Origin: Eubacteriales bacterium
GTDB taxonomy: Bacteria; Bacillota; Clostridia; Lachnospirales; Lachnospiraceae
Length of the DNA stretch: 64,000 bases
Direction of reading: 5' to 3'
NCBI GenBank assembly: GCA_030524175.1
Contig: JAUNHC010000011.1
Coordinates: forward strand, 62,001-126,000
The notes under the pieces: generated by a model
What the model was told of the DNA's origin: nothing
What the model saw: the letters and a program-made list of their open reading frames with translations, nothing else
Databases searched by the model: none
Program-made: the position numbers and the translations under genes
Shown here: positions 1 through 64,000 of the stretch, in pieces
Layout of the letters: the number at the start of each line of letters is the position of its first letter
How positions within the stretch are numbered: position 1 is the first letter of the stretch

Positions 1-1
1 T

Positions 2-187
2 ACCGGGGAAGAAGGAATGGAACATATTACAGAGAGAATGATAAGGCTCTTAAAAGATATCTGCGGCGGCAAGGCAAGCAACGCTGAACGTATGGGACAC
101 AGGGAGGGTATTTTATACTTTAATTACCAGAATCCTAAAGAGGTTCTGCCCTGCTGGAATTTCACTCAAAGGAGGATGGAAAAGTGA
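2..187 (+). CDS. C-terminal end of a truncated gene, possibly UxaA-family dehydratase
   Basis: An open frame enters from the left window edge and ends at TGA 185-187, giving the last 61 residues of a protein. The tail contains GKASNAERMGHREGILYF. This loosely resembles the conserved 'asGx.tk.e..GhRE' ending of UxaA-type altronate/galactarate dehydratases. The resemblance is weak and I am not sure of the family. The stop overlaps the ATG of the next gene (TGATG), so the two are probably translationally coupled. A sugar-acid dehydratase in front of a DapA/NanA-type aldolase would make metabolic sense, but that is inference. Confidence 0.4.
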   Translation, partial: TGEEGMEHITERMIRLLKDICGGKASNAERMGHREGILYFNYQNPKEVLPCWNFTQRRMEK

Positions 188-1074
188 TGAAAGAGATAAG
201 AGGGATCATTCCTCCATTGGTGACACCTTTGACAGAAGAGGGGGAAATCGATGTGCCGGCTGTTCACAGGCTGACAGAGCATTGTATACAAGGCGGTGTA
301 GACGGTATATTTGTATTAGGTTCCTGCGGAGAGGGCACAGTGTTAAACAGAAAAGACAGGAAAACAGTAGTAAAAGCTTCCCTTGAGGCGGTTAACGGGA
401 GAGTACCTTTGCTTGTGGGGGTGCTGGAAACTTCGGCTGACAGAGTAGTTGAAGAAATCAAAGAATATGAAAAATACGGAGCAGAATATTTTGTTGTTGC
501 AGCGCCTTATTACCTCCAGGTGACAGGGCAGGAGGAACTGCTTGCACACTATGGTTTTATAGCAGAAAATATTCAAGGGAAGGTGATCGTATATAATATT
601 CCTCCCTATACACATTCAGATATTCTGCCGGAAACAATGAAAAAGCTTCTTGAAATACCCGGGGTAGCAGGGGTGAAAGACAGTACCGGGGACTGGGCGC
701 TGTTCCAAAAGGCGTTGTTCAGCGGAATAAAAGGCAGTCTGCTCAGCGGCAATGAAGATCTGTGCGGACCGGCAATGCTTTTTGGCGCTGACGGCTGTGT
801 GCCGTGCCTTGCCAATATTTATCCTGCTTTTTACAGAGACATGTTCCGGTATGCACAGGAAAAAAACGTGGAGAAAGTTCAGCAGTATCAAAAACAGATT
901 TTGGAAGTCAAAGAAGTATTTCGGTTTGGTAAAAGCTGGATAGGGGTGGTGAAATATTTGTGCTCCCGAAAAGGTCTGATACTTCCCCGTACAGCAGGTG
1001 TGATTCCGGAACTGACGGAAGAAGAAAAAGGAAAAATCGATACATATTTAAGAAACCGTGAGGCAATGTACTGA
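187..1074 (+). CDS. DapA/NanA-family (dihydrodipicolinate synthase-like) aldolase
   Basis: A class I aldolase-fold TIM barrel of the dihydrodipicolinate synthase / N-acetylneuraminate lyase superfamily, about 295 residues, the usual length. Counting from GTG 184, the pyruvate-binding GSCGEGT loop lies at 46-52 (GTTGE in DapA). The catalytic Tyr is in VYNIPPYT at about 137, and the Schiff-base Lys is in GVKDSTGD at about 165. ATG 187 fits TGATG coupling to the upstream gene. GTG 184 is an alternative with better spacing to AAAGGAGG at 168-175. Several subfamilies (2-keto-3-deoxy-sugar-acid aldolases, NanA-like) share these residues. The neighbourhood points to sugar-acid catabolism rather than lysine synthesis, but the substrate cannot be read from sequence. 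Confidence 0.85.
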   Translation: MKEIRGIIPPLVTPLTEEGEIDVPAVHRLTEHCIQGGVDGIFVLGSCGEGTVLNRKDRKTVVKASLEAVNGRVPLLVGVLETSADRVVEEIKEYEKYGAEYFVVAAPYYLQVTGQEELLAHYGFIAENIQGKVIVYNIPPYTHSDILPETMKKLLEIPGVAGVKDSTGDWALFQKALFSGIKGSLLSGNEDLCGPAMLFGADGCVPCLANIYPAFYRDMFRYAQEKNVEKVQQYQKQILEVKEVFRFGKSWIGVVKYLCSRKGLILPRTAGVIPELTEEEKGKIDTYLRNREAMY

Positions 1075-1080
1075 AAATGC

Positions 1081-1120
1081 GGGCTGGGGAATTGGCGTTC
1101 AAGCGTTAATGCCCCGGCCT
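1081..1120 (+). terminator. Long hairpin downstream of the aldolase gene
   Basis: The outer stem pairs GGGCTGGGG (1081-1089) with CCCCGGCCT (1112-1120). It continues through an inner stem, ATTGGCG with CGTTAAT, around a TTCAAG loop. It sits 6 bases after the aldolase stop. The following bases are only modestly T-rich, so it could be a weak intrinsic terminator or a 3' stabilising hairpin. Confidence 0.5.
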
Positions 1121-1178
1121 GTTAGTATGAAAATAATAAATATACAATTGTGATTTCCGTGTAAATAACCTGAATTGT

Positions 1179-1190
1179 AAAAACGTTTCT
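1179..1190. promoter_or_regulatory. Imperfect LacI-type palindrome, distal operator
   Basis: AAAAACGTTTCT differs by one base from the two perfect palindromes at 1303-1314 and 1417-1428. Its centre is 124 bases upstream of the next copy. LacI/GalR-family repressors and CcpA bind palindromes with a central CG, so this may be an auxiliary operator. Confidence 0.45.
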
Positions 1191-1297
1191 TTCTTGTAAA
1201 ATAGATGCTTTTTAGGATGTATTTGTGAAATATGACCAAAATGTAAATGTGAAAACCCTCAAATATGAACAAAAAATAAATATATCTGAAAAATGAA

Positions 1298-1326
1298 TTG
1301 ACAAAAACGTTTTTCTCATTTATCAT
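1298..1326 (+). promoter_or_regulatory. SigmaA promoter with embedded operator for the sugar operon
   Basis: TTGACA (1298-1303) and TATCAT (1321-1326) are exactly 17 bases apart. A perfect AAAAACGTTTTT palindrome (1303-1314) fills the first part of the spacer. A protein bound there would block RNA polymerase, so the operon starting at 1461 is probably under LacI-type repression or CcpA-like control. The leader to the cupin start is about 128 bases and contains another palindrome. No LacI-family regulator is encoded in this window. Confidence 0.75.
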
Positions 1327-1416
1327 GTAATCAACTTCAATAAAGAAATACAAAAAAACAGAACTATTTTATAAAAAACGCCCAAAAAAAGGACTACTAT
1401 TTTTTTTACATGATAG

Positions 1417-1428
1417 AAAAACGTTTTT
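1417..1428. promoter_or_regulatory. Second perfect AAAAACGTTTTT operator, in the leader
   Basis: An exact copy of the promoter-embedded palindrome, with its centre 114 bases downstream and 33 bases before the cupin start. Two perfect sites roughly eleven helical turns apart would suit repression by looping or a transcription roadblock. Confidence 0.6.
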
Positions 1429-1460
1429 TTATAAGATGATGATAACGAGGAGGTTTTTGT

Positions 1461-2681
1461 ATGGCAGATAAGAAAGCACTTGCAGAGCAGGCCCTGGAGC
1501 AAGGCGGCGGAATATTACGGCTGGCACCGGTTTGGGTACCCCGGTCATTCTGCAGACCTGGTAAACGAATCAAGCTTCATCCTGATGACTATTTTGTACT
1601 GGGACAGAGGGGCGGAATTGATGAGAGATGGTTCTCTTCCACCACATGGGCGGAAAATGGTCCGGGAACTCCTGAGGATGAAGGTTTAAGTTATATTGTT
1701 GTTGACGAAGAAGGAAAGGACAGGGTTCTTCTTAGAGATGCAGTGGAGCTTCTGGGGGCAGAGATCATCGGTGAAACGCTTTGGAACAAATACCACAGAT
1801 GGGCAATGTTCTCCAAATTCTTTGACAATGCAGGCCCTCTTCCCCATCATATCCACCACAGAGAGCAGCACGCCAAACGGGTGGGCGCTGACGGAAAACC
1901 GGAGATGTATTTCTTCCCGTCCCAGATGAATAATCACGGCGGTGAATTCCCATTCACCTTCTTCGGATTCAACCCGGAGACAACCAAGGAAGAAGTGCTG
2001 GAAGCCCTGAAGAATTTTACGAAGGGGGATAACAGTATCCTTTCTCTGGCAATGGCTTATAAACTTGATCTGGATACAGGCTTTGACGTACCGCCGGGAG
2101 TAATGCACGCACCGGGAAGCCTTTGTACATATGAACCCCAGTTCGCCTCTGATGTTTACGCAATGTATCAGTCAGTTCTGATGAACGGACAGATTGTAGG
2201 AGAGGATCTTCTCTGGAAAAACTCACCGGAAGAGGAAATCGGAAATTATGAATACCTTCTTGATGTTATAGACTGGGAACGCAATGTAGACCCGGATTTC
2301 CACAAGAACCGCTTTATGAAGCCGCTTCCTGTGAAGCCCGTGGAAGAGATGAGAGCAGCAGGCTATGTGGAAGAGTGGATCTGCTATAAATGTCCAAGTG
2401 TCAGTGCAAAGCGCCTGACCGTACTCCCGGGTCAGACAGTGACCATCAAGGACAGCGCACCGTATGGACTTATCTGTCTGGAAGGTCACGGAACTTTTGG
2501 AAAATGGGAAATTGAATCACCCGCATTGATCCATTACGGAGAATTGACACATGACGAATATTTTGTGACATATAAGGCAGCCAAGGAAGGCGTTACCATT
2601 ACAAATCCTTCCACAACAGACCCGATTGTAATATTGAAGCACTTCTCCGACAATCCGGATCTTGACGGAATATCAGGCTGA
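1461..2681 (+). CDS. Double-cupin protein, class I mannose-6-P isomerase-like (paralog 1)
   Basis: A 406-residue protein whose start is set by CGAGGAGG just upstream. It resembles metal-binding cupins of the class I phosphomannose isomerase / sugar isomerase type. It carries a LHPDDYF motif near residue 40. A candidate metal set is His130 and His132 (in HHIHH), Glu148 (GKPEM) and His216 (GVMHAPGS). A second cupin-like repeat (VTIKD, GHGTFGK, then ILKHF) lies in the last 90 residues. It is a clear paralog of the product of 7990-9294, and the metal-ligand spacing is identical in both. It is first in the transporter operon. With two mutarotase-like proteins but no classical aldose isomerase nearby, an isomerase role on the imported sugar is plausible but unproven. 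Confidence 0.75.
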   Translation: MADKKALAEQALEQGGGILRLAPVWVPRSFCRPGKRIKLHPDDYFVLGQRGGIDERWFSSTTWAENGPGTPEDEGLSYIVVDEEGKDRVLLRDAVELLGAEIIGETLWNKYHRWAMFSKFFDNAGPLPHHIHHREQHAKRVGADGKPEMYFFPSQMNNHGGEFPFTFFGFNPETTKEEVLEALKNFTKGDNSILSLAMAYKLDLDTGFDVPPGVMHAPGSLCTYEPQFASDVYAMYQSVLMNGQIVGEDLLWKNSPEEEIGNYEYLLDVIDWERNVDPDFHKNRFMKPLPVKPVEEMRAAGYVEEWICYKCPSVSAKRLTVLPGQTVTIKDSAPYGLICLEGHGTFGKWEIESPALIHYGELTHDEYFVTYKAAKEGVTITNPSTTDPIVILKHFSDNPDLDGISG

Positions 2682-2686
2682 ACAGC

Positions 2687-2706
2687 ATGTCTGCCAAGTC
2701 AGACAT
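2687..2706 (+). other. Small intercistronic hairpin after cupin 1
   Basis: ATGTCTG (2687-2693) and CAGACAT (2700-2706) form a perfect 7-bp stem with a 6-base loop. There is no T-tract, so it is more likely an mRNA processing or stability element than a terminator. Confidence 0.35.
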
Positions 2707-2731
2707 CACTATGAGAATCATTTAAAAATTG

Positions 2732-2750
2732 TTCGCTTCTGAAAAGCGAA
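2732..2750 (+). other. Hairpin immediately upstream of the ATPase ribosome binding site
   Basis: TTCGCTT (2732-2738) pairs with AAGCGAA (2744-2750). It ends just before the AAAAAAGGAGG ribosome binding site of the TTG-started ATPase gene. It could tune translation or protect the downstream mRNA. Confidence 0.35.
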
Positions 2751-2769
2751 AAAAAGGAGGAGAGAAATC

Positions 2770-4281
2770 TTGGAAGGCGAAAAATACATTCTGGAAGCCA
2801 CAGGAATTAATAAATCTTTCTCCGGAGTAACTGTCTTAAACGGCGCGGAGCTTACCATAAAACCAGGTGAGCTTCACGCTCTGATGGGAGAAAACGGTGC
2901 AGGAAAGTCCACCCTCATGAAAATTATCATGGGAATCTACACAAAGGATGCAGGTAAAGTAGTGCTGGAAGGCAAGGAGGTGGATTTCAAGTCTGCCAGA
3001 GAGGCTCTTGACGCAGGAATTTCAATGATCCATCAGGAGTTAAGCCCTATTCCGGAAATGACTGTCGCAGAGAATGTTTTTCTGGGAAGAGAGCAGAAGA
3101 AATTCAAGGGTATGCCCTTTGTGGATAAGAAGGAACTGAATCAGAGAACACAGAAGCTGCTGGAAGAATATGAGCTTTCAGAGTTCATACGGCCTAATAT
3201 GAAGATGAAGGATTTAAATATTGCCCAGACCCAGATGATGGAGATCATCAAGGCAATATCCTATAATTCAAAGGTGATCATCATGGATGAACCCACCTCA
3301 TCCCTGTCTGAAAAAGAGACAGAAACTTTGTTCAGGATCATAGACAGCCTGAGAGCAAAGATGGTAGGGATTATTTACATATCACACCGTATGGAAGAGG
3401 TTTTCAAGCTGGCAGACAGGGTTTCGGTGCTTCGTGACGGTAAGTTTATCGGCTGCGTGAAGGTTGCAGAGGCAACTCAGGAAGAGCTTATCAACATGAT
3501 GGTAGGCCGTGAGCTGGAAGGCGGATACCCGAAGAATACAGCGAAAAAAGGCGATGTTGTCCTGGAACTTAAGAATTTTACTAGAACCGGTGTGTTTGAG
3601 AATGTGAATCTGAAGGTTCATGCAGGGGAGATCCTTGGCTTGGCCGGACTTGTGGGAGCCGGGCGGAGCGAAGTTATGAGAGCTCTTGTGGGATACGATA
3701 AGCTTGATTCCGGGGAAATCATTCTGGATGGTAAAAAAATAAGCGTGAAACATCCCAAGGATGCGGTAAAGAACCATATTATTATGGCATCAGAGGACAG
3801 AAAAGAGCTGGGATTGATCCTCTGCAGAAGTATTAAAGAGAATATAGCAATACAAAATGATGACCAGTTCAGCAGTGCCAGCTTCATTAACAAAGGAAAA
3901 GAGAAAAAAGTCTGTGATGAAATGGCAAAGAAAATGACCACGAAGATGAATGGAATCGAAGATACCGTTGACAGTCTTTCCGGTGGTAATCAGCAGAAGG
4001 TCGTACTTGCAAAATGTCTTTTGTCTGCTCCTAAGGTTCTGATCATGGATGAACCAACAAGAGGTATTGACGTAGGTGCAAAAGCGACAATTTACAATAT
4101 AATGGTAGACCTGGCAAAGCAGGGCCTGGCGATCATCATGATCTCATCTGAAATGCCGGAGCTGATCGGCATGAGCGACAGAGTTATGGTCATGGCCGGG
4201 GGCAAGGTGACAGGAGAGCTGGAAGGCGAGGAAGCCGCATCCCAGCAGACCATTTTGAAGTTAGCATTGGGAGGAAATTAA
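2770..4281 (+). CDS. Sugar ABC transporter ATPase, RbsA/MglA type
   Basis: Energises import of a monosaccharide at the inner face of the membrane. The 503 residues are two fused ATPase domains, as usual for the CUT2 family. The first half has Walker A GENGAGKST at 40-48 and Walker B IIMDEPTSS. The second half has the family's naturally altered P-loop (GLVGAGRSE), signature LSGGNQQKV and Walker B LIMDEPTRG. The start is TTG at 2770, 9 bases after a very strong AAAGGAGG, and no better ATG is near. The permease begins one base after its stop, so the two are co-translated. It lies between the cupin and the permease and binding-protein genes of one operon. Confidence 0.92.
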   Translation: MEGEKYILEATGINKSFSGVTVLNGAELTIKPGELHALMGENGAGKSTLMKIIMGIYTKDAGKVVLEGKEVDFKSAREALDAGISMIHQELSPIPEMTVAENVFLGREQKKFKGMPFVDKKELNQRTQKLLEEYELSEFIRPNMKMKDLNIAQTQMMEIIKAISYNSKVIIMDEPTSSLSEKETETLFRIIDSLRAKMVGIIYISHRMEEVFKLADRVSVLRDGKFIGCVKVAEATQEELINMMVGRELEGGYPKNTAKKGDVVLELKNFTRTGVFENVNLKVHAGEILGLAGLVGAGRSEVMRALVGYDKLDSGEIILDGKKISVKHPKDAVKNHIIMASEDRKELGLILCRSIKENIAIQNDDQFSSASFINKGKEKKVCDEMAKKMTTKMNGIEDTVDSLSGGNQQKVVLAKCLLSAPKVLIMDEPTRGIDVGAKATIYNIMVDLAKQGLAIIMISSEMPELIGMSDRVMVMAGGKVTGELEGEEAASQQTILKLALGGN

Positions 4282-4282
4282 A

Positions 4283-5233
4283 ATGACAAAAAATAAAGAT
4301 ATGGGGAAAATCATCAGAGAATTTGGTCTGGTGTTCGTAGTTCTCTTTATTGTAATTTTGATGAGCTTTCTGTCACCTGTATTTATGACAAAGAATAATA
4401 TCATGAATATTATCCGGCAGATTTCCATCAATGGTATCCTTGCAGTCGGCATGACATTTATCATTCTGACAGGTGGGATCGACCTTTCCGTAGGTTCCCT
4501 GGTAGCGATCACAAGTGTTATCTGCGGATCTCTTCTGGAAGGCGGAATGAACTGGATACTTGCAGCCATTATCGGTGTGGCAGCAGCTGTAGTTTTCGGT
4601 GTTATCAACGGGTATCTTGTTGCTTATGTAGGATTTCAGCCCTTTATTGCCACGTTGGCCACAATGACCATTGGGCGGGGCGTTGCCAAAGTGTATTCCG
4701 ACGGTAAACCATATGCCATCAAGGATCCCAGCTTCATTGGTATCGGACAGGGCTATATTTTAGGAATCCCGGTTCCCATCATTTTGCTTTTGATCGTATG
4801 TATCATAGGACTTATTGTTCTCAATATGACAACCTTCGGACGTTATGTTTTCGCAATCGGCGGCAACAAGAATGCAGCGAAACTGTCCGGTGTACGAACC
4901 AGAAGAGTGGAACTTTTTGTATATGTGATTTCCGGCATCTGTTCCGGTATTGTGGGACTTGTGCTCTCCGCACGTATCAGTTCCGGACAGCCTACTGCAG
5001 GTGTTGGGTTCGAGCTTGATGCCATTGCGGCAACGGCGATCGGCGGTACAAGTATGAATGGAGGTATGGGATCACTCCGGGGTACGATTTTAGGTTTCCT
5101 GATCATCGGACTTTTAAGTAACTCCATGAACCTGATGAATATCAACTCCTTCTGGCAGGATATTGTTAAAGGCCTGATCATTATCATTGCCGTATTCCTG
5201 GATATGAAGACAAAAGGCGGAAAGAAAAATTAA
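4283..5233 (+). CDS. Sugar ABC transporter permease, RbsC type
   Basis: A 316-residue hydrophobic protein of the ribose/galactose-type (CUT2) permease family, with roughly 8-10 membrane segments. The family motif GGIDLSVGS appears near residue 69, and GGTSMNGGMGS in the C-terminal half contacts the ATPase. It starts one base after the ATPase stop, with its ribosome binding site (GGAGG) inside the end of the ATPase gene. It should homodimerise and receive sugar from the binding protein encoded next. The substrate is not readable from sequence. Confidence 0.92.
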   Translation: MTKNKDMGKIIREFGLVFVVLFIVILMSFLSPVFMTKNNIMNIIRQISINGILAVGMTFIILTGGIDLSVGSLVAITSVICGSLLEGGMNWILAAIIGVAAAVVFGVINGYLVAYVGFQPFIATLATMTIGRGVAKVYSDGKPYAIKDPSFIGIGQGYILGIPVPIILLLIVCIIGLIVLNMTTFGRYVFAIGGNKNAAKLSGVRTRRVELFVYVISGICSGIVGLVLSARISSGQPTAGVGFELDAIAATAIGGTSMNGGMGSLRGTILGFLIIGLLSNSMNLMNINSFWQDIVKGLIIIIAVFLDMKTKGGKKN

Positions 5234-5336
5234 CCTCATTAAGAGTAATAAGAAAAGAAAATATGTATCAGTCACAATGAAATTAATATCGGAAGATATT
5301 AAAATAAAATTTCCCAAATAATAAGGAGGAACAAAA

Positions 5337-6362
5337 ATGAAAAAACAGATTATCGGTGGGTTACTTGCAGTATCTATGGTTGCAACAATGGGCGCATTAA
5401 ACGTAGCAGCAGCAGAGAAGGAAAATGCAGATATCACGATCGGTTTTTCTTCAAAAGATAACTCAGATATGTTCGTTAAGAATATTGCGGACGCAGCAGA
5501 AGCAAGAGCAAAGGAACTGGGAGTTGAGCTTATCCTTACAGATGCTCAGGGTGATGTGAACAAACAGATCAGTGACTGTGAAACAATGATCGCACAGGGT
5601 GTTGACGCACTTGTAGTAATTCCTCAGAACGTAGAAGGAAGTGCTCCTGTAGTTTCTATGGCAAACGAAGCAGGAATCCCGATCATCGTTGATAACGGCG
5701 ACATTGCAGATGAAAACTATACCGCATTCGTTGGATGTACTGACCAGGAATCCGGTGAAATCCTTGGAACATGGTTCATGGACAATCTTGAAAAAGGATC
5801 CAAAATCTGTATCATTGAGGGACCGATGGGACAGTCCGGACAGGTTGGACGTATGGCTGGATTTGAAGCAGTTGGAATGTTAGATAACTTTGAAGTTCTT
5901 TCCACCCAGACAGCAAACTGGAAACGTGACGAAGCTATGACTCTTACAGAAGACTGGCTGACCACATACGGCGATGAGCTGAAAGGTATTGTATGTGAAA
6001 ACGATGACATGGCTCTTGGTGCACTTTCCGCTTGTAAAGCAGCAGGAAGAACTGATATCGTGATCGGCGGTGTTGATGGTCTTGATGAAGCAGTAGAAGC
6101 AGTTAAAAACGGTGAGATGGGCGTATCCGTACTTCAGGACTCTGCTGGACAGGGTGCCGGCGGTATTGATGTAGCAGTAGCAGCAGCTAAGGGCGAAGAA
6201 GTTCCTTATGATACACGTATTCCGTTCCGTGCGATCACAGCTGAAAACGTTGATGCATACCTTGAAGGCGGCGTAGCAGCTATCTCCGGTGATGATGCAG
6301 CAGCTGATGATACAGCAGATAAAGAAGCAGAGGGTACAGAGACAGAAGAAAAGGCTGAATGA
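5337..6362 (+). CDS. Sugar-binding protein of the ABC transporter, RbsB type
   Basis: A periplasmic-binding-protein-like (Peripla_BP_4) receptor of 341 residues. The start follows AAGGAGGAACAAAA. The N-terminus is a signal peptide with a hydrophobic run at about 6-22 and a signal peptidase I-like AAA junction before EKEN. I see no lipobox cysteine, which is odd for a Gram-positive receptor. Conserved ligand-pocket stretches include DAQGDVNKQ, IPIIVDNGD and GGVDGLDEA. The last 25 residues are a low-complexity acidic tail. It follows its ATPase and permease genes after 103 bases and is probably the most abundant product of the operon. Confidence 0.9.
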   Translation: MKKQIIGGLLAVSMVATMGALNVAAAEKENADITIGFSSKDNSDMFVKNIADAAEARAKELGVELILTDAQGDVNKQISDCETMIAQGVDALVVIPQNVEGSAPVVSMANEAGIPIIVDNGDIADENYTAFVGCTDQESGEILGTWFMDNLEKGSKICIIEGPMGQSGQVGRMAGFEAVGMLDNFEVLSTQTANWKRDEAMTLTEDWLTTYGDELKGIVCENDDMALGALSACKAAGRTDIVIGGVDGLDEAVEAVKNGEMGVSVLQDSAGQGAGGIDVAVAAAKGEEVPYDTRIPFRAITAENVDAYLEGGVAAISGDDAAADDTADKEAEGTETEEKAE

Positions 6363-6395
6363 TCAAATTATAAATTAAAGTAAAGTGATGTAGGC

Positions 6396-6447
6396 AAGGC
6401 GCCGTTGGCAAAGCAAGCAATTGGACAGGGACTTTGCGGCGGCGCTT
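6396..6447 (+). terminator. Attenuator-like hairpin after the binding-protein gene
   Basis: The arm at 6396-6413 (AAGGCGCCG...GCAAAG) pairs with CTTTGC...CGGCGCTT at 6432-6447 and is followed by TGTCTTTA. It lies between the binding-protein gene and the mutarotase gene. Partial termination here would give more binding protein than downstream enzymes. Confidence 0.5.
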
Positions 6448-6470
6448 TGTCTTTATGGAGGCGAATAAGC

Positions 6471-6899
6471 ATGTTAAGAAATATACCGAAAATCCTTCCG
6501 CCGGACCTGGTAAAATATATGATGGAAATGGGTCATGCAGACGTGATGATCTTGGCAGATGCAAATTATCCGGGGACTTCCCATGCAAGGCATATAATCC
6601 GTATGGACAGTGTGGAGATACCCGAACTGCTGGAAGCCATTCTTCCGTTTTTTCCGCTGGATAATTTTATACCTAACCCGGTACGTCTGATGAAAAATCT
6701 TCCTACCGAGCCTGTGCCGGAAATCTGGAATACATATAGAGATCTTTTAGAGAAATATGATAAGGACAATGCTTTTCATGAGTTCGATTTTATGGACAGA
6801 CTGCCCTTCTATGGGGAGTCAGAAAAAGCGTACGTGATTGTACAGACAGGGGACACCTCCCGTTATGCAAATATTGTGCTGCAGAAAGGTGTATGTTAA
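6471..6899 (+). CDS. FucU/RbsD-family sugar mutarotase
   Basis: A 142-residue protein of the RbsD/FucU family, which speeds interconversion of alpha and beta anomers of free aldoses. ATG 6471 follows TGGAGGCG. The first residues (MLRNIPKILPPDLVKYMMEMGH) match the FucU pattern, with His22 and Asp24 in GHADVMILADANYP. The protein is intracellular. Its presence implies that the imported substrate is a reducing aldose, because a mutarotase is of little use for a polyol or sugar acid. It is closer to FucU than to RbsD by eye, but the sugar need not be fucose. Confidence 0.85.
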   Translation: MLRNIPKILPPDLVKYMMEMGHADVMILADANYPGTSHARHIIRMDSVEIPELLEAILPFFPLDNFIPNPVRLMKNLPTEPVPEIWNTYRDLLEKYDKDNAFHEFDFMDRLPFYGESEKAYVIVQTGDTSRYANIVLQKGVC

Positions 6900-6908
6900 G
6901 GAGCGCCT

Positions 6909-7940
6909 ATGAATTATCAAGAAGAGAAAAAATATATCGGACACAAAGACCAGCTTATGAAAGTCAAAAGATACAAAATGCTGGAGGGAAAAGCCAGTGA
7001 TGTGGAGCTTATACATGTGCAGAACCGCTCAGGAATGCAGTTTGATGTTAATGTAAGCCGGGGATTGGATATTCCCTATCTGGACTTCTGCGGGGAAAAT
7101 ATTGGTTATATCTCCCCCTGCGGTGTGGTGGCGCCGGAATATTTTGACGATAAAGAGCTTGGTTTCCTGAAAAGCTTCACAGCGGGATTTCTCACAACCT
7201 GCGGGCTGAAGGTGGCCGGGGCACCCTGTGAGTACGATGGGAAATCCTATGGACTTCACGGAAACATATCCCACACACCTGGGGAAGAGGTAAGCTGCAG
7301 GCTTGTGGAGGACGGAGAACTTCCATATGTGGACATAAAAGGGACAGTAAGGGATGCGGAGATTTTTGGTGAGCGTCTTAAACTGGACCGTGAGGTGAAG
7401 TGTTTTTACAAAGAGAGGAAATTTACGGTCAGCGACAAGGTGACAAATGAAGGTTTCAAGAAAGTCCGCCATATGATACTCTATCATATCAATATAGGAT
7501 ATCCGATCCTTACGCCTGACAGTGAAATATACATACCTGCCCTGGAGACAAAACCGCGGAACAGTCATTCTCTTGAGGGGATTGATTCCTGGATGAAGAC
7601 ACAGGTGCCGGATGCTGATTATGAGGAAATGTGCTATTATCACACTTTAAAACCTGACGGAAATAATCACAGCACTGTGGCAATATATAATCCCCGGCTG
7701 GAATTAGGAATAGGCATTGACATTGACTTAAGTACGCTGGACCATTTTGTACAGTGGAAGATGATGGGGGCAGGGGACTATGTAATGGGGCTTGAACCAG
7801 CCAACGCAACAATTGACGGTATCGGAGATGCTGTTAAAAACGGCTCCATGAAGTACCTGGAGGCGGGAGAAAATGTAGAATATCATCTGGCCTTCCGCAT
7901 TATCAAGGGGCGGGAAGAGTTAGAAGAAATAGTTAAATAA
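6909..7940 (+). CDS. DUF4432 aldose-1-epimerase-like protein
   Basis: A 343-residue galactose-mutarotase-like beta-sandwich protein of the DUF4432 type. Recognisable stretches are NRSGMQFDVNVSRGLDIPYL near residue 40, GLHGNISHTP near 117 and the C-terminal GLEPANATIDG. His118 and the Glu of GLEPAN are plausible active-site residues by analogy with aldose epimerases. It starts 9 bases after the FucU-like gene, so they are co-transcribed and probably act on the same sugar. Two mutarotase-type proteins side by side strengthen the case for an aldose substrate. Some relatives may instead bind sugar phosphates or acids. Confidence 0.78.
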   Translation: MNYQEEKKYIGHKDQLMKVKRYKMLEGKASDVELIHVQNRSGMQFDVNVSRGLDIPYLDFCGENIGYISPCGVVAPEYFDDKELGFLKSFTAGFLTTCGLKVAGAPCEYDGKSYGLHGNISHTPGEEVSCRLVEDGELPYVDIKGTVRDAEIFGERLKLDREVKCFYKERKFTVSDKVTNEGFKKVRHMILYHINIGYPILTPDSEIYIPALETKPRNSHSLEGIDSWMKTQVPDADYEEMCYYHTLKPDGNNHSTVAIYNPRLELGIGIDIDLSTLDHFVQWKMMGAGDYVMGLEPANATIDGIGDAVKNGSMKYLEAGENVEYHLAFRIIKGREELEEIVK

Positions 7941-7989
7941 GTAACGTATAAATAGAAATCATGCTGTAAATAAGTACAGGAGGCAAGCT

Positions 7990-9294
7990 ATGACAGAAAA
8001 AGAATTGACTATAAAGACCGGCGAGGAGCTGGATGAGAGATTAAAAGAAGCGAAGAAAACAGGAAACCTTGTGGTGAAGGATGCCACAGAGGATGAAGCG
8101 GTCATCAGAGAAACATTTGCCAAAGGTGAAGGTGTTTTCCGTCTGTTCCCGGCATTTGTTCCGAGAAGATTCGGAAAGGCAGGACACAGGCTGAAACTTC
8201 ATCCGGACGATTACTTTGCATTCGGGATGGCAAGAGGTTCCATCACTGAGAGATGGTTTGCATCAACAATCGCAGCACAGAACGGGGAAACAGCCAAGGC
8301 TGATGAAGGTATGGCCTATGTATGTGTTGATTATGATTCTGATGAAAAATTCTCATTGAGAACAGCTGTTAAGGTTCTTGGGGAAGAATTGGTGGGCAAG
8401 GAGCTGATGGACAAATATAACGGCTGGCCCATGTACTCCAAATTTTTTGACAACGAAAATCCTCTTTTCCATCATCTGCATCTGACTTTTGAGGACGCTG
8501 CAAGGGTTGGAAAATTAGGAAAACCGGAATGCTATTATTTCCCGAAACAGCTGAACAATTATTTCGGGGAGGCAAATTATACATATTTCGGGTTTGATCC
8601 GGATGTAGACCCGGAAGAGGTTAAAGACAGAATCCGTCATTTTGCTGATGATGACACCAGGATCACAGATTTGTCCAGGGCATACAGAATACAGCTGGGT
8701 ACGGGCTGGTACACCCCGGCCGGCGTTATCCATGCACCTGCATCCGTTCTTACCTATGAGCCTCAGTGGAATTCGGATGTAAACTCTGTTTATGAAAATA
8801 TTGTATCAGGGGAAGTATATCCGCCCGAAATGCTGGACGAGGAATGTCCTGAGGACAATAAAGATGTTGAGGATGTATTCAAACTTCTTGACTGGGAGAA
8901 AAATGTAGATCCTCATTACAGAAAACATTATTTCCGTGCCCCCATTATAGAGACAGAGAACGAGCAGTACACTCAGAAATGGATCACCTATGCAAATCCA
9001 TATATAGCAGCAAAAGAACTGACAGTAAATCCGGGACAGAGCGTTACCATCAAGGACGGAGCTGCATATGGCTGTATCTTTATCCAGGGCCACGGTAAAT
9101 TCGGCAAGTATGATGCTGAAGCACCTACATTGCTTCATTTCGGACAGCAGAGTTCAGATGAATTCTTTGTTTCCGAGAAAGCAGCCACAGAGGGTGTCAC
9201 TATCACTAATACAAGTAAGGTAGAGCCTCTTGTTGTACTGAAACATTTCGGACCTAACTGCCCCGGCGTTCCATCTGAAGTACCGGAAAATTAA
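7990..9294 (+). CDS. Double-cupin protein, class I mannose-6-P isomerase-like (paralog 2)
   Basis: A 434-residue paralog of the protein at 1461-2681. It has a 32-residue N-terminal extension rich in Lys and Glu. LHPDDYF occurs again, and the candidate metal set His162, His164, Glu180 and His248 is offset from paralog 1 by exactly 32 at every position. The C-terminal cupin repeat (VTIKDGAAYG, GHGKFGKY, VVLKHFGP) is conserved. The start follows ACAGGAGGCAAGCT. The two copies diverge widely outside the motifs, so this is an old duplication kept in one operon. They may form a heteromer or handle two steps or substrates. A sugar isomerase role is inferred from the fold and from the missing step in the pathway. 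Confidence 0.75.
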   Translation: MTEKELTIKTGEELDERLKEAKKTGNLVVKDATEDEAVIRETFAKGEGVFRLFPAFVPRRFGKAGHRLKLHPDDYFAFGMARGSITERWFASTIAAQNGETAKADEGMAYVCVDYDSDEKFSLRTAVKVLGEELVGKELMDKYNGWPMYSKFFDNENPLFHHLHLTFEDAARVGKLGKPECYYFPKQLNNYFGEANYTYFGFDPDVDPEEVKDRIRHFADDDTRITDLSRAYRIQLGTGWYTPAGVIHAPASVLTYEPQWNSDVNSVYENIVSGEVYPPEMLDEECPEDNKDVEDVFKLLDWEKNVDPHYRKHYFRAPIIETENEQYTQKWITYANPYIAAKELTVNPGQSVTIKDGAAYGCIFIQGHGKFGKYDAEAPTLLHFGQQSSDEFFVSEKAATEGVTITNTSKVEPLVVLKHFGPNCPGVPSEVPEN

Positions 9295-9320
9295 AGCAGA
9301 TACTGATAATACAATGATCT

Positions 9321-9340
9321 GGCCCAGGATATCCTGGGCC
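9321..9340 (+). terminator. Perfect palindromic hairpin ending the transporter/cupin operon
   Basis: GGCCCAGGA and TCCTGGGCC form a perfect 9-bp GC-rich stem with a 2-base centre, 27 bases after the cupin 2 stop. Only a short T-rich stretch follows (GGTGGTTTCT). It is probably an intrinsic terminator of moderate strength. Confidence 0.6.
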
Positions 9341-9427
9341 GGTGGTTTCTGCTGAAAGTACATGTATATTGGCACACAAAGTGTTCAAGTGACTTAAGTT
9401 AAAAATTGTACATTATGTTCTCGAAAA

Positions 9428-9457
9428 TTGTTTTAAGTGTCAATAAAACATGATAAT
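9428..9457 (+). promoter_or_regulatory. Candidate promoter for the kinase/epimerase operon
   Basis: TTGTTT (9428-9433) and GATAAT (9452-9457) are spaced 18 bases apart. They lie downstream of the preceding terminator and 134 bases before the kinase start. The AAAAACGTTTTT operator of the first operon is absent here, so control may differ. Confidence 0.5.
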
Positions 9458-9532
9458 ATACACTTATGGTACCACGAATGCCGGCGGTAAATGAAATTAC
9501 AAATTGGCGGAAAGTGGATGGAAAGAACAGAC

Positions 9533-9561
9533 TGTTATTGTTCACTCTGTGAATAGTAACA
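9533..9561 (+). other. Leader hairpin before the kinase gene
   Basis: TGTTATTGTTCAC and GTGAATAGTAACA form a 13-bp stem with two G-U pairs and a 3-base loop. It ends 16 bases before the ribosome binding site (AGGGGG, 9578-9583). It may stabilise the mRNA or affect translation. Confidence 0.35.
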
Positions 9562-9590
9562 ACAGACTACTATCTCTAGGGGGAATGTGC

Positions 9591-11105
9591 ATGAAATATT
9601 TATTAGGTATTGACAATGGGGGAACTTTTTCAAAGGCAGCGCTTTTCGATGAAAATGGGAAACAGATTTCTGTGGCAAGTGTGCCCACGGTTACAATCAC
9701 TCCTAAGCCGGGGTATACAGAGAGAGATATGAATGAGCTATGGGATGTAAATGCCCAGGCAGTGCGGGAATCCATAGAGAAAAGCGGCATTGATCCGCAG
9801 GATATCGCAGGGGTATCCTTTTCCGGTCACGGAAAGGGTCTGTATATGGTGGGATATGACGGAAAACCTTCTTATAATGGGATCATATCTACAGATACAA
9901 GGGCCTGGAAGCAGGTGGAACGTTGGTATGCCGACGGAACAAACAAGAAGGTTTATGAAAAAACATTCCAGGAAATCCTGGCAGTGCAGCCGGTGAGTCT
10001 TCTTGCATGGTTTAAAGAGAATCAGCCGGAAGTTCTTGAACGGACAAAATATATTTTTGCTGTAAAGGATTATATCCGGTACATGCTTACAGGCGAGGCG
10101 AACAGTGAATATACGGATTGTTCAGGATCTAATCTGGTCAATCTGACAACTAAGCAGCATGATAAGGAACTGATGAAATTATTCGGCCTGGAGGAATGCT
10201 ATGATAAGCTGCCTCCCCTGCGTTATTCAGCAGATATCTGCGGCTATGTGACAAAAGAGGCAAGCGAGAAGACGAATCTTCCTGAAGGGATACCTGTGGC
10301 AGCAGGTATGTTTGACGTGAATGCCTGCGGTATTGCTTCCGGACTGTCCGATGAGGAACAGATGTGTATGGTGGCAGGAACCTGGAGCATCAATGAGTTT
10401 ATAGGGAAAGAACCTGTGACCAACGGGACAGTTGCGCTGAATTCTATGTTCTGTATGCCCGGTTATTATCTGATTGAGGAAAGCAGCCCCACATCAGCCG
10501 GGAATATGGAATGGTTTATCCGTAATCTTATGAGCTATGAGAAAATAGAGGCCAAAGCTGCCGGCGGTTCAGTTTACGATATTACAAATGAATGGGTGGC
10601 ATCTATTGAGCCTCAGGATAACAATATTATCTTCTTGCCGTTTTTGAATGGTTCCAATGAGGATGCACTCGCCAAGGGAACCTTTGTGGGACTTACCGCT
10701 TATCACAATAAGAAGCATATGCTTCGGGCTGTTTATGAAGGCATTGTTTTCTCCCATGTGACACATGTGAAGAAGCTTCTCCGGAACCGTGAAGTGCCTA
10801 AGAGTATCAGGCTTTCCGGAGGTGCGGCCAATTCTGATGTGTGGGTGCAGATATTTGCCGATGCCCTTCAGATTCCCATTGATGTTATTGAGGATAAGGA
10901 ACTGGGCGCACAGGGAGCAGCCATGGCAGCAGGTATTGCCGCAGGCGTATATAAAGATTATCAGGATGCAATTGCAAGGACGGTGACTATCACTAAGACC
11001 ATCGATCCACGTCCGGAATATAAGGAAATCTACGAAGAGAAATATGCTACTTACCGCGCAGTTATAGACGGACTGAGCAGCGCATGGGAACACTTTAAAA
11101 ACTAA
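9591..11105 (+). CDS. FGGY-family carbohydrate kinase, L-xylulokinase-like
   Basis: A 504-residue FGGY sugar kinase. The start at ATG 9591 is favoured because AGGGGG lies 7 bases upstream and the first residues MKYLLGIDNGGTFSKAAL are the conserved N-terminal phosphate loop. The putative catalytic base is Asp242 in GMFDVNACG. Stretches such as KPGYTERDMNELW, SGHGKGLY and QPVSLLAWFKENQPE match the pattern of LyxK/SgbK-type L-xylulose kinases better than that of D-xylulokinases or glycerol kinases. The downstream 3- and 4-epimerases of the ascorbate/L-xylulose type support L-xylulose as substrate, giving L-xylulose 5-phosphate. L-ribulose or another ketose remains possible. Confidence 0.82.
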   Translation: MKYLLGIDNGGTFSKAALFDENGKQISVASVPTVTITPKPGYTERDMNELWDVNAQAVRESIEKSGIDPQDIAGVSFSGHGKGLYMVGYDGKPSYNGIISTDTRAWKQVERWYADGTNKKVYEKTFQEILAVQPVSLLAWFKENQPEVLERTKYIFAVKDYIRYMLTGEANSEYTDCSGSNLVNLTTKQHDKELMKLFGLEECYDKLPPLRYSADICGYVTKEASEKTNLPEGIPVAAGMFDVNACGIASGLSDEEQMCMVAGTWSINEFIGKEPVTNGTVALNSMFCMPGYYLIEESSPTSAGNMEWFIRNLMSYEKIEAKAAGGSVYDITNEWVASIEPQDNNIIFLPFLNGSNEDALAKGTFVGLTAYHNKKHMLRAVYEGIVFSHVTHVKKLLRNREVPKSIRLSGGAANSDVWVQIFADALQIPIDVIEDKELGAQGAAMAAGIAAGVYKDYQDAIARTVTITKTIDPRPEYKEIYEEKYATYRAVIDGLSSAWEHFKN

Positions 11106-11179
11106 GATATCAGGGGGCACGACACTGTTTAACCCTGGCGTCATTATCAATATTGTTATATAAAAAACGGAGGTGCCAA

Positions 11180-12151
11180 ATGATGAAAATGGCGATTTTA
11201 GGAGCTGGGGGCATTGCTGTAAAAATGGCCTCTACCATAACAAAAATGGAAAATGTAGAGGCGTATGCGGTTGCTGCCCGTGATCTGGACAGAGCACAGG
11301 CTTTTGCAGACCAATACGGGTTTACCAGAGCATATGGATCATACGAGGAAATGCTGGCCGATGATGCTGTAGATCTTGTGTATATTGCAACTCCCCATTC
11401 CCATCACTTTAAACACGCAAAAATGAGCCTGGAGGCGGGAAAAAACGTGCTTTGTGAAAAAGCATTTACCGTGAATGCGGCCCAGGCAAGGGAATTGATG
11501 GATCTGGCAAAGGAAAAGAAACTTCTTATTACTGAAGCAATATGGACAAGATATATGCCTTCCAGGAAAATGATAAATGATATTATAGCAAGCGGTGTGA
11601 TAGGTGAAGTGACTTCTCTCACTGCAAATCTGGGCTATGAGCTGAAGGATGTGAAACGTATCTGGGATCCGAAGCTGGCAGGGGGAGCACTTCTGGATGT
11701 GGGTGTTTATCTCATTAATTTTGCCCGTATGGTTTTTGGGGAGGATATGACGGATATCTCTGCTACTGCAGTATTCAGGAATGGTGTGGATATGATCGAC
11801 AGTATCACCATGACCTTCGCAGGAGAAAAAATGGCTTCTACTCAGGCCAGTGTGTACGGAGCACTGGACAGGGACGGCGCTGTTTTCGGCACAGACGGCT
11901 ACATAAAAATCCAAAATGTCAATAATCCGGAAGTGATCAAGGTATATGATAAGGATTACCAGGAAGTTGCCTCTTATCTGCCGCCGGAGCAGATCACCGG
12001 GTATGAGTATGAGGTAGAGGCATGCAGAAAGGCAATAGAAAACGGAGATTTAGAATGTCCGGAAATGCCTCACGAAGAAACTGTTAAGGTGCTGGAAATC
12101 ATGGACAGTATCCGAAAATCCTGGGGCTATGATATTCCGGTCAACGCATAA
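11180..12151 (+). CDS. Gfo/Idh/MocA-family NAD(P)-dependent oxidoreductase
   Basis: A 323-residue sugar or cyclitol dehydrogenase. The Rossmann motif GAGGIA is at 8-13. The catalytic Lys is Lys94 in CEKAFTVN (EKP in most relatives, here EKA). ATG 11180 follows CGGAGGTG. The C-terminal half has the usual beta-sheet substrate domain (GGALLDVGVYL). It sits between the kinase and the 3-epimerase, so it likely oxidises or reduces a sugar or sugar derivative that feeds the same ketose pool. Family members act on inositols, glucose derivatives, 1,5-anhydrofructose and others, and the substrate is unknown here. Confidence 0.85.
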   Translation: MMKMAILGAGGIAVKMASTITKMENVEAYAVAARDLDRAQAFADQYGFTRAYGSYEEMLADDAVDLVYIATPHSHHFKHAKMSLEAGKNVLCEKAFTVNAAQARELMDLAKEKKLLITEAIWTRYMPSRKMINDIIASGVIGEVTSLTANLGYELKDVKRIWDPKLAGGALLDVGVYLINFARMVFGEDMTDISATAVFRNGVDMIDSITMTFAGEKMASTQASVYGALDRDGAVFGTDGYIKIQNVNNPEVIKVYDKDYQEVASYLPPEQITGYEYEVEACRKAIENGDLECPEMPHEETVKVLEIMDSIRKSWGYDIPVNA

Positions 12152-12196
12152 ACCAACGGGAATGATACAGCAGATGTATGGAGGGAATCGTAAAAC

Positions 12197-13036
12197 ATGA
12201 GAGAATATACATTAGGCCTTTACGAAAAGGCTATGCCCCCGGAGCTTACCTGGGAAGAGAAGCTGACGGCAGCACGGAATGCGGGATACGATTTTTTGGA
12301 AATCAGCATTGATGAGACAGATAACAAATTGGCCCGGCTTGACTGGAGTAAAGAGCAGCGGCGGGAATTGGCAGAGCTTATGGATAAGACCGGCGTTCCC
12401 ATCAGAACCATGTGCCTGAGCGGGCACCGCAAATATCCTCTGGGAAGCAGCAACCCGCAAATCTGTGCCAGAGGAATGGAAATTATGGAAAAGGCAATCC
12501 GGCTGGCAGAGGATTTAGGCATCCGTATCATCCAGCTTGCCGGGTATGACGTTTATTATGAGGATTCAACCCCGGAGACAGTGGAGCGGTTTGGGAAAAA
12601 CCTGAAAAAGGCAGCTCTTATGGCAGCTAAAGCCGGGGTGATGATGGGCTTCGAGACTATGGAAACAGAGTTCATGAACACAGTTGAAAAAGCCATGGCA
12701 TATGTCAAAACAGTCAACTCCCCATATCTGGGAGTATATCCTGATATGGGAAATATTACAAACGCAGCGGTCACTTACAATTCTGATGTCCTGAAGGATA
12801 TTGAAAGCGGTGCGGGGCATCTCTGTGCCGTTCATCTGAAAGAAACAGTACCGGGAATATTCAGGGAAGTTCCTTTCGGTACAGGCCACGTGGACTTTCC
12901 TTCCGTGATATCAAAGACATGGGAACTGGGAGTACGCAGGTATGTGACAGAATTCTGGTATACAGGAAACCCGGAATGGAAAAAAGACCTTGATTTTGCA
13001 GCCAACATGATGCGCCCTCTCCTGGATGCACAATAA
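12197..13036 (+). CDS. ulaE: L-ribulose-5-phosphate 3-epimerase, UlaE/SgbU type
   Basis: Converts L-xylulose 5-phosphate to L-ribulose 5-phosphate. It is a 279-residue TIM barrel close to UlaE throughout. GLYEKAMP at the N-terminus, LDWSKEQRRELAELM, CLSGHRKYPLGS and IIQLAGYDVYYED are near-diagnostic. The expected metal ligands are Glu153, Asp183, His213 and Glu252. It follows the oxidoreductase gene after 45 bases with a GGAGGGAATC ribosome binding site. It is placed correctly between the L-xylulokinase-like enzyme and the 4-epimerase. The GTGHVDF loop is also conserved. The assignment is strong by motif content, though the true substrate could be a related ketopentose phosphate. Confidence 0.9.
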   Translation: MREYTLGLYEKAMPPELTWEEKLTAARNAGYDFLEISIDETDNKLARLDWSKEQRRELAELMDKTGVPIRTMCLSGHRKYPLGSSNPQICARGMEIMEKAIRLAEDLGIRIIQLAGYDVYYEDSTPETVERFGKNLKKAALMAAKAGVMMGFETMETEFMNTVEKAMAYVKTVNSPYLGVYPDMGNITNAAVTYNSDVLKDIESGAGHLCAVHLKETVPGIFREVPFGTGHVDFPSVISKTWELGVRRYVTEFWYTGNPEWKKDLDFAANMMRPLLDAQ

Positions 13037-13073
13037 AAAAACATAAACAGACAACAATATTCATAATACAAGC

Positions 13074-13103
13074 TGGAACTTATATACAGACAAGTGGTAT
13101 AAT
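13074..13103 (+). promoter_or_regulatory. Extended -10 promoter upstream of the araD-type gene
   Basis: TATAAT (13098-13103) is preceded by TGG, making an extended -10 element. A weak TGGAAC lies 18 bases upstream. A separate transcript starting near 13110 would begin almost exactly at the first copy of the tandem hairpin repeat. Confidence 0.55.
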
Positions 13104-13110
13104 GAAGGTT

Positions 13111-13172
13111 AACCACGAGCCGTAGAGCGAGAGGTTAACCGCTGCTGATTGACCGTTAGGTCAAGCAGATAC
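13111..13172 (+). repeat. Tandem 62-base hairpin element, copy 1
   Basis: This unit recurs at 13180-13241 with one base difference (loop base G13155 versus T). It contains AACC...GGTT arms and a strong hairpin, CTGC-TGA-TTGACC with loop GTTA and GGTCAA-GCAG. The change between copies falls in the hairpin loop, so pairing is preserved. It lies in the probable leader of the 4-epimerase gene. It could be a structured RNA element or a dispersed repeat. I do not recognise a known riboswitch. Confidence 0.75.
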
Positions 13173-13179
13173 CGAAAGC

Positions 13180-13241
13180 AACCACGAGCCGTAGAGCGAG
13201 AGGTTAACCGCTGCTGATTGACCTTTAGGTCAAGCAGATAC
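13180..13241 (+). repeat. Tandem 62-base hairpin element, copy 2
   Basis: The second copy, offset by 69 bases and nearly identical to copy 1. It ends 54 bases before the 4-epimerase start. The outer GGTTAACC arm present before copy 1 is replaced by AAGCAACC here. Confidence 0.75.
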
Positions 13242-13295
13242 TGTGAATATGGCATTTAGGAGAAAATTTATTTTGTTAGTAAAGGAGAGAGAATC

Positions 13296-13988
13296 ATGCT
13301 TGAGAAATTAAAAGAAGAAGTATATAAGGCTAATATGGATCTGCCGAAATACGGGCTGGTAACTTTTACCTGGGGTAATGTCAGTGGGATTGACCGGGAG
13401 AAAGGGCTTTTTGTTATCAAACCCAGCGGAGTAGATTATGACAAACTGAAACCGGAAGATATGGTAGTGGTAGACTTACATGGAAATAAGGTTGAAGGCG
13501 ATTATAATCCCTCATCCGATACAGCTACTCATGTAGAACTTTACAATGCATTTCCTAATATTGGAGGAATTGTACATACACATTCATCCTGGGCCACAAG
13601 CTGGGCGCAGGCAGGCCGTTCCATTCCATGCTATGGCACCACGCATGCTGATTATATTTACGGCGAGGTTCCTTGTGTACGCAATCTGACAAAGGAAGAG
13701 ATTGACGAGGCATATGAGAAAAATACCGGAGTATTGATTGCCGAGTATTTTAAAGATAAGGATTACGAAGCTGTTCCTGCAGTTCTCTGCAAGAATCATG
13801 GTCCTTTTACCTGGGGTAAGGATGCCCATGAGGCAGTCCATAATGCAGTAGTCCTGGAGGAAGTTGCCAAAATGGCTACCCGCTGTGAGCTGATCAATCC
13901 CCATGTTGTTCCGGCTCCGCAGGAATTACAGGACAAGCATTACTATAGAAAACACGGTGCCAATGCTTATTACGGGCAGGCAAAATAA
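13296..13988 (+). CDS. araD: L-ribulose-5-phosphate 4-epimerase, AraD/UlaF/SgbE type
   Basis: Interconverts L-ribulose 5-phosphate and D-xylulose 5-phosphate by retro-aldol cleavage, delivering carbon to the pentose phosphate pathway. It is a 230-residue class II aldolase-fold enzyme of normal length. The zinc ligands are His94 and His96 (VHTHSSWA) and His168 (KNHGPFTWG). SGNVS-type phosphate contacts appear as WGNVSG near residue 27 and KPSGV near 43. The start follows AAAGGAGAGAATC. The gene has its own apparent promoter and structured leader, and a terminator follows. The L-arabinose enzyme AraD and the ascorbate-type UlaF/SgbE cannot be separated by eye. The UlaE neighbour suggests the L-xylulose route. 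Confidence 0.9.
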
Positions 13989-13995
13989 TAATTTT

Positions 13996-14034
13996 AACAG
14001 CCTCTGCGGGATTTTTCTGCGGAGGTTGTTTCTC
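13996..14034 (+). terminator. Intrinsic terminator after the 4-epimerase gene
   Basis: AACAGCCTCTGC (13996-14007) pairs with GCGGAGGTTGTT (14019-14030), 12 bp with two G-U pairs. It is followed by TCTC and lies 8 bases after the stop. Confidence 0.7.
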
Positions 14035-14084
14035 TATATAAAGATAATTTTTACAGAACTTGCTTACATAGATAACTATTAGAA

Positions 14085-14122
14085 CAAAAATAGCTATCCT
14101 CTACTCGCAATAGAGGATAGCT
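14085..14122 (-). terminator. Intrinsic terminator of the ceramidase-like gene
   Basis: AGCTATCCTCTA and TAGAGGATAGCT form a perfect 12-bp stem with a 7-base loop (14092-14122). Read on the minus strand it is followed by ATTTTTGTT, a good T-tract. It is 160 bases past the stop of the minus-strand gene. The bases between (14123-14279) hold nothing else I can recognise. Confidence 0.75.
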
Positions 14123-14279
14123 TGTAACTATAAATTATGCAGTTATCCGAAGTGCAATCATCAGATAAACAGATGTCTTTTGATTACTTCCAGGCAAATT
14201 ATACACTGAGGAGTTAAATTTTTCAAGTCCCTTTACTTTTATCGGATAGAGTATATAAAGCTTTTAAAAATGCCAATGT

Positions 14280-16631
14280 TTATGAAGCCAAAGTTACAGT
14301 GACTGCGGGGCGTGCGCCATAGGTTCTTGTTACAGGGCGTCCAACATTACAGGAACCTGTGGAGCCAAGGAAAACACCATAATAAGTTGAGCCATCCGTT
14401 TCAGCTCCGGGAGAACGCAGCCAAACATCTGCAAATCCTACGAATGAAGCTCCGTTTCCGCCGCTGTTGATTTTAACACCTTGGGCCTGAGCGTATAAGG
14501 TAGCGCTGCACTGTGCGTTTGTGTAATTGGCAGGGTCATGGCCCAGTTCCTCAGCGGTGGCAATTTTGCTCAGACCGAAATACTGAAACATTTCTTCGCC
14601 ACTCAGGGAGTATACATAATCCTCTGTATCCGTTCCGGTTGTTGTGTAGTTGCCCCACCAGTCGCTTTCCAGAAGTGTATTATATGCAATATATGAGGAA
14701 TCGGAATGCATGGATACCCTGGTAAGAAGTATTTTTTCTTTGTCCTCATCGGTAAATGCTGTGTCATAGAAGCCTTTTGTGTCTCCGGAGATGCTCTGAC
14801 CGCCATTGCTGTTTAACCATGCTCTCAGGTTGCTTTCTGCCCAGTCATTTCCGTCAGAATCGTTGAGGTTGAACTGCAATCCGTCAATCACCTTATCACA
14901 GATGATTGTGGCTTCATCACCATTGATATCCAGTAAGCGCCAGTCCAGCGAGGAAGGGGAGTCTCCGGTAGCATCGCTCTGTGCATACTGTCCAAAGGAG
15001 ATGACATCATCTGTTGTTCCGATTAACCCATCTAATCCGGGAGTGAGTCTAAAGCCATTGCCTAAGGAAACAAATACACCTGTTTCTTCATCAAATTCCG
15101 GGATAACATTTGTCTTTAATACGGTTCCTGCAGGGTTAACAATTTGGTTGTCATCAGATGTACCGGGTTTTCCGTCAAGTCCTGTCATAACTGTTTCTCC
15201 GGTGGTGCTGTAAGTTGCTGTTCCGTCACCATTATCCATCCAGGCGCCTGTTTCCTCGTAAAAACCGTTCATCATTTCTGTCAGGGTCTCTTTAAGATAA
15301 CCGGATTCATATTTTGCATTTGTGCCGAATCCTCCCAGTTCAATAGATTCATCATCAGCATGATAACCGTTGTTTTGGTAATCTCTCTGCCAGGTATGAT
15401 TAACAATGATAGTATCTTCCAAAAGGGAATTGTCCTTCATATATGTGCCGATGGAACTGAACAACTCACCAGGGAAACAGGCCAAACCGATATCCCCGAT
15501 TCGCATCATCTGAAGAGTAATGGGATACTCCCCGCCTTCAGAGCCAGGTATTGTTGCATCAATAAATTTATAGTCCAATTCAATATTATCGGTATAGTCT
15601 TCGATAGAATTAATTGCATTTTCTATATCTGCATAATGAATTTTGGAGAGATAGGAGAGGATTTCATGATCTCCGGTAAAGATTTCTTCAAATTCTCCAG
15701 TCTGGGGATTACGGGAATAGATATCATTCTGCACAATGGGGTTTTGATCCCCTGCTGCCCCTGAGAGCCACATTGCAACCGCACCGTCATAGTTATCTTC
15801 AAGATATTCTGATACAATTCCAGGGATATCAGAGCTGATTCCAGTTTTCCCGTCGATACACGTATTTGCGTGCATAACAGTGCCATGAACTGCGTAGTTG
15901 ACAATAAAAGCAATTGGTTCCCCTTCCTTGTCATTAAAACGGATTGCAGCTACTGTTTTATCTGATTCACCTGCGCCGTTATAGCCAAGATATCTGTATT
16001 CTTCGACTTCCCCGTCTTCGTTAAGCTGATTGTATGGGGAGTTCCGGTTAACATTAATATAACTTTCAGAGTAATCAACTCCTACACTTGCGGGTTTCTG
16101 GCTGCCCAAAGCCTCATCAGCGGCCTCCAGTACCTGCGCCAGCGTAAATTTTGCCCAAAGCTGAAGTGTGGTCACATCCTTGTCTCCTTCTTCGAAGTCA
16201 AGGTCAATATCTTCAGTGATTTCCGGTGCAGCATGTGAATGAGTAGAGGTGAGGAAAATTGCTTCAAGAGGGAGTCCAGTGTGTTCAGCAATGGCTTCAG
16301 CGAATTGCGGTCCCAGAGAACGTCCCGTCTCTGTACATATCATCAGAGTTGTTGTGTCATGGTCAGACAAAGCTATAGCGCGGACATGGATAGGGTCCAG
16401 TGTACCAACCATTTCTACATTTGGTTTACGTGACAGCGGAAACATATTTTCTTCCGGTGATATGTCACGTACAGCAGCACCTACAGAAAAGACTGAGGCT
16501 GTTGATGTTTCGGCAGCCGGTTCCCCGGCAGCAGCGGATACTATGGCGTTTCCGGAAAGCAGACAGCTCACAGACAGTGCCACAGAAATTACTTTACGTA
16601 GGTGTTTGTTGCGGTGTTTTTTTGTTTTCAT
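14280..16631 (-). CDS. Secreted neutral ceramidase-like protein with C-terminal DUF6273 domain
   Basis: A 783-residue exported protein. The signal peptide spans about residues 1-34 (KVISVALSVSCLLSG...VSAAAG). The N-terminal two thirds resemble neutral/alkaline non-lysosomal ceramidases. Likely zinc ligands are His131 and His133 in STHSHAAPE and His249 in NYAVHGTVM. The GDVSP motif that holds the nucleophilic Ser of characterised neutral ceramidases reads GDQNP near 294-298 here, so the usual Ser is absent. About residues 540-783 form a DUF6273-like domain (FGQYAQSD, LRAWLNS, LLTRV, WLRSPGA, ARPAVTV). Neutral ceramidases cleave the amide of N-acyl sphingosine; the natural substrate here is uncertain. 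The gene stands alone, divergent from the two-component system at 17031. Confidence 0.75.
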   Translation of the reverse strand: MKTKKHRNKHLRKVISVALSVSCLLSGNAIVSAAAGEPAAETSTASVFSVGAAVRDISPEENMFPLSRKPNVEMVGTLDPIHVRAIALSDHDTTTLMICTETGRSLGPQFAEAIAEHTGLPLEAIFLTSTHSHAAPEITEDIDLDFEEGDKDVTTLQLWAKFTLAQVLEAADEALGSQKPASVGVDYSESYINVNRNSPYNQLNEDGEVEEYRYLGYNGAGESDKTVAAIRFNDKEGEPIAFIVNYAVHGTVMHANTCIDGKTGISSDIPGIVSEYLEDNYDGAVAMWLSGAAGDQNPIVQNDIYSRNPQTGEFEEIFTGDHEILSYLSKIHYADIENAINSIEDYTDNIELDYKFIDATIPGSEGGEYPITLQMMRIGDIGLACFPGELFSSIGTYMKDNSLLEDTIIVNHTWQRDYQNNGYHADDESIELGGFGTNAKYESGYLKETLTEMMNGFYEETGAWMDNGDGTATYSTTGETVMTGLDGKPGTSDDNQIVNPAGTVLKTNVIPEFDEETGVFVSLGNGFRLTPGLDGLIGTTDDVISFGQYAQSDATGDSPSSLDWRLLDINGDEATIICDKVIDGLQFNLNDSDGNDWAESNLRAWLNSNGGQSISGDTKGFYDTAFTDEDKEKILLTRVSMHSDSSYIAYNTLLESDWWGNYTTTGTDTEDYVYSLSGEEMFQYFGLSKIATAEELGHDPANYTNAQCSATLYAQAQGVKINSGGNGASFVGFADVWLRSPGAETDGSTYYGVFLGSTGSCNVGRPVTRTYGARPAVTVTLAS

Positions 16632-17030
16632 ATAAATTTTACCCCCAATATTTTTTGTTACCTTTATTATAAAATTTTATAATTTGAAAAAAAGATAAGA
16701 TTACGGATAAATAAGGATGAAAGTTAAAAAAATGGGGCTAAAGTGTAGAATTACATTTTTTTTATAAAAAAACATGTGTAGTCTGAAGATAAATTGATGA
16801 TATATTGTAAATTTATCAAAGAGCTGAAAAAATCCTTTTATAATCACATGTAGAAATAATGGCGGGTATGTTTTATAATTTTATTAAGTAATCAGACAGG
16901 ACTTGCACATTTGTTAACTTGCATATGTAAAGAGGGGGCTGATGAGCGGTACGTAGTGAGTGGGGTAGAGTGTTTTTGATATAATTAGGAACGACAAAAT
17001 ACTGTGTTTATACATACAGGGGGGATAGAG
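16632..17030. other. Divergent AT-rich intergenic region
   Basis: About 400 bases between the ceramidase-like gene and the two-component system. The minus-strand gene has a possible -10 (TATAAT as read on the minus strand, 16666-16671). Two ACTTGCA words (near 16902 and 16917) form a short direct repeat. No open reading frame with a ribosome binding site was seen. Confidence 0.4.
16977..16985 (+). promoter_or_regulatory. Extended -10 promoter for the first YesMN system
   Basis: TGATATAAT, an extended -10 element, lies 45 bases before the response regulator start. There is no clear -35, as often seen with extended -10 promoters. Confidence 0.5.
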
Positions 17031-18569
17031 ATGAAGGTACTTCTGGCAGACGATAATCCGCTGATTTTAAACAGATTTGTGAAAATGGCAGAGTGGAAGA
17101 ATTATGGTTTTGACACAGTTCTTACAGCTGCAGACGGAATAAAAGCATGGACTGAGTTTGAAAAGCATAGGCCGCAGCTTGTAATTGTGGATATCCAGAT
17201 GCCCAGAATGACAGGCATTGAGCTGGCTCAGAAAATTTTTGATGAAGGGGCAGATACGTTTGTATATTTTTTAACAAGCTACGAAGAGTATTCTTATGTT
17301 AAATCTGCGCTGGATTTAGGGGTATGCGGCTACCTTCTTAAGCATGAAACTAAAAAGGAGAACCTGGAAAAAATACTGATGGAGGTGCAGCTGGAAATAA
17401 AAAAAAGGAAGCTACACAGTAGGTTTACTGCAGAGGCTTCTTTGCGGGCACTTGTGCGAATGCTGAGAGACGGAGCCGTTTCAACAGACGAAATCTGTGA
17501 GTATGAGCTTAGTCTTCCCGACAGGTACAATTTATTTATGTTGGAACAGGATCATATTTATCCGATTATGGCAGAAATCTTCGACTGTGAGACAATGGAG
17601 ATTGAAGAAGCACCTTTGATAAAGTATGTCTATCATGTGATCAACAAAGCAGCTGCGGTGATACATACCGGGAAATTCCAATATCTGCTTTTAGTAAAGT
17701 CAGGTGTTCCCGTCACTGAGACGGCCTATGAAATAAAAAAAGAACTTGGCATACAATTCCGTACGACATTCACTGTGCTTATCATTGCCGAGCAGGCATC
17801 CATTGCAGTATGCATGGAGAAATTAAGAAAAAACAACGATATTGCGAAACAGAAATATTTTTATGCACGTTCTACTGTGGCCCACGGGGATTACATTGGC
17901 ACAACAAGGCATATATCCCGGGGATGGGATACATTTAAGGCTGACTGTTGGATGAAGAATAAAGAATTTGCAAAAGTGAGTCGCTGGATGGATGAAACTT
18001 TTTTTCTTTCGTTCGAGACAAGAGATGAAAAAAGACTGGGGGAATTATGCGGATATTTTTCCCGTCTTCTCTTGCAGTACCACAATAGAATTGCCCATTG
18101 TACCACAGGTCTTCCATTTATGGCATATGACCGGCAGGCTCAGGAATACTGGTACGATGCTAATTCTATTTACCAGTGGATAAAACAGAAATTTGCGGAG
18201 CTGGTGTTTATACTGGATAATCCTTGTGTGAACAGATATTCAGAGATTGTAAATCTTACTATCGAATACGTGAACAGGAATTATACAAATAGTGATTTGG
18301 GGTTGGAGCTTATTGCTCAGGAATTGAAAATCAGTGCCAACCGACTTAATGTTATTTTTAAAAAGGAGACAGGTGAGACAATCTGGAAATTGATTATCAG
18401 GGTAAGAATGGAGCGGGCAAAGGAACTTTTGAATATGGAAGATGATAAAGTGACTGAAATCTGCCGTAAGACAGGGTATAAGAACATTTCCTATTTTTCC
18501 AAAGTATTTAAAGATACATATGGACTGACACCTCTGGAATACAGAAGGAGAAAACATTATGAAATTTAA
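17031..18569 (+). CDS. YesN-type response regulator with AraC DNA-binding domain
   Basis: A 512-residue cytoplasmic transcription regulator. The receiver domain spans 1-125, with acidic residues at 7-8, phospho-acceptor Asp54 in VIVDIQMP and the conserved Lys in GYLLKHE. The middle is a poorly conserved linker region. The last 100 residues are two AraC helix-turn-helix units (LGLELIAQELKISANRLN; VTEICRKTGYKN), ending in the classic YFSKVFKDTYGLTPLEYR-type signature. ATG 17031 follows GGGGGGAT. Its stop overlaps the start of the kinase by 11 bases. YesMN systems generally control carbohydrate uptake genes. Candidate targets are the dehydrogenase/epimerase/transporter locus starting at 20716 and perhaps the divergent ceramidase-like gene. 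Confidence 0.9.
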   Translation: MKVLLADDNPLILNRFVKMAEWKNYGFDTVLTAADGIKAWTEFEKHRPQLVIVDIQMPRMTGIELAQKIFDEGADTFVYFLTSYEEYSYVKSALDLGVCGYLLKHETKKENLEKILMEVQLEIKKRKLHSRFTAEASLRALVRMLRDGAVSTDEICEYELSLPDRYNLFMLEQDHIYPIMAEIFDCETMEIEEAPLIKYVYHVINKAAAVIHTGKFQYLLLVKSGVPVTETAYEIKKELGIQFRTTFTVLIIAEQASIAVCMEKLRKNNDIAKQKYFYARSTVAHGDYIGTTRHISRGWDTFKADCWMKNKEFAKVSRWMDETFFLSFETRDEKRLGELCGYFSRLLLQYHNRIAHCTTGLPFMAYDRQAQEYWYDANSIYQWIKQKFAELVFILDNPCVNRYSEIVNLTIEYVNRNYTNSDLGLELIAQELKISANRLNVIFKKETGETIWKLIIRVRMERAKELLNMEDDKVTEICRKTGYKNISYFSKVFKDTYGLTPLEYRRRKHYEI

Positions 18570-20370
18570 TACGGTAACGAAAAAAATCATGGCGATGATA
18601 ATCGGTATCAGTATAATCGTACTATGTGTGTTGAACATTGTTTTTCCTTCTGTCTTTTACAGGGTAATGAAGCCTTATTTGCAGAAACAGGTATCCAGTA
18701 TTGTAGATGCAAATGCACTGAGACAAAGCTATATCTGGAGGAATAACAGTCAGCTGTATTTGATGGAAAACAGTGATGAATTGCAGCAGCTTATTTTGGA
18801 TTATTATAACGGGCAAGGCCGGAAAGAGCAAGTCAGGGAGGAGATACTCACACATCTTCCTGTTTTAAACAATGGTATCCGAAGCGGTATAGCCACAGCT
18901 GAGAAAAAGTACGGATATATAGTATCAACAAATTATCTGCTTTTGTTTACCGACAAAGGAGATGTGTTTTATAATGAACAGGCAGCAGAACCGGCGCAAG
19001 CATTTTTGGAGTCTGACTGGTACGGGAGTGTTGACAAAAAGGCTGATTTTTTTGGCCATCTGCCTATTATAGAGAGCGGCCGGCAACCAGATCAGAAATA
19101 TTTCAGTGTGGTTGCCTCCTTCCGGGCAGGAGAGATAAACTGTTTTTCCGTAAATCTTGTGAGGGATGAGGATATCCTTGCCCAATGTGAAGAATTTGAA
19201 GAGTTTGGAATTGAGGATTATATAATTTTCTGTGGCAGTGAGATTCTTTACAGGAATTTAAATGAACAGTCCGTAATTGAACTGGAACAATATCCGGAAT
19301 ATATGTTTGAGGGAGACCAGTATGAGACACGCGTATGGGAGGATGGGAACCAAACAAATTTTGCAGTCTTATGTACCTATAAAAAAGAAGATTATTGGCT
19401 GGCTGTGAATGTCCCGAAGAATGTACTGCTGGCACCGTACCAGGAGGCGTTTCACTATTTTCAGCTTTTTCTGGGGATACTTGTGGCAGTTCTTCTCCTG
19501 CTTTTTTGTATTGCTTTAAAGGGCACATTGATTAGGCTGACAAGGCTGGAAAAGAAAATGAGAACCATACACAGCGGAAACTATGAGGTCTGCATAAAGG
19601 ATAAAAGCAGAGACGAAATCGGCAGCCTGGCTGATACTTTTCAGGTGATGCTGGAGAAAATAAGGGAGGACATGAAATATAAGGAGCAGATGCAGTATAC
19701 CTTGATGGTATCGGCCATAGACCCTCATTACATTTATAATACTCTTAATACAGTAACAGCTCTTGCCGAGCTGGGGCGTAACGAAGACGTTGTCACAGTG
19801 AACGATGCCTTGATCGGAACGCTTAAGGACCGTCTGCGCATGAAGAATTACAAAACTTTCGATACAGTCAAAGCTGAGCAGCAGGCATTGGAACAGTATA
19901 TGGTTATACAAAGTTATCTTTGTTTTCAGAAAATAAAGTATACATTTGACGTTTCTGCAGGAGACCAGAATCTGCAGATTCCCAAAAATGTGATACAGCC
20001 GCTGGTGGAAAATTCAATCAAACACGGAATATTGTGTAAGGAATATGGAGAGTCGGAAAATCAGGCCAGTCTGACAGTAACAGTCAAGCGGCAGAAGGAG
20101 GATATTTTTATATGGGTGCAAGATAATGGGAGGGGAATGGAGGAAGATACCATCAGGAACTATTTTGATCCTGACAAGGTGAAAGCCAGGAAACCGGAAG
20201 AAGATATGGCTCATATTGGGGTGTACAATGTGTTGATGCGCCTGAATTATTTGTATCAGGGAAGATATGATCTATCGGTAAAAAGCAGTTTGGATAGGGG
20301 GACAAGGATTTGTCTGATTCTTCCCATTGACCAGTCCGGACGGGATAAAGACGGACTTGCAGACTGCTGA
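18559..20370 (+). CDS. YesM-type sensor histidine kinase with large extracellular domain
   Basis: A 603-residue membrane kinase. Membrane helix 1 is at about 10-32, an extracellular sensor at about 33-297, helix 2 at about 299-320 and a HAMP domain after it. The phospho-accepting His390 is in DPHYIYNTLN, the His_kinase family of YesM/LytS type. The ATPase N-box is QPLVENSIKHG, with DNGRGM as the G1 box. It overlaps the response regulator gene by 11 bases. The ectodomain has no motif I recognise. It presumably senses an extracellular sugar or a binding-protein complex. Confidence 0.9.
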   Translation: MKFNTVTKKIMAMIIGISIIVLCVLNIVFPSVFYRVMKPYLQKQVSSIVDANALRQSYIWRNNSQLYLMENSDELQQLILDYYNGQGRKEQVREEILTHLPVLNNGIRSGIATAEKKYGYIVSTNYLLLFTDKGDVFYNEQAAEPAQAFLESDWYGSVDKKADFFGHLPIIESGRQPDQKYFSVVASFRAGEINCFSVNLVRDEDILAQCEEFEEFGIEDYIIFCGSEILYRNLNEQSVIELEQYPEYMFEGDQYETRVWEDGNQTNFAVLCTYKKEDYWLAVNVPKNVLLAPYQEAFHYFQLFLGILVAVLLLLFCIALKGTLIRLTRLEKKMRTIHSGNYEVCIKDKSRDEIGSLADTFQVMLEKIREDMKYKEQMQYTLMVSAIDPHYIYNTLNTVTALAELGRNEDVVTVNDALIGTLKDRLRMKNYKTFDTVKAEQQALEQYMVIQSYLCFQKIKYTFDVSAGDQNLQIPKNVIQPLVENSIKHGILCKEYGESENQASLTVTVKRQKEDIFIWVQDNGRGMEEDTIRNYFDPDKVKARKPEEDMAHIGVYNVLMRLNYLYQGRYDLSVKSSLDRGTRICLILPIDQSGRDKDGLADC

Positions 20371-20715
20371 CTTTATCTTTCAGGAAAGCCGGTAAAACAA
20401 AGTAGAAGGAAAATTCAGGACCAGGAAGAATAGAATAATGTTTAGTGTGTTATCCCCGGTATTTTGTCTTTTAGAGACAAGGTGCCGGGGATTTTTATGT
20501 TAGAGAGAGTAATCTGGTTTGCTCCGCTATCCGTGTGAAGACCAGAAGAATACCCCCATAATTCCAAAGCGGCGCCCTGTTTTGCTATATGTGCGGATGA
20601 TATAATTTTTATTGAAAAAGCATAAAGCCAACAAAAAAGAGGCCTCTGATTTGGTGATTGTGCAATAAAATAAGTCTTTGGGACTGAATATACAGAGATG
20701 GAGAAGGGTGACAGG
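20371..20715. other. Intergenic region before the dehydrogenase/epimerase locus
   Basis: About 345 bases. It holds the terminator of the first two-component system (20452-20497). Upstream of the dehydrogenase there is only a weak promoter guess, TTGTGC at 20659 followed by AATATA near 20687. An AraC-type activator may be needed there. No small gene was seen. Confidence 0.35.
20452..20497 (+). terminator. Strong intrinsic terminator after the first YesMN system
   Basis: ATCCCCGG pairs with CCGGGGAT, enclosing a second stem TTGTCT/AGACAA, and TTTTTA follows. It lies 82 bases after the kinase stop. Confidence 0.85.
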
Positions 20716-21780
20716 ATGAAAGGTACGATGAAGGCACTAAGAATGTATGCACCATATGATTTCCGGCTGGAGGAAGTGCCTGTTCCGGAAATTGGAAAGG
20801 ATGAGATATTGATCAAGGTATTGGGGTGCGGAATCTGTGCAGGTGATGTAAAAACCTATCACGGAGGGCAGAGAGTGTGGGGAACAAGCCCGGAGAATGC
20901 TTATATTGAAGCACCTTGTATCGGCGGACATGAGTTTTACGGTGAGGTGGTGGAGACAGGAGAGAATGTAACACAGGTGAAAGTGGGACAGAAGATTTTG
21001 GCTGAGCAGATTCTTCCTTGCGGGGAATGTAAATTCTGCCGTGAAGGAAATTACTGGATGTGTCAGCCTCACCATATTTACGGCTTTAAGGAGGATGCCC
21101 AGGGCGGATTTGCGGAATATATGAAATTTGCTAAAAACAGTGTTATACATATCCTGCCGGATGATATTACACCGGAGCAGGCAACACTTGTTGAGCCGTA
21201 TGCCTGCGGAATGCATGCGGTGGAGAGGGCTGAGATCGGCCACAATGACGTTGTAGTAGTCAGCGGACTTGGCGCTATTGGGCTGAGTATGATCAATGCT
21301 GCGAGAAATCTTTCTCCTAAAATGCTGATTGGCCTGGATTTAAGAAAGAACCGCCTGGACAAAGCTTTGGATTTCGGCGCTGATCATGTGTTTAATCCAT
21401 CTGAAGAAGATGTTGTGGCGAAAATCATGGAACTTACAGACGAATATGGCTGCGACGTATACATTGAAGCATCCGGCAGTGAGCCGAGTGTGCGCCAGGG
21501 GCTGAATATGGTTAGAAATATGGGCCGTTATGTCCAGTTCGGGGTGTTCCCCAAGGATGTCACTGCTGACTGGAATATTATCGGAGACACAAAGCATATG
21601 GACATTCTGGGTTCTCATTTGTCCGGGCATTGTTATAATGCAGTGATTCAGGGGATTGTAAACGGGTCATTGAAAACCGATGGAGTTATCTCTCATATAT
21701 ATCCCCTTTCAGAGTGGGAAAAGGCATTTGAGACAGCAGAAAAAGACCCTGCAGCATTTAAGGTTGCACTGATTCCCTGA
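20716..21780 (+). CDS. Zinc-dependent medium-chain polyol/sugar dehydrogenase
   Basis: A 354-residue medium-chain alcohol dehydrogenase. ATG 20716 is chosen over 20698 because GGAGAAGGG precedes it at a good distance. The catalytic zinc ligands are Cys41 (GCGICAGD) and His72 with Glu73 (GGHE). The structural zinc cysteines are 102, 105, 108 and 116. The Rossmann loop GLGAIG is followed by an acidic residue in GLDLRKNRLD, indicating NAD preference. Relatives oxidise polyols or keto-sugars. It heads the locus with a ketose 3-epimerase and transporter, so it probably interconverts a polyol and the ketose used by the epimerase. The exact substrate is unknown. Confidence 0.85.
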   Translation: MKGTMKALRMYAPYDFRLEEVPVPEIGKDEILIKVLGCGICAGDVKTYHGGQRVWGTSPENAYIEAPCIGGHEFYGEVVETGENVTQVKVGQKILAEQILPCGECKFCREGNYWMCQPHHIYGFKEDAQGGFAEYMKFAKNSVIHILPDDITPEQATLVEPYACGMHAVERAEIGHNDVVVVSGLGAIGLSMINAARNLSPKMLIGLDLRKNRLDKALDFGADHVFNPSEEDVVAKIMELTDEYGCDVYIEASGSEPSVRQGLNMVRNMGRYVQFGVFPKDVTADWNIIGDTKHMDILGSHLSGHCYNAVIQGIVNGSLKTDGVISHIYPLSEWEKAFETAEKDPAAFKVALIP

Positions 21781-21890
21781 AAATAAACTTGGTTGGACGA
21801 AGTGAAAGGAAATACGCAGATATCAGAGGTTAAAATATATTTTTACCCCGACATTATATATGCCGGATGAAACAGGAGGATAGAAATAGC

Positions 21891-22775
21891 ATGAATAAAT
21901 TAGGTATCTTTATGAATTTCTGGGAGAAAAAATGGGATGCTGATCACATTAAGTATGTAAATAAAGCAGCAGATATTGGTTTTGATATCCTGGAATTTCA
22001 GGCACAGCCGCTTTTGGATATGAGTGAGCAGAGGATGAAGGACATTAAGAAAGCGGCAGATGACAGAGGGATTGAGCTGACCTACAGTCTTGGCCTTGAT
22101 CCGGCTTATGATGTGGCAAGTGCAGATGATAAAGTGAGGTCAGGAGGAATTGACTATCTTAAACGGATAGTGGAGAGAGTCGGTTTCATGGGCGGAAAGG
22201 TGATATCCGGTGTCAGCTATGCCGGCTGGGGTGTCACGGACTATATACTGGAAAGCGGGAAGGAAGATATTCTGGAACGAAGCGTTGACAGTATGAGACA
22301 GATCATCAAAACTGCTGAGGATAATGGGGTTGTATACTGTGTGGAAGCAGTAAACCGTTTTGAGTCTGTGCTGATCAATACTGCAGTGGAAGCAGTAGAA
22401 TATGTAAAACGTGTGGACAGCAAAAATATCGGTGTTCTTCTGGACACTTATCACATGAATATTGAGGAGAATAATATCGGTGATGCCATCCGTTATGCAG
22501 GAGATTACCTGGTGAATTTCCATACCGGGGAAAATAACAGGCGTGCACCGGGACGGGGGCATATAGACTGGGATGAAATTTTTAAGGCGTTAAAGGATGT
22601 GGATTATAAAGGTCGTATTGTGTCAGAACCCTTTGTCATGATGGGGGGAGAAGTGGGGAAAGACATTAAGGTATGGAGAAACCTTGACATTCCTACAGAG
22701 GAAAGTATTGATGCTGAGGCAGCGTTCCTTTTGAATTTTGAAAAGCAGAAATTGCAGCAGTATGGACTGGCTTAA
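21891..22775 (+). CDS. Ketose 3-epimerase, D-allulose/D-tagatose 3-epimerase family
   Basis: Epimerises free ketohexoses or ketopentoses at C3 (for example D-fructose/D-allulose or D-tagatose/D-sorbose). The 294-residue TIM barrel starts at ATG 21891 after AACAGGAGGA. With this start, the metal ligands Glu152, Asp185, His211 and Glu246 fall at the residue numbers I recall for the Agrobacterium D-allulose 3-epimerase, which supports both the start and the family. Conserved stretches include LGIFMNFWEKKWDADH, NRFESVLINT, LLDTYHMNIEE, HTGENNRRAPGRG and EPFVMMGG. It is flanked by two zinc polyol dehydrogenases and an RbsABC-type transporter. Together these could convert rare ketoses and polyols into common ones. 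Preferred sugar unknown. Confidence 0.87.
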   Translation: MNKLGIFMNFWEKKWDADHIKYVNKAADIGFDILEFQAQPLLDMSEQRMKDIKKAADDRGIELTYSLGLDPAYDVASADDKVRSGGIDYLKRIVERVGFMGGKVISGVSYAGWGVTDYILESGKEDILERSVDSMRQIIKTAEDNGVVYCVEAVNRFESVLINTAVEAVEYVKRVDSKNIGVLLDTYHMNIEENNIGDAIRYAGDYLVNFHTGENNRRAPGRGHIDWDEIFKALKDVDYKGRIVSEPFVMMGGEVGKDIKVWRNLDIPTEESIDAEAAFLLNFEKQKLQQYGLA

Positions 22776-22866
22776 AATTTCCGTTTCAGGGTTTTTATAA
22801 GTCAACAATTTAAAGAGGGAAACAAAAACTAAAATAAATTTAAAAACATGTATGGAGGGAAAGAAC

Positions 22867-23874
22867 ATGACAAAAAATTGGAAAAAAGCAGCAGCAATTG
22901 TGACAACGGCGGCTATGTGTGCATCAATGCCTGTAATGGCAAGTGCAGCAGAGAAAGAGAATCCGGGAGAGGGATATAAGGTGGGCTTCTGCCTTCAGTC
23001 CATGGATGTTGCCGTTTGGAATACCATGTCTGAAGGTATGAAAGCAAAGGCTGAGGAATTAGGCGCTGATTATGACTGCCAGGTGGCGAACAATGATGTA
23101 TCCACCCAGATCGCCAACATAGAAAATATGGTGGCCCAGGGATATGATGCTATCATTATCCACGCTTTCGACCGTGAGGCATTTGCGGATGTTGTGAAAG
23201 AGGCTTTAGATGAAGGTGTAGTTATCTGTGCATATGATGATAATATTGTAGATGCATCCACAGGCGAGCCGGTAAATTATCAGCTTACCTTCCTCTGTGA
23301 CAATTATGAAATCGGCTACCGTGTAGGCAAGATGGCTGCTGAGTGGACTAAGAAGGCATTCCCGGACGAGGAAAAGCTTGAATTTGGACTGCTCTGCCAC
23401 AGAGAATTCCAGTATCAGTGGGATCGTGTAGACGGTATTGAAGATGCCATTAAAGAATTTGACCCGCGTATTGAGATCGTGGAAGAGCTGGAAGGCCTGG
23501 TAACTGAGGACGGTGTTAACGCAGCAGAGACATGGATGCAGTCTTATCCGGATATGAAAGGTGTTGTGGCTACCAATGATACAGCGCTTTTAGGTTTCTC
23601 TGAAGCATGGAAGGCAGCAGGTAAGGATCTTAATGATGATACCTTTGGTATGTTCGGAAATGACGGTGTTAAGGATGCCATTGATTTAGTTGCTGACAAT
23701 ACAATTCTCCGGGGAGATGTAGGACTTGACGTTTATAACGGCGGCGCACAGGCACTGGAAGCCTGCGTTAAAGTACTCAACGGCGAAAAAGCAGAAAATG
23801 TTGTAATGCCTATGGTTGATGTTACTGTTGATACAGCCGATGAGTGGAAGGCAGACGAAAATCTGTACAAATAA
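22867..23874 (+). CDS. Sugar-binding protein, RbsB type (second transporter)
   Basis: A 335-residue Peripla_BP_4-type receptor. ATG 22867 is used because GGAGGG lies just upstream, inside the alternative ATG at 22852. The signal peptide (KKAAAIVTTAAMCASMP...ASAAEKEN) contains a Cys but not in a normal lipobox. The likely cleavage is a signal peptidase I site ending in ASA. Ligand-domain stretches are QVANNDVSTQIANI, VICAYDDNIV and VATNDTALLGF. Sequence differs clearly from the receptor at 5337, so the ligand differs too. The gene lies between the epimerase and its ATPase. Confidence 0.9.
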   Translation: MTKNWKKAAAIVTTAAMCASMPVMASAAEKENPGEGYKVGFCLQSMDVAVWNTMSEGMKAKAEELGADYDCQVANNDVSTQIANIENMVAQGYDAIIIHAFDREAFADVVKEALDEGVVICAYDDNIVDASTGEPVNYQLTFLCDNYEIGYRVGKMAAEWTKKAFPDEEKLEFGLLCHREFQYQWDRVDGIEDAIKEFDPRIEIVEELEGLVTEDGVNAAETWMQSYPDMKGVVATNDTALLGFSEAWKAAGKDLNDDTFGMFGNDGVKDAIDLVADNTILRGDVGLDVYNGGAQALEACVKVLNGEKAENVVMPMVDVTVDTADEWKADENLYK

Positions 23875-23925
23875 GACGGTGACAGTTTTGTAAAAGATAG
23901 GAATCTGAATATAAAGACATGAATT

Positions 23926-23965
23926 AACAGGGGCTGCGGCTGTTTTTGGACAGCGGCAGTCCTGT
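23926..23965 (+). terminator. Intercistronic hairpin between binding-protein and ATPase genes
   Basis: ACAGG, CTGC and GCTGT on the left pair with ACAGC, GCAG and CCTGT on the right around TTTTGG. ACTTTTTTA follows a few bases later. It is likely a partial terminator or mRNA stabiliser, raising receptor level over the membrane parts. A comparable hairpin follows the receptor gene at 6362. Confidence 0.5.
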
Positions 23966-24003
23966 AACATAACTTTTTTATCATATACAGCAGGGAGGCA
24001 GCT

Positions 24004-25494
24004 ATGCCAGAAGATAAAATCGTATTATCATTAAAAAATATCTCAAAAAAATATCCGGGAGTTCAGGCCTTGGATGATGTCTCCATTGATTTTCGTGAAG
24101 GTGAGATCCATTGTATCATCGGGGAAAACGGCGCAGGGAAATCTACATTTATCAAGATGATTTCCGGGGCCAATGAGCCGGATTCCGGGACGATTACATT
24201 TATGGGAAGAGTTTATAATACTATGACTCCAAGACTCTCCAAGGAGCTTGGCATTGAGGTTGTATATCAGGAATTTAATCTGGCGGAAGATTTATCAGTG
24301 GCTGAGAACGTTTTTCTCGGCAATGAAATCAGGAAAAATGGGATGGCTGATATGAGAACCGTAGAGAAAAAGACTAAGGAAGTCTTTGACAAAATGAAAG
24401 TAAATATTGACTGCAAAAAAACTGTAAAAGATTTGACGGTTTCTTATATGCAGTTTGTAGAGATTGCAAAAGCATTGTCCCGCAACATTAAAGTCTTAAT
24501 TTTAGATGAACCGACAGCACCCCTTACTGAGGATGAGGTGGATAAGCTTCTGGACTTAGTCCTTGATTTAAAACATCAGGGTTATACTATTATTTATATT
24601 TCTCACCGCCTGAATGAATTGTTCAGGATAGGAGACAGGGTGACTGTTCTGAGAGACGGAAAAAAAATCATCACAGATGATATTAAGAATATGGACACTG
24701 ACAAATTGATTGCATATATGGTAGGCAGGGAGATGTCATTTGAATATCCTAAACGCACCCATGATATCGGTAAAGTAGTATTTGAGGCCAGAAATATTGT
24801 TGCAGACAAGGTGAATAATATTTCTTTTGCAGTTCATGCAGGTGAAATCCTGGGTATCGGAGGCCTGGTGGGCGCAGGCAGGACAGAGCTTATCAGGGCA
24901 ATTTTCGGAGCCGACATTATGCATGCGGGACATACATATCTGGAGGGAAAGGAAATTAAAATTCGCCATCCTAAGGATGCTGTGGAATCCGGTATGGGGT
25001 TTGTCACCGAGGACCGTAAACGGCAGGGACTTCTTCTTGAGGACAGTATTTGTGCCAATATATCTCTGCCGATTTTAAAGAGAATATCGAAAATGGGTGT
25101 GATCGACAGGAAAAAGGAACATGAGATCGCCAGCCACCAGAAGGAGATACTCAGCATCAAAACACCGTCTCTTGATGTGGCGGCTAATTCTCTGAGCGGC
25201 GGAAATCAGCAGAAGGTGGTACTGGCAAAATGGCTGGCAGCAGACTGCCGGGTTATTTTTATGGACGAGCCTACCAGGGGAGTGGATGTAGGAGCAAAGC
25301 AGGAAATTTATAAGCTGATGAACGAACTGGCCGGGCGGGGAATCGGTATCGTACTTATTTCATCAGAAATGGAGGAGCTTCTTGGTATGTCCGAACGCCT
25401 TATTGTACTTCATGAGGGAAATATGATGAAGGAACTGCACAAAAGTGAGTTCAGCCAGGAAACAGTAATGCAGTATGCATCAGGGATTCAGTAA
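24004..25494 (+). CDS. Sugar ABC transporter ATPase, RbsA/MglA type (second transporter)
   Basis: A 496-residue double ATPase of the CUT2 family. Walker A GENGAGKST is at 40-48 and Walker B LILDEPTAP is in the first half. The second half has the family-typical altered P-loop GLVGAGRTE, signature LSGGNQQKV and FMDEPTRGVD. The start follows CAGGGAGGCAGCT. It is fully motif-intact and is a useful reference for the degenerate relative at 27605-29014. The permease gene follows after 31 bases. Confidence 0.93.
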   Translation: MPEDKIVLSLKNISKKYPGVQALDDVSIDFREGEIHCIIGENGAGKSTFIKMISGANEPDSGTITFMGRVYNTMTPRLSKELGIEVVYQEFNLAEDLSVAENVFLGNEIRKNGMADMRTVEKKTKEVFDKMKVNIDCKKTVKDLTVSYMQFVEIAKALSRNIKVLILDEPTAPLTEDEVDKLLDLVLDLKHQGYTIIYISHRLNELFRIGDRVTVLRDGKKIITDDIKNMDTDKLIAYMVGREMSFEYPKRTHDIGKVVFEARNIVADKVNNISFAVHAGEILGIGGLVGAGRTELIRAIFGADIMHAGHTYLEGKEIKIRHPKDAVESGMGFVTEDRKRQGLLLEDSICANISLPILKRISKMGVIDRKKEHEIASHQKEILSIKTPSLDVAANSLSGGNQQKVVLAKWLAADCRVIFMDEPTRGVDVGAKQEIYKLMNELAGRGIGIVLISSEMEELLGMSERLIVLHEGNMMKELHKSEFSQETVMQYASGIQ

Positions 25495-25525
25495 GATAAA
25501 CAGCAGGAACCGGGAGGGATACAAT

Positions 25526-26488
25526 ATGAAATTTCTAGATTTATTTAAAAAATACGGGGTGGTTTTTATATTGGTGATTCTTATTGTGGTATTCACCATT
25601 CTGAATCCATCATTCCTTACAATGAAAAATGTTGTAAATATTTCCAAGCAGATTGCGATCATGGCAATTCTTTCTGTGGGCATGACATTCGTACTTCTCA
25701 CAGGGGGCATCGAGCTGTCTATGGGCTCTGTGGTGTCTCTGGTAGTAGTGTGTATCAGTATTTTTGTTACAAACGCAGGGATTCCGGTGTGGGCATCCAT
25801 GATCCTGGCGCTGCTTATCGCTACGGCAATCGGATTTATCAATGGAGTTATCATCGCAGAAATAAAGGTTCCGCCGCTTATTATGACCCTTGGCATGCAG
25901 ATATTTCTGTATGGATTTACCTATACGATCTGCGGGGGACTTCCTGTTTACGGCATACCAAATTCACTGAAGTGGGTGGGGCAGACTTACCTGTTCGGGG
26001 TGATTCCGGTATCCGCATTTATCATGATAATGATTATTGTGATTGGCTATTTTATTTTGTCTAAGACTTATCTGGGAAGATATTTTTATGCGATCGGAAG
26101 TAATGAGGACGCAGCAACTTTGTCAGGAATAAACTCAAACCGGATCAGGATTCTTGCCTATACCTTCTGCGGATTTCTGGTAGGAATTGCAGGGATCGTG
26201 ATGCTGGGACGTATAGGAAGCGGTCAGCCCGGAGCCGGAGACGGCTATGAGATGGACGTCCTTACGGGCTGTGTACTGGGCGGAGTAAGCTTAAACGGAG
26301 GTAAAGGAAATATCGGTAAGGCATTCGCAGGTATCCTTGTGATCGGTGTTTTGAGCAATGGTATGTCCATGGCAGGAATGAATGCTTTCATGCAGAAAAT
26401 GGTCAAAGGGCTTGTGCTGATCCTGGCTGTTATACTTGACAGTCTGCAGTATGTTAAGCTGAGGAAAAAAGTAAAGGTAATTGCATAA
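25526..26488 (+). CDS. Sugar ABC transporter permease, RbsC type (second transporter)
   Basis: A 320-residue polytopic membrane protein of the CUT2 permease family. ATG 25526 follows CGGGAGGGAT and is preferred over frames starting inside the ATPase gene. Family motifs are GGIELSMGS near residue 68 and GGVSLNGGKGN in the C-terminal third. It acts as a dimer with the ATPase at 24004 and the receptor at 22867. The sorbitol-dehydrogenase-like gene follows after 17 bases. Confidence 0.92.
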   Translation: MKFLDLFKKYGVVFILVILIVVFTILNPSFLTMKNVVNISKQIAIMAILSVGMTFVLLTGGIELSMGSVVSLVVVCISIFVTNAGIPVWASMILALLIATAIGFINGVIIAEIKVPPLIMTLGMQIFLYGFTYTICGGLPVYGIPNSLKWVGQTYLFGVIPVSAFIMIMIIVIGYFILSKTYLGRYFYAIGSNEDAATLSGINSNRIRILAYTFCGFLVGIAGIVMLGRIGSGQPGAGDGYEMDVLTGCVLGGVSLNGGKGNIGKAFAGILVIGVLSNGMSMAGMNAFMQKMVKGLVLILAVILDSLQYVKLRKKVKVIA

Positions 26489-26505
26489 AGCGGGAGGAAA
26501 AGAGT

Positions 26506-27543
26506 ATGAAGAATGAGACTGTATATATGAAAGAGGCCGGAACCATGTTTATACGGGAGATCGAGGTGCCGGAACCAAAGGAAAACGAGGTTCTTGTGAA
26601 TATTAAATATTGTGGGATCTGCGGCTCGGACGTGCATTATTATGATAACGGAAGAATTGGGGATTACATAGTGGAAGGAGATTTCACACTGGGACACGAG
26701 GTGGCAGGCGAGGTGGTAAAGACCGGAAGCGGAGTTAAAAATCTGAAGCCGGGAGACAGAGTTGCCCTTGAGCCGGGAATCCCTTGCGGTAAATGTGAAT
26801 TCTGTAAACAAGGTAAGTATAACCTCTGTCCTGATGTGATATTCTTTGCAACCCCTCCTGTCCAGGGTGCACTTCAGAATTATGTTGTACATCCTGCCGA
26901 CATGTGTTTTCTGCTTCCGGATAATGTATCTATGGAGGAAGGGGCTCTTGTAGAACCGCTGTGCGTGGGGCTTCATGCCTGCCGTCAGGGAAACGTACAG
27001 CTTGGAGACAGTGTGGTGATCCTGGGAGCCGGCTGCATCGGACTTGCGGCACTCCTTTCGGCTAAGGCAATGGGAGCCAGCAAGGTTGTGGTTGTGGATT
27101 TGTTTGAGAAGCGATTGGAATTTGCCAAAGAAATGGGAGCTGATCACTGTGTAAATGCGGCAAAGGAGGATGTTTTTGAAGAGTGCCGGAAGATATTCGG
27201 AAGCCGGGGAGCAGACATTGTAATAGAGACTGCAGGTTCACCCAAGACCATATATCAGACGCCCATGCTGGCCAGGCAGGGAGGAACTGTAGTGCTGGTA
27301 GGGATTGCGGTAAACAATGATCTTACCTACAATTTCGGGCAGGTGATGTCAAAGGAACTGACCATCAAGTCAGTATTCCGGTACCGTAATCTTTACCCTG
27401 TGGCTATTGCAGCTATTGCCGACGGAAGTATAGATGTAAAGAAAATGATCACACACAGATTTCTGTTCCACGATGCAAAAAAAGCCTTTGACACTGTTAT
27501 TTCAGATGCACAGAATGTGGTGAAGGCTGTTATCGAATTATAG
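26506..27543 (+). CDS. NAD-dependent sorbitol/xylitol dehydrogenase-like zinc enzyme
   Basis: A 345-residue polyol dehydrogenase that oxidises a secondary hydroxyl of sorbitol-, xylitol- or iditol-like polyols to a ketose. The catalytic zinc ligands are Cys39 (CGICGSDVHYY) and His64 with Glu65 (GHEVAGEV). The structural cysteines are 94, 97, 100 and 108. The motif ALEPGIPCGKCEFCKQGKYN is characteristic of sorbitol dehydrogenases. The GAGCIG nucleotide loop is followed by VVVVDLFEKR, whose Asp favours NAD. The start follows GGGAGGAAAAG. It is last in the transporter operon. A polyol may therefore be imported, or made by the partner dehydrogenase, with the 3-epimerase acting on the ketose. Confidence 0.88.
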   Translation: MKNETVYMKEAGTMFIREIEVPEPKENEVLVNIKYCGICGSDVHYYDNGRIGDYIVEGDFTLGHEVAGEVVKTGSGVKNLKPGDRVALEPGIPCGKCEFCKQGKYNLCPDVIFFATPPVQGALQNYVVHPADMCFLLPDNVSMEEGALVEPLCVGLHACRQGNVQLGDSVVILGAGCIGLAALLSAKAMGASKVVVVDLFEKRLEFAKEMGADHCVNAAKEDVFEECRKIFGSRGADIVIETAGSPKTIYQTPMLARQGGTVVLVGIAVNNDLTYNFGQVMSKELTIKSVFRYRNLYPVAIAAIADGSIDVKKMITHRFLFHDAKKAFDTVISDAQNVVKAVIEL

Positions 27544-27582
27544 GATCTGACCGGGAAAATATTGGACAGTTAAGTGAAATTG

Positions 27583-27627
27583 TGAAGGCTTTGTAAGGCT
27601 GGTTTTATTCCGGCCTTACAGAGCCTT
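27583..27627. terminator. Bidirectional terminator hairpin between convergent operons
   Basis: A stem of about 19 bp, GAAGGCTTTGTAAGGC (27583-27598) plus TGG, pairs with CCG plus GCCTTACAGAGCCTTC (27612-27627). The loop is TTTTATT. The right arm overlaps the last codons and stop of the minus-strand gene, so it serves both convergent transcripts. T-tracts are poor on both sides. Confidence 0.65.
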
Positions 27628-29014
27628 CTTCCAGGATAAGGCGGCGGTTGGCCACAGTGATACTGTCCAGTAAGTCGGCAGAAAGAATGATAACTGCTAT
27701 TTTCTTTCCCTGGAGCATGTGGATCAATTCAAGGATATGTTTTTTTAAATAAATGTCAGTATTATAAAAGGGCTGTATAATGAAGACAGCCTTTGGATTT
27801 ATAAGGGCGACACGGTAATAGATCAGGTTGTACAGTGAACTTGAGCTAAGACCTTCCAGTGCAGGAGCGTAGATATCATCTCCAATGACGTCATAATACT
27901 CCCGTTGTATGCTTTCTTTTACAGCACGGGATACATTGATGCGCCTGATCTTGCTTTCCATGCGGAAGCAGAAATTGTCAATGTAATTCATGTCATAAAA
28001 GAGCATGGAGGCCAAGGGATTTTCTCCTATAACTGCAATCTGGATACCGATGTCATCTTCGTAATTACGGTGGGATGATATATCAATTATTTCATATAAA
28101 TCCTTTAAGTTTCCGTGGTTGTACTGCAGACATTCCATGAATTCTTTTTGCAGTTCTTTTGTTTCATCGTAGAGAACAAGGCATTCACCCTGGTTAATAT
28201 CGAATGAAAATTCCTGACATTTTTGTGTACACAGGTGCCTTATGTGCAGTGCAGTATCCGCGTAGGCAGGTGTCACAAGAGGCTCTGCGGACAGGAGTGA
28301 TTGTGAGAATTTTAAGTACCGAAGGGTATCTATTTCACGGCGGTCAAAGCTTTGGATATCTTTTCCGTCTTTCATATATACGATTCTGTCACAGAAGGAA
28401 AGAGACTCCTCATAATGGCTGCAAATGTACAGAAAAGAATAATTTTTCCGGGAGAGCATGGTGAGAAGATCCTTAAATCGTTCAATCTGGGCGCTGCCAA
28501 GAATATCCCCCATGCCATAGAGGACGATCAACTGTGAGCCCTGGGTGATCGCCTTAAGCAGCTCTACAACGCAGCGGTTGAATTCATTGAGCCTTTCACA
28601 GAGAGTATCAGGAGAGAGGTGAAGCTCCAAATTCTCTGTGAGCCATTTGTATTGGCGCAGCAGCGGCTCTCTTCGGATAAAACCGTGGAAGGGCAGGCTG
28701 TTAAGGACATAGATGTTTTCAAGGACTGAAAGGCTGTCAACAAGCTTTCTCTGCTGGTTGAGTATATAGACCTTGTTTAGCTGTTGTTTATTCGGATGGC
28801 GGTTGTTTAAGAGCTTGTTGTTGATATATATTTTTCCGAATTTTACAGGGATGGCACTCCTGAACATTTCGAGAAAAATCTCCACGCCGATACCGTTTAT
28901 AGGAATCAGACCAACGATTTCTCCTTGGTGGATATGAAGGTTCATATCGTCAAGATTGGCTGTGTCCGGACTGTTGGTGATGACATTTATCATACGGAAA
29001 ATTTCTTTTTTCAT
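27605..29014 (-). CDS. Degenerate RbsA-like double ATPase (predicted pseudo-ATPase) linked to a two-component system
   Basis: A 469-residue protein that aligns end to end with RbsA/MglA ATPases but has lost the catalytic motifs in both halves. In half one the P-loop position reads IPINGIGVE (37-45), with no Lys-Ser/Thr. Walker B reads LIVLYGM (about 162-168), with no Asp-Glu. The signature is replaced by LNEFNRCVVELLKA, while the H-loop His200 (ICSHYEES) and the region LSVLEN are retained. In half two the P-loop is LYDETKELQ, the signature is LEGLSSSSL and Walker B is VFIIQPFYN. The reading frame is intact, so it is not decaying. Its start overlaps the kinase stop (ATGA), giving translational coupling. 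It probably binds a sugar permease or the kinase as a regulatory subunit (inference). Confidence 0.82.
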   Translation of the reverse strand: MKKEIFRMINVITNSPDTANLDDMNLHIHQGEIVGLIPINGIGVEIFLEMFRSAIPVKFGKIYINNKLLNNRHPNKQQLNKVYILNQQRKLVDSLSVLENIYVLNSLPFHGFIRREPLLRQYKWLTENLELHLSPDTLCERLNEFNRCVVELLKAITQGSQLIVLYGMGDILGSAQIERFKDLLTMLSRKNYSFLYICSHYEESLSFCDRIVYMKDGKDIQSFDRREIDTLRYLKFSQSLLSAEPLVTPAYADTALHIRHLCTQKCQEFSFDINQGECLVLYDETKELQKEFMECLQYNHGNLKDLYEIIDISSHRNYEDDIGIQIAVIGENPLASMLFYDMNYIDNFCFRMESKIRRINVSRAVKESIQREYYDVIGDDIYAPALEGLSSSSLYNLIYYRVALINPKAVFIIQPFYNTDIYLKKHILELIHMLQGKKIAVIILSADLLDSITVANRRLILEEGSVRPE

Positions 29015-30030
29015 AAGCTTCCCTTCAAAATTACCGGAAGAGTGATCTCCACATCAGTGCCTACATTTTTTATGCTGTGTATGTGAATTCCGTACCGTTC
29101 TCCGAACAGAAGTTTGATACGGTTGTTCACATTGGTGACTGCGATTCCGCCCCGGTTTTGAGACTGTTCGTCATGGTCATATAATATATTTTTGAGAAGG
29201 CGCCTGTTTAGTTTGTCCAGGGCGTCTTTTTCCATGCCCAGGCCGTCATCAATGATATGTATTATGAGATAATCGGTGTTGCATATGATTTTAATCTGAA
29301 GAGTTCCCTTGCCGATTTTCGGTTCCAGTCCATGGTAAATGGCGTTCTCTACAATAGGCTGCATGATGAGCTTGGGCATAAATAGACCGAGGATATTAAC
29401 CTCGCTCTCCGTGTCATAATCCACAGTAAGATTCAGCTTGTCCCCGAACCTGTAATGCTGGATACGGTAATAATTTTCTATGTTATTTAATTCATCCTCA
29501 ATGGTTACCAGTTTATTGATATTGGAGATGGTATAACGGAAAAAGGTAGAAAGAGTTTCTGTCATAATGGCTACGCTGTCCATACCCTCACATACGGCCT
29601 CACTCCGTATACACTCTAATGTATTATACAGAAAATGAGGATTTATCTGGTTTTGAAGAGCCAGGTATTGTGCCTGTTTTTGTGAAAGGTCCAGATATTT
29701 TGACTTGTTAAACCGTTCATTGAGCATGGAAAACAGCAGGCCCATTTCAGGGCTTACTGATAAGTCCTGCCGGAAGATATCTTCGGGGCTGTAGCTGTTG
29801 AGAGAGTCCTGTATAACAGCCATGATCTTTTTTGTACGGCGGTATATTAAGATGTATGCAGAGACTGCCAGTACAATATACGCAGATAAAATCAGAAGGT
29901 ACAGATTTATGGAAAAGTGATGTTTTGCTGTAAGGTTTCCAAGTATTATCAAGAGTATCCCTGAGAACAAGAGGGTGGAAACCATCCACCCGCCGATATA
30001 ATTTGCCAAATATCCTTTTTTCGTATTCAT
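29011..30030 (-). CDS. Sensor histidine kinase with two membrane helices and almost no ectodomain
   Basis: A 339-residue kinase of the YesM/LytS His_kinase type. Helices are at about 15-33 and 42-63, leaving an outside loop of only some 8 residues (KHHFSIN). No HAMP is obvious. The phospho-accepting His132 lies in NQINPHFLYNTLE. The ATPase domain has QPIVENAIYHGLEP, DDGLGM and GGIAVTNVNNR. It starts 16 bases after the response regulator stop and overlaps the pseudo-ATPase start. The lack of an extracellular domain is like intramembrane-sensing kinases that read the state of a partner ABC transporter. The coupled pseudo-ATPase is the obvious candidate link. Confidence 0.88.
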   Translation of the reverse strand: MNTKKGYLANYIGGWMVSTLLFSGILLIILGNLTAKHHFSINLYLLILSAYIVLAVSAYILIYRRTKKIMAVIQDSLNSYSPEDIFRQDLSVSPEMGLLFSMLNERFNKSKYLDLSQKQAQYLALQNQINPHFLYNTLECIRSEAVCEGMDSVAIMTETLSTFFRYTISNINKLVTIEDELNNIENYYRIQHYRFGDKLNLTVDYDTESEVNILGLFMPKLIMQPIVENAIYHGLEPKIGKGTLQIKIICNTDYLIIHIIDDGLGMEKDALDKLNRRLLKNILYDHDEQSQNRGGIAVTNVNNRIKLLFGERYGIHIHSIKNVGTDVEITLPVILKGSL

Positions 30031-30046
30031 AAGAAAAACCTCTTTG

Positions 30047-31654
30047 TCAGCTGTAAATGCGCCGGAATTCGTTGGGCCGCAGTCCAGTGTATTTCTTGAA
30101 ATTTTTATTAAAGTTTTTCAGGTCATTATAGCCTACTTCTTCACATATCACTGATATATTCCAGTCTGTTTCTTTTAATAATTCTTTGGCGTTCTCCATT
30201 CTTACCTGAATGACATATTCTGAAAATGTAATGCCCGTTTCTTTCTTAAACAGAGAGCTGAAATAGCTGGGATTGAAACCTGCCATGGAACTGATCTGCT
30301 CCAGAGAAATACTTTCCTTTATATTTTGTTTAATATAATTCTTTGCTTCCCGTATTGGTTTATTTGCCTCTTGTTTCCTTGCAGTACAAGACAGCTGGTA
30401 GGAATCCAGAATATTTTTTGACAGCAGGGAAAGTACATTCTGCCAGGAACTTTGGTTATCCAGTGCTTTGTAGAAGTTATCCAAAAAGACCTCTTTGTCC
30501 GGAAGCAGGAAGTTATTTTGCTGCATGGTTACCATATACAGGTGGATGATTTCTTTGGACAACTGAAGGATGGAATGTCCTGATATCTCCGGGGTTTGGG
30601 ACAAGTGTTTCTTTAAATAAGTGAAGCTGTCATGCATTTCGCTCTCGTTCAGACGGTCAATGGAAGCGGAAAAGCGTCGGTTGAATTCCTTAACCATGGA
30701 GCTGTCAGGCGTGCCGCCGGTTATATGGGATTCGTCAAGCAGGATATTCGTTCCCAGAACAAGGCGTTGTTCTATGGCAAGCCGGGCAGTCTTGGTGGAG
30801 AGAGAAAGATCCTTGGGTGATTTCTGCACACAGCCCATGCCTAAGGTTACATTCATGTGCTGGAGAACCTCTTTCTGACATAATAAATCATTCAAAAACC
30901 TTTTCATGGCAGCCCGTACCTGTTTCTGGTTTTCCTCTGTATAATTGACAAGAATGTAATAAAAGGATTCTTCCTGGATACAGGCTGAATCATAACATAG
31001 GGTACTGAGCCTGGCAGTGGCAAAATCCTGGATTTTATTGTAGATGTAATCCGTCTCAGCATGCATGGAGCGGTCCAGTCCGTCAGCTTTTATGATGATT
31101 GTCTGAAAGCATCCGTTCTCAAATGAAAAAGAGTAGGTACTGCAAATCTCCTTAAGTGGCAGAGAGGATAAAACAGGAGTGTTTTTAATAAAGGCATCCT
31201 GCAAAAATTCCATGCGTTTTTGGTTGCGGCTGTTTTCCACAAGAAGCTGATACTTTTCTTCATTGGTTATTGCAGAGTGCTTCTGTATGTAGCTGTTATG
31301 TATTTTCGTTAACGTTTCTGTCAGCTCATTTTTCTGTATAGGTTTTAATAAATAATTTTTTACGCCGTAGTGAATGGCATTTTTTGCGTATTCAAATTGG
31401 CGGTAGCCGCTGATGATGATAAATTCAGTGTCAGGGCTGCATTCCTGGCCCCGGCGGATAAGTTCCAGTCCGTCATACCCGGGCATGCGGATATCCGTTA
31501 TGACGATATCCGGCTTAAATTGGCAAATTGCGGTAAGTGCTTCTAATCCGTCATTTGCGATAGCTGTAATCTCCATGTCAAGGTCTTCCCAATCCACCAG
31601 TTTGCTGATAAGATTACAAATTTTCGGCTCGTCGTCAGCAATAATAACTTTCAT
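30047..31654 (-). CDS. YesN-type response regulator with AraC DNA-binding domain (second system)
   Basis: A 535-residue regulator. The receiver is at 1-125, with acidic residues at 7-9, phospho-acceptor Asp54 in VITDIRMPG and Lys in NYLLKPIQ. A long middle region is followed by two C-terminal AraC helix-turn-helix units (ISLEQISSMAGFNPSYFSSL; ISVICEEVGYND) ending YTGLRPNEFRRIY. The start follows TTGGGGGATTTTAC. It is first in the operon with the kinase and the pseudo-ATPase. It is convergent to the sugar/polyol transporter operon, so that locus is the most likely target, alongside its own promoter. Confidence 0.9.
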   Translation of the reverse strand: MKVIIADDEPKICNLISKLVDWEDLDMEITAIANDGLEALTAICQFKPDIVITDIRMPGYDGLELIRRGQECSPDTEFIIISGYRQFEYAKNAIHYGVKNYLLKPIQKNELTETLTKIHNSYIQKHSAITNEEKYQLLVENSRNQKRMEFLQDAFIKNTPVLSSLPLKEICSTYSFSFENGCFQTIIIKADGLDRSMHAETDYIYNKIQDFATARLSTLCYDSACIQEESFYYILVNYTEENQKQVRAAMKRFLNDLLCQKEVLQHMNVTLGMGCVQKSPKDLSLSTKTARLAIEQRLVLGTNILLDESHITGGTPDSSMVKEFNRRFSASIDRLNESEMHDSFTYLKKHLSQTPEISGHSILQLSKEIIHLYMVTMQQNNFLLPDKEVFLDNFYKALDNQSSWQNVLSLLSKNILDSYQLSCTARKQEANKPIREAKNYIKQNIKESISLEQISSMAGFNPSYFSSLFKKETGITFSEYVIQVRMENAKELLKETDWNISVICEEVGYNDLKNFNKNFKKYTGLRPNEFRRIYS

Positions 31655-31742
31655 GTAAAATCCCCCAAATCTGCTGCAATCTAATTAGTGTTAAGACGGA
31701 TACACGAAATCCGCATTAAAAAAGGGCAAAACTTAAAAAGCT

Positions 31743-31820
31743 CCTTGCAGATATTTAACACAATTCTAAACGCAATAATATATAATGTCAAGAAAATTGC
31801 TGATGATTAGCATATATTGG
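31743..31820 (+). repeat. 78-base direct repeat, copy 1
   Basis: Matches 32070-32147 over its full length without gaps. The 5' end (CCTTGCAGA..TTTAACACAATT) and the last 37 bases are nearly identical, with a diverged centre. The shared 3' core contains TGTCAAGAAAATTGCTGATG and TTAGCATATATTGG. Copy 1 starts 88 bases upstream of the minus-strand response regulator. Confidence 0.75.
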
Positions 31821-32069
31821 AATGCAATTATGTGAGCGTATAAGTACGGAGCACTCGGCTTTCATGTTTGTTGATCTCTCCCTTATCATATGTGTTTGTT
31901 ATATAAGTTATTGTGGTGTATTGGTCTGAGATATTTGTATATCACACATATAAAAATCTTCAGAAGTCAGGTGATTTCCCCGCCAGTTCTGCGTATTATT
32001 GACGAGGATAGAGGGTGAAATTGTTTTTCTTAAATGGCATTAGAAGAAAAAATATGCAAAAAAAACCTT

Positions 32070-32147
32070 CCTTGCAGACCTTTAACACAATTTCGGGCGA
32101 ATAATGTGTTAATGTCAAGAAAATTGCTGATGTTTAGCATATATTGG
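32070..32147 (+). repeat. 78-base direct repeat, copy 2, leader of the XRE gene
   Basis: Ends 15 bases before the XRE gene start and so probably contains that gene's promoter or regulator site. Conserved ends with a variable middle suggest two functional blocks. It may be autoregulatory for the XRE protein. Confidence 0.7.
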
Positions 32148-32162
32148 TAAGCCGGGTGATTT

Positions 32163-32414
32163 ATGAAAATCTACTATTACAAAGGAAGAAAGAACGTATG
32201 CGGCGACAAAATCCGCCAAATGCGTGTCAAAAGAAGGATGTCCCAAAGCGATTTGGCGGCAAGGCTGCAAGTAGAAGGAGTAATGCTTGAGCGTGACAGT
32301 ATCAGCAGAATAGAAAGCGGCACCAGGTTTGTGGCAGATTTTGAGCTTTGTGTTTTTGCAAAAGTTTTGGGTGTAGAAATTGAATGGTTGTTGGAAGCCG
32401 CCGAGGTATCTTAA
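32163..32414 (+). CDS. Small XRE-family DNA-binding regulator
   Basis: An 83-residue protein that is almost entirely one helix-turn-helix domain (GDKIRQMRVKRRMSQSDLAA at about 14-33, then RDSISRIESG). No effector domain is present. No strong ribosome binding site precedes ATG 32163 (only GGTGATTT), so expression may be low. It is not an obvious member of either flanking operon. A terminator follows directly. Targets are unknown. The duplicated 78-base element upstream is a candidate site. Confidence 0.8.
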   Translation: MKIYYYKGRKNVCGDKIRQMRVKRRMSQSDLAARLQVEGVMLERDSISRIESGTRFVADFELCVFAKVLGVEIEWLLEAAEVS

Positions 32415-32453
32415 GGCATGGTCCAGGGTAAGTCCGGAGCACTGCCCCTTTTC

Positions 32454-32486
32454 CTGCGCGGAAGTATTTTTTCCGCGCAGTTTTTT
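32454..32486 (+). terminator. Intrinsic terminator after the XRE gene
   Basis: CTGCGCGGAA (32454-32463) pairs perfectly with TTCCGCGCAG (32471-32480) and TTTTTT follows directly. A textbook terminator. Confidence 0.92.
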
Positions 32487-32600
32487 ATATCAAAGGTGAA
32501 GTGGACTTGTCCGCTTTATTCTGTTAAAAGATCTTATTCACTCTGAATAAAAATTCCCTGAATTTAAAATCTAAATAATTTCCTACAGATGTTTTTATTG

Positions 32601-32609
32601 TGATATAAT
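32601..32609 (+). promoter_or_regulatory. Extended -10 promoter for cvfB
   Basis: TGATATAAT, an extended -10 element, lies 131 bases before the cvfB start. There is no clear -35. The leader it would produce contains the hairpin at 32671-32702. Confidence 0.55.
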
Positions 32610-32670
32610 ACAGCCAAAGTGCAAAAAGTAAGATGTTAGGTCAAAAGTTATTTGGCCTGCTGGTGCCGAT

Positions 32671-32702
32671 GGATTTCTCCGCACTTCGTGCTCACGAAAT
32701 CC
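32671..32702 (+). other. Leader hairpin upstream of cvfB
   Basis: GGATTTC (32671-32677) pairs with GAAATCC (32696-32702), enclosing GCAC/GTGC. It ends 38 bases before the start codon. It could be a dispersed repeat of the genome or a control hairpin. Confidence 0.45.
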
Positions 32703-32739
32703 TAAAAACATTAATATATTGGCATATAAAGGAGAATAT

Positions 32740-33582
32740 ATGATTGAGTTAGGAAGAAAACAGACTTTACTTGTTGTTAAATCCGTAGATTTTGGAATAT
32801 ATCTGGCAGAGGAGAAGGATGCACAGCCTAAGGACCGGGTTCTGCTCCCGTCCAGGCAGGTGCCTGAGGGCACAAAGGAAGGCGACAGTCTGGAGGTGTT
32901 CATCTACAAGGACTCTCAGGACAGGCTTATAGCAACCACCAATGAACCGAAGCTTCTGCTTGACCAGGTTGGGCTTTTGAAAGTGGTGCAGGTGACAAAA
33001 ATCGGTGCATTTCTTGACTGGGGACTTGAGAAGGATCTGCTTCTTCCTTATCATGAGCAGACCTTGAGGGTCAGAGAAGGGGAAGAATGTCTTGTGGCTT
33101 TATATGTGGATAAGAGCAGCCGTCTTTGCGCAACAATGAAGGTATATCATTATCTGTCTACCAGGACACCGTATGTGGTAGGTGACCAGGTGAAAGGTCG
33201 TGTCTATGAGATCAGCGAGCGCTTCGGTGTTTTCGTTGCAGTGGACGATAAATATTCCGCTCTGATCCCGGCCCGTGAGGCAAAAGGAAAATACCGCCCG
33301 GGCATGATCCTGGATCTTCGCGTCACAGAGGTGAAGGAAGACGGTAAGATGAATGTCAGTGACAGACAGAAAGCGTACCTTCAGCTGGATCAGGATGCGG
33401 AGTCAGTTATGGCGGTGATCGACGAGTTTGCGGGTGTTCTGCCTTTTGATGACAAGGTTTCCCCGGAGGTGATCCAGCGTGAGTTCGGCCTGTCCAAAAA
33501 CGCCTTTAAACGTGCAGTAGGACACTTGATGAAAGACGGCAAAATAGAAATAAAAGACCGCCGCATTTATAAAAAAGAGTAA
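32740..33582 (+). CDS. cvfB: S1-like RNA-binding protein, CvfB/YitL family
   Basis: A 280-residue cytoplasmic RNA-binding protein with three S1-type OB domains and a C-terminal winged helix. Known relatives are CvfB of Staphylococcus aureus (virulence factor expression) and YitL of Bacillus. ATG 32740 follows AAAGGAGAA. Conserved elements are DFGIYLAEE, LLPSRQVPEG, KIGAFLDWGLEKDLLLP near residue 90 and RFGVFVAVDDKYSALIP near 165. The C-terminal FGLSKNAFKRAVGHLMKDG is the winged helix. It lies just upstream of dnaE, 55 bases away, and may share a transcript with it. Confidence 0.88.
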   Translation: MIELGRKQTLLVVKSVDFGIYLAEEKDAQPKDRVLLPSRQVPEGTKEGDSLEVFIYKDSQDRLIATTNEPKLLLDQVGLLKVVQVTKIGAFLDWGLEKDLLLPYHEQTLRVREGEECLVALYVDKSSRLCATMKVYHYLSTRTPYVVGDQVKGRVYEISERFGVFVAVDDKYSALIPAREAKGKYRPGMILDLRVTEVKEDGKMNVSDRQKAYLQLDQDAESVMAVIDEFAGVLPFDDKVSPEVIQREFGLSKNAFKRAVGHLMKDGKIEIKDRRIYKKE

Positions 33583-33637
33583 CTATTCAGTACCTTCATA
33601 GCTGCAAAAGAGAACTAATAAAAAAGGAGAGAATTCT

Positions 33638-36600
33638 GTGGAGTTTACACATCTTCATGTCCATACGGAGTACAGCCTTCTGGACGGTTCCAATAAAATA
33701 AAAGAATACGTGGCCCGTGTGAAAGAACTGGGAATGGACAGTGCTGCGATCACGGATCACGGCGTGATGTACGGTGTCATAGATTTTTACCGGGCGGCAA
33801 AGGAAGTGGGGATTAATCCTATCCTGGGCTGTGAGGTTTATGTGGCTCCCGGCTCACGTTTTGACAGGGAAATAGGAAGCGGAGATGACCGTTATTATCA
33901 TCTGGTTTTGCTTGCAGAAAATAATACAGGGTACAGCAACCTGATGAAAATTGTATCAAAAGGTTTTGTGGAAGGGTTTTATTACAAGCCCAGGATCGAC
34001 CTTGAACTGCTGGAACAATATCACGAGGGTATTATTGGCCTCAGTGCCTGTCTGGCAGGGGAAGTGGCCCGTTATCTGGCCAGGGGAATGTACGAGGACG
34101 GCAAAGCGGCTGCATTGCGTTATCAGGAGATATTCGGCAAAGGCAACTTCTTCCTGGAGCTTCAGGACCACGGGATACCGGAACAGCAGACAGTCAACCA
34201 GGAGCTTCTCCGGCTTCACAGGGAGACAGGGATTGACCTGGTGGCCACCAATGATGTGCATTACACCTATGCTGAGGATGTTGACCCTCATGATATCCTT
34301 CTCTGTCTGCAGACGGGTAAGAAGATCAGCGATGAGGACCGTATGCGGTACGAGGGCGGTCAATATTATGTGAAATCACCGGAGGAGATGGAGCAGCTTT
34401 TTCCATATGCAATAGAGGCATTGGAGAATACCCATAAAATTGCACAGCGTTGTCATGTGGAAATTGAATTCGGTGTTACAAAGCTTCCTAAATATGATGT
34501 GCCACAGGGATATACAGCCTGGGAATATCTGAACAAGCTTTGTTTCGAAGGGCTTGAGAAGCGGTATGAAACTGTGACCCAGGAGCTTAAGGACCGTCTG
34601 GAATATGAATTGTCTACCATTAAAAATATGGGCTATGTGGATTATTTCCTTATTGTATGGGATTTTATCAAATATGCCCGGGATAATGATATCATGGTGG
34701 GACCGGGCCGCGGCTCTGCAGCAGGAAGCCTTGTGGCCTACACTCTGGGAATCACACTCCTTGACCCTATTAAATATGATCTGCTTTTTGAGAGATTTCT
34801 TAATCCTGAACGTGTTTCCATGCCGGATATTGACGTGGACTTCTGCTTTGAGCGCCGCCAGGAAGTGATCGATTATGTGGTGGAAAAGTACGGGAAGGAC
34901 AGAGTGGTCCAGATCGTCACTTTCGGTACCTTGGCTGCCAGAGGTGTGATCCGCGATGTGGGGCGTGTTCTGGATATGCCTTATGCCCAGGTGGATCTTA
35001 TTGCAAAGATGGTCCCTCAGGAACTGAATATCACCATAGATAAAGCTCTTACCATGAACCCTGAGTTGCGTAAAGCCTATGAAGAGCAGGAGGATATCCA
35101 TTATCTTATTGATATGGCGAAACGCCTTGAAGGTCTGCCCCGCCATACCTCCATGCACGCGGCAGGTGTGGTGATCAGCCAGAAGGACGTGGATGAATAC
35201 GTTCCTCTGTCCAAGGCCCAGGACGGCTCTGTGACCACCCAGTTTACCATGACAACACTGGAGGAGCTGGGGCTATTAAAGATGGATTTCCTGGGGCTTC
35301 GTACCCTTACCGTTATCCAGAATGCCCTGAAGCTCATCGAAAAAGACACAGGCCGTGTTCTTGATATGGATAAAATAGACTACAATGACAGGAAGGTTCT
35401 TTCTTCTCTGGGAACAGGCCGTTCTGACGGTGTGTTCCAGTTGGAAAGTGCGGGGATGAAGAGCTTTATGAAGGAGCTTAAGCCTCAGAGCCTTGAGGAT
35501 GTGATCGCAGGAATCTCCCTGTACCGTCCCGGTCCTATGGACTTTATTCCTCAATATATCAGAGGAAAGAACCGCCCAGATACCATACGCTATGACTGTC
35601 CTCAGCTTGAACCGATCCTGAAGCCGACTTACGGCTGTATTGTTTACCAGGAACAGGTTATGCAGATTGTGCGGAACCTGGCTGGCTATACCCTGGGGCG
35701 AAGCGATCTGGTACGCCGTGCCATGTCCAAGAAGAAAGCCTCTGTGATGGAAAAGGAGCGCCAGAACTTTGTATACGGAAATCCGGAGGAAGGGGTTCCG
35801 GGCTGTATTTCCAACGGCATTCCTGAGAAGACAGCACACAAAATCTATGATGATATGATTGATTTTGCAAAGTATGCATTTAATAAATCACATGCGGCTG
35901 CCTATGCGGTAGTGTCATACCAGACGGCTTATCTGAAGTATTATCATCCTGTGGAATTCATGGCGGCACTTATGACCTCCGTAATAGAAATGCCCAGCAA
36001 GGTGGCAGAATATATTCTCGTATGCCGCCAGATGGGGATTAAAATCCTACCCCCGGATATCAACTGCGGAGAGCGGTCATTTTCCGTTGACAATGGTTCT
36101 ATCCGCTATGCACTTTCAGCTATTAAGAGCATCGGAAGGCCTGTGATAGAAGCTCTCGTACAGGAGAGGGAAGAGCGGGGGCAGTATCGTTCTCTCAAGG
36201 ACTTTATTGAACGGATGAGCGACCAGCTTAATAAACGTGCCATTGAGAATTTTATCAAGTCAGGGGCCGTGGACTGTCTGGACGGAAACCGGCGTCAGAA
36301 AATGATGGTATATGCACAGATAGCAGACAGCATAAATCAGGATAGAAAGCACTCTATGGCAGGACAGCTCAGCTTCTTCGATATTGTGGATGAAGATGAG
36401 AAAAAAGAATTTGAGATCAGGATGCCTGACGTGGAGGAATATGACAATGAAATGATATTAGCTTTTGAGAAGGAGGTTCTTGGCATTTACTTAAGCGGAC
36501 ATCCTCTGGAAGGCTATAGAGATGTCATGGAAAAAATAATTTCAGCCAGGACTACAGATTTCCAGCCGGATGAGGAAACCGGAGTGCCTAAGGTATTTGA

Positions 36601-37105
36601 CGGCCAGAAGGTAATAGTGGGCGGAATGATCATGGATAAAACCATTAAATATACAAAGAATAATAAGGTAATGGCGTTTCTGACTGTTGAGGATTTAGTG
36701 GGAACTGTGGAAATAGTAGTTTTTCCCAGAGATTATGAAAAATATCAGGGAATGGTGAATGATGAAGCTAAAGTATTCATTCAGGGAAGAGTATCTGCGG
36801 AAGACGACAAGGCCAGCAAGCTGATCCTGGAGAAGGTCCGTCCTTTTGAGGATATCCCGAGGGAATTGTGGATACAGTTCAATGATAAGGATGAGTACGG
36901 TGGAAAAGAGACTGAATTTCTCTCGGACCTGAAGTCATCCCCGGGCAATGACACTGTGGTGGTGTATTTGAGAGATGTGAAGGCGATGAAGAAGCTTCCT
37001 GTTGGTTATCATGTACAAATACAGGATTCCTGGCTTTCAAGAATGCGCAAAAAATATGGGGAGACCAATGTTAAAGTTGTGGAAAGAGTATTGAAAAACT
37101 TGTAA
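33638..37105 (+). CDS. dnaE: DNA polymerase III alpha subunit, DnaE type
   Basis: A replicative/lesion-bypass polymerase of 1155 residues, normal for DnaE1. The N-terminal PHP domain begins FTHLHVHTEYSLLDG. The polymerase core has GRGSAAGS and the catalytic aspartates Asp397 and Asp399 in MPDIDVDF, plus Asp550 in LLKMDFLG. A helix-hairpin-helix region is near 820, and an OB domain (VIVGGMIMDK...VEIVVFPRDYEKY) near 990-1070. The GTG start follows AAAAGGAGAGAATTCT. It is followed by pfkA after 66 bases, an arrangement frequent in Firmicutes. No proofreading exonuclease domain is present, as expected for DnaE rather than PolC. Confidence 0.97.
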   Translation: MEFTHLHVHTEYSLLDGSNKIKEYVARVKELGMDSAAITDHGVMYGVIDFYRAAKEVGINPILGCEVYVAPGSRFDREIGSGDDRYYHLVLLAENNTGYSNLMKIVSKGFVEGFYYKPRIDLELLEQYHEGIIGLSACLAGEVARYLARGMYEDGKAAALRYQEIFGKGNFFLELQDHGIPEQQTVNQELLRLHRETGIDLVATNDVHYTYAEDVDPHDILLCLQTGKKISDEDRMRYEGGQYYVKSPEEMEQLFPYAIEALENTHKIAQRCHVEIEFGVTKLPKYDVPQGYTAWEYLNKLCFEGLEKRYETVTQELKDRLEYELSTIKNMGYVDYFLIVWDFIKYARDNDIMVGPGRGSAAGSLVAYTLGITLLDPIKYDLLFERFLNPERVSMPDIDVDFCFERRQEVIDYVVEKYGKDRVVQIVTFGTLAARGVIRDVGRVLDMPYAQVDLIAKMVPQELNITIDKALTMNPELRKAYEEQEDIHYLIDMAKRLEGLPRHTSMHAAGVVISQKDVDEYVPLSKAQDGSVTTQFTMTTLEELGLLKMDFLGLRTLTVIQNALKLIEKDTGRVLDMDKIDYNDRKVLSSLGTGRSDGVFQLESAGMKSFMKELKPQSLEDVIAGISLYRPGPMDFIPQYIRGKNRPDTIRYDCPQLEPILKPTYGCIVYQEQVMQIVRNLAGYTLGRSDLVRRAMSKKKASVMEKERQNFVYGNPEEGVPGCISNGIPEKTAHKIYDDMIDFAKYAFNKSHAAAYAVVSYQTAYLKYYHPVEFMAALMTSVIEMPSKVAEYILVCRQMGIKILPPDINCGERSFSVDNGSIRYALSAIKSIGRPVIEALVQEREERGQYRSLKDFIERMSDQLNKRAIENFIKSGAVDCLDGNRRQKMMVYAQIADSINQDRKHSMAGQLSFFDIVDEDEKKEFEIRMPDVEEYDNEMILAFEKEVLGIYLSGHPLEGYRDVMEKIISARTTDFQPDEETGVPKVFDGQKVIVGGMIMDKTIKYTKNNKVMAFLTVEDLVGTVEIVVFPRDYEKYQGMVNDEAKVFIQGRVSAEDDKASKLILEKVRPFEDIPRELWIQFNDKDEYGGKETEFLSDLKSSPGNDTVVVYLRDVKAMKKLPVGYHVQIQDSWLSRMRKKYGETNVKVVERVLKNL

Positions 37106-37171
37106 AAATGCTTTACACTATGACTGAATATGTGTAGAAAGAGATAGATTCAGAAGATGGAGGAAAAGAAT

Positions 37172-38182
37172 ATGGCAGATAAGAAGATTAAAACCATTGG
37201 TGTTTTGACCAGTGGTGGAGACGCACCTGGTATGAATGCCGCTATCCGTGCTGTGGTCAGAAGAGGCTTAAGCAGCGGATTGAATGTGAAAGGTATTTAT
37301 AAAGGATATAATGGATTATTAAACGAAGAAATCATCGATATGACTGCCAGAGATGTATCTGATACTATTGAACGCGGTGGTACTATTTTATATACAGCCC
37401 GCTGTGCCGAGTTCCGTACTCCGGAAGGACAGCTCCGCGGGGCAGAGGTGTGCAAGAAACATGGGATAGACGGTCTTGTTGTGATCGGCGGAGACGGTTC
37501 CTTTGCAGGTGCACAGAAGCTTGCCAATCTTGGGATCAACACCATCGGCGTACCGGGGACGATCGATCTGGATATTGCATGTACAGAGTATACCATCGGT
37601 TTCGATACCGCTGTAAATACAGCAATGGAAGCAATTGATAAGGTACGTGATACTTCCACTTCTCATGAGCGATGCAGCATCATAGAGGTTATGGGGCGCA
37701 ACGCAGGCTATCTTGCACTGTGGTGCGGTATTGCCAACGGGGCTGAGGATGTATTGATCCCTGAGAAATACGATTACGATGAACAGAAGATCATTAACAA
37801 TATCATTGAAAACCGTAAATTAGGAAAGAAGCACCATATCATCATCAATGCAGAAGGTATCGGTCATTCAGAAGCAATGGCAAAACGTATCGAAGCTGCT
37901 ACGGGGATTGAGACACGTGCCACTATCCTGGGGCACATGCAGAGAGGCGGAAGCCCTACATGTAAAGACCGTGTATATGCATCCATGATGGGAGCTATGG
38001 CTGTGGATCTTCTGATCCAGGGGAAAAACTGCCGCGTAGTGGGATACCGCCACGGCGAATATGTTGATTTTGATATCAACGAAGCACTGGCTATGCAGAA
38101 GAATGTATCTGAATATGCTTGGGAGATTTGTAATTCACTTTCCCATAATTATGATAAGAACGGGAAACCTCTGAAGAGATAA
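37172..38182 (+). CDS. pfkA: 6-phosphofructokinase
   Basis: Phosphorylates fructose 6-phosphate in glycolysis. It is 336 residues long, slightly longer than the 320-residue bacterial norm. ATG 37172 follows GGAGGAAAAG (the ATG at 37157 overlaps this ribosome binding site). SGGDAPGMNAAIRAVVR gives the ATP-binding start and GGDGSF lies near 107. The active-site segment reads TIDLDI (Asp132, Asp134), where the common form is TIDNDI. The flanking catalytic aspartates remain. EVMGRNAGYLAL and LGHMQRGGSP are conserved. Gly at the position after GGD-G suggests ATP rather than pyrophosphate use. Confidence 0.95.
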   Translation: MADKKIKTIGVLTSGGDAPGMNAAIRAVVRRGLSSGLNVKGIYKGYNGLLNEEIIDMTARDVSDTIERGGTILYTARCAEFRTPEGQLRGAEVCKKHGIDGLVVIGGDGSFAGAQKLANLGINTIGVPGTIDLDIACTEYTIGFDTAVNTAMEAIDKVRDTSTSHERCSIIEVMGRNAGYLALWCGIANGAEDVLIPEKYDYDEQKIINNIIENRKLGKKHHIIINAEGIGHSEAMAKRIEAATGIETRATILGHMQRGGSPTCKDRVYASMMGAMAVDLLIQGKNCRVVGYRHGEYVDFDINEALAMQKNVSEYAWEICNSLSHNYDKNGKPLKR

Positions 38183-38206
38183 AGACTATATTGAATAGAG
38201 GAAACT

Positions 38207-39595
38207 ATGTTACAGAAAATAAGCAGCAGACTGCATAAATTAAATACTGCACAAATAATTGCCCTCGGTTTTGCGGGGGTGATTTTTATAGGGGGTATCA
38301 TACTCTGGCTTCCTTTTTGTACAGTGCCGGGAGAGACTACATCTTTTTCTGATGCCATGTTTACCGCCACAACCTGTGTCTGCGTGACCGGGCTGGTGAC
38401 AGTGGTCACCGCTGTCCACTGGACTATTGTAGGTAAGGTTGTGATCCTTGTGCTCATACAGATTGGCGGCATCGGACTGATAGCCCTGGCAAGTATTGTT
38501 TTTATCAGCCTCCATAAAAAAATAACCATGCGCAACCGCCGTATGATCCAGGAGTCCTATAACCTGGACCAGATGTCGGGTCTTGTAAAGCTGGTGAGGC
38601 GTGTGGTCCTCTGTGTATTTGGTGCAGAGACAATAGGTGCAGTGTGTTATGCGTTTTGTTTTGTGCCGGAGTTTGGTCTGGCAGAAGGCCTGGCACAGTC
38701 TGTTTTCACATCTGTTTCTGCGTTTTGTAATGCAGGAGTGGATCTTTTGGGGGAAAACAGCCTGGCTCCATATGTTGACAATACAATTGTCAATGTGACA
38801 ACCATGTGCCTGATCATAGCCGCAGGGCTTGGTTTCACTGTATGGTGGGACTTATGGGACAAAATAAAAAAAGTATTCAAGGGAAAACTTCCTCTGCGCA
38901 GGGTTTACAAGAATCTCCGGCTGCACAGCAAAATTGTTATCACAACAACACTGTGCCTGCTCCTGGGGGGAACACTTCTCATATTTTTATTCGAATATGG
39001 AAACCCTGATACTATGAAATCCATGTCATTCGGGGAGAAGCTGATGGCATCTGCATTCCAGTCTGTGACCACACGTACAGCCGGATTCTTTACAGTGGAC
39101 CAGTCGGCATTTTCCAATGCCACAGTAGTTTTATGCCTGCTGCTGATGTTTATCGGAGGTTCGCCTATGGGAACAGCCGGGGGTATTAAGACTACGACTT
39201 TTGCAGTAATGATCATGAGTGTTGTCTCCAATCTCCGGGGACGGCGTGATGTGGAGTCCCATCACAGGAAGATACGGGACAGCTATATCCGTTCTGCTGT
39301 TGTGGTCATCGGCATGGGATTTATGACACTTTTTGTCATGATCCTGCTTTTGTCAGCGGTGATGCCTAAGGCTGCATTTACAGATATTCTTTATGAGCTT
39401 ACATCGGCAATCGCAACTGTTGGGCTATCCAGGGGACTGACACCAGAGCTGCCCACAATAGGGAAGTGGATAGTGATCCTGACAATGTATCTTGGAAGAA
39501 TCGGGCCTTTGACTCTGGGGACGGCAGTGGTAATGCGGGCGCATCGCCGCCCGGACAGCACCCATCTTGCAGAAGAAGATGTGCTGATCGGATAA
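38207..39595 (+). CDS. ktrB: Potassium uptake membrane subunit, TrkH/KtrB family
   Basis: A 462-residue membrane protein that forms the ion-conducting dimer of a Ktr-type potassium (or sodium-coupled potassium) transporter. It has four pore-repeat units with filter-like segments TTCVCVTG, SVSAFCNAG, SVTTRTAGF and SAIATVGLSRG. The length fits KtrB. The ribosome binding site GAGGAAACT is modest. The KtrA-type regulator is encoded 16 bases downstream, so the pair forms one complex. Confidence 0.92.
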   Translation: MLQKISSRLHKLNTAQIIALGFAGVIFIGGIILWLPFCTVPGETTSFSDAMFTATTCVCVTGLVTVVTAVHWTIVGKVVILVLIQIGGIGLIALASIVFISLHKKITMRNRRMIQESYNLDQMSGLVKLVRRVVLCVFGAETIGAVCYAFCFVPEFGLAEGLAQSVFTSVSAFCNAGVDLLGENSLAPYVDNTIVNVTTMCLIIAAGLGFTVWWDLWDKIKKVFKGKLPLRRVYKNLRLHSKIVITTTLCLLLGGTLLIFLFEYGNPDTMKSMSFGEKLMASAFQSVTTRTAGFFTVDQSAFSNATVVLCLLLMFIGGSPMGTAGGIKTTTFAVMIMSVVSNLRGRRDVESHHRKIRDSYIRSAVVVIGMGFMTLFVMILLLSAVMPKAAFTDILYELTSAIATVGLSRGLTPELPTIGKWIVILTMYLGRIGPLTLGTAVVMRAHRRPDSTHLAEEDVLIG

Positions 39596-39611
39596 ATATG
39601 GGAGGATAAGC

Positions 39612-40265
39612 ATGAAAGATAAATCGTTTGCGGTTATCGGGCTGGGACAATTCGGTACTTCACTGGCTGTTGCGCTGGCAGAGGCTAACTGCGATGTACT
39701 GGTGGTTGACGACAAGGAAGATAATATCCAGGATATTGCAGAAAAGGTCACTTACGCGGTAAAAGCCGATGTAAGAGAGCCCGGGGTACTTAAGTCACTG
39801 GGAGTCCAGAATGTGGATGTGGCTATCATTGCGGTTTCCGAGAATATTGAGGCCAGCATAACCGCTACTATGCAGGCAAAGGATTTGGGAGTGCCTTATG
39901 TTATGGCAAAGGCTACAAACGGACTGCATGGACGGATCCTGGGTAAAATCGGTGCAGATCAGGTTATATATCCGGAACAGTCCATGGGGCTGAGGGTGGC
40001 CAAGAATCTCATGTCCAGCGGTTTTGTGGATATATTTGAGCTTTCTTCAGAATTCAGTATGGCGGAATTCCATATCCCTGAGGAATGGGTGGGGAAAAAT
40101 CTGGCAGAGTTAAGGATCCGTGAGAGATATCATATTAATATTATCGGCATGAAGAAGGGCGATGAGGTGGATGTGAATCTCAAGCCGGATGAATGCCTTC
40201 CGGCAGGATGTACCTTGATCGCCATTGGTAAAAACAAGGACCTGAATAAAGCATCTGAGGAATAA
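39612..40265 (+). CDS. ktrA: Potassium uptake regulatory subunit, KtrA/TrkA RCK protein
   Basis: A 217-residue cytoplasmic gating ring subunit. The N-terminal Rossmann RCK domain has GLGQFGTSLA near 10-19 and the acidic residues VVDDKED near 34, which bind ATP/NAD. The C-terminal TrkA_C domain covers about residues 135-217 (EEWVGKNLAEL...LIAIGKNKDL). It follows ktrB in the same operon with ribosome binding site GGGAGGATAAGC. Confidence 0.93.
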   Translation: MKDKSFAVIGLGQFGTSLAVALAEANCDVLVVDDKEDNIQDIAEKVTYAVKADVREPGVLKSLGVQNVDVAIIAVSENIEASITATMQAKDLGVPYVMAKATNGLHGRILGKIGADQVIYPEQSMGLRVAKNLMSSGFVDIFELSSEFSMAEFHIPEEWVGKNLAELRIRERYHINIIGMKKGDEVDVNLKPDECLPAGCTLIAIGKNKDLNKASEE

Positions 40266-40312
40266 ATTACGTAAAGCAAGCCGGGAGAGAAACCGGAGGT
40301 ACTGGAGGATGT

Positions 40313-41086
40313 ATGATTACCAGTGTGAATAATGGACAGATAAAAAATATAATACAGCTGAATCAAAAGACAAAAGCCCGCAGAGAACAAGGGCTTTTTG
40401 TTGCAGAAGGAAAGAAAATGTTCCGGGAAGCTCCGCCCGGGTGGGTGGAAAAGGTCTTTGTTTCAGAGTCTTTGTCTGAGGATGCAGATTTGATGAATAC
40501 GGTAAAGACATATCCCTGTGAGGTGGTGTCTGATACTGTGTTCCGGCAGATGAGTGACACCCAGACGCCCCAGGGGATCCTCACCGTACTGCGCAGGCCA
40601 TCCTACAAAATGGAGGATATAATAAAAGGAGAGAAGCCATTTGTAGTCGTCCTTGAGGATTTACAGGATCCGGGGAATGCGGGAACTATTATCCGCACCG
40701 GGGAGGGTGCCGGTGTGGATGGGATCCTTCTCACCAGAACCTGTGTGGATATTACAAATCCTAAGGTAATTCGTTCTACAATGGGTTCTATTTACAGAAT
40801 ACCTTTCTTATATGTGGAAGATGTGGTATCATTAAAGGGTAAACTACGTGAACAAAGCATCCGCACTTTTGCAGCCCATCTGAAGGGTCAGAATTCCTAT
40901 GACAGGGAAGACTATACAGGGGGGACAGCATTTTTTATAGGGAATGAAGGAAAAGGATTGACCGAAGCTGCCGCCGGGGCGGCTGACTGCCTGGTCCGAA
41001 TCCCCATGTGCGGGAAGGTGGAATCTCTCAATGCAGCTATGGCGGCGGGGATTCTGATGTATGAGGCGGCGCGTCAGAGGCGCTGA
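40313..41086 (+). CDS. TrmH/SpoU-family RNA 2'-O-methyltransferase
   Basis: A 257-residue knotted SPOUT methyltransferase. An N-terminal substrate-binding segment (KTKARREQGLFVAEGKKMF) is followed by the catalytic domain. Motif 1 is LQDPGNAGTIIRT, motif 2 is FFIGNEGKGLT and motif 3 is IPMCGKVESLNAAMAAGI. It likely methylates ribose in 23S rRNA, but tRNA-specific relatives share these motifs, so I give no gene symbol. ATG 40313 follows CTGGAGGAT. It starts 48 bases after ktrA, possibly in the same transcript. Confidence 0.88.
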   Translation: MITSVNNGQIKNIIQLNQKTKARREQGLFVAEGKKMFREAPPGWVEKVFVSESLSEDADLMNTVKTYPCEVVSDTVFRQMSDTQTPQGILTVLRRPSYKMEDIIKGEKPFVVVLEDLQDPGNAGTIIRTGEGAGVDGILLTRTCVDITNPKVIRSTMGSIYRIPFLYVEDVVSLKGKLREQSIRTFAAHLKGQNSYDREDYTGGTAFFIGNEGKGLTEAAAGAADCLVRIPMCGKVESLNAAMAAGILMYEAARQRR

Positions 41087-41147
41087 TGTATGAATGTGCA
41101 GGGCGGTCTGCCAGACAGACTGGCTGCAGCAGGAAAGGGGGAGTTAT

Positions 41148-41585
41148 ATGGAACCCATGATATGGCTTGCTTTACTTGCAGCGTTTCTCGTGATCGAGGC
41201 TATTACTGCAGGGCTTACGACCATCTGGTTTGCAGGAGGGGCGTTGGTGGCAGCGGTGGCGGCGTTTTTGGGCGTTGGACTTGTAATGCAGCTTCTTTTA
41301 TTCCTACTTGTGTCTGTGGTCCTTTTAATCTTTACAAGGCCGTTGGCGGTGAAGTATATGAATAAAGATTTGGAAAAGACGAATGTGAACAGTCTTTTGG
41401 GGAAAACTGCTGTTGTGACACAGGAGATTGACAATCTGGCCCAGACAGGACAGGTACGTATCAATGACATCGAATGGATGGCCCGGACAGATTCAGACGA
41501 GAAAAAGATACCTGAGAAGGCTGTGGTAGAGATAATGGAGGTTCACGGGGTAAGACTGCTCGTGAAAGAGATTAAGGAGGGATAA
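41148..41585 (+). CDS. NfeD-like membrane protein
   Basis: A 145-residue protein with two or three N-terminal membrane helices (residues about 4-70) and a C-terminal OB-fold NfeD domain (LLGKTAVVTQEIDN...GQVRINDIEWMAR). NfeD proteins work with SPFH/stomatin proteins in membrane organisation. The SPFH gene begins 3 bases after its stop, which confirms the pairing. ATG 41148 follows AAAGGGGGAG. A longer frame from 41094 lacks a ribosome binding site and adds a non-conserved N-terminus. Confidence 0.87.
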   Translation: MEPMIWLALLAAFLVIEAITAGLTTIWFAGGALVAAVAAFLGVGLVMQLLLFLLVSVVLLIFTRPLAVKYMNKDLEKTNVNSLLGKTAVVTQEIDNLAQTGQVRINDIEWMARTDSDEKKIPEKAVVEIMEVHGVRLLVKEIKEG

Positions 41586-41588
41586 ACT

Positions 41589-42533
41589 ATGTTTGGTGTG
41601 ATTTTTTTTGTTGTCATCATTATTTTGGCGTTGTGGATTCTGGCATCCTGTATCCGTATCGTTCCTCAGGCATATGCCATTGTGCTGGAACGACTGGGAG
41701 CCTATCGTGCTACCTGGGGGACAGGTATCCACTTTAAAGTGCCGTTTATTGAGCGTGTGGCCAGGAAGGTTAACATGAAGGAGCAGGTAGTGGATTTTCC
41801 GCCTCAGCCTGTTATCACAAAGGATAACGTAACCATGCAGATTGACACGGTTGTATTTTTCCAGATTACGGACCCCAAGCTCTACGCTTACGGTGTGGAG
41901 AATCCTATCATGGCCATTGAGAATCTCTCCGCAACCACCCTGCGTAATATTATCGGTGATATGGAACTGGATGAGACGCTTACCTCCCGTGAGGTCATCA
42001 ATACCAAGATGCGTGCTTCTCTGGATGTGGCCACGGATCCCTGGGGAATCAAGGTAAACCGTGTGGAGCTTAAGAACATCATTCCGCCGGCAGCAATTCA
42101 GGACGCTATGGAGAAGCAGATGAAGGCAGAGCGTGAGCGCCGTGAATCTATCCTTCGTGCGGAGGGCGAGAAGCGCTCCACTATTCTGGTGGCAGAAGGT
42201 AAGAAGGAATCTGTGATTCTGGATGCGGAGGCTGAGAAGCAGGCCGCAATCCTCCGGGCAGAGGCTCAAAAAGAGCGCATGATTCGTGAGGCAGAAGGTC
42301 AGGCGGCTGCCGTACTGAAGGTACAGGAGGCTACGGCAGAAGGGCTGAAAATGATTAAATCCGCGGGAGCCGATAATTCCGTACTTACCATCAAGAGCCT
42401 GGAGGCCCTTGGAAAAGTGGCGGACGGCAAGGCTACAAAGATTATCATTCCTTCTGACATTCAGGGAATCGCCGGACTGGCAACATCTCTGAAGGAAATC
42501 ATGGTAGACCATCCTCTGGATGAGGAGAAGTAA
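41589..42533 (+). CDS. SPFH/stomatin-like membrane protein, QmcA type
   Basis: A 314-residue protein with one N-terminal membrane helix (about 2-22), a Band 7/SPFH domain (VPQAYAIVLERLGAY, KVNMKEQVVDFPPQPVITKD) and a long Ala/Glu/Lys/Arg-rich coiled coil at about 170-265. The C-terminal tail is ISIKSLEALGKVADGKATKI-like, as in stomatins. It assembles into ring-like membrane oligomers. It is coupled to the NfeD gene (ribosome binding site AAGGAGGGATAA inside its end). Confidence 0.9.
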   Translation: MFGVIFFVVIIILALWILASCIRIVPQAYAIVLERLGAYRATWGTGIHFKVPFIERVARKVNMKEQVVDFPPQPVITKDNVTMQIDTVVFFQITDPKLYAYGVENPIMAIENLSATTLRNIIGDMELDETLTSREVINTKMRASLDVATDPWGIKVNRVELKNIIPPAAIQDAMEKQMKAERERRESILRAEGEKRSTILVAEGKKESVILDAEAEKQAAILRAEAQKERMIREAEGQAAAVLKVQEATAEGLKMIKSAGADNSVLTIKSLEALGKVADGKATKIIIPSDIQGIAGLATSLKEIMVDHPLDEEK

Positions 42534-42550
42534 CGGGCAGGAGGAAAAGG

Positions 42551-43672
42551 ATGAAGCCGGTCATAGACCTGGAGAAAGAATACGGACTTGTATTAGAGGG
42601 CGGAGGAGCAAAGGGCGCTTATCAGATAGGCGCCTGGAAGGCCCTTTCAGAAGCCGGAGTGAAAATAAAGGGTGTTTCCGGCACAAGTGTGGGCGCGCTG
42701 AACGGCGCCCTCATTTGTATGGGAAATCTGGAAAAAGCGGAGGAAATCTGGCAGAATATTTCCTATTCAAAGGTTATGGATGTGGATGATGACCTGATGA
42801 AGCAGTTTTTCCAGCTCAAGCTTAGGGCCAAGGATTTCCTGGAATTAGGGATGAAATATATCCGGGAAGGGGGCATGGATGTTGCCCCTCTGAAAAAACT
42901 GATAGAGGAAGCAGTGGACCCGGATGCCATTATGGCCTCCCCCACAGAGCTTTATGTACAGACCTTCCATGTGGATTCCATGCAGGAGCTTCATGTGGAT
43001 ATCAAAGAAATCGGCCCTGAGCTGATTCGGGATATGCTTTTGGCTAGCGCCTATATGTTCCCTGTCTTTAAGACAGAAAAGCTTCACGGAAACCGCTATA
43101 TTGACGGCGGGCTGGCTGACAATGTGCCTATGGATGCTCTGCTGGACCGGGACTACAAGGATATTATTGTGGTGCGCATCTATGGGGTAGGCTTTACCAA
43201 GCCTGTGAAGGTGCCGGAGGACGTTTCCATGATTACAGTGGAGCCCCGGGTGGATTTGGGGAATATCATGGATTTTGACGCGGAAAAAAGCCGCAGGAAT
43301 ATGGTAGTCGGATATTTCGATACCATGAGAACAGTGTACGGACTGGAAGGCAGAATCTACTATATCGACCAGACTCATGATGAGGCCTTCTATTTAAATA
43401 AGCTGGCATCCCTCAAGGGCCCGGAGGGTTCTCTGCGGGGCTTCATGGAGGGGACGCTGGCAAAGACAGCATTAGAGCTAAAGCTTAAATCCGACTGGGA
43501 TTATAAGGACCTGTATCTTTCCATGCTGGAGGCAACGGCCAGGCTGATGCGGGTGCCTAAATATAGAATTTACACAGTGGAGGAGCTGCAGATCGGGGTG
43601 AAGGAAAACGGCTTGCGTATGGAGCCGGGTGAGAAGCTTCCCCGGTTTGCGGAAATGATACTGAACAGTTAG
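42551..43672 (+). CDS. Patatin-like phospholipase
   Basis: A 373-residue acyl hydrolase. The oxyanion motif is GLVLEGGGAKGAYQIG near residue 12. The nucleophile elbow GTSVG (about 43-47, in GVSGTSVGALNGAL) and the catalytic Asp of DGGLADNVP (about 182) make the Ser-Asp dyad. No signal peptide is present, so it acts on cytoplasmic-side lipids. The start follows GGCAGGAGGAAAAGG. It follows the SPFH/NfeD pair after 17 bases, suggesting a membrane-lipid role. Confidence 0.9.
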   Translation: MKPVIDLEKEYGLVLEGGGAKGAYQIGAWKALSEAGVKIKGVSGTSVGALNGALICMGNLEKAEEIWQNISYSKVMDVDDDLMKQFFQLKLRAKDFLELGMKYIREGGMDVAPLKKLIEEAVDPDAIMASPTELYVQTFHVDSMQELHVDIKEIGPELIRDMLLASAYMFPVFKTEKLHGNRYIDGGLADNVPMDALLDRDYKDIIVVRIYGVGFTKPVKVPEDVSMITVEPRVDLGNIMDFDAEKSRRNMVVGYFDTMRTVYGLEGRIYYIDQTHDEAFYLNKLASLKGPEGSLRGFMEGTLAKTALELKLKSDWDYKDLYLSMLEATARLMRVPKYRIYTVEELQIGVKENGLRMEPGEKLPRFAEMILNS

Positions 43673-43687
43673 AGGAGGAAAATTATT

Positions 43688-44686
43688 ATGGATTTAAAAG
43701 GAAGAAACTTTCTGACGCTGAAGGATTATACCCCGGAGGAGATTGTATATCTCCTGGATTTGTCTGCCCGGCTCAAGGAAAAGAAAAAGGTAGGAGAGCT
43801 TCATGAATACTACAAGGGCAAAAATATCGCCCTAATTTTTGAGAAAACCAGCACCAGGACCCGCTGTGCCTTTGAAGTGGCAGCTCACGACCTGGGAATG
43901 GGAAGTACATATCTGGACCCCACAGGCTCTCAGATTGGAAAGAAGGAAAGTATCGCCGATACAGCCAGGGTTCTGGGAAGAATGTATGACGGCATCGAAT
44001 ACAGGGGCTTTGGCCAGGATATCGTGGAGGAGCTTGCCAAATACGCGGGCGTTCCTGTGTGGAACGGCCTGACGAACGAATACCACCCTACCCAGATGCT
44101 TGCGGATATGCTGACCATCAGGGAGAATTTCGGCAGGCTTAAAGGCATTAAGCTGGTGTACATGGGAGATGCCCGCTATAATATGGGAAATTCTCTTATG
44201 GTGGCATGTGCCAAGCTGGGAATGCACTTCGTGGCATGTACCACGAAAAAATATTTCCCCGATGAGGAGCTTGTAGCCCAGTGTGAGGAATACGCGAAGG
44301 CGTCAGGTGCCACAATCACTCTCACAGAGGATGTCATGAGCGGAACCAAGGACGCGGATGTAATCTACACAGATGTGTGGGTATCCATGGGCGAGCCGGA
44401 TGAGGTCTGGGAGGAGAGAATACGCGAACTCACTCCGTACAAGGTGACAAAGATAATTATGGAAAATGCAGGGGAAAAAGCGATATTCCTGCATTGTCTG
44501 CCCGCTTTCCACGATTTAAAGACAAAAATCGGTAAGGAAATGGGGAACCGTTTCAGCCTTACAGACATGGAGGTTACGGATGAGGTGTTTGAATCTGCCC
44601 AGTCCAAGGTCTTTGACGAAGCAGAAAACAGGATGCACACCATCAAGGCTGTGATGGTGGCCACCTTAGGAGAGCCGGTAAAATAA
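43688..44686 (+). CDS. argF: Ornithine carbamoyltransferase
   Basis: Forms citrulline from ornithine and carbamoyl phosphate in arginine synthesis or, in reverse, in the arginine deiminase pathway. It is 332 residues with the carbamoyl phosphate motif STRTRCAFE near 56, HPTQMLADM near 137 and the ornithine-site HCLPAFHD near 275. No other arginine gene is adjacent, so anabolic versus catabolic use is unclear. The ribosome binding site is GAGGAGG, and birA starts directly after its stop. Confidence 0.95.
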
Positions 44687-45490
44687 ATGTCAGCTTTATA
44701 TAATCAAGACACAATTTCACAGGAAATACATACGAAATGGGCGGGCAAAACCGTCCATTTTGTAAAGGAAACAGACTCTACCAACATTCTGGCAAAGACA
44801 CTGGCCAGAGAAGGAGCGCCTCACGGCACGCTGGCGGTAACGGAATTTCAGACAGCGGGGAGAGGACGCTTTGACCGGCGCTGGAGTGCTCCGGAGGGAA
44901 GCTCGGCGATGATGACCCTGCTTCTCCGCCCGGAATTTGAACCGCAGTATGCATCCATGCTCACCCTGGTGATGGGCTTGTCTGTGGCCCAGGCAGTGGA
45001 AAAATTAAACTTCCGGGTACAGATAAAATGGCCCAATGACGTGGTGGTTTCACGGAAAAAAATCTGCGGCATCCTCACCGAGATGGGTGTTCAGGGAAAC
45101 GGGATAAGCTATGTGGCCATCGGCGTGGGAATCAATGTAAATACAAAAGAATTCCCGGAAGAAATCGCGGACAAGGGCACCTCTCTTTACCTGGAAGGGG
45201 GGCAGGAGCTGGACCGCAGCCAGGTCATAGGCAGTGTGATGGAGCGGTTCGAAGAAAATTACGGAAGATTTATCCGTACCTGTGATATGACACAGCTAAA
45301 AGAGGATTATGAAAGACTTCTGGCAAATATGGGAAAGCCAGTCAGGGTTTTGGACAGCCATAAGCCCTACGAGGGAAGCTGCCTTGGCATTGATTCCCAG
45401 GGGGAGCTTCTGGTACGCTGCGGGGATGGAAGGATATCCCGGGTAAGGGCGGGAGAGGTTTCTGTGAGAGGGCTGTACAGCTACGTATAA
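44687..45490 (+). CDS. birA: Biotin--[acetyl-CoA-carboxylase] ligase without DNA-binding domain
   Basis: A 267-residue biotin protein ligase. The catalytic domain shows DSTNILAK near 27, the biotin/ATP loop TAGRGRFDRRW near 58 and KWPNDVVV near 108. The C-terminal SH3-like domain is present. There is no N-terminal helix-turn-helix, so it is a class I ligase and not a repressor. The start codon abuts the argF stop (TAAATG) with no good separate ribosome binding site, indicating translational coupling. Confidence 0.92.
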   Translation: MSALYNQDTISQEIHTKWAGKTVHFVKETDSTNILAKTLAREGAPHGTLAVTEFQTAGRGRFDRRWSAPEGSSAMMTLLLRPEFEPQYASMLTLVMGLSVAQAVEKLNFRVQIKWPNDVVVSRKKICGILTEMGVQGNGISYVAIGVGINVNTKEFPEEIADKGTSLYLEGGQELDRSQVIGSVMERFEENYGRFIRTCDMTQLKEDYERLLANMGKPVRVLDSHKPYEGSCLGIDSQGELLVRCGDGRISRVRAGEVSVRGLYSYV

Positions 45491-45499
45491 GGAGGAATT

Positions 45500-45865
45500 A
45501 TGTATCAGGATAATATCGTGCTCTGCGGCGCCAGCGCCTATGAGCAGAAATATTTTTTTAATCAGGATTTTTCTTCTCTGCCGGAGCATGTGAAGCAGGA
45601 GCTGCAGATTATGTGCGTGCTCTATACAGAGGATGTGGGAGGAATCCTGACCCTGGAATTTGACCAGGAGGGAAGCCTTCAGTTTAAAACGGAGGCCCTG
45701 GAGGCGGATGCCCGTTATGACGAAATCGGCAGCGCCCTGAAGATTAAGCAGCTCCAGTCAGAGAAGCGGGAGCTTCTGGAATCCCTGGAGATGTACTACA
45801 GAGTATTTTTCCTGGGAGATATCCCGGAAGAAGAATTAAAGAAAACGCCGGACAGCGGGGAATAG
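45500..45865 (+). CDS. Small conserved protein, DUF6145-like
   Basis: A 121-residue cytoplasmic protein without membrane segments. It begins MYQDNIVLCGASAYEQKYFF and contains ALYTED-like and ILTLEFDQEGSLQF stretches and a helical C-terminus. I recognise it as DUF6145-like, a family I associate with Lachnospiraceae. No function is known to me. It lies 9 bases after birA and 3 bases before dusB, with ribosome binding site AAGGAGGAATT, so it is a stable operon member. Confidence 0.75.
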   Translation: MYQDNIVLCGASAYEQKYFFNQDFSSLPEHVKQELQIMCVLYTEDVGGILTLEFDQEGSLQFKTEALEADARYDEIGSALKIKQLQSEKRELLESLEMYYRVFFLGDIPEEELKKTPDSGE

Positions 45866-45868
45866 GCC

Positions 45869-46834
45869 ATGAAAATGCAGTGGAAAATAGGAAACGTTAG
45901 GATAGACAATCCGTTTGTACTGGCGCCCATGGCAGGGGTGACGGATTTACCCTTCCGCCGGCTGTGCAAGGAGCAGGGGGCAGGTCTGATTTGTATGGAA
46001 ATGGTCAGCGCCAAGGCCATATCCTATCACAACAAAAATACCGAAGCCCTCATGGAAACCGACCCCGTGGAGCATCCCGTATCCATGCAGATTTTCGGCA
46101 GTGAGCCGGAGCTGATGGCCCGGGTGGCCGGAAGCATCGAAGAAAGGCCCTTCGATATCCTCGATATCAATATAGGCTGCCCGGTGCCGAAGGTGGTGAA
46201 TAACGGGGAGGGCTCCGCCTTGCTGAAGAACCCGGATTTAATCGTGCGCATTGTAAAAAGTGTTTCCTCGGCAATCGCCAAGCCCCTGACAGTCAAGGTG
46301 CGGATTGGCTTTGAAAACGCTCCTGTGGATATTGTGGAAATCGCGAAGCGGGTAGAGGATGCGGGAGCGGCGGCCATTGCCGTCCATGGACGGACCAGGC
46401 AGCAATACTATTCCGGAACGGCAGACTGGGACACCATCCGCCGGGTGAAGGAGGCAGTCCGCATTCCCGTCATAGGAAACGGAGACGTGGATTCCCCCAA
46501 AAAGGCTGAGAAAATGATGGAGCAGACAGGCTGTGACGCAGTGATGATAGGCCGGGCTGTCCGGGGAAATCCCTGGATATTCCGGGAGATGAACCACTAT
46601 TTTGAAACAGGGGAGCTGCTTCCCAGGCCGTCAGTGGATGAAGTCCGGAAGATGATTCTACGTCACGCCCAGGCCCAGATTGAAATAAAGGGCGAATACA
46701 CAGGAATCCGAGAAATGCGCAAGCACGTAGCCTGGTATACCCAGGGAATGCGCCACAGCGCAGCGCTTCGCAGAGAGTCCAATACCATCAGCAGCTACGA
46801 TGAGCTGGAGCGGCTGCTGGAACGGTTGGGATGA
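45869..46834 (+). CDS. dusB: tRNA-dihydrouridine synthase, DusB type
   Basis: An FMN-dependent reductase that makes dihydrouridine in tRNA. The 321 residues form a TIM barrel with LAPMAGVTDLPFRRL near 17, the catalytic Cys in DINIGCPVPKV near 101, KVRIGF near 140, AVHGRTRQQYYSG near 168 and GNGDV near 203. The C-terminal helical domain contains REMRKHVAWYT. The start follows a weak GGGGAATAGGCC and is coupled to the previous gene. Confidence 0.94.
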   Translation: MKMQWKIGNVRIDNPFVLAPMAGVTDLPFRRLCKEQGAGLICMEMVSAKAISYHNKNTEALMETDPVEHPVSMQIFGSEPELMARVAGSIEERPFDILDINIGCPVPKVVNNGEGSALLKNPDLIVRIVKSVSSAIAKPLTVKVRIGFENAPVDIVEIAKRVEDAGAAAIAVHGRTRQQYYSGTADWDTIRRVKEAVRIPVIGNGDVDSPKKAEKMMEQTGCDAVMIGRAVRGNPWIFREMNHYFETGELLPRPSVDEVRKMILRHAQAQIEIKGEYTGIREMRKHVAWYTQGMRHSAALRRESNTISSYDELERLLERLG

Positions 46835-46880
46835 GCAGCATATTCTTAGGCGGCACGTTTTGGGAAAGAATGGTGGGAAA

Positions 46881-48860
46881 ATGTCGCAGCATTCAATAGA
46901 ATTTGAGGAAATGTATAATAAGCAATTGGAGGACTTTTGTCTCCCCGGGGAAATCCGGGATTATTTGCGTGTCGAGAGATGCCTGAAGGAGAGCCGGGAC
47001 TGCTGGACCGTGCAGGCCAGGGATGCTGTACTGGGAAGAGCCTGTGTGGTCAAATGGGCCCGGGGTGTGGGGGCAGACCTTCTGAAGCATGAGTACGAGA
47101 TACTTACGGAGCTTGAGAAATACAGATTCCACGGCTTTCCCCATGCTTACCGGCTTATAACAGATGGGGAAGACGTGTATTTTATTCGTGAATATATCGC
47201 GGGGAAATCTCTTTTTGAAATAACGGAGGAGTCCGGTGGGTTGTCTGAGACGGATATCTGCACGATGGGCGGGAGACTGTGCCGCATTATACGGCAGCTT
47301 CAGTGTACGGCCAATCCTCTGATTCACAGAGACATCAAGCCGGAGAATATAATCATCGCTGAGGATGGGGAAATGTATCTGGTGGATTTGGGAACGGTGC
47401 GGCGTTATCGTGAAGGCGGAAGCGGCGATACCCTTGTCATGGGAAGTATAGGGACAGCGGCACCGGAACAGTACGGTTATATGCAGACGGACCAAAGGAC
47501 CGATGTTTATGCCGTGGGCAGAAGCCTCTGGTATCTGGCGGCTGACAGCTATGAGGAGGAGGCGTTAGACCAGGCCCCTGTCAGCAGGCGGCTTCGAAAA
47601 ATCATAAGAAGGGCTTCGGCCTTTGATCCGCAGAAACGCTATAAATCCGCGGAAGCCCTGGAAAAAGCACTGAGAGGATGCAGGTATAAAAGGCAGTGCC
47701 TATGGGCTGGCGGCTGTGCGGCTCTGGCGGCGGCTGTGGTTATATTTGTGTACCTCTATGCAGCAGGGAGCATTTTTTCGCATACAGAAAAAGAAGACAA
47801 TAGCGCCGCAGCCGGAAAAACGGCAGATTCCGCGGCAGGAATAGCCGGCGGAAAAACGGCTGTAGAAGGCGTTGTTTTCAAGGAAAAATTGATTGAAGCG
47901 GCTGTGCGGAAGGAATTAAAGCTTGGAGAGCAGGATATTATTACAGAGCGTATGCTTAAAAATGTATCCAGTATCCGGATAGTCGGAACCAGAATCCTGG
48001 AGCCTCTCGATGAGTTTACGCTGAAGGGAGCGATATATATCAACAATGAGCAGTTTGAGGACCAGCCAAGCGGAGGAATCAGCGATCTTTCGGATATATC
48101 GCTTATGCCTAATTTATATACGCTGGTACTCTGTAATCAGGAAATCAAGGATCTGACGCCGCTTGAGGGAATGTATATTCAAAAGCTTGCTCTGGCTGAA
48201 AATATGATTTATGATATCTCTCCTCTGGAAAAGCTGGCTGGCCTGGAGGAATTATATATAGGTAATAATCCTGCGGTTGATTACAGTGATTTAGGTGGAT
48301 GCGGAAAGCTTGTTGATCTGAATATGGATATACTTACAATTGGTGATCTGCATTTTCTGGAAAAGCTGCATCTCAAAAGTCTGTCCCTTATGAGCGTAAG
48401 GATCCTTAAGGACGGAATGTCTCCTCTCCTTAAAAGTACAGAGCTTGAATTGCTGTGTATTAATAATATGGGGCAGGATGAGGCTTCGGTCATCAAACAA
48501 ATGGACGAGCTGCAGTATTTGCGCTGCTGGGGAGGATATGACCTTCCGGACCTTAGCTTTCTCGACGGAATGAAGAGACTGAATGATCTTTCCATTATAG
48601 GTGAGGTGGATTCTCTGGATGGAATTGAATTGCTGCCAAACCTGGAGGGATTAGCAATAGACGGTACGCATATAAACGATTTAAGTCCTATACTGAAGGC
48701 GCCGATGCTTAAAAGAATTAAGATTGACGGAACCCGTATAACTGACTACACCCCTCTTGAAAAACATCCCGGAATCATTTATGTAGAATGTGATGAAGCC
48801 CAGAAACAGGAGATATTAAAGCAGATTCCTGACCCAGGATTTGAAATAACAGCACAGTAA
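46881..48860 (+). CDS. Transmembrane serine/threonine kinase with leucine-rich-repeat ectodomain
   Basis: A 659-residue membrane kinase. The cytoplasmic kinase domain is at about 30-270: VVKWARG holds the ATP Lys, HRDIKPEN the catalytic Asp151, DLG (Asp169) replaces DFG, and GTAAPEQYGY is the activation end. All residues needed for activity are present. One helix at about 274-296 (AALAAAVVIFVYLYAAG) leads to an extracellular part. That part has five or more leucine-rich repeats (ISDLSDISLMPNLYTLVL, LTPLEGMYIQKLALAENMI, ISPLEKLAGLEELYIGNNP and so on). PrkC-type kinases carry PASTA repeats instead. ATG 46881 is the most likely start. Longer frames overlap dusB. Confidence 0.87.
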   Translation: MSQHSIEFEEMYNKQLEDFCLPGEIRDYLRVERCLKESRDCWTVQARDAVLGRACVVKWARGVGADLLKHEYEILTELEKYRFHGFPHAYRLITDGEDVYFIREYIAGKSLFEITEESGGLSETDICTMGGRLCRIIRQLQCTANPLIHRDIKPENIIIAEDGEMYLVDLGTVRRYREGGSGDTLVMGSIGTAAPEQYGYMQTDQRTDVYAVGRSLWYLAADSYEEEALDQAPVSRRLRKIIRRASAFDPQKRYKSAEALEKALRGCRYKRQCLWAGGCAALAAAVVIFVYLYAAGSIFSHTEKEDNSAAAGKTADSAAGIAGGKTAVEGVVFKEKLIEAAVRKELKLGEQDIITERMLKNVSSIRIVGTRILEPLDEFTLKGAIYINNEQFEDQPSGGISDLSDISLMPNLYTLVLCNQEIKDLTPLEGMYIQKLALAENMIYDISPLEKLAGLEELYIGNNPAVDYSDLGGCGKLVDLNMDILTIGDLHFLEKLHLKSLSLMSVRILKDGMSPLLKSTELELLCINNMGQDEASVIKQMDELQYLRCWGGYDLPDLSFLDGMKRLNDLSIIGEVDSLDGIELLPNLEGLAIDGTHINDLSPILKAPMLKRIKIDGTRITDYTPLEKHPGIIYVECDEAQKQEILKQIPDPGFEITAQ

Positions 48861-48939
48861 TTTAAACTGTTTCCGTTAGGTATTGGGGTGGCAATACTTG
48901 AAAAAGAGACAGAATTGTCCCGGTTATAAAAGGCAGATA

Positions 48940-48948
48940 TGATATACT
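48940..48948 (+). promoter_or_regulatory. Extended -10 promoter before the small HTH-like gene
   Basis: TGATATACT, an extended -10 element, lies 53 bases before ATG 49002. The only upstream TTGTCC is too far away to be a standard -35. Confidence 0.45.
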
Positions 48949-49001
48949 TAATGGTATCATATTTGCCTTTTTATGTATTACTGGAAAGCGGGTTGGGGAC
49001 G

Positions 49002-49433
49002 ATGAAAAGAAAGGTATGGGACGAAATGAAAGACACAGATGAGCTGATGGGGATGATAAAGCAGCACGGGGCTACATATTTTTCCAAAGAAAAAAACTTC
49101 AATATCGAAGTCGGCATTTATCTGGAATGTTTGATGGAGGATAAGGGTATTTCGAGGAAGGATGTTGTGCACAGACTGAATCTGGAAGAATCCTATGGCA
49201 GAAAGATATTCGGCGGTCAGAGGCAGCCCACCAGAAAGATATTAATACAATGTGCGTTTCTGCTGTCTCTTAGTCTCGATGAGACACAGAGACTGCTGGA
49301 TATAGGGCAGAAGGCAAGGCTATATCCCAGAGTCCGGTATGATGCCGCCATAATTTACGGACTTGAAAAAAACATGAATTTGGATCAGATCAATACGTTC
49401 CTGGAGGAAGTGGGGGAGGAGCCCCTTTTGTGA
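49002..49433 (+). CDS. Small helix-turn-helix-like protein next to the LRR kinase
   Basis: A 143-residue soluble protein. The segment IYLECLMEDKGISRKDVVHRLNLEESYGRKIFGGQRQPTR has the helix arrangement of an XRE-like DNA-binding domain, with a helical tail. ATG 49002 follows GTTGGGGAC; an earlier in-frame ATG at 48939 would add a hydrophobic, non-conserved start overlapping the promoter. It lies 141 bases after the Ser/Thr kinase gene. It could be a regulator phosphorylated by that kinase, but this is inference. Confidence 0.65.
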   Translation: MKRKVWDEMKDTDELMGMIKQHGATYFSKEKNFNIEVGIYLECLMEDKGISRKDVVHRLNLEESYGRKIFGGQRQPTRKILIQCAFLLSLSLDETQRLLDIGQKARLYPRVRYDAAIIYGLEKNMNLDQINTFLEEVGEEPLL

Positions 49434-49524
49434 TGGGCGTTTAGGATATGCGCTGCCATTGATAGGGAAAATAATTATCCTGATAAGGATAGTTATAATA
49501 GAAAAACGAGAAGGAGGTTGTAAT

Positions 49525-52431
49525 ATGAGGAAAAGGAGCAGATTGGCATTTGTATTGGCGGCAGTTATGGCGCTGACAGGAGTCGGGCAGTCGGCAGCCG
49601 TGTTGGGGGCGGATTTTTCTGATTCAGGCATGTATCTGGACGCGGAAGTACCTGACGGGATGACTGAAAAGGAACCATCGGAAAATCCGGAAGAGGAGCT
49701 GGTAACGGAAGATGAGTCGGCAGAGGACATCTTTACGGCGGAGCCTGAAGAGGAACTGTTTTCAGATAAGTCACCGGATGGTCTTCCGGATGATGTGACT
49801 GTTGTTGGGACTCAGATGGTTTCGGCCGCCTATGTGACCAAGGAGCAGTATGAGCAATGGTATAAGACCGGTGAATGGCCGGGCGCTGAGCAGCTCGAAA
49901 ATGTAGCGGAGGGAAGCCTGGAGGATATTTTTACTAAGCTTACAGGAATAAATAGCGGATACTGTCTCATCGGGTGCGATGAAAGCCCGGAGGGTTATTC
50001 GGATCTGGTGGTGCCGGAGGGAATGACAGTGGGAATAATGCCCTGGTATTCTATAAGGCTTCGGAGCATTACACCTAATGGGGATATTTGTCTGCGTGCG
50101 GACGTGGAAACACCTGGCACTCTGGAAATCAAGGAAGGAGGCGGAAGGGTGACCTTTGCCGACGGAGTGGTAAATGGTGAAATAGCAGGCAGAGGCAGCA
50201 ATGACACAGTGGTTTTCGCTGGTGAATGGGGACATATCGGCGGATTTCGGGGTGTGGAAAACACCATATTTATGCGGAATGCTCTTGAGATTTTTGACGG
50301 ATATGCGGAGTTTTACGATATTATAAACCTTAGTGAAAGCGACAGGAATCTAAGTATTAATGTGCAGGGCTACAAGGAGGACCGTGTCCCGGTATTTCAT
50401 AAAAACTTCGATTTCGGCAAGATTCAGGAGGGTGAGGAAGAGTGGGACGCTGGCATTGGGATTCATTATATCGAGAGCTTCGATGTACCCGAAGGTCAGG
50501 ATTGGAAATTCATCATCCCTGAGGATGGAAGCCTCGTGGCAAGATTCGAGGGGTTAAATGACAGCGATATTGTAGGCATGGCCGAAAAAATGTGGCTCGG
50601 AGGAGACAACATAGGCTACAGGATTGATGTGGACGGTACGAAGTTTACAGAAAATGATGAGAATCCGGCTTTCAACATCCACCGCTTCAAGGCCTGTGAG
50701 GGCCTGAGTGAGGAACAGGTTTATGACAGGTTTGCCACAGATTACCTGCCGGAGAGTGAATGGGAGGAGCATATCGCCAGTTCCTCAACGCTGGATAATG
50801 TAATGCGTATTATCAATGCCTCAGGTACAGACGGTTACTATTTCGTTGAGATGCCCAAGGATTATAAAATTACCGGAACACTTACCGTGCCGGAGTCTGC
50901 CAAGGGAGTAAAATACTGCAGCAGAGGCGGCGGAACCCCGGAGGAGCCCATTGCTTATTCTCCACAGGTGTCGTCCATAAGCATTCCTGCCGGGAAAAGG
51001 CTGGGACTTGTGGATTGGTCCGGAACAGGAACTCTTAATGTTACGGGAGACGGCCTGGCAGAGCTTTACAATTGCCACATGAATAAAAATGTTACGGCTG
51101 TCAATGTGCGCCTTTATGGGGGTGCGGTGAAGTCTCTGATTTGTGACAAGCTTATCTCAATTGAGAACAATTTTGCTGTGGGCGAATATCTGAAATTTAA
51201 CAACGCAGTTCTTGCAAACGTGGCGATTCTGGCAAAATCGGGCGCTTATCTGAATATGGGAGAAATTGACAACGAGGGCTGGGAAGGCGGCGGATTAACA
51301 ATCTTTTCCGAGGGTAAGGGCGGAAAATATGCCGATTTATATTTAGGAAAAGCCTTCAAGCTTGGTAAGGGTATTGATGAGCAGGGAAATACTTTTGATG
51401 CCGGACTCGCTGTATGCTGCTACGATTATGAGGCAGCCGCCAAGGCAGGAGCGGACTGTGCGCAGAATATTTATAACATGAACTTTAGTATATGGGATTC
51501 AAAGGGGGACGAAACACGGAATATTGAGGCCTTCCTGTCAGAATATGTGGACAAGGACAGAAGCCTCATGTCTTTGAGCAAAGAGGCTGCAGAGGGCCTG
51601 GGAGATAAATTAAGCCTTTTGAACTTTGTTTTCAAGAACGAACTGGTGCTTGCGCCCTCCCTGGGAGTGGTGGAGACATCCGGCAGACGTGCTCTTGAGA
51701 TCGTGTCCCATGACGGGGGCGAGCCTGTACCGTCAAAGGCTTATATTAACACGGGAGAAGCCCCGGGCAAGGAGCTTCTGACGGCCGCGGCAGTATCCGC
51801 TGTCAAGGATCAGGTTTACACAGGCAAGGCTTTGACCCCATTGGTGACAGTAAAGGTCAACGGAAAAACGCTGAAAAATAAAACGGACTACACCATATCC
51901 TATAAAAATAACAAGGCAATCGGCACAGCCACAGTAACAATCACCGGAAAAGGCAGCTACACCGGAAGTGTTAAGAAAACCTTCAATATTATACCGAAGA
52001 AGGGCGCATCCTATACAGTGAGCGGACTGAAATATAAAATCACAAAGACCGCTTCTAAAAACGGCACGGTAACAGTGACAGCTCCGTCCAAAAAGACATT
52101 TACCAGTGTTTCTGTACCGGCCACGGTAAAGATTAAGGGATATACCTTCAAGGTGACGGGAATTGCGGATAAGGCATTTAAGAGCAATACTAAGCTAAAA
52201 AAGGTAACCCTTGGGGCTAATCTGACAACGATTGGCAAGGAAGCCTTCTACGGCTGTAAGTCGCTGAAATCCATGGTCATAAACTCCAAGGTTTTGAAAA
52301 CAGTAGGAGCAAACTCGCTAAAGGGTATCCATGCAAAGGCTGTAGTTAAGGTTCCTTCCACGAAGCTTACTGCTTATAAGAAGGTACTGAAGGGCAAGGG
52401 CCAGAGCAGTTCTGTGAAAATTGTCAAATAA
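49525..52431 (+). CDS. Large secreted surface protein with Ig-like and BspA-type LRR C-terminus
   Basis: A 968-residue exported protein. ATG 49525 follows GAAGGAGGTTG. The signal peptide covers about 1-30 (LAFVLAAVMALTG...AVLGA). Next comes a Glu/Asp/Ser-rich low-complexity stretch (about 30-95) and a long beta-rich region of about 600 residues that I do not recognise. An Ig-like module lies at about 760-825 (TVKVNGKTLKNKTDYTISYK, YTGSVKKTFNI), followed by a BspA-type leucine-rich repeat (ADKAFKSNTKLKKVTLGANL, IGKEAFYGCKSLKSM). There is no LPxTG anchor. Surface binding or adhesion is likely but unproven. It stands downstream of the LRR kinase and HTH-like gene. Confidence 0.8.
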   Translation: MRKRSRLAFVLAAVMALTGVGQSAAVLGADFSDSGMYLDAEVPDGMTEKEPSENPEEELVTEDESAEDIFTAEPEEELFSDKSPDGLPDDVTVVGTQMVSAAYVTKEQYEQWYKTGEWPGAEQLENVAEGSLEDIFTKLTGINSGYCLIGCDESPEGYSDLVVPEGMTVGIMPWYSIRLRSITPNGDICLRADVETPGTLEIKEGGGRVTFADGVVNGEIAGRGSNDTVVFAGEWGHIGGFRGVENTIFMRNALEIFDGYAEFYDIINLSESDRNLSINVQGYKEDRVPVFHKNFDFGKIQEGEEEWDAGIGIHYIESFDVPEGQDWKFIIPEDGSLVARFEGLNDSDIVGMAEKMWLGGDNIGYRIDVDGTKFTENDENPAFNIHRFKACEGLSEEQVYDRFATDYLPESEWEEHIASSSTLDNVMRIINASGTDGYYFVEMPKDYKITGTLTVPESAKGVKYCSRGGGTPEEPIAYSPQVSSISIPAGKRLGLVDWSGTGTLNVTGDGLAELYNCHMNKNVTAVNVRLYGGAVKSLICDKLISIENNFAVGEYLKFNNAVLANVAILAKSGAYLNMGEIDNEGWEGGGLTIFSEGKGGKYADLYLGKAFKLGKGIDEQGNTFDAGLAVCCYDYEAAAKAGADCAQNIYNMNFSIWDSKGDETRNIEAFLSEYVDKDRSLMSLSKEAAEGLGDKLSLLNFVFKNELVLAPSLGVVETSGRRALEIVSHDGGEPVPSKAYINTGEAPGKELLTAAAVSAVKDQVYTGKALTPLVTVKVNGKTLKNKTDYTISYKNNKAIGTATVTITGKGSYTGSVKKTFNIIPKKGASYTVSGLKYKITKTASKNGTVTVTAPSKKTFTSVSVPATVKIKGYTFKVTGIADKAFKSNTKLKKVTLGANLTTIGKEAFYGCKSLKSMVINSKVLKTVGANSLKGIHAKAVVKVPSTKLTAYKKVLKGKGQSSSVKIVK

Positions 52432-52442
52432 TCTTTTTGGGA

Positions 52443-52485
52443 GGAAAGCAGCCCCGGCCAGTCAAAATTGTCCGGGGCTGCTTCC
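52443..52485 (+). terminator. Intrinsic terminator after the large secreted protein gene
   Basis: GGAAAGCAGCCCCGG pairs with CCGGGGCTGCTTCC, a GC-rich stem of about 14 bp with a 14-base loop. Only TTGTG follows, so the T-tract is weak. Confidence 0.65.
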
Positions 52486-52512
52486 TTGTGATCAGAATCT
52501 AAAGTTTTTTAC

Positions 52513-52541
52513 TTGACAAGAATGGTACTTTTCGATATAAT
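52513..52541 (+). promoter_or_regulatory. Consensus sigmaA promoter for greA-lysS
   Basis: TTGACA (52513-52518) and TATAAT (52536-52541) match consensus fully at 17-base spacing. The leader to greA is about 100 bases. Strong constitutive expression is expected. Confidence 0.85.
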
Positions 52542-52647
52542 ACAGGAATTGTGAATATCCTAGAATATTTCTACCCTTTTTTAGGTAAGATGTATCTGGG
52601 AGTGATGTCCTATTGCAAAATCCGGATGTTGAAAGGGAGTAAGGTAA

Positions 52648-53130
52648 ATGGAAGAGAAGAAAAACTTACTAACTTATGCAGGCCTTAAGAAATTAGAAGA
52701 AGAGCTGCATGATTTAAAGGTAGTAAAAAGAAAAGAAGTGGCAGAGAAAATCAAGGAAGCCAGAGAACAGGGCGACCTGTCTGAGAACGCGGAGTACGAT
52801 GCAGCAAAAGACGAGCAGAGAGATATCGAAGCACGTATCGAAGAAATTGAGAAAATCCTTAAAAATGCCGAGGTTGTGGTGGAGGACGAAGTAGATCTGG
52901 ACAAAATCAGCGTCGGCTGTAAGGTTAAAGTACATGATTATGAATTCGAGGAAGACATTGAATTTAAAATCGTAGGCTCTACAGAGGCCAACAGTCTGGA
53001 AGGAAAGATTTCCAACGAATCTCCGGTAGGAAAGGCCCTGATCGGCGCTCACACCGGCGATGACGTGGAGATAGAAATGCCCTCAGGCATCATGAGATAT
53101 AAAGTTCTGGAAATCCAGAGAAACGTATAA
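52648..53130 (+). CDS. greA: Transcription elongation factor GreA
   Basis: Rescues backtracked RNA polymerase by stimulating transcript cleavage. It is a 160-residue protein with an N-terminal coiled-coil (about 10-80). The tip carries the acidic residues DLSENAEYDAAKDEQ that work in the polymerase secondary channel. The C-terminal FKBP-like domain contains ISNESPVGKALIG and EIEMPSG. The start follows GAAAGGGAGTAAGGTAA. It precedes lysS by 25 bases, a common Firmicute pairing. Confidence 0.96.
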   Translation: MEEKKNLLTYAGLKKLEEELHDLKVVKRKEVAEKIKEAREQGDLSENAEYDAAKDEQRDIEARIEEIEKILKNAEVVVEDEVDLDKISVGCKVKVHDYEFEEDIEFKIVGSTEANSLEGKISNESPVGKALIGAHTGDDVEIEMPSGIMRYKVLEIQRNV

Positions 53131-53155
53131 ATATTTAATTTAAGGAGGCACGAAA

Positions 53156-55090
53156 GTGGCAGAACAGAAGAAGCAGGAGCAGGATTTAAACCAGTTGCTG
53201 AAGGTCCGCCGTGAGAAGCTGGCAGATTTGCAGGCAAACGGCAAGGATCCTTTTAAGATTGTAAAATACGATGTTACCCATCACAGCCAGGAAATCAAAG
53301 ACCATTTTGATGAATTGGAAGGCCAGTCCGTAGTTATCGCCGGACGTATGATGTCCAAACGTGTCATGGGAAAAGCTTCTTTTTGCCATGTACAGGATTT
53401 ACAGGGAACCATGCAGTCCTACGTGGCAAGAGACAACCTTGGGGAAGAAGCATATAAAGACTTCAAGAAGCTGGACGTAGGGGATATCATAGGTATCGAG
53501 GGTGAAGTTTTCAAGACCAAAACAGGCGAAATCTCCATCCATGCTGCCAGGGTGACACTGTTATCCAAGAGCCTTCAGGTTCTTCCTGAGAAATTCCATG
53601 GACTGACAAACACAGATACCCGTTACCGTCAAAGATATGTGGATTTGATTATGAATCCCGAGGTAAAGGATACCTTTATCAAGCGTTCCAGGATATTAAG
53701 CGCCATCCGCAGATATCTGGACGGACAGGGCTTCATGGAGGTTGAGACTCCCATGTTGGTTGCAAACGCTGGAGGAGCTGCTGCAAGACCCTTCGAGACA
53801 CATTTCAATGCTCTCGATGAGGACTTCAAGCTTCGTATTTCTCTTGAATTATATCTGAAGAGACTGATTGTAGGCGGACTTGAAAGAGTATACGAAATCG
53901 GACGTGTATTCCGTAATGAGGGGCTTGACACCCGTCATAACCCGGAATTCACCCTGATGGAGCTTTACCAGGCCTACACCGACTACCACGGCATGATGGA
54001 TCTGACAGAGAACCTTTACCGCTTTGTGGCACAGGAGGTTCTTGGCACCACTACGATCACCTACAACGGTGTAGAGATGGATCTGGGCAAACCATTCGAG
54101 CGCATTACCATGGTTGACGCAGTGAAGAAATATGCAAATATAGATTTCAATGAGATCAAGACTGACGAAGAGGCTAAGGCTCTGGCGGACGAGCATCACA
54201 TTGAATATGAATCCAGACATAAGAAGGGCGATATCTTAAGCATGTTCTTTGAGGAATATGTGGAAGAGCATCTCATACAGCCTACCTTTGTTATGGATCA
54301 TCCTGTAGAGATTTCACCTCTGACCAAGAAGAAACCGGACAATCCCGATTATACTGAGAGATTTGAGTTCTTTATGAACGGCTGGGAGATGGCAAACGCT
54401 TACTCAGAGCTGAATGACCCCATTGACCAGAGAGAACGCTTCAAAGCTCAGGAAGCACTGCTGGCTCAGGGAGATGAGGAAGCAAACACTACAGATGAGG
54501 ACTTCCTCAATGCTCTTGAGGTTGGAATGCCGCCTACAGGTGGAATTGGATTTGGTATTGACCGTATGTGCATGCTGCTGACGGATTCGGCAGCGATCAG
54601 GGACGTACTGTTATTCCCGACCATGAAGTCTTTAGAGAAAAATGATAGTGCAAAGAAAGCAGAAAAAGCAGTTTCTGCAGAAGTAAAAACAGAGGAAAAG
54701 CCTGCAGCAAAAATTGATTTTTCCAATGTAAAGATTGAACCGCTTTTTGAGGAAATGATAGATTTTGACACTTTCAGCAAGTCTGATTACCGTGCAGTCA
54801 AGATCCTTGCATGTGAAGCTGTACCCAAGAGTAAGAAGCTCTTAAAATTCACTCTGGACGACGGTGTTCGCAAAGATCGGGTAATTTTAAGCGGTATTCA
54901 CGAGTATTATGAGCCGGAAGAACTGGTTGGAAAGACAGCGATTGCTATTGTAAACCTGCCGCCAAGGAACATGATGGGCATTGAGTCCGAAGGTATGCTG
55001 ATCAGTGCAGTACATGAGGAAGACGGAAGAGAAGGATTGAATCTGCTCATGGTAGATGACAGAATTCCGGCAGGAGCGAAGCTGTACTAA
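53156..55090 (+). CDS. lysS: Lysyl-tRNA synthetase with fused C-terminal tRNA-binding domain
   Basis: Charges tRNA-Lys. Of 644 residues, about 1-495 are a normal class II LysRS: an OB anticodon domain, motif 2 [15 protein letters not shown] near 255 and motif 3 [13 protein letters not shown] near 460. A Lys/Ala/Glu-rich linker (about 497-516) leads to an extra module of about 125 residues ([36 protein letters not shown]). This is of the EMAP/Arc1p/MetG-C type OB tRNA-binding domain. Most LysRS proteins end near 500 residues, so the fusion is notable. The GTG start follows AAGGAGGCACGAAA. It shares the greA promoter. Confidence 0.94.
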
Positions 55091-55217
55091 GGTTTTATTA
55101 AAAGTCAAAATGTAGGCTTTTGGTTGTATAGTACGACAAAATAAAATTCCTTAACGGGTATTATTAAGTGATATTAAATTGCCCGCGTAAAAGAAAATCC
55201 ATATTTCGTATTGTGAG

Positions 55218-55258
55218 GACGCTTTTCTAGAAGTAATTTTAGAAAAGCGTCTTTTTTT
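55218..55258 (+). terminator. Intrinsic terminator downstream of lysS
   Basis: GACGCTTTTCTA (55218-55229) and TAGAAAAGCGTC (55240-55251) pair perfectly, followed by a run of seven T. It ends the greA-lysS transcript about 130 bases after the lysS stop. The stretch between them holds nothing recognised. Confidence 0.92.
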
Positions 55259-55363
55259 GGTCATCTATTTTTTGAAATAGTTCTATTAACTGAATTAAAT
55301 GTGCAAAGAATAAAGAGGCGTTATCCCTTTGATTGTTTTATCTAAATCAGGAGGTTGTGATTT

Positions 55364-55483
55364 ATGCTAAAGATCAGAGTGCAGGGAACAGTGGGAGATA
55401 TTTAGTGGTTTAGAAGGTTCCTGGAGAAGCATACGGAAATCTATAATTTGTTGAAGCGAATATCGGATATAAAGAATGAATGA
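55364..55483 (+). pseudogene. Small gene interrupted by an in-frame TAG
   Basis: AGGAGGTTGTGATTT precedes ATG 55364. The frame reads MLKIRVQGTVGDI, then TAG (55403-55405), then continues WFRRFLEKHTEIYNLLKRIS to TGA 55481-55483. Read through the TAG it gives a 39-residue product that loosely resembles small DUF3970-type proteins. A good ribosome binding site and sensible codons on both sides of the stop point to a recently inactivated small gene. A 13-residue peptide is the alternative. Confidence 0.5.
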
Positions 55484-55536
55484 AAATAATTCTATTCGTC
55501 ATTGTTTGTGATCATCAGTACGGTAAACTCCTTATA

Positions 55537-55565
55537 TTGGAATTGATATTTAAGTGTGATATACT
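55537..55565 (+). promoter_or_regulatory. Promoter for the secreted LRR protein gene
   Basis: TTGGAA (55537-55542) and TATACT (55560-55565) are 17 bases apart, with a TGA extension before the -10. The start codon is 49 bases further on. Confidence 0.6.
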
Positions 55566-55613
55566 ATGACTATAACCACATAGTGATAGATTGATAGTAA
55601 AGGAGGAAGTAGC

Positions 55614-57305
55614 ATGAAACGAAAAATGTTTGTTTTGACAATGATTCTCTGTTTAACTGTCGGAACCACATCTGTTACCTGGGGGGAGGCATTTACAGAT
55701 GAAACTACGTTGGAAGAGTTTTCTGCTGGAACAGTTTTCGAAACAGAGTTGGAGACAGAAGAGTTTTCTGATGGAAGTGCTTCACAGGAAGAACCTAATG
55801 TTAGCGATGAGGAAATTAAAGAGCTGGAGGATGGAAAACTTGAAGCAAATGGGGTCATCTATCAATATGAAGCGGAAACAGATTCTTATGTGATTGTAGG
55901 CGGAACCGGGCAGCAGACAATTAAACTGCGAAATGATATTAATGGAAAAAAAGCTACAGAGATCGCACCAAGAGCTTTTTATCAGGATAGGGTGTTAGAG
56001 AATATTGAGGGCAGGTACATAGGAAGGGTAGGAGAGAGTGCTTTCGAAGGTTGTACTCAATTAAAAAATATGCCAACTGTAGAAGAGTATGTGGGAAAAA
56101 ATGCCTTTAATGGTTGTGAGAATTTAACAATAGTCAATTTAGCTGACAGATGCTATGTAAGCAGCGGTGCTTTTTGCAACTGCCCGCGTTTGATCCGTAT
56201 GAGTATGTATTATCTGCGTCAAGGGGATGAAGATGCTTTTGATGCAGATAATAAAATTGTAGCCTATCTAGAGGACGGTGCAGGTGTCGATACAGAGGCG
56301 CATTGGGGGATCCGCTATTCTATCCCTTTGGACGATCCGGACAGCGATTATTATCATCAGATCGGTCACACAGAATATATAGAGGGATTTTTAGTTAACT
56401 GCAGTGAAGAAGCCCAGGGAAACATTTACATAGAGAGCGAAGTTCCGAGAGCTGGAGTTATAAGAACGATCGGAAGAAATGCATTCTATAGCTGTGAAGG
56501 AATAACCAGCATATATATTCCGGATACAGTAACGACTATTGAGACAAAGGCATTCAACAGATGTGAAGGTTTGAACAGAGTGGAGATTCCTTCCAGTGTG
56601 ACGGAGATTGCAGAAGACGCATTTACCGGCTGTTCAAATGTAGTTATCTACACCTCTGAGGGAAGTTATGCAGAGCAATTTGCAAAAACCTACGGGATTT
56701 CTTGTATTACAGAAAAGAATCTAGCAGTTCCGGCAGCACCGTCTTATAAAAAAGTTACTGGAAATGTTGCTGCAGCAAGCTTAAAGGCAGTAAAAGGAGC
56801 TGAAGGATATCAAGTCATTATTGGATATAAGGACTGTGATAAAAATGGAAAATTCTGGCAGAGTAAAGATACGAAAAGTTTGACAGTAAGCTTTGATCAC
56901 GTAAGACAAGGTACATTCTATTCCTACGTAAGGGCATACAAAACAGAAAACGGAGAGAAGATATACTCTGATTGGTCTGATGGAAGCGCCGTATATGTAC
57001 AGGCTTTTACCCCGTCAACACCTAAGTTTAATGGGATCACCGTATCCGGCTCAACAGTAACCGTAGATATGCGTTGCGCCAAGAACTGGACAGGCTATGA
57101 TGTGGTTCTCGGAAAGTCAAAAAATTCTATACAGCCAACCAATTATGCTTATATTGCCAAGAATCAGAAGAGCGGTCGCGTAGTATTTAAAAATGTAAAA
57201 AAAGGTACTTATTACGTAGGAGCACATACTTTCAACCGTACTGGAACTACCAGCGCAAAAGTATTCAGCCAGTGGTCTAATATAAGAAAAATCACCATAA
57301 AATAA
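55614..57305 (+). CDS. Secreted BspA-like leucine-rich-repeat protein with Fn3-like modules
   Basis: A 563-residue exported protein. The start follows AAAGGAGGAAGTAGC. The signal peptide is about 1-24 and is followed by an acidic, Phe/Glu/Thr-rich stretch (about 25-70). Two clusters of LRR_5 (BspA/TpLRR) repeats are visible: RVGESAFEGCTQLKN with VGKNAFNGCENLTIV, and IGRNAFYSCEGITSIYIPD with IETKAFNRCEGLNRVEIPS and IAEDAFTGCSNVVIY. The C-terminal 190 residues look like two fibronectin-III-like beta domains (AEGYQVIIGYKDCDKNGKFW; GYDVVLGKSKNS). No cell-wall anchor signal is seen. A host- or mucin-binding role is possible. It resembles the architecture of the protein at 49525. Confidence 0.82.
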   Translation: MKRKMFVLTMILCLTVGTTSVTWGEAFTDETTLEEFSAGTVFETELETEEFSDGSASQEEPNVSDEEIKELEDGKLEANGVIYQYEAETDSYVIVGGTGQQTIKLRNDINGKKATEIAPRAFYQDRVLENIEGRYIGRVGESAFEGCTQLKNMPTVEEYVGKNAFNGCENLTIVNLADRCYVSSGAFCNCPRLIRMSMYYLRQGDEDAFDADNKIVAYLEDGAGVDTEAHWGIRYSIPLDDPDSDYYHQIGHTEYIEGFLVNCSEEAQGNIYIESEVPRAGVIRTIGRNAFYSCEGITSIYIPDTVTTIETKAFNRCEGLNRVEIPSSVTEIAEDAFTGCSNVVIYTSEGSYAEQFAKTYGISCITEKNLAVPAAPSYKKVTGNVAAASLKAVKGAEGYQVIIGYKDCDKNGKFWQSKDTKSLTVSFDHVRQGTFYSYVRAYKTENGEKIYSDWSDGSAVYVQAFTPSTPKFNGITVSGSTVTVDMRCAKNWTGYDVVLGKSKNSIQPTNYAYIAKNQKSGRVVFKNVKKGTYYVGAHTFNRTGTTSAKVFSQWSNIRKITIK

Positions 57306-57477
57306 TAGGGATCCCATTGTTGTAATACAAAAGGAACCTGCAAGGAGAGAATATATTTAGATAAAAAGAGTATTTAAATCCGTAAGTAGATAGCAGAGTT
57401 TAATAAAATCCATAGTTGATTTTTATGAAAAATGGTAATTACTTATTACCAGTCCGATCCAAGCGAACAGATTGATC

Positions 57478-57524
57478 AGGGCACTTTTTGAAAGAGAAAA
57501 ACTTTCAAAAGGTGCCCTTTTATG
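57478..57524 (+). terminator. Intrinsic terminator after the secreted LRR protein gene
   Basis: AGGGCAC and TTTTGAAAG on the left pair with CTTTCAAAA and GTGCCCT on the right, followed by TTTTA. It lies about 170 bases after the stop. The spacer between holds only a small GGTAAT/ATTACC hairpin. Confidence 0.85.
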
Positions 57525-57588
57525 CTGCAGAAAAACAACCCACTGCTGTGCCGGGGAGGTAAGGTTTTAGCGATGATGTGGTTCCGGG

Positions 57589-58221
57589 CTATTCAAGTTC
57601 TCCCGGGAGGTGTTTTATAAAGATTTTCATCAGCAGGGATGAATTAAAATAAGCAAGCAGGCTGAAGCCGATAAAGAACCAGAATGTGATGAGGACACCG
57701 AACCATTGGGGTATTAATATGGTTACAAGTACAGGGATACCTATAGCCAGGAGCATCAAAAGGGTTATATGCAGGTACGCAGAAGCGAAGATTATGGCAT
57801 TCCGCATCAGGTTTTTCACCGTATTATCAAAAGCGGCTATGACAGCGAAAATATACAGGGTAATGACTGCCATCAGAATAAGTACGGCAATGTTGAAAAC
57901 GATAGCGCTGAAAGCCATGCCGGAGTGAGATTGGCGAAGAATCAGGATGTTTGTCACTGCCAGAGCTGTGACTGCAAGAATCCCCAGCCAGACATAGGTG
58001 CTTTGCTTAAAATTACTTTTGAAAGAAGAACAAAAGCTGTGTACGGCAGATGAAGAAGTTCCTTTTGCCATTTTTAATGTAGTGTAATATAGAGATGTCA
58101 GTGCGTCACCGATGGTGATGATGGGGATGCAGGAGATTATAAAAAGCAGATTAACCAGGATGAGATCTCCAAATCTGCCCAGCAGAATACCTAATGGGCT
58201 GTCGTTATCAAATAATTTCAT
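57589..58221 (-). CDS. YesL-family (DUF624) membrane protein
   Basis: A 210-residue polytopic membrane protein with about five helices. It starts MKLFDNDSPLGILLGRFGDLILVN, the typical YesL opening, and contains CIPIITIGDALTSLYYTTLKM. ATG 58221 (minus strand) follows AAGGAAGG; a TTG two codons earlier is possible. YesL genes are usually found beside oligosaccharide ABC transporters and YesMN systems. Here it is divergent from the MalE-type binding-protein gene. No biochemical role is established to my knowledge. Confidence 0.85.
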   Translation of the reverse strand: MKLFDNDSPLGILLGRFGDLILVNLLFIISCIPIITIGDALTSLYYTTLKMAKGTSSSAVHSFCSSFKSNFKQSTYVWLGILAVTALAVTNILILRQSHSGMAFSAIVFNIAVLILMAVITLYIFAVIAAFDNTVKNLMRNAIIFASAYLHITLLMLLAIGIPVLVTILIPQWFGVLITFWFFIGFSLLAYFNSSLLMKIFIKHLPGELE

Positions 58222-58329
58222 ATACAAATTACCTTCCTTTTCGGTTCTTATAATCAGGAGTATAGTTAAAATATACTAAAAAATCAATGATATATGGCTG
58301 AAAAATGTCATTTCGCCATGCGATTCTCA

Positions 58330-58360
58330 CATTTTACCATTTTCTCCTTAGGGTAAAATG
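58330..58360. promoter_or_regulatory. Perfect inverted repeat upstream of the oligosaccharide transporter
   Basis: CATTTTACC (58330-58338) and GGTAAAATG (58352-58360) are perfect inverted copies separated by 13 bases, in the divergent yesL/transporter control region. They may be a dimeric regulator site or a leader hairpin. The spacing of half-site centres (about 22 bases) equals two helical turns. Confidence 0.5.
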
Positions 58361-58421
58361 CAGTAAAGTGATACTACGATTTAGTAAAAAGCATGCAACA
58401 AGGACAAGGAGGAAAGAAATT

Positions 58422-59732
58422 ATGAGTACATGGAAAAAGGCAGCAGCATTTGTAATGGCAGGTATAATGACAGTTTCAATGTCAGCCTGCGGCGGGAGCG
58501 GCAGCGAGACATCTAACGATGGTAAGAGTGCAGGCGGTACCAACAGCGGGGACGGCAGTTTGACAGTTGCAGTCTGGGATACCTATCAGGAGCCGGGGCT
58601 GACAGAAATACTGAAAGATTTCACTGCCGAGACGGGTATTAAGGCAAACATACAGGTGACTCCGTGGGAACAGTATTGGACCATGCTTGAAGCAGGCGCT
58701 ACCGGCGGATCTCTGCCGGACGTTTTCTGGATGCATTCGAATCAGGTATCAAAGTATGCGAAATATGATATGCTGTTAGATCTGTCTGACGGTATCAGCA
58801 AAAGTGATAAAGTTGACCTGTCAAAATATCCGCAGGCGCTGGTGGAGATGTATCAGAATGACAGCGGCAAGCAGGTTGCGATTCCAAAGGATACGGATTC
58901 CATTGGATTATGGTATAACAAAACCGCGTTTGAAGAAGCTGGTCTGGATTATCCGGATGAGACATGGACCTGGGATACTTTCAGAGAGGCGGCAAAGACT
59001 CTCACCAAAGATGATGGAAGCCAGTATGGATGCGTATTTAATCCCAAATCAAATCAGGAAACATATTATAATCTGATCTACGATTGGGGCGGATATGTAG
59101 TTAATGATGATAAGACGAAATCAGGCTGGGATGATGCAAAGACCATTGAGGCAATGGAATACGTAGAAAACATTATCAAGGATGGATCAATGCCGGATTA
59201 TAACACAATAGCTGAGAATGAACCGCTTGCATTGTTTAGCTCAGGCAAGGTTGCCATGTGTCCTTTTGGTTCCTGGATGGTATCGGAACTGATCCGAAAT
59301 GACTACGTGAAAGAGCATTGCGATGTAGCCCTTCTTCCGAAAAAAGACGACACAAGGATTTCTATTTACAATGGCCTGGGATGGGCAGCAGATGCCAACG
59401 GAAAGAATACAGAGAATGCCTGGAAGCTGATTGAATATCTTGGATCAGAAGCAGCACAGAAAAAACAGGCAGATCTGGGCATTACACTTTCTGCATGGGA
59501 AGGGACATCCGAAGGTTTCTCACAGAAAGATCCGGAATTTAATCTGCAGGCATATACAGAGATGATGGCTGATACGATACTTCGCCCATATTCTGTAGAA
59601 ACTGTAACATGGGAAGATATGTCCAAGGAGAAACTGGTAAATGCCTGGAACGGAACAACATCAATGGCTGATGTGTGCAAGGATATCGCAAATGAAATGA
59701 ACTCAGATCTTGAAAAAGAGCAAAATGAATAA
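58422..59732 (+). CDS. Oligosaccharide-binding lipoprotein, MalE/UgpB type
   Basis: A 436-residue SBP_bac_1 solute receptor of a CUT1 transporter. ATG 58422 follows CAAGGAGGAAAGAAATT; longer frames from 58305 are not supported. The lipoprotein signal ends SMSAC with the acylated Cys at 23, followed by a Gly/Ser linker. So this receptor is membrane-anchored, unlike the two RbsB-type receptors in the window. Conserved parts are VAVWDTYQEPGL near 45, PWEQYWTMLEAGATGGSLPD and the C-terminal WNGTTSMADVCKDIANEMN. It is followed by two permease genes, but no ATPase is encoded. A shared MsmX-type ATPase elsewhere is typical. Confidence 0.92.
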   Translation: MSTWKKAAAFVMAGIMTVSMSACGGSGSETSNDGKSAGGTNSGDGSLTVAVWDTYQEPGLTEILKDFTAETGIKANIQVTPWEQYWTMLEAGATGGSLPDVFWMHSNQVSKYAKYDMLLDLSDGISKSDKVDLSKYPQALVEMYQNDSGKQVAIPKDTDSIGLWYNKTAFEEAGLDYPDETWTWDTFREAAKTLTKDDGSQYGCVFNPKSNQETYYNLIYDWGGYVVNDDKTKSGWDDAKTIEAMEYVENIIKDGSMPDYNTIAENEPLALFSSGKVAMCPFGSWMVSELIRNDYVKEHCDVALLPKKDDTRISIYNGLGWAADANGKNTENAWKLIEYLGSEAAQKKQADLGITLSAWEGTSEGFSQKDPEFNLQAYTEMMADTILRPYSVETVTWEDMSKEKLVNAWNGTTSMADVCKDIANEMNSDLEKEQNE

Positions 59733-59751
59733 GATAAAGGGGGATTAAGGG

Positions 59752-60666
59752 ATGGCAGGCAGCAAAGTAAAACAGGTTCAGACAAAACAAACCAGAAATG
59801 AATTCATGTGGGGGTGGCTGTTTGTGCTGCCCACCATGATCGGACTGCTGATATTGAACATTATCCCCATCTTTACCACGATCTACCAGAGCTTTTTCAA
59901 GACGGGGGCATTTGGCAAGGGCAATATCTTTGTGGGATTAGATAATTACAGACAAATGTTCGCCGACTCACAGGTATGGAGAGCGTTGCTGAATACGTTC
60001 GAATATGCAGTGATAGAGGTTCCGTTTTCCATTATCATTGCATTGGTGCTGGCTGTATTGCTGAACCGCAAAATGAAAGGGCGCAGCATATACAGAACGA
60101 TTTATTTCCTGCCGATGGTAGCGGCGCCGGCGGCGGTGGCGATGGTATGGAGGTGGCTTTACAATTCAGAATTTGGACTTCTGAACCATGCATTAAGCGT
60201 GATCGGACTGGAAAAGGTAAACTGGATTTCCAACCCGAAGATTGCGATTATCTTTGTGGCAATTGTGGGAATCTGGTCAGTCATTGGTTACAATATGGTG
60301 TTATTTCTGTCAGGTTTACAGGAAATACCGAAAGATTATTATGAGGCGGCAGATATTGACGGGGCAAACGCATTTCATCAATTTGTAAATATAACAATCC
60401 CCCTGATTTCACCAACAATGTTCTTTGTGACTGTGACGCGGGTCATTGCAGCTCTGCAGGTGTTTGACGTAATCTTCATGATGATTGATAAGGCGAGCGC
60501 AGCTCTGCCCACAACCCGCTCACTTGTATATCTGTTCTATAAATATTCATTTGAAGAGCAAAATAAGGGGTACGGTTCCGCGATTGTTGTGTTATTGCTG
60601 GTTATCATTATGATCATCACAGTAATCCAGAATAAGGCTCAGCAAAAATGGGTGAACTACAATTAG
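59752..60666 (+). CDS. Oligosaccharide ABC transporter permease, MalF/UgpA type
   Basis: A 304-residue membrane protein with six predicted helices. The ATPase-contact (EAA) loop reads YYEAADIDGANAFHQFVNITIPLI near 200. The start follows AAGGGGGATTAAGG. It pairs with the MalG-type subunit that follows, starting 14 bases after its stop, in one CUT1 complex. Confidence 0.93.
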   Translation: MAGSKVKQVQTKQTRNEFMWGWLFVLPTMIGLLILNIIPIFTTIYQSFFKTGAFGKGNIFVGLDNYRQMFADSQVWRALLNTFEYAVIEVPFSIIIALVLAVLLNRKMKGRSIYRTIYFLPMVAAPAAVAMVWRWLYNSEFGLLNHALSVIGLEKVNWISNPKIAIIFVAIVGIWSVIGYNMVLFLSGLQEIPKDYYEAADIDGANAFHQFVNITIPLISPTMFFVTVTRVIAALQVFDVIFMMIDKASAALPTTRSLVYLFYKYSFEEQNKGYGSAIVVLLLVIIMIITVIQNKAQQKWVNYN

Positions 60667-60680
60667 AAGGGGGTGTCAGT

Positions 60681-61511
60681 ATGGAGAGGAAGAAAACTAC
60701 AGGAACGGTTGTCATACATATTGTTTTGATTTTAGGCGCTATTATAATGCTGGTTCCCTTTCTGTGGATGATTTTAACATCATTCAAAACAGTTTCGGAA
60801 GCAACTCAGGTGGATCCATTCATGATATTTCCCTCTAAGTGGAGGACGGATGCATTTACATCAGTAGTCAGCAAAATGCAGTTTATTAGACTTTATTTAA
60901 ATACACTGCTGATGATCCTGGGAAGAGTTGTCTGTGCCGTGCTTACGGCAACCATGGCAGGATATGCCCTCGGAAGACTGAATTTCAGAGGGAAAAATCT
61001 TTGTTTTTCCCTGGTGCTTTTCCAGATGATGGTACCGGCACAGATATTTATCATCCCTCAGTATCTGATGGTCAGCAAGATGGGAATGCTTAATACCACG
61101 TTCGCTTTGATTTTTCCCGGAATTGTTACAGCATTTGGAACGTTTCTCCTGCGGCAGTCATTTATGTCTCTGCCAAAGGATCTGGAAGAGGCAGCCAGGC
61201 TTGACGGATGCAACATTGGTCAGACATTTTTATACATTATGGCACCGCTGACAAGGTCGGGCATGGTGGCACTTGGTATCTTTACAGCACTGTTTGCATT
61301 TAAAGACCTGATGTGGCCGCTGGTATCCAATCCGGAGCAGAGTTCCATGCCGTTATCGTCCGCATTGGCAAAACTGCAAGGGCAGTTCAGTGCGAATTAC
61401 CCGGAATTGATGGCTGCTTCACTGCTGGCCTGTATACCTATGATCATTATATACATCATATTCCAGAAACAGTTTATCGAAGGAATCGCTACTTCCGGAG
61501 GAAAATTATAA
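60681..61511 (+). CDS. Oligosaccharide ABC transporter permease, MalG/UgpE type
   Basis: A 276-residue membrane protein with six helices. The EAA loop reads LEEAARLDGCNIGQTFLYIMAPL near 175. ATG 60681 follows AGAAGGGGGTGTC; an earlier frame from 60648 overlaps the previous gene and lacks support. The C-terminus KQFIEGIATSGGKL is typical of the family. Confidence 0.93.
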   Translation: MERKKTTGTVVIHIVLILGAIIMLVPFLWMILTSFKTVSEATQVDPFMIFPSKWRTDAFTSVVSKMQFIRLYLNTLLMILGRVVCAVLTATMAGYALGRLNFRGKNLCFSLVLFQMMVPAQIFIIPQYLMVSKMGMLNTTFALIFPGIVTAFGTFLLRQSFMSLPKDLEEAARLDGCNIGQTFLYIMAPLTRSGMVALGIFTALFAFKDLMWPLVSNPEQSSMPLSSALAKLQGQFSANYPELMAASLLACIPMIIIYIIFQKQFIEGIATSGGKL

Positions 61512-61521
61512 ATCACATCGG

Positions 61522-61548
61522 CGGGCGCTCTGTTCATAAGGGTGCCCG
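61522..61548. terminator. Terminator-like hairpin between convergent genes
   Basis: CGGGCGC (61522-61528) pairs with GTGCCCG (61542-61548), one G-U pair, loop of 13. It sits between the permease stop and the stop of the minus-strand AraC gene and may serve both. Confidence 0.55.
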
Positions 61549-62439
61549 TTATGTCAACATATGAGAGGAATAATGTTCCCGGTACTTTTTAGGACTTAAT
61601 GAAAAGTGGTTCTTGAATGATTTTGAAAAATTTAGCGGATCCTGATATCCCACATTTGAGGCGATCTCCTGGATGGAATATTCCGTGTTACGGAGCAGAT
61701 CAGCCGCTTTTTCCAACCGGAACTCCATCAGATAGTCCTGAGGCGACTGGTTGAGATTCTTCTTGAAAATCGAGGTGAGATACGAGCGGTTGATACCTAT
61801 ATAGTCTGCAATATCCTGCACATGGATCGTCCGATAGTTTTCGCAGATATACTGGAGAGCGTGTTCCACATATGTATTGGGCGTATAGTCGTGGTGGCGG
61901 GGACGGGGGGCATCGGCACATATGGAATGTGATTCCGTTAAAAGCGCAAAAATCAGGTAAAGATATCCGATCCGTCTCAGCTCATTGGCAACTGTGAGCT
62001 CGTGGTGATCCAGGATTTTGCGGGTCAGAGAATGAAAATCTTGTGGATTCCGATCACATTTCAGGACATAGTTTCCTTGGGAAAATCCACATTGTTCCAT
62101 GTACTGCGCAGCCATTAAGCCATCGAAAGAAACCCATGTATACTGCCAGGGATTATCATTATCGGCGAAGTAAAAGGTTTCTGTCGCGGGCGGCAGGAGG
62201 AAAAGCGAGCCTTCCGCAAGAGAATAGGACAACCCGTTAATCTGGAAGACACCTTTCCCCTTCAGCACAAAATGAAGATGATATTCTGTGCGTGTTCTGG
62301 GTCCAAATGATTGCCCGGGTGAACACTGTTCTATGCCGCAGTGAACAAGATACAGGTCATTTGTCTGGACGGGGATATTCCTAAGGCATCGATAGCCATT
62401 TGCGATGCGGTAATCTGTGGATAGAGAGTCGTTTGTCAT
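61549..62439 (-). CDS. AraC-family regulator with cupin sensor, MsmR/RafR-like
   Basis: A 296-residue transcription regulator. The start at 62439 is set by AAAAAGGAGGTGATTCT on the minus strand; a longer frame has no ribosome binding site and overlaps the divergent gene. The N-terminal cupin (EYHLHFVLKGKGVFQINGLS, LAEGSLFLLPP) should bind a sugar. The C-terminal two helix-turn-helix units (VQDIADYIGINRSYLTSIFK; IQEIASNVGYQDPLNFSK) end in LSPKKYREHY. It is divergent from the glycosidase and adjacent to the CUT1 transporter, so it likely activates both for an oligosaccharide such as an alpha-galactoside. Confidence 0.9.
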   Translation of the reverse strand: MTNDSLSTDYRIANGYRCLRNIPVQTNDLYLVHCGIEQCSPGQSFGPRTRTEYHLHFVLKGKGVFQINGLSYSLAEGSLFLLPPATETFYFADNDNPWQYTWVSFDGLMAAQYMEQCGFSQGNYVLKCDRNPQDFHSLTRKILDHHELTVANELRRIGYLYLIFALLTESHSICADAPRPRHHDYTPNTYVEHALQYICENYRTIHVQDIADYIGINRSYLTSIFKKNLNQSPQDYLMEFRLEKAADLLRNTEYSIQEIASNVGYQDPLNFSKSFKNHFSLSPKKYREHYSSHMLT

Positions 62440-62499
62440 AGAATCACCTCCTTTTTCTATTATATAATTTATTGTGCGTAGTATCAACATCATCTTGTG

Positions 62500-62532
62500 C
62501 AGCATGTAAAGACCGGCAGTCTTTTCATGCTG
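62500..62532. promoter_or_regulatory. 33-base dyad between the AraC regulator and the glycosidase
   Basis: CAGCATG-T-AAAGAC and GTCTTT-T-CATGCTG form an almost perfect inverted repeat around CGGCA. It lies 24 bases upstream of the glycosidase start and 61 bases from the regulator start. It may be a regulator site, a hairpin in the glycosidase leader, or an attenuator. Confidence 0.5.
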
Positions 62533-62556
62533 AAAACATATAAAATGGAGGAAATT

Positions 62557-64000
62557 ATGGAGAGTATTATAAGATATCCGGACTACATTGCCGTGGAGAC
62601 GGAAGAAACGAGAATTGAAACAATGGTAACAGAGCCGCAGTTTCAAGTGGGAAATATTTGTATTTCTATGGATGACAGCGGCGGCAGCATAGCGGTTTAC
62701 TGTAGGGGAGGAATGGAAAAAATCAGGATGATCCAGCTCCGCTGGGAGATGGATATTCCGGTCAGTACCGAATTTCTGGGAGATGCATGGGAGAGAACTT
62801 ACGGGGATATGGGATGGCAGCATTTATCTCCCTGCAGATTCATGCCCTGGTATTTTCTTGCAGAGAATGAGGGGAATGTCTTTGGCTATGGTGTTAAGGT
62901 AAGACCTTCTGCAATGTGTATGTGGAGTGCTGACCGGAAGGGAATTACATTGTACTTGGATGTACGGTGCGGGGGTACGGGTGTGTGTCTGAACGGCAGA
63001 AATCTGAAGGCTGCGGAAATAGTATCTGAGGTATACAGTGGGATCACCGCGTTTCAGGCTGCGCGTAAGTTCTGCACTGTGATGTGCGAGTCGCCGGTAC
63101 TGCCGGACTATCCTGTGTACGGAAGCAATAACTGGTATTATGCATATGGGGACAGTTCGGCGGAGAATATCCGAAAGGATGCACAATATCTTGCGAAGTT
63201 GACGGAAGGGATTGAGAACAGGCCTTATCTGGTGATAGATGACGGCTGGCAGGTCAATCACCGCCTTGATGAATATAACGGAGGACCTTGGCGGAAAAGC
63301 AATGATAAGTTCACGGAGATGAAAGAGCTGGCAGATGAGATCAAACAGAAGGATCTGCACGCAGGGATATGGATACGCTTGCTGCTGAATGAGGATCCGC
63401 AGATTCCGGATGAATGGCGTTTGACGCATACCGGGTCTCTGGACCCATCCCATCCTAAAGCGCAGGAATACATAAAAGAAGATGTAAAAACAATCTGCGG
63501 CTGGGGATATGAGCTTATTAAGCATGATTTCTCGACCTTCGATATTCTTGGAAAATGGGGCTTTGAAATGCATCCGTTGGTCACGGAGGACGGCTGGCAT
63601 TTTTATGATGAAAGTAAAACAACGGCAGAGGTTATCGTGGATTTTTATCAGTTGATATGGGATACAGCGTTGCCCTCGAAGACGTTAATCCTTGGATGCA
63701 ATACGATTGGTCATCTGGGAGCGGGACTGATGCAGATGAACCGTACAGGAGATGATATCAGCGGATACGTGTGGGAACGAACGAGGAAGATGGGAGTAAA
63801 TACTCTGGCATTCCGTATGCCGCAGCACGGCAGCTTCTATGATATAGATGCAGATTGCGTAGGGATTGATGGAAGCATAGATTGGAAATATAATGAACAG
63901 TGGAGCAGACTTTTAGCAAAAAGCGGAACATCTCTGTTTTTGTCAGTGAAGCCGGATATTCTTACGGAAGATGAGGAGCAGACGGTCAGGGAGCTTTTTA
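62557..64000 (+). CDS. GH36-like alpha-galactosidase-type glycosidase (3' end beyond window)
   Basis: An open frame of 481 codons from ATG 62557 (ribosome binding site ATGGAGGAAATT) that continues past the window edge. A beta-rich N-terminal part of about 170 residues precedes a TIM barrel with VIDDGWQ (228-232), the probable nucleophile Asp324 in IKHDFST and the probable acid/base Asp in NRTGDDISG (about 399-400). This is the clan GH-D/GH36 melibiase pattern. The nucleophile lies earlier than in the large tetrameric GH36 enzymes, so it may be a shorter subfamily. No signal peptide is present, so it is intracellular and should act on oligosaccharide imported by the neighbouring transporter. 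Alpha-galactosidase is likely; other retaining glycosidases of the clan are possible. Confidence 0.8.
   Translation, partial: MESIIRYPDYIAVETEETRIETMVTEPQFQVGNICISMDDSGGSIAVYCRGGMEKIRMIQLRWEMDIPVSTEFLGDAWERTYGDMGWQHLSPCRFMPWYFLAENEGNVFGYGVKVRPSAMCMWSADRKGITLYLDVRCGGTGVCLNGRNLKAAEIVSEVYSGITAFQAARKFCTVMCESPVLPDYPVYGSNNWYYAYGDSSAENIRKDAQYLAKLTEGIENRPYLVIDDGWQVNHRLDEYNGGPWRKSNDKFTEMKELADEIKQKDLHAGIWIRLLLNEDPQIPDEWRLTHTGSLDPSHPKAQEYIKEDVKTICGWGYELIKHDFSTFDILGKWGFEMHPLVTEDGWHFYDESKTTAEVIVDFYQLIWDTALPSKTLILGCNTIGHLGAGLMQMNRTGDDISGYVWERTRKMGVNTLAFRMPQHGSFYDIDADCVGIDGSIDWKYNEQWSRLLAKSGTSLFLSVKPDILTEDEEQTVRELF

Follow-up and report, generated by a model that had tools for sequence, protein, structure and literature searches.

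The closest precedents for the locus described here are Bce flux sensing and the transceptors. The Bce module uses an OmpR-type regulator and a kinase that is not of the YesM type, and the XylFII-LytS-YesN system has a YesN-type regulator. According to excerpts of the published accounts, the kinase of the BceAB-BceS system lacks an extracellular sensor and takes its input from an ABC transporter encoded by neighboring genes, with sensing and transporting complexes coexisting (PMC10314905, PMC6978683, PMC7828314). The VirAB-VirRS-AnrAB module of Listeria is described, again in excerpt, as using one ABC transporter to sense and drive the kinase and another to detoxify (PMC7828314). In XylFII-LytS-YesN, according to the partial account available, the kinase receives its input from a sugar-binding protein that is a relative of importer components (cited in PMC9769921). 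In the transceptors CbrA and Ks-Amt5 the receptor of a histidine kinase is a transporter fold, and the S-component/5TMR fold plays the same part (PMC11109136). The portions of this literature that we drew on present transceptors as fused or homologous single proteins and include no ABC importer in which the motor is dead.

The window, by which we mean the whole 64,000-nucleotide stretch of DNA that was analyzed, carries a transport operon converging on a two-component operon whose last gene we call pATP:

20698-21780, + strand: zinc-type dehydrogenase, transport operon
21867-22775, + strand: xylose-isomerase-like TIM-barrel protein, transport operon
22852..23874, + strand: sugar-binding protein of the RbsA/RbsC importer (PF13407, 149 bits)
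24004..25494, + strand: genuine CUT2 sugar ATPase (RbsA type) with intact motifs (domain/profile search, motif comparison)
25475..26488, + strand: RbsC-type permease, 337 aa (PF02653, 117 bits)
26506..27543, + strand: second zinc-type dehydrogenase, final gene of the transport operon, convergent with pATP
27605..29014, - strand: pATP, a catalytically dead CUT2 (RbsA/XylG-like) double ATPase, 469 aa (motif comparison, profile and pairwise match)
29011..30030, - strand: YesM-type histidine kinase, 339 aa (Pfam His_kinase and HATPase_c above cut-off; hydropathy)
30047..31654, - strand: response regulator with REC and AraC-type HTH, 535 aa (domain search)

The genuine ATPase is the usual partner of the RbsC-type permease, and zinc-type dehydrogenase and xylose-isomerase-like TIM-barrel genes are likewise present at three other loci (L043, L044, L051). 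The original prediction had described pATP as the third gene of a YesMN-type operon, with an intact frame translationally coupled to the kinase. The coordinates of all three genes proved exact and their frames, all on the reverse strand, intact; the kinase gene ends and the pATP gene begins within the same ATGA. The kinase has H132, N229 and D261/G263/G265, which are invariant residues in kinase alignments. A Pfam domain search found no extracellular sensor or HAMP domain in it, and Kyte-Doolittle hydropathy alone predicts two TM helices joined by a short loop, which is the sensorless topology of intramembrane-sensing kinases.

As in BceAB-BceS, then, a kinase without an extracellular sensor adjoins ABC transporter genes. 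The Bce transporter ATPase is functional and required for signaling, pATP has lost its motifs, and the excerpts mention no dedicated pseudo-ATPase; unlike BceB with its large extracellular loop, the window permease is a 337-aa RbsC-type protein of PF02653. The VirAB-VirRS-AnrAB module resembles the proposed arrangement in setting the sensing role apart from the transporting role, but it is a peptide-antibiotic module for which the partial source mentions no loss of ATPase motifs. Whereas XylFII-LytS brings a periplasmic component to the extracellular domain of a kinase, pATP is an ATPase relative found with kinases that have no such domain, and the window's sensorless kinase is adjoined by the pATP gene instead of being paired with a binding protein. 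With the RbsA/XylG CUT2 ATPases, as described in part of PMC11466899, pATP shares its length, its double-NBD order and an RbsC-type permease in the locus; it differs in having lost the canonical ATP site and in being genetically tied to a kinase. No described case of such a system appeared in the titles and abstract beginnings of the open-access literature searched, which leaves most subscription papers outside and for which several result lists were partial (12 of 176, 8 of 36).

Residues 1-467 of pATP align to positions 1-484 of the 513 in the xylose ATPase model, which amounts to full-length double-NBD similarity. The score of 118.8 bits is under the cut-off of 699, and the genuine window ATPase (559.8 bits) is likewise below this equivalog cut-off. 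The two window proteins share 20% identity (E=2e-26). From the genuine ATPase to pATP, Walker A1 changes from GENGAGKST to PINGIGVEI, Walker B1 from LDEPT to LYGMG, the NBD2 signature from LSGGNQQ to LSSSSLY, Walker A2 from GLVGAGRTE to DETKELQKE and Walker B2 from MDEPT to IIQPF; the Q-loop Gln is retained (LNQQ). The loss of ABC motifs in a full-length homolog, as originally predicted, is thus confirmed by comparison with the ATPase at 24004, and the H-loop His that was said to remain is present but shifted one position later. Since the second site of the CUT2 transport ATPases at these loci is already non-canonical (GAGRTE with LTVSYMQ or LPVSKQQ), as is described for B. subtilis RbsA in the part of PMC11466899 consulted, the informative loss concerns the one canonical site, formed by Walker A1, Walker B1 and the NBD2 signature. 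This site (Walker A1, the DE of Walker B1, LSGG of NBD2) is absent from the window pATP. Of 310 matches to solved structures, the best 60 were listed and included no full-length CUT2 double ATPase.

What is new here is the partner rule. The matches listed for about 355 genomes include 92 YesM-type kinases without a sensor domain, and 91 of these share their operon with a pATP-type gene. This comprised 60/60 sensorless kinases among the matches listed for 200 genomes, one per each of 200 genus codes, and 31/32 in 160 further genomes; the genome total is approximate because five of the later genomes (G258-G262, without matches) are implied in both sets. The first search scored at most 10 candidates per genome and listed matches down to about 225 bits, and the repeat used a stricter E-value of 1e-75. 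The one exception (L382) adjoins DctM- and TctC-type transporter genes. The kinase profile (A5) derives from kinases linked to pATP, so the rule concerns that kinase clade; this circularity led us to check sensor-domain relatives and to repeat the search on genomes new to the profile. Downstream of 20 sensor-domain relatives from the same match list, over about 2.6 kb (one cut at 1.4 kb) on that side only, pATP was found in none, a sugar-binding-protein gene in 11 and a regulator in nine. Within the window's family, 49 of about 355 genomes carry pATP (33/200 and 16/160), and the window's own genome has at least five copies of the pATP-type gene. Synteny with the kinase, which the original prediction proposed to check in other genomes, is conserved.

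Not every pATP locus holds an active transport ATPase. One was found in 66 of 80 pATP loci (L049, L225 and L230 were excluded), and the constant neighbor of pATP is the kinase, not RbsA. Eight of the 92 kinases have no predicted TM helix (L322, L336, L337, L345, L346, L349, L385 and L387, with uncertain starts in L337 and L387), meaning that the N-terminal region is missing or without a hydrophobic stretch by Kyte-Doolittle only. This strict definition was adopted because L039, L040 and L092 fell below threshold although the N-terminal region was present; L039 and L092 represent one gene. This count also excludes L331, which lies at a contig end and has an odd N-terminus, and L253, whose kinase is split over two frames, although both scored TM-negative in the locus tally. 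At six of the seven assessable TM-less loci, the stretch read contains an RbsC-type permease without an active CUT2 ATPase, and the exception, L322, has an active ATPase. Among 107 TM-bearing loci, from which L320 (a repeat of L121) and L350 (a long kinase) were left out, 89 have an active ATPase, 14 neither gene and four the permease only; three of these four are edge or split-frame cases, and L262 remains. At seven loci, L262, L336, L337, L345, L349, L385 and L387/L391, pATP and a permease occur while the stretch read lacks an active CUT2 ATPase; these stretches are limited (3.9 kb behind pATP in L385, 5.5 kb on the regulator side in L387/L391). Such a permease might be energized in trans. 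At L270 and L327 an extra permease gene overlaps the end of pATP.

Conservation in pATP relative to the ATPases was 0.44-0.63 at most catalytic motifs versus 0.72 over all columns, and 0.90 (NBD1) and 1.09 (NBD2) in the stretch after the Q-loop, which from known NBD structures we take to be the permease-docking surface. N100 and N347 are invariant in 75/75 pATPs. In the dead members, few parts are less conserved than the former Walker A sites (0.48 and 0.44). The NBD1 signature and Walker B2 positions, occupied by other residues, are also conserved (0.87 and 0.86), so conservation extends beyond the presumed permease side. Mirror-tree distances of pATP correlated with those of the kinase (r=0.84) and regulator (0.82). 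The partial correlation was 0.40 for pATP with the ATPase and 0.03 for the kinase with the ATPase, a pattern as expected for pATP linking two modules; the pATP-kinase correlation minus the pATP-ATPase correlation was -0.002 to 0.188, not clear of zero. Mirror-tree distances were not supported as proof of permease contact, since the partial pATP-permease correlation was -0.20. This is lower than that for RbsA, so the distances favor RbsA over the permease as the co-evolving partner, with permease and RbsA being collinear (r=0.92).

We give a probability of roughly 65% to the reading that pATP is a pseudo-ATPase acting as the sensory adaptor of a sensorless kinase while docked on an RbsC-type permease. 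Adjacency, motif loss and selection are observed, and from these we infer docking and signaling as follows. Unable to hydrolyze ATP, pATP would retain its fold of two NBDs and, with it, the face by which such ATPases clamp RbsC-type permeases. It would replace RbsA on the permease, either that of the neighboring importer or, at some loci, that of its own operon; in the window, the permease at 25475-26488 would be the docking partner common to RbsA and pATP. A sugar-loaded binding protein would alter the state of the permease, which pATP would relay to the kinase, since no ATP cycle resets the permease. The kinase would then phosphorylate the AraC-type regulator and induce the transport operon. 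The original prediction is supported in part, in that its idea of an ABC ATPase repurposed as a subunit gains support from kinase synteny, purifying selection and permease pairing at several loci. The chances seem about even that these loci represent a class of split receptor kinase not recognized before, in which an importer body (binding protein, RbsC-type permease and pseudo-ATPase) became a non-transporting transmembrane sugar receptor, and the kinase gradually ceded its sensor domain and lastly its membrane anchor, ending soluble. At most loci, one permease would serve a live motor for transport and a dead one for sensing.

The loss of catalytic motifs in the window copy could also be that of a decaying pseudogene or hitch-hiker. 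However, dN/dS for pATP was 0.03-0.12 in 13 of 14 close relative pairs, similar to kinase and regulator; the ratio was not computable for the remaining pair (L106/L117), and the window's own nearest relatives gave no ratio because dS was saturated for all three genes. A ratio near 1, which the original prediction had named as the sign of decay that would refute it, was not found. Furthermore, the listed pATP matches have open frames, with single stops in a few only, and they are spread over several families. We therefore rejected decay, which is scarcely credible given the low dN/dS: pATP is a diverse family under purifying selection.

It is unlikely that pATP instead acts on RbsA as an importer brake, competing or pairing with the true ATPase to throttle transport while the kinase reads or sets the balance. 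The prevalence of active CUT2 ATPases and the partial correlation of 0.40 fit a brake, as does the Bce system, where a kinase throttles the transporter ATPase according to excerpts of PMC10314905, but the seven loci with pATP and permease lack the protein to be braked in the stretch read, and it is the kinase that constantly neighbors pATP. A cytosolic sensor, whose NBD fold would bind a nucleotide or sugar phosphate and control the kinase without touching the permease, would suit the single-NBD versions (L332, L336, probably L392) and the members that keep Walker A1 without the NBD2 signature. We hold this to be quite unlikely, given that poorly conserved Walker A sites are odd for a ligand pocket and that permease-only operons with TM-less kinases are left unexplained. 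MalK-MalT offers a precedent for an ATPase acting on a regulator, and pATP distances correlate with the regulator as well as with the kinase. In a MalK-like scheme, pATP would hold the regulator or kinase inactive and free it upon transport, with no membrane receptor part. Sequestration of a regulator does not need the association of pATP with the absence of a kinase sensor domain, and we regard this scheme as very improbable.

Returning to the sensory adaptor, the sequences suggest that a disabled importer became the sugar receptor of a sensorless kinase in many gut bacteria, because a dead ATPase has been kept nearly always beside a kinase without an outside sensor. If true, this would account for how sensorless YesM-type kinases, a large group in gut Clostridia, obtain their input, and it would demonstrate the conversion of an ABC importer into a receptor. 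Nature would also have supplied a graded series here, with a working motor at one end and a purely signaling protein at the other. Among ABC ATPases, the family would form a conserved branch of pseudoenzymes whose partner is defined. Its genes are presumably annotated at present as ordinary sugar ATPases, and they should not be counted as transport capacity.

Full Walker A1 is kept in 2/85 pATP rows, D and E of Walker B1 in 11/85 and LSGG of NBD2 in 0/85; these rows include repeat fetches (74 are at <95% identity), and the cut L049 was dropped. The kinase-linked set is graded. Homologs in the same operon position with intact Walker motifs, which the original prediction had named as counter-evidence, are represented once as regards the canonical site (L333, with Q for E in Walker B2) and in part by at least 13 others that keep Walker A1, several together with the Walker B1 Asp; the rest are dead. 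In the quick trees, which are unrooted and contain many long branches, the member closest to the transport ATPases is L333, followed by L328. We take this to mark the beginning of a gradual decay rather than a refutation, though others may read it differently. Matches to profile A3 split into those of ≥ 440 bits, which were kinase-linked pATPs where fetched, and those of ≤ 294 bits, presumed to be transport ATPases; the most diverged pATPs escape this profile but were recovered by the kinase-based search. A genus-restricted oddity was rejected, as matches extend beyond the class. Transport-ATPase rows, by comparison, have Walker A1 in 65/65, Walker B1 in 65/65 and the NBD2 signature in 62/65, the three misses being cut at the locus edge; L273 and L283 are transport ATPases. 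Six rows that were not ordinary CUT2 transport ATPases had been dropped (L093_13021, L125_9001, L132, L134, L135 and L136), one of which, L125_9001, is itself degenerate.

The trio in the window, which belongs to contig C77 of a 5.95-Mb genome, comprises a response regulator (RR), a histidine kinase (HK) and the pseudo-ATPase (pATP). The original prediction had pATP translationally coupled to the kinase, and both the frames and the ATGA overlap between HK stop and pATP start were confirmed. A CUT2 sugar importer operon converges on the trio, in the order dehydrogenase, TIM-barrel protein, binding protein, RbsA-type ATPase, RbsC-type permease, dehydrogenase.

Within 31654-27605, minus strand, first gene of trio: REC-AraC regulator (RR), 535 aa
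Within 31654-27605, minus strand, second gene of trio: histidine kinase (HK), 339 aa
Within 31654-27605, minus strand, last gene of trio: pATP, 469 aa
24004-25494: RbsA-type ATPase of the importer
25475-26488: RbsC-type permease of the importer

The same arrangement recurred when we tallied neighbors across 80 non-redundant loci found by pATP queries, where contig ends explain some misses. The kinase lay directly upstream of pATP in 78 loci (exact 4-base overlap in 31) and a regulator was present in 77; of the importer genes, 66 loci had an active CUT2 ATPase, 65 a permease and 73 a binding protein. The importer's position relative to the trio varied (ahead of it, behind it or divergent from it), and the fixed unit is therefore RR-HK-pATP. 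Single loci depart from this layout. In L086 (Ruminiclostridium cellobioparum), a gene that resembles a chemoreceptor by sequence appearance (10511-12748, 745-aa frame) separates pATP from RR-HK, while in Christensenella (L128:7283-11358) a pATP-like gene on the opposite strand is convergent with the kinase gene and overlaps its 3' end. Two-frame splits of the regulator (L047, L342) or kinase (L253) occurred in single genomes and reflect assembly error or real breakage.

To characterize the kinases, we ran a profile of trio kinases (A5) on 200 genomes of the family, scoring at most 10 candidates per genome and listing matches to about 225 bits. The matches listed included long kinases and 60 short ones that lack a sensor domain (257-364 aa, with one split between two frames), of which 24 loci had been collected earlier and 36 were newly fetched and read. 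A pATP-type gene was in the operon of all 60, directly 3' in 57 and upstream in three (L332, L336, L337). Another 160 genome handles gave 32 short kinases, with pATP directly 3' in 29, upstream in two (L391, L392) and absent in one (L382/L393). Pooled, 91/92 short kinases had a pATP-type gene, counting L333, whose canonical ATP site is still intact. As a control, we considered the downstream side of 20 long kinases from the same match list: none had pATP behind it, and what followed was a sugar-binding-protein gene in 11 cases and a regulator in 9. No pATP was found within 14 kb of the long kinase L350. Hence, the pseudo-ATPase gene adjoins kinases lacking a sensor domain, and kinases with one often neighbor a binding-protein gene. 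The system occurred in 33/200 and 16/160 genomes (about 355 distinct), with at least five copies in the window's genome (C77, C21, C96, C54, C102). The kinase without pATP (G386:C10) belongs to the same clade and adjoins DctM- and TctC-type transporter genes; a different transporter type may feed it.

Models of xylose, arabinose and ribose ATPases matched pATP at full length with scores far below their cut-offs, and pATP is 20% identical to the window's genuine ATPase. In these loci, CUT2 ATPases combine a canonical site (Walker A1, Walker B1 and NBD2 signature) with a non-canonical one, as does B. subtilis RbsA according to an excerpt of its description (PMC11466899). Judged from its motifs, the canonical site is the one that pATP has lost. 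Among 85 rows of pATP-type proteins, repeat fetches included (74 at < 95% identity), full Walker A1 was found in 2 versus 65/65 transport-ATPase rows from the same loci, Walker B1 D+E in 11 versus 65/65, and NBD2 LSGG in none versus 62/65, the other three being rows cut at the locus edge. In another importer cluster, a degenerate double ATPase (L125:9001-10491; GDEGRSLSS, LSLVNQR) lies amid permease and ATPase genes, with no kinase found in the locus, and is possibly an independent pseudo-ATPase.

Decay of the site was graded. L333 encodes, at the pATP position, an ATPase with a pATP-type N-terminus (MKTELLR) that keeps Walker A1, Walker B1 DE, the H-loop His and LSGGNQQ, with Q replacing E in Walker B2. 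Intact Walker motifs at this position, which the original prediction had named as refuting its reading, were seen once for the canonical site, in L333, with Walker B2 altered; we take this as the beginning of a decay series. L328 keeps Walker A1 with DDT instead of DEP and no LSGG. Walker A1 is also kept, without DEP or LSGG, in L320 (same contig as L121), L122, L316, L319, L326, L334, L339, L340, L346, L347, L349 and L372, several of which also have the Walker B1 Asp, and the same pattern holds for L383, a relative of L316. The remaining members read had none of these patterns. In an unrooted quick tree of 86 rows with long branches, one branch divided kinase-linked proteins from transport ATPases, and L333, then L328, were the kinase-linked members nearest the latter. 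Its starred branches required at least four changes of dead state, so losses of Walker A1 following the first step were probably repeated ones. Single-NBD pseudo-ATPases of about 240-250 aa in the same operon type (L332, L336 and, from a partial frame, L392) suggest that some lineages can maintain the kinase link without NBD2.

Gene decay, for which the original prediction anticipated dN/dS near 1, was ruled out: of 14 pairs of relatives, 13 allowed an estimate for pATP, with values of 0.03-0.12 (NG86), similar to HK and RR and mostly higher than RbsA. The gene is conserved. Identity of relatives to the window's pATP falls to 16-20%. N100 and N347, at equivalent positions of the two NBDs, were invariant in an alignment of 94 members. 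Conservation relative to transport ATPases was 0.72 over all columns, 0.44-0.63 at Walker A1, Walker A2, Walker B1, the NBD2 signature, Q-loop and H-loop, and 0.90 (NBD1) and 1.09 (NBD2) in the stretch after the Q-loop, which we take to be the part lining the permease groove in known NBDs. Conservation persisted at the positions of the NBD1 signature (0.87) and of Walker B2 (0.86), but with different residues. Some residues (E4, R7, Y63, F339 and Y399) were conserved in pATPs and not in ATPases.

No membrane helix was predicted in 8/92 kinases (L322, L336, L337, L345, L346, L349, L385, L387). The open frame itself starts at the helix-less point, next to the regulator, in L345 and L349, and the kinase gene overlaps the regulator in L385; kinase starts are uncertain in L337 and L387. 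As L346 stops at a contig edge, seven loci were assessable. An RbsC-type permease gene adjoins six of these kinases, along with a binding-protein gene in L336, L337 and L387/L391 and a weakly scoring one in L385; the stretches read at these six loci contained no active CUT2 ATPase. Among 107 loci with kinases that bear membrane helices, 89 had an active ATPase, 14 neither gene and four only the permease; of these four, the ATPase of L086 is split between two frames, an edge truncates L115 and L315, and L262 alone remains. Fisher's test of 6/7 versus 1/67 (66 being the loci with active ATPase in the 80-locus tally) gave 2.6e-7, a guide only, as related loci are non-independent. L270 and L327 have a full importer plus an extra permease overlapping the pATP end. 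Helix-less kinases whose operons supply a permease and a dead ATPase are hard to account for if these two do not make up the kinase's receptor.

In the Bce module, as excerpted, the kinase-bound transporter is the sensing form, closing incompletely on an ATP analogue, and the free transporter does the transport work (PMC10314905). The CUT2 case would be similar in separating sensing and working forms; by analogy, evolution would have fixed the sensing form as a separate dead motor subunit. Against this reading, mirror-tree analysis gave the permease no preference over RbsA as pATP partner, L322 (active ATPase despite a helix-less kinase) and L382 (no pATP) break the rules, and L333 retains the canonical site. 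Kinases that read transporters are already known from the portions consulted of PMC10314905, PMC6978683, PMC7828314, PMC9769921 and PMC11109136, and from abstract openings on CbrA and Ks-Amt5. Since the titles and abstract openings listed from an open-access library gave no conserved catalytically dead ABC ATPase as a kinase partner, we call the pATP-kinase pairing a new form of transporter-coupled sensing.

A second two-component pair (window 17031-20370) lies on the importer's other side; its regulator is at 17031-18569, and its kinase, of 603 aa, has HAMP as well as a long N-terminal region. A sensor-domain kinase and the pATP kinase bracket the importer. Two similar upstream segments (about 31744-31830 and 32071-32155) share the core TGTCAAGAAAATTGCTGATG, and these sites were its only matches in the window's genome with up to two mismatches allowed. 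One precedes the trio and the other a short ORF (about 32163) judged HTH-like by eye; the pair is possibly a duplicated promoter region.
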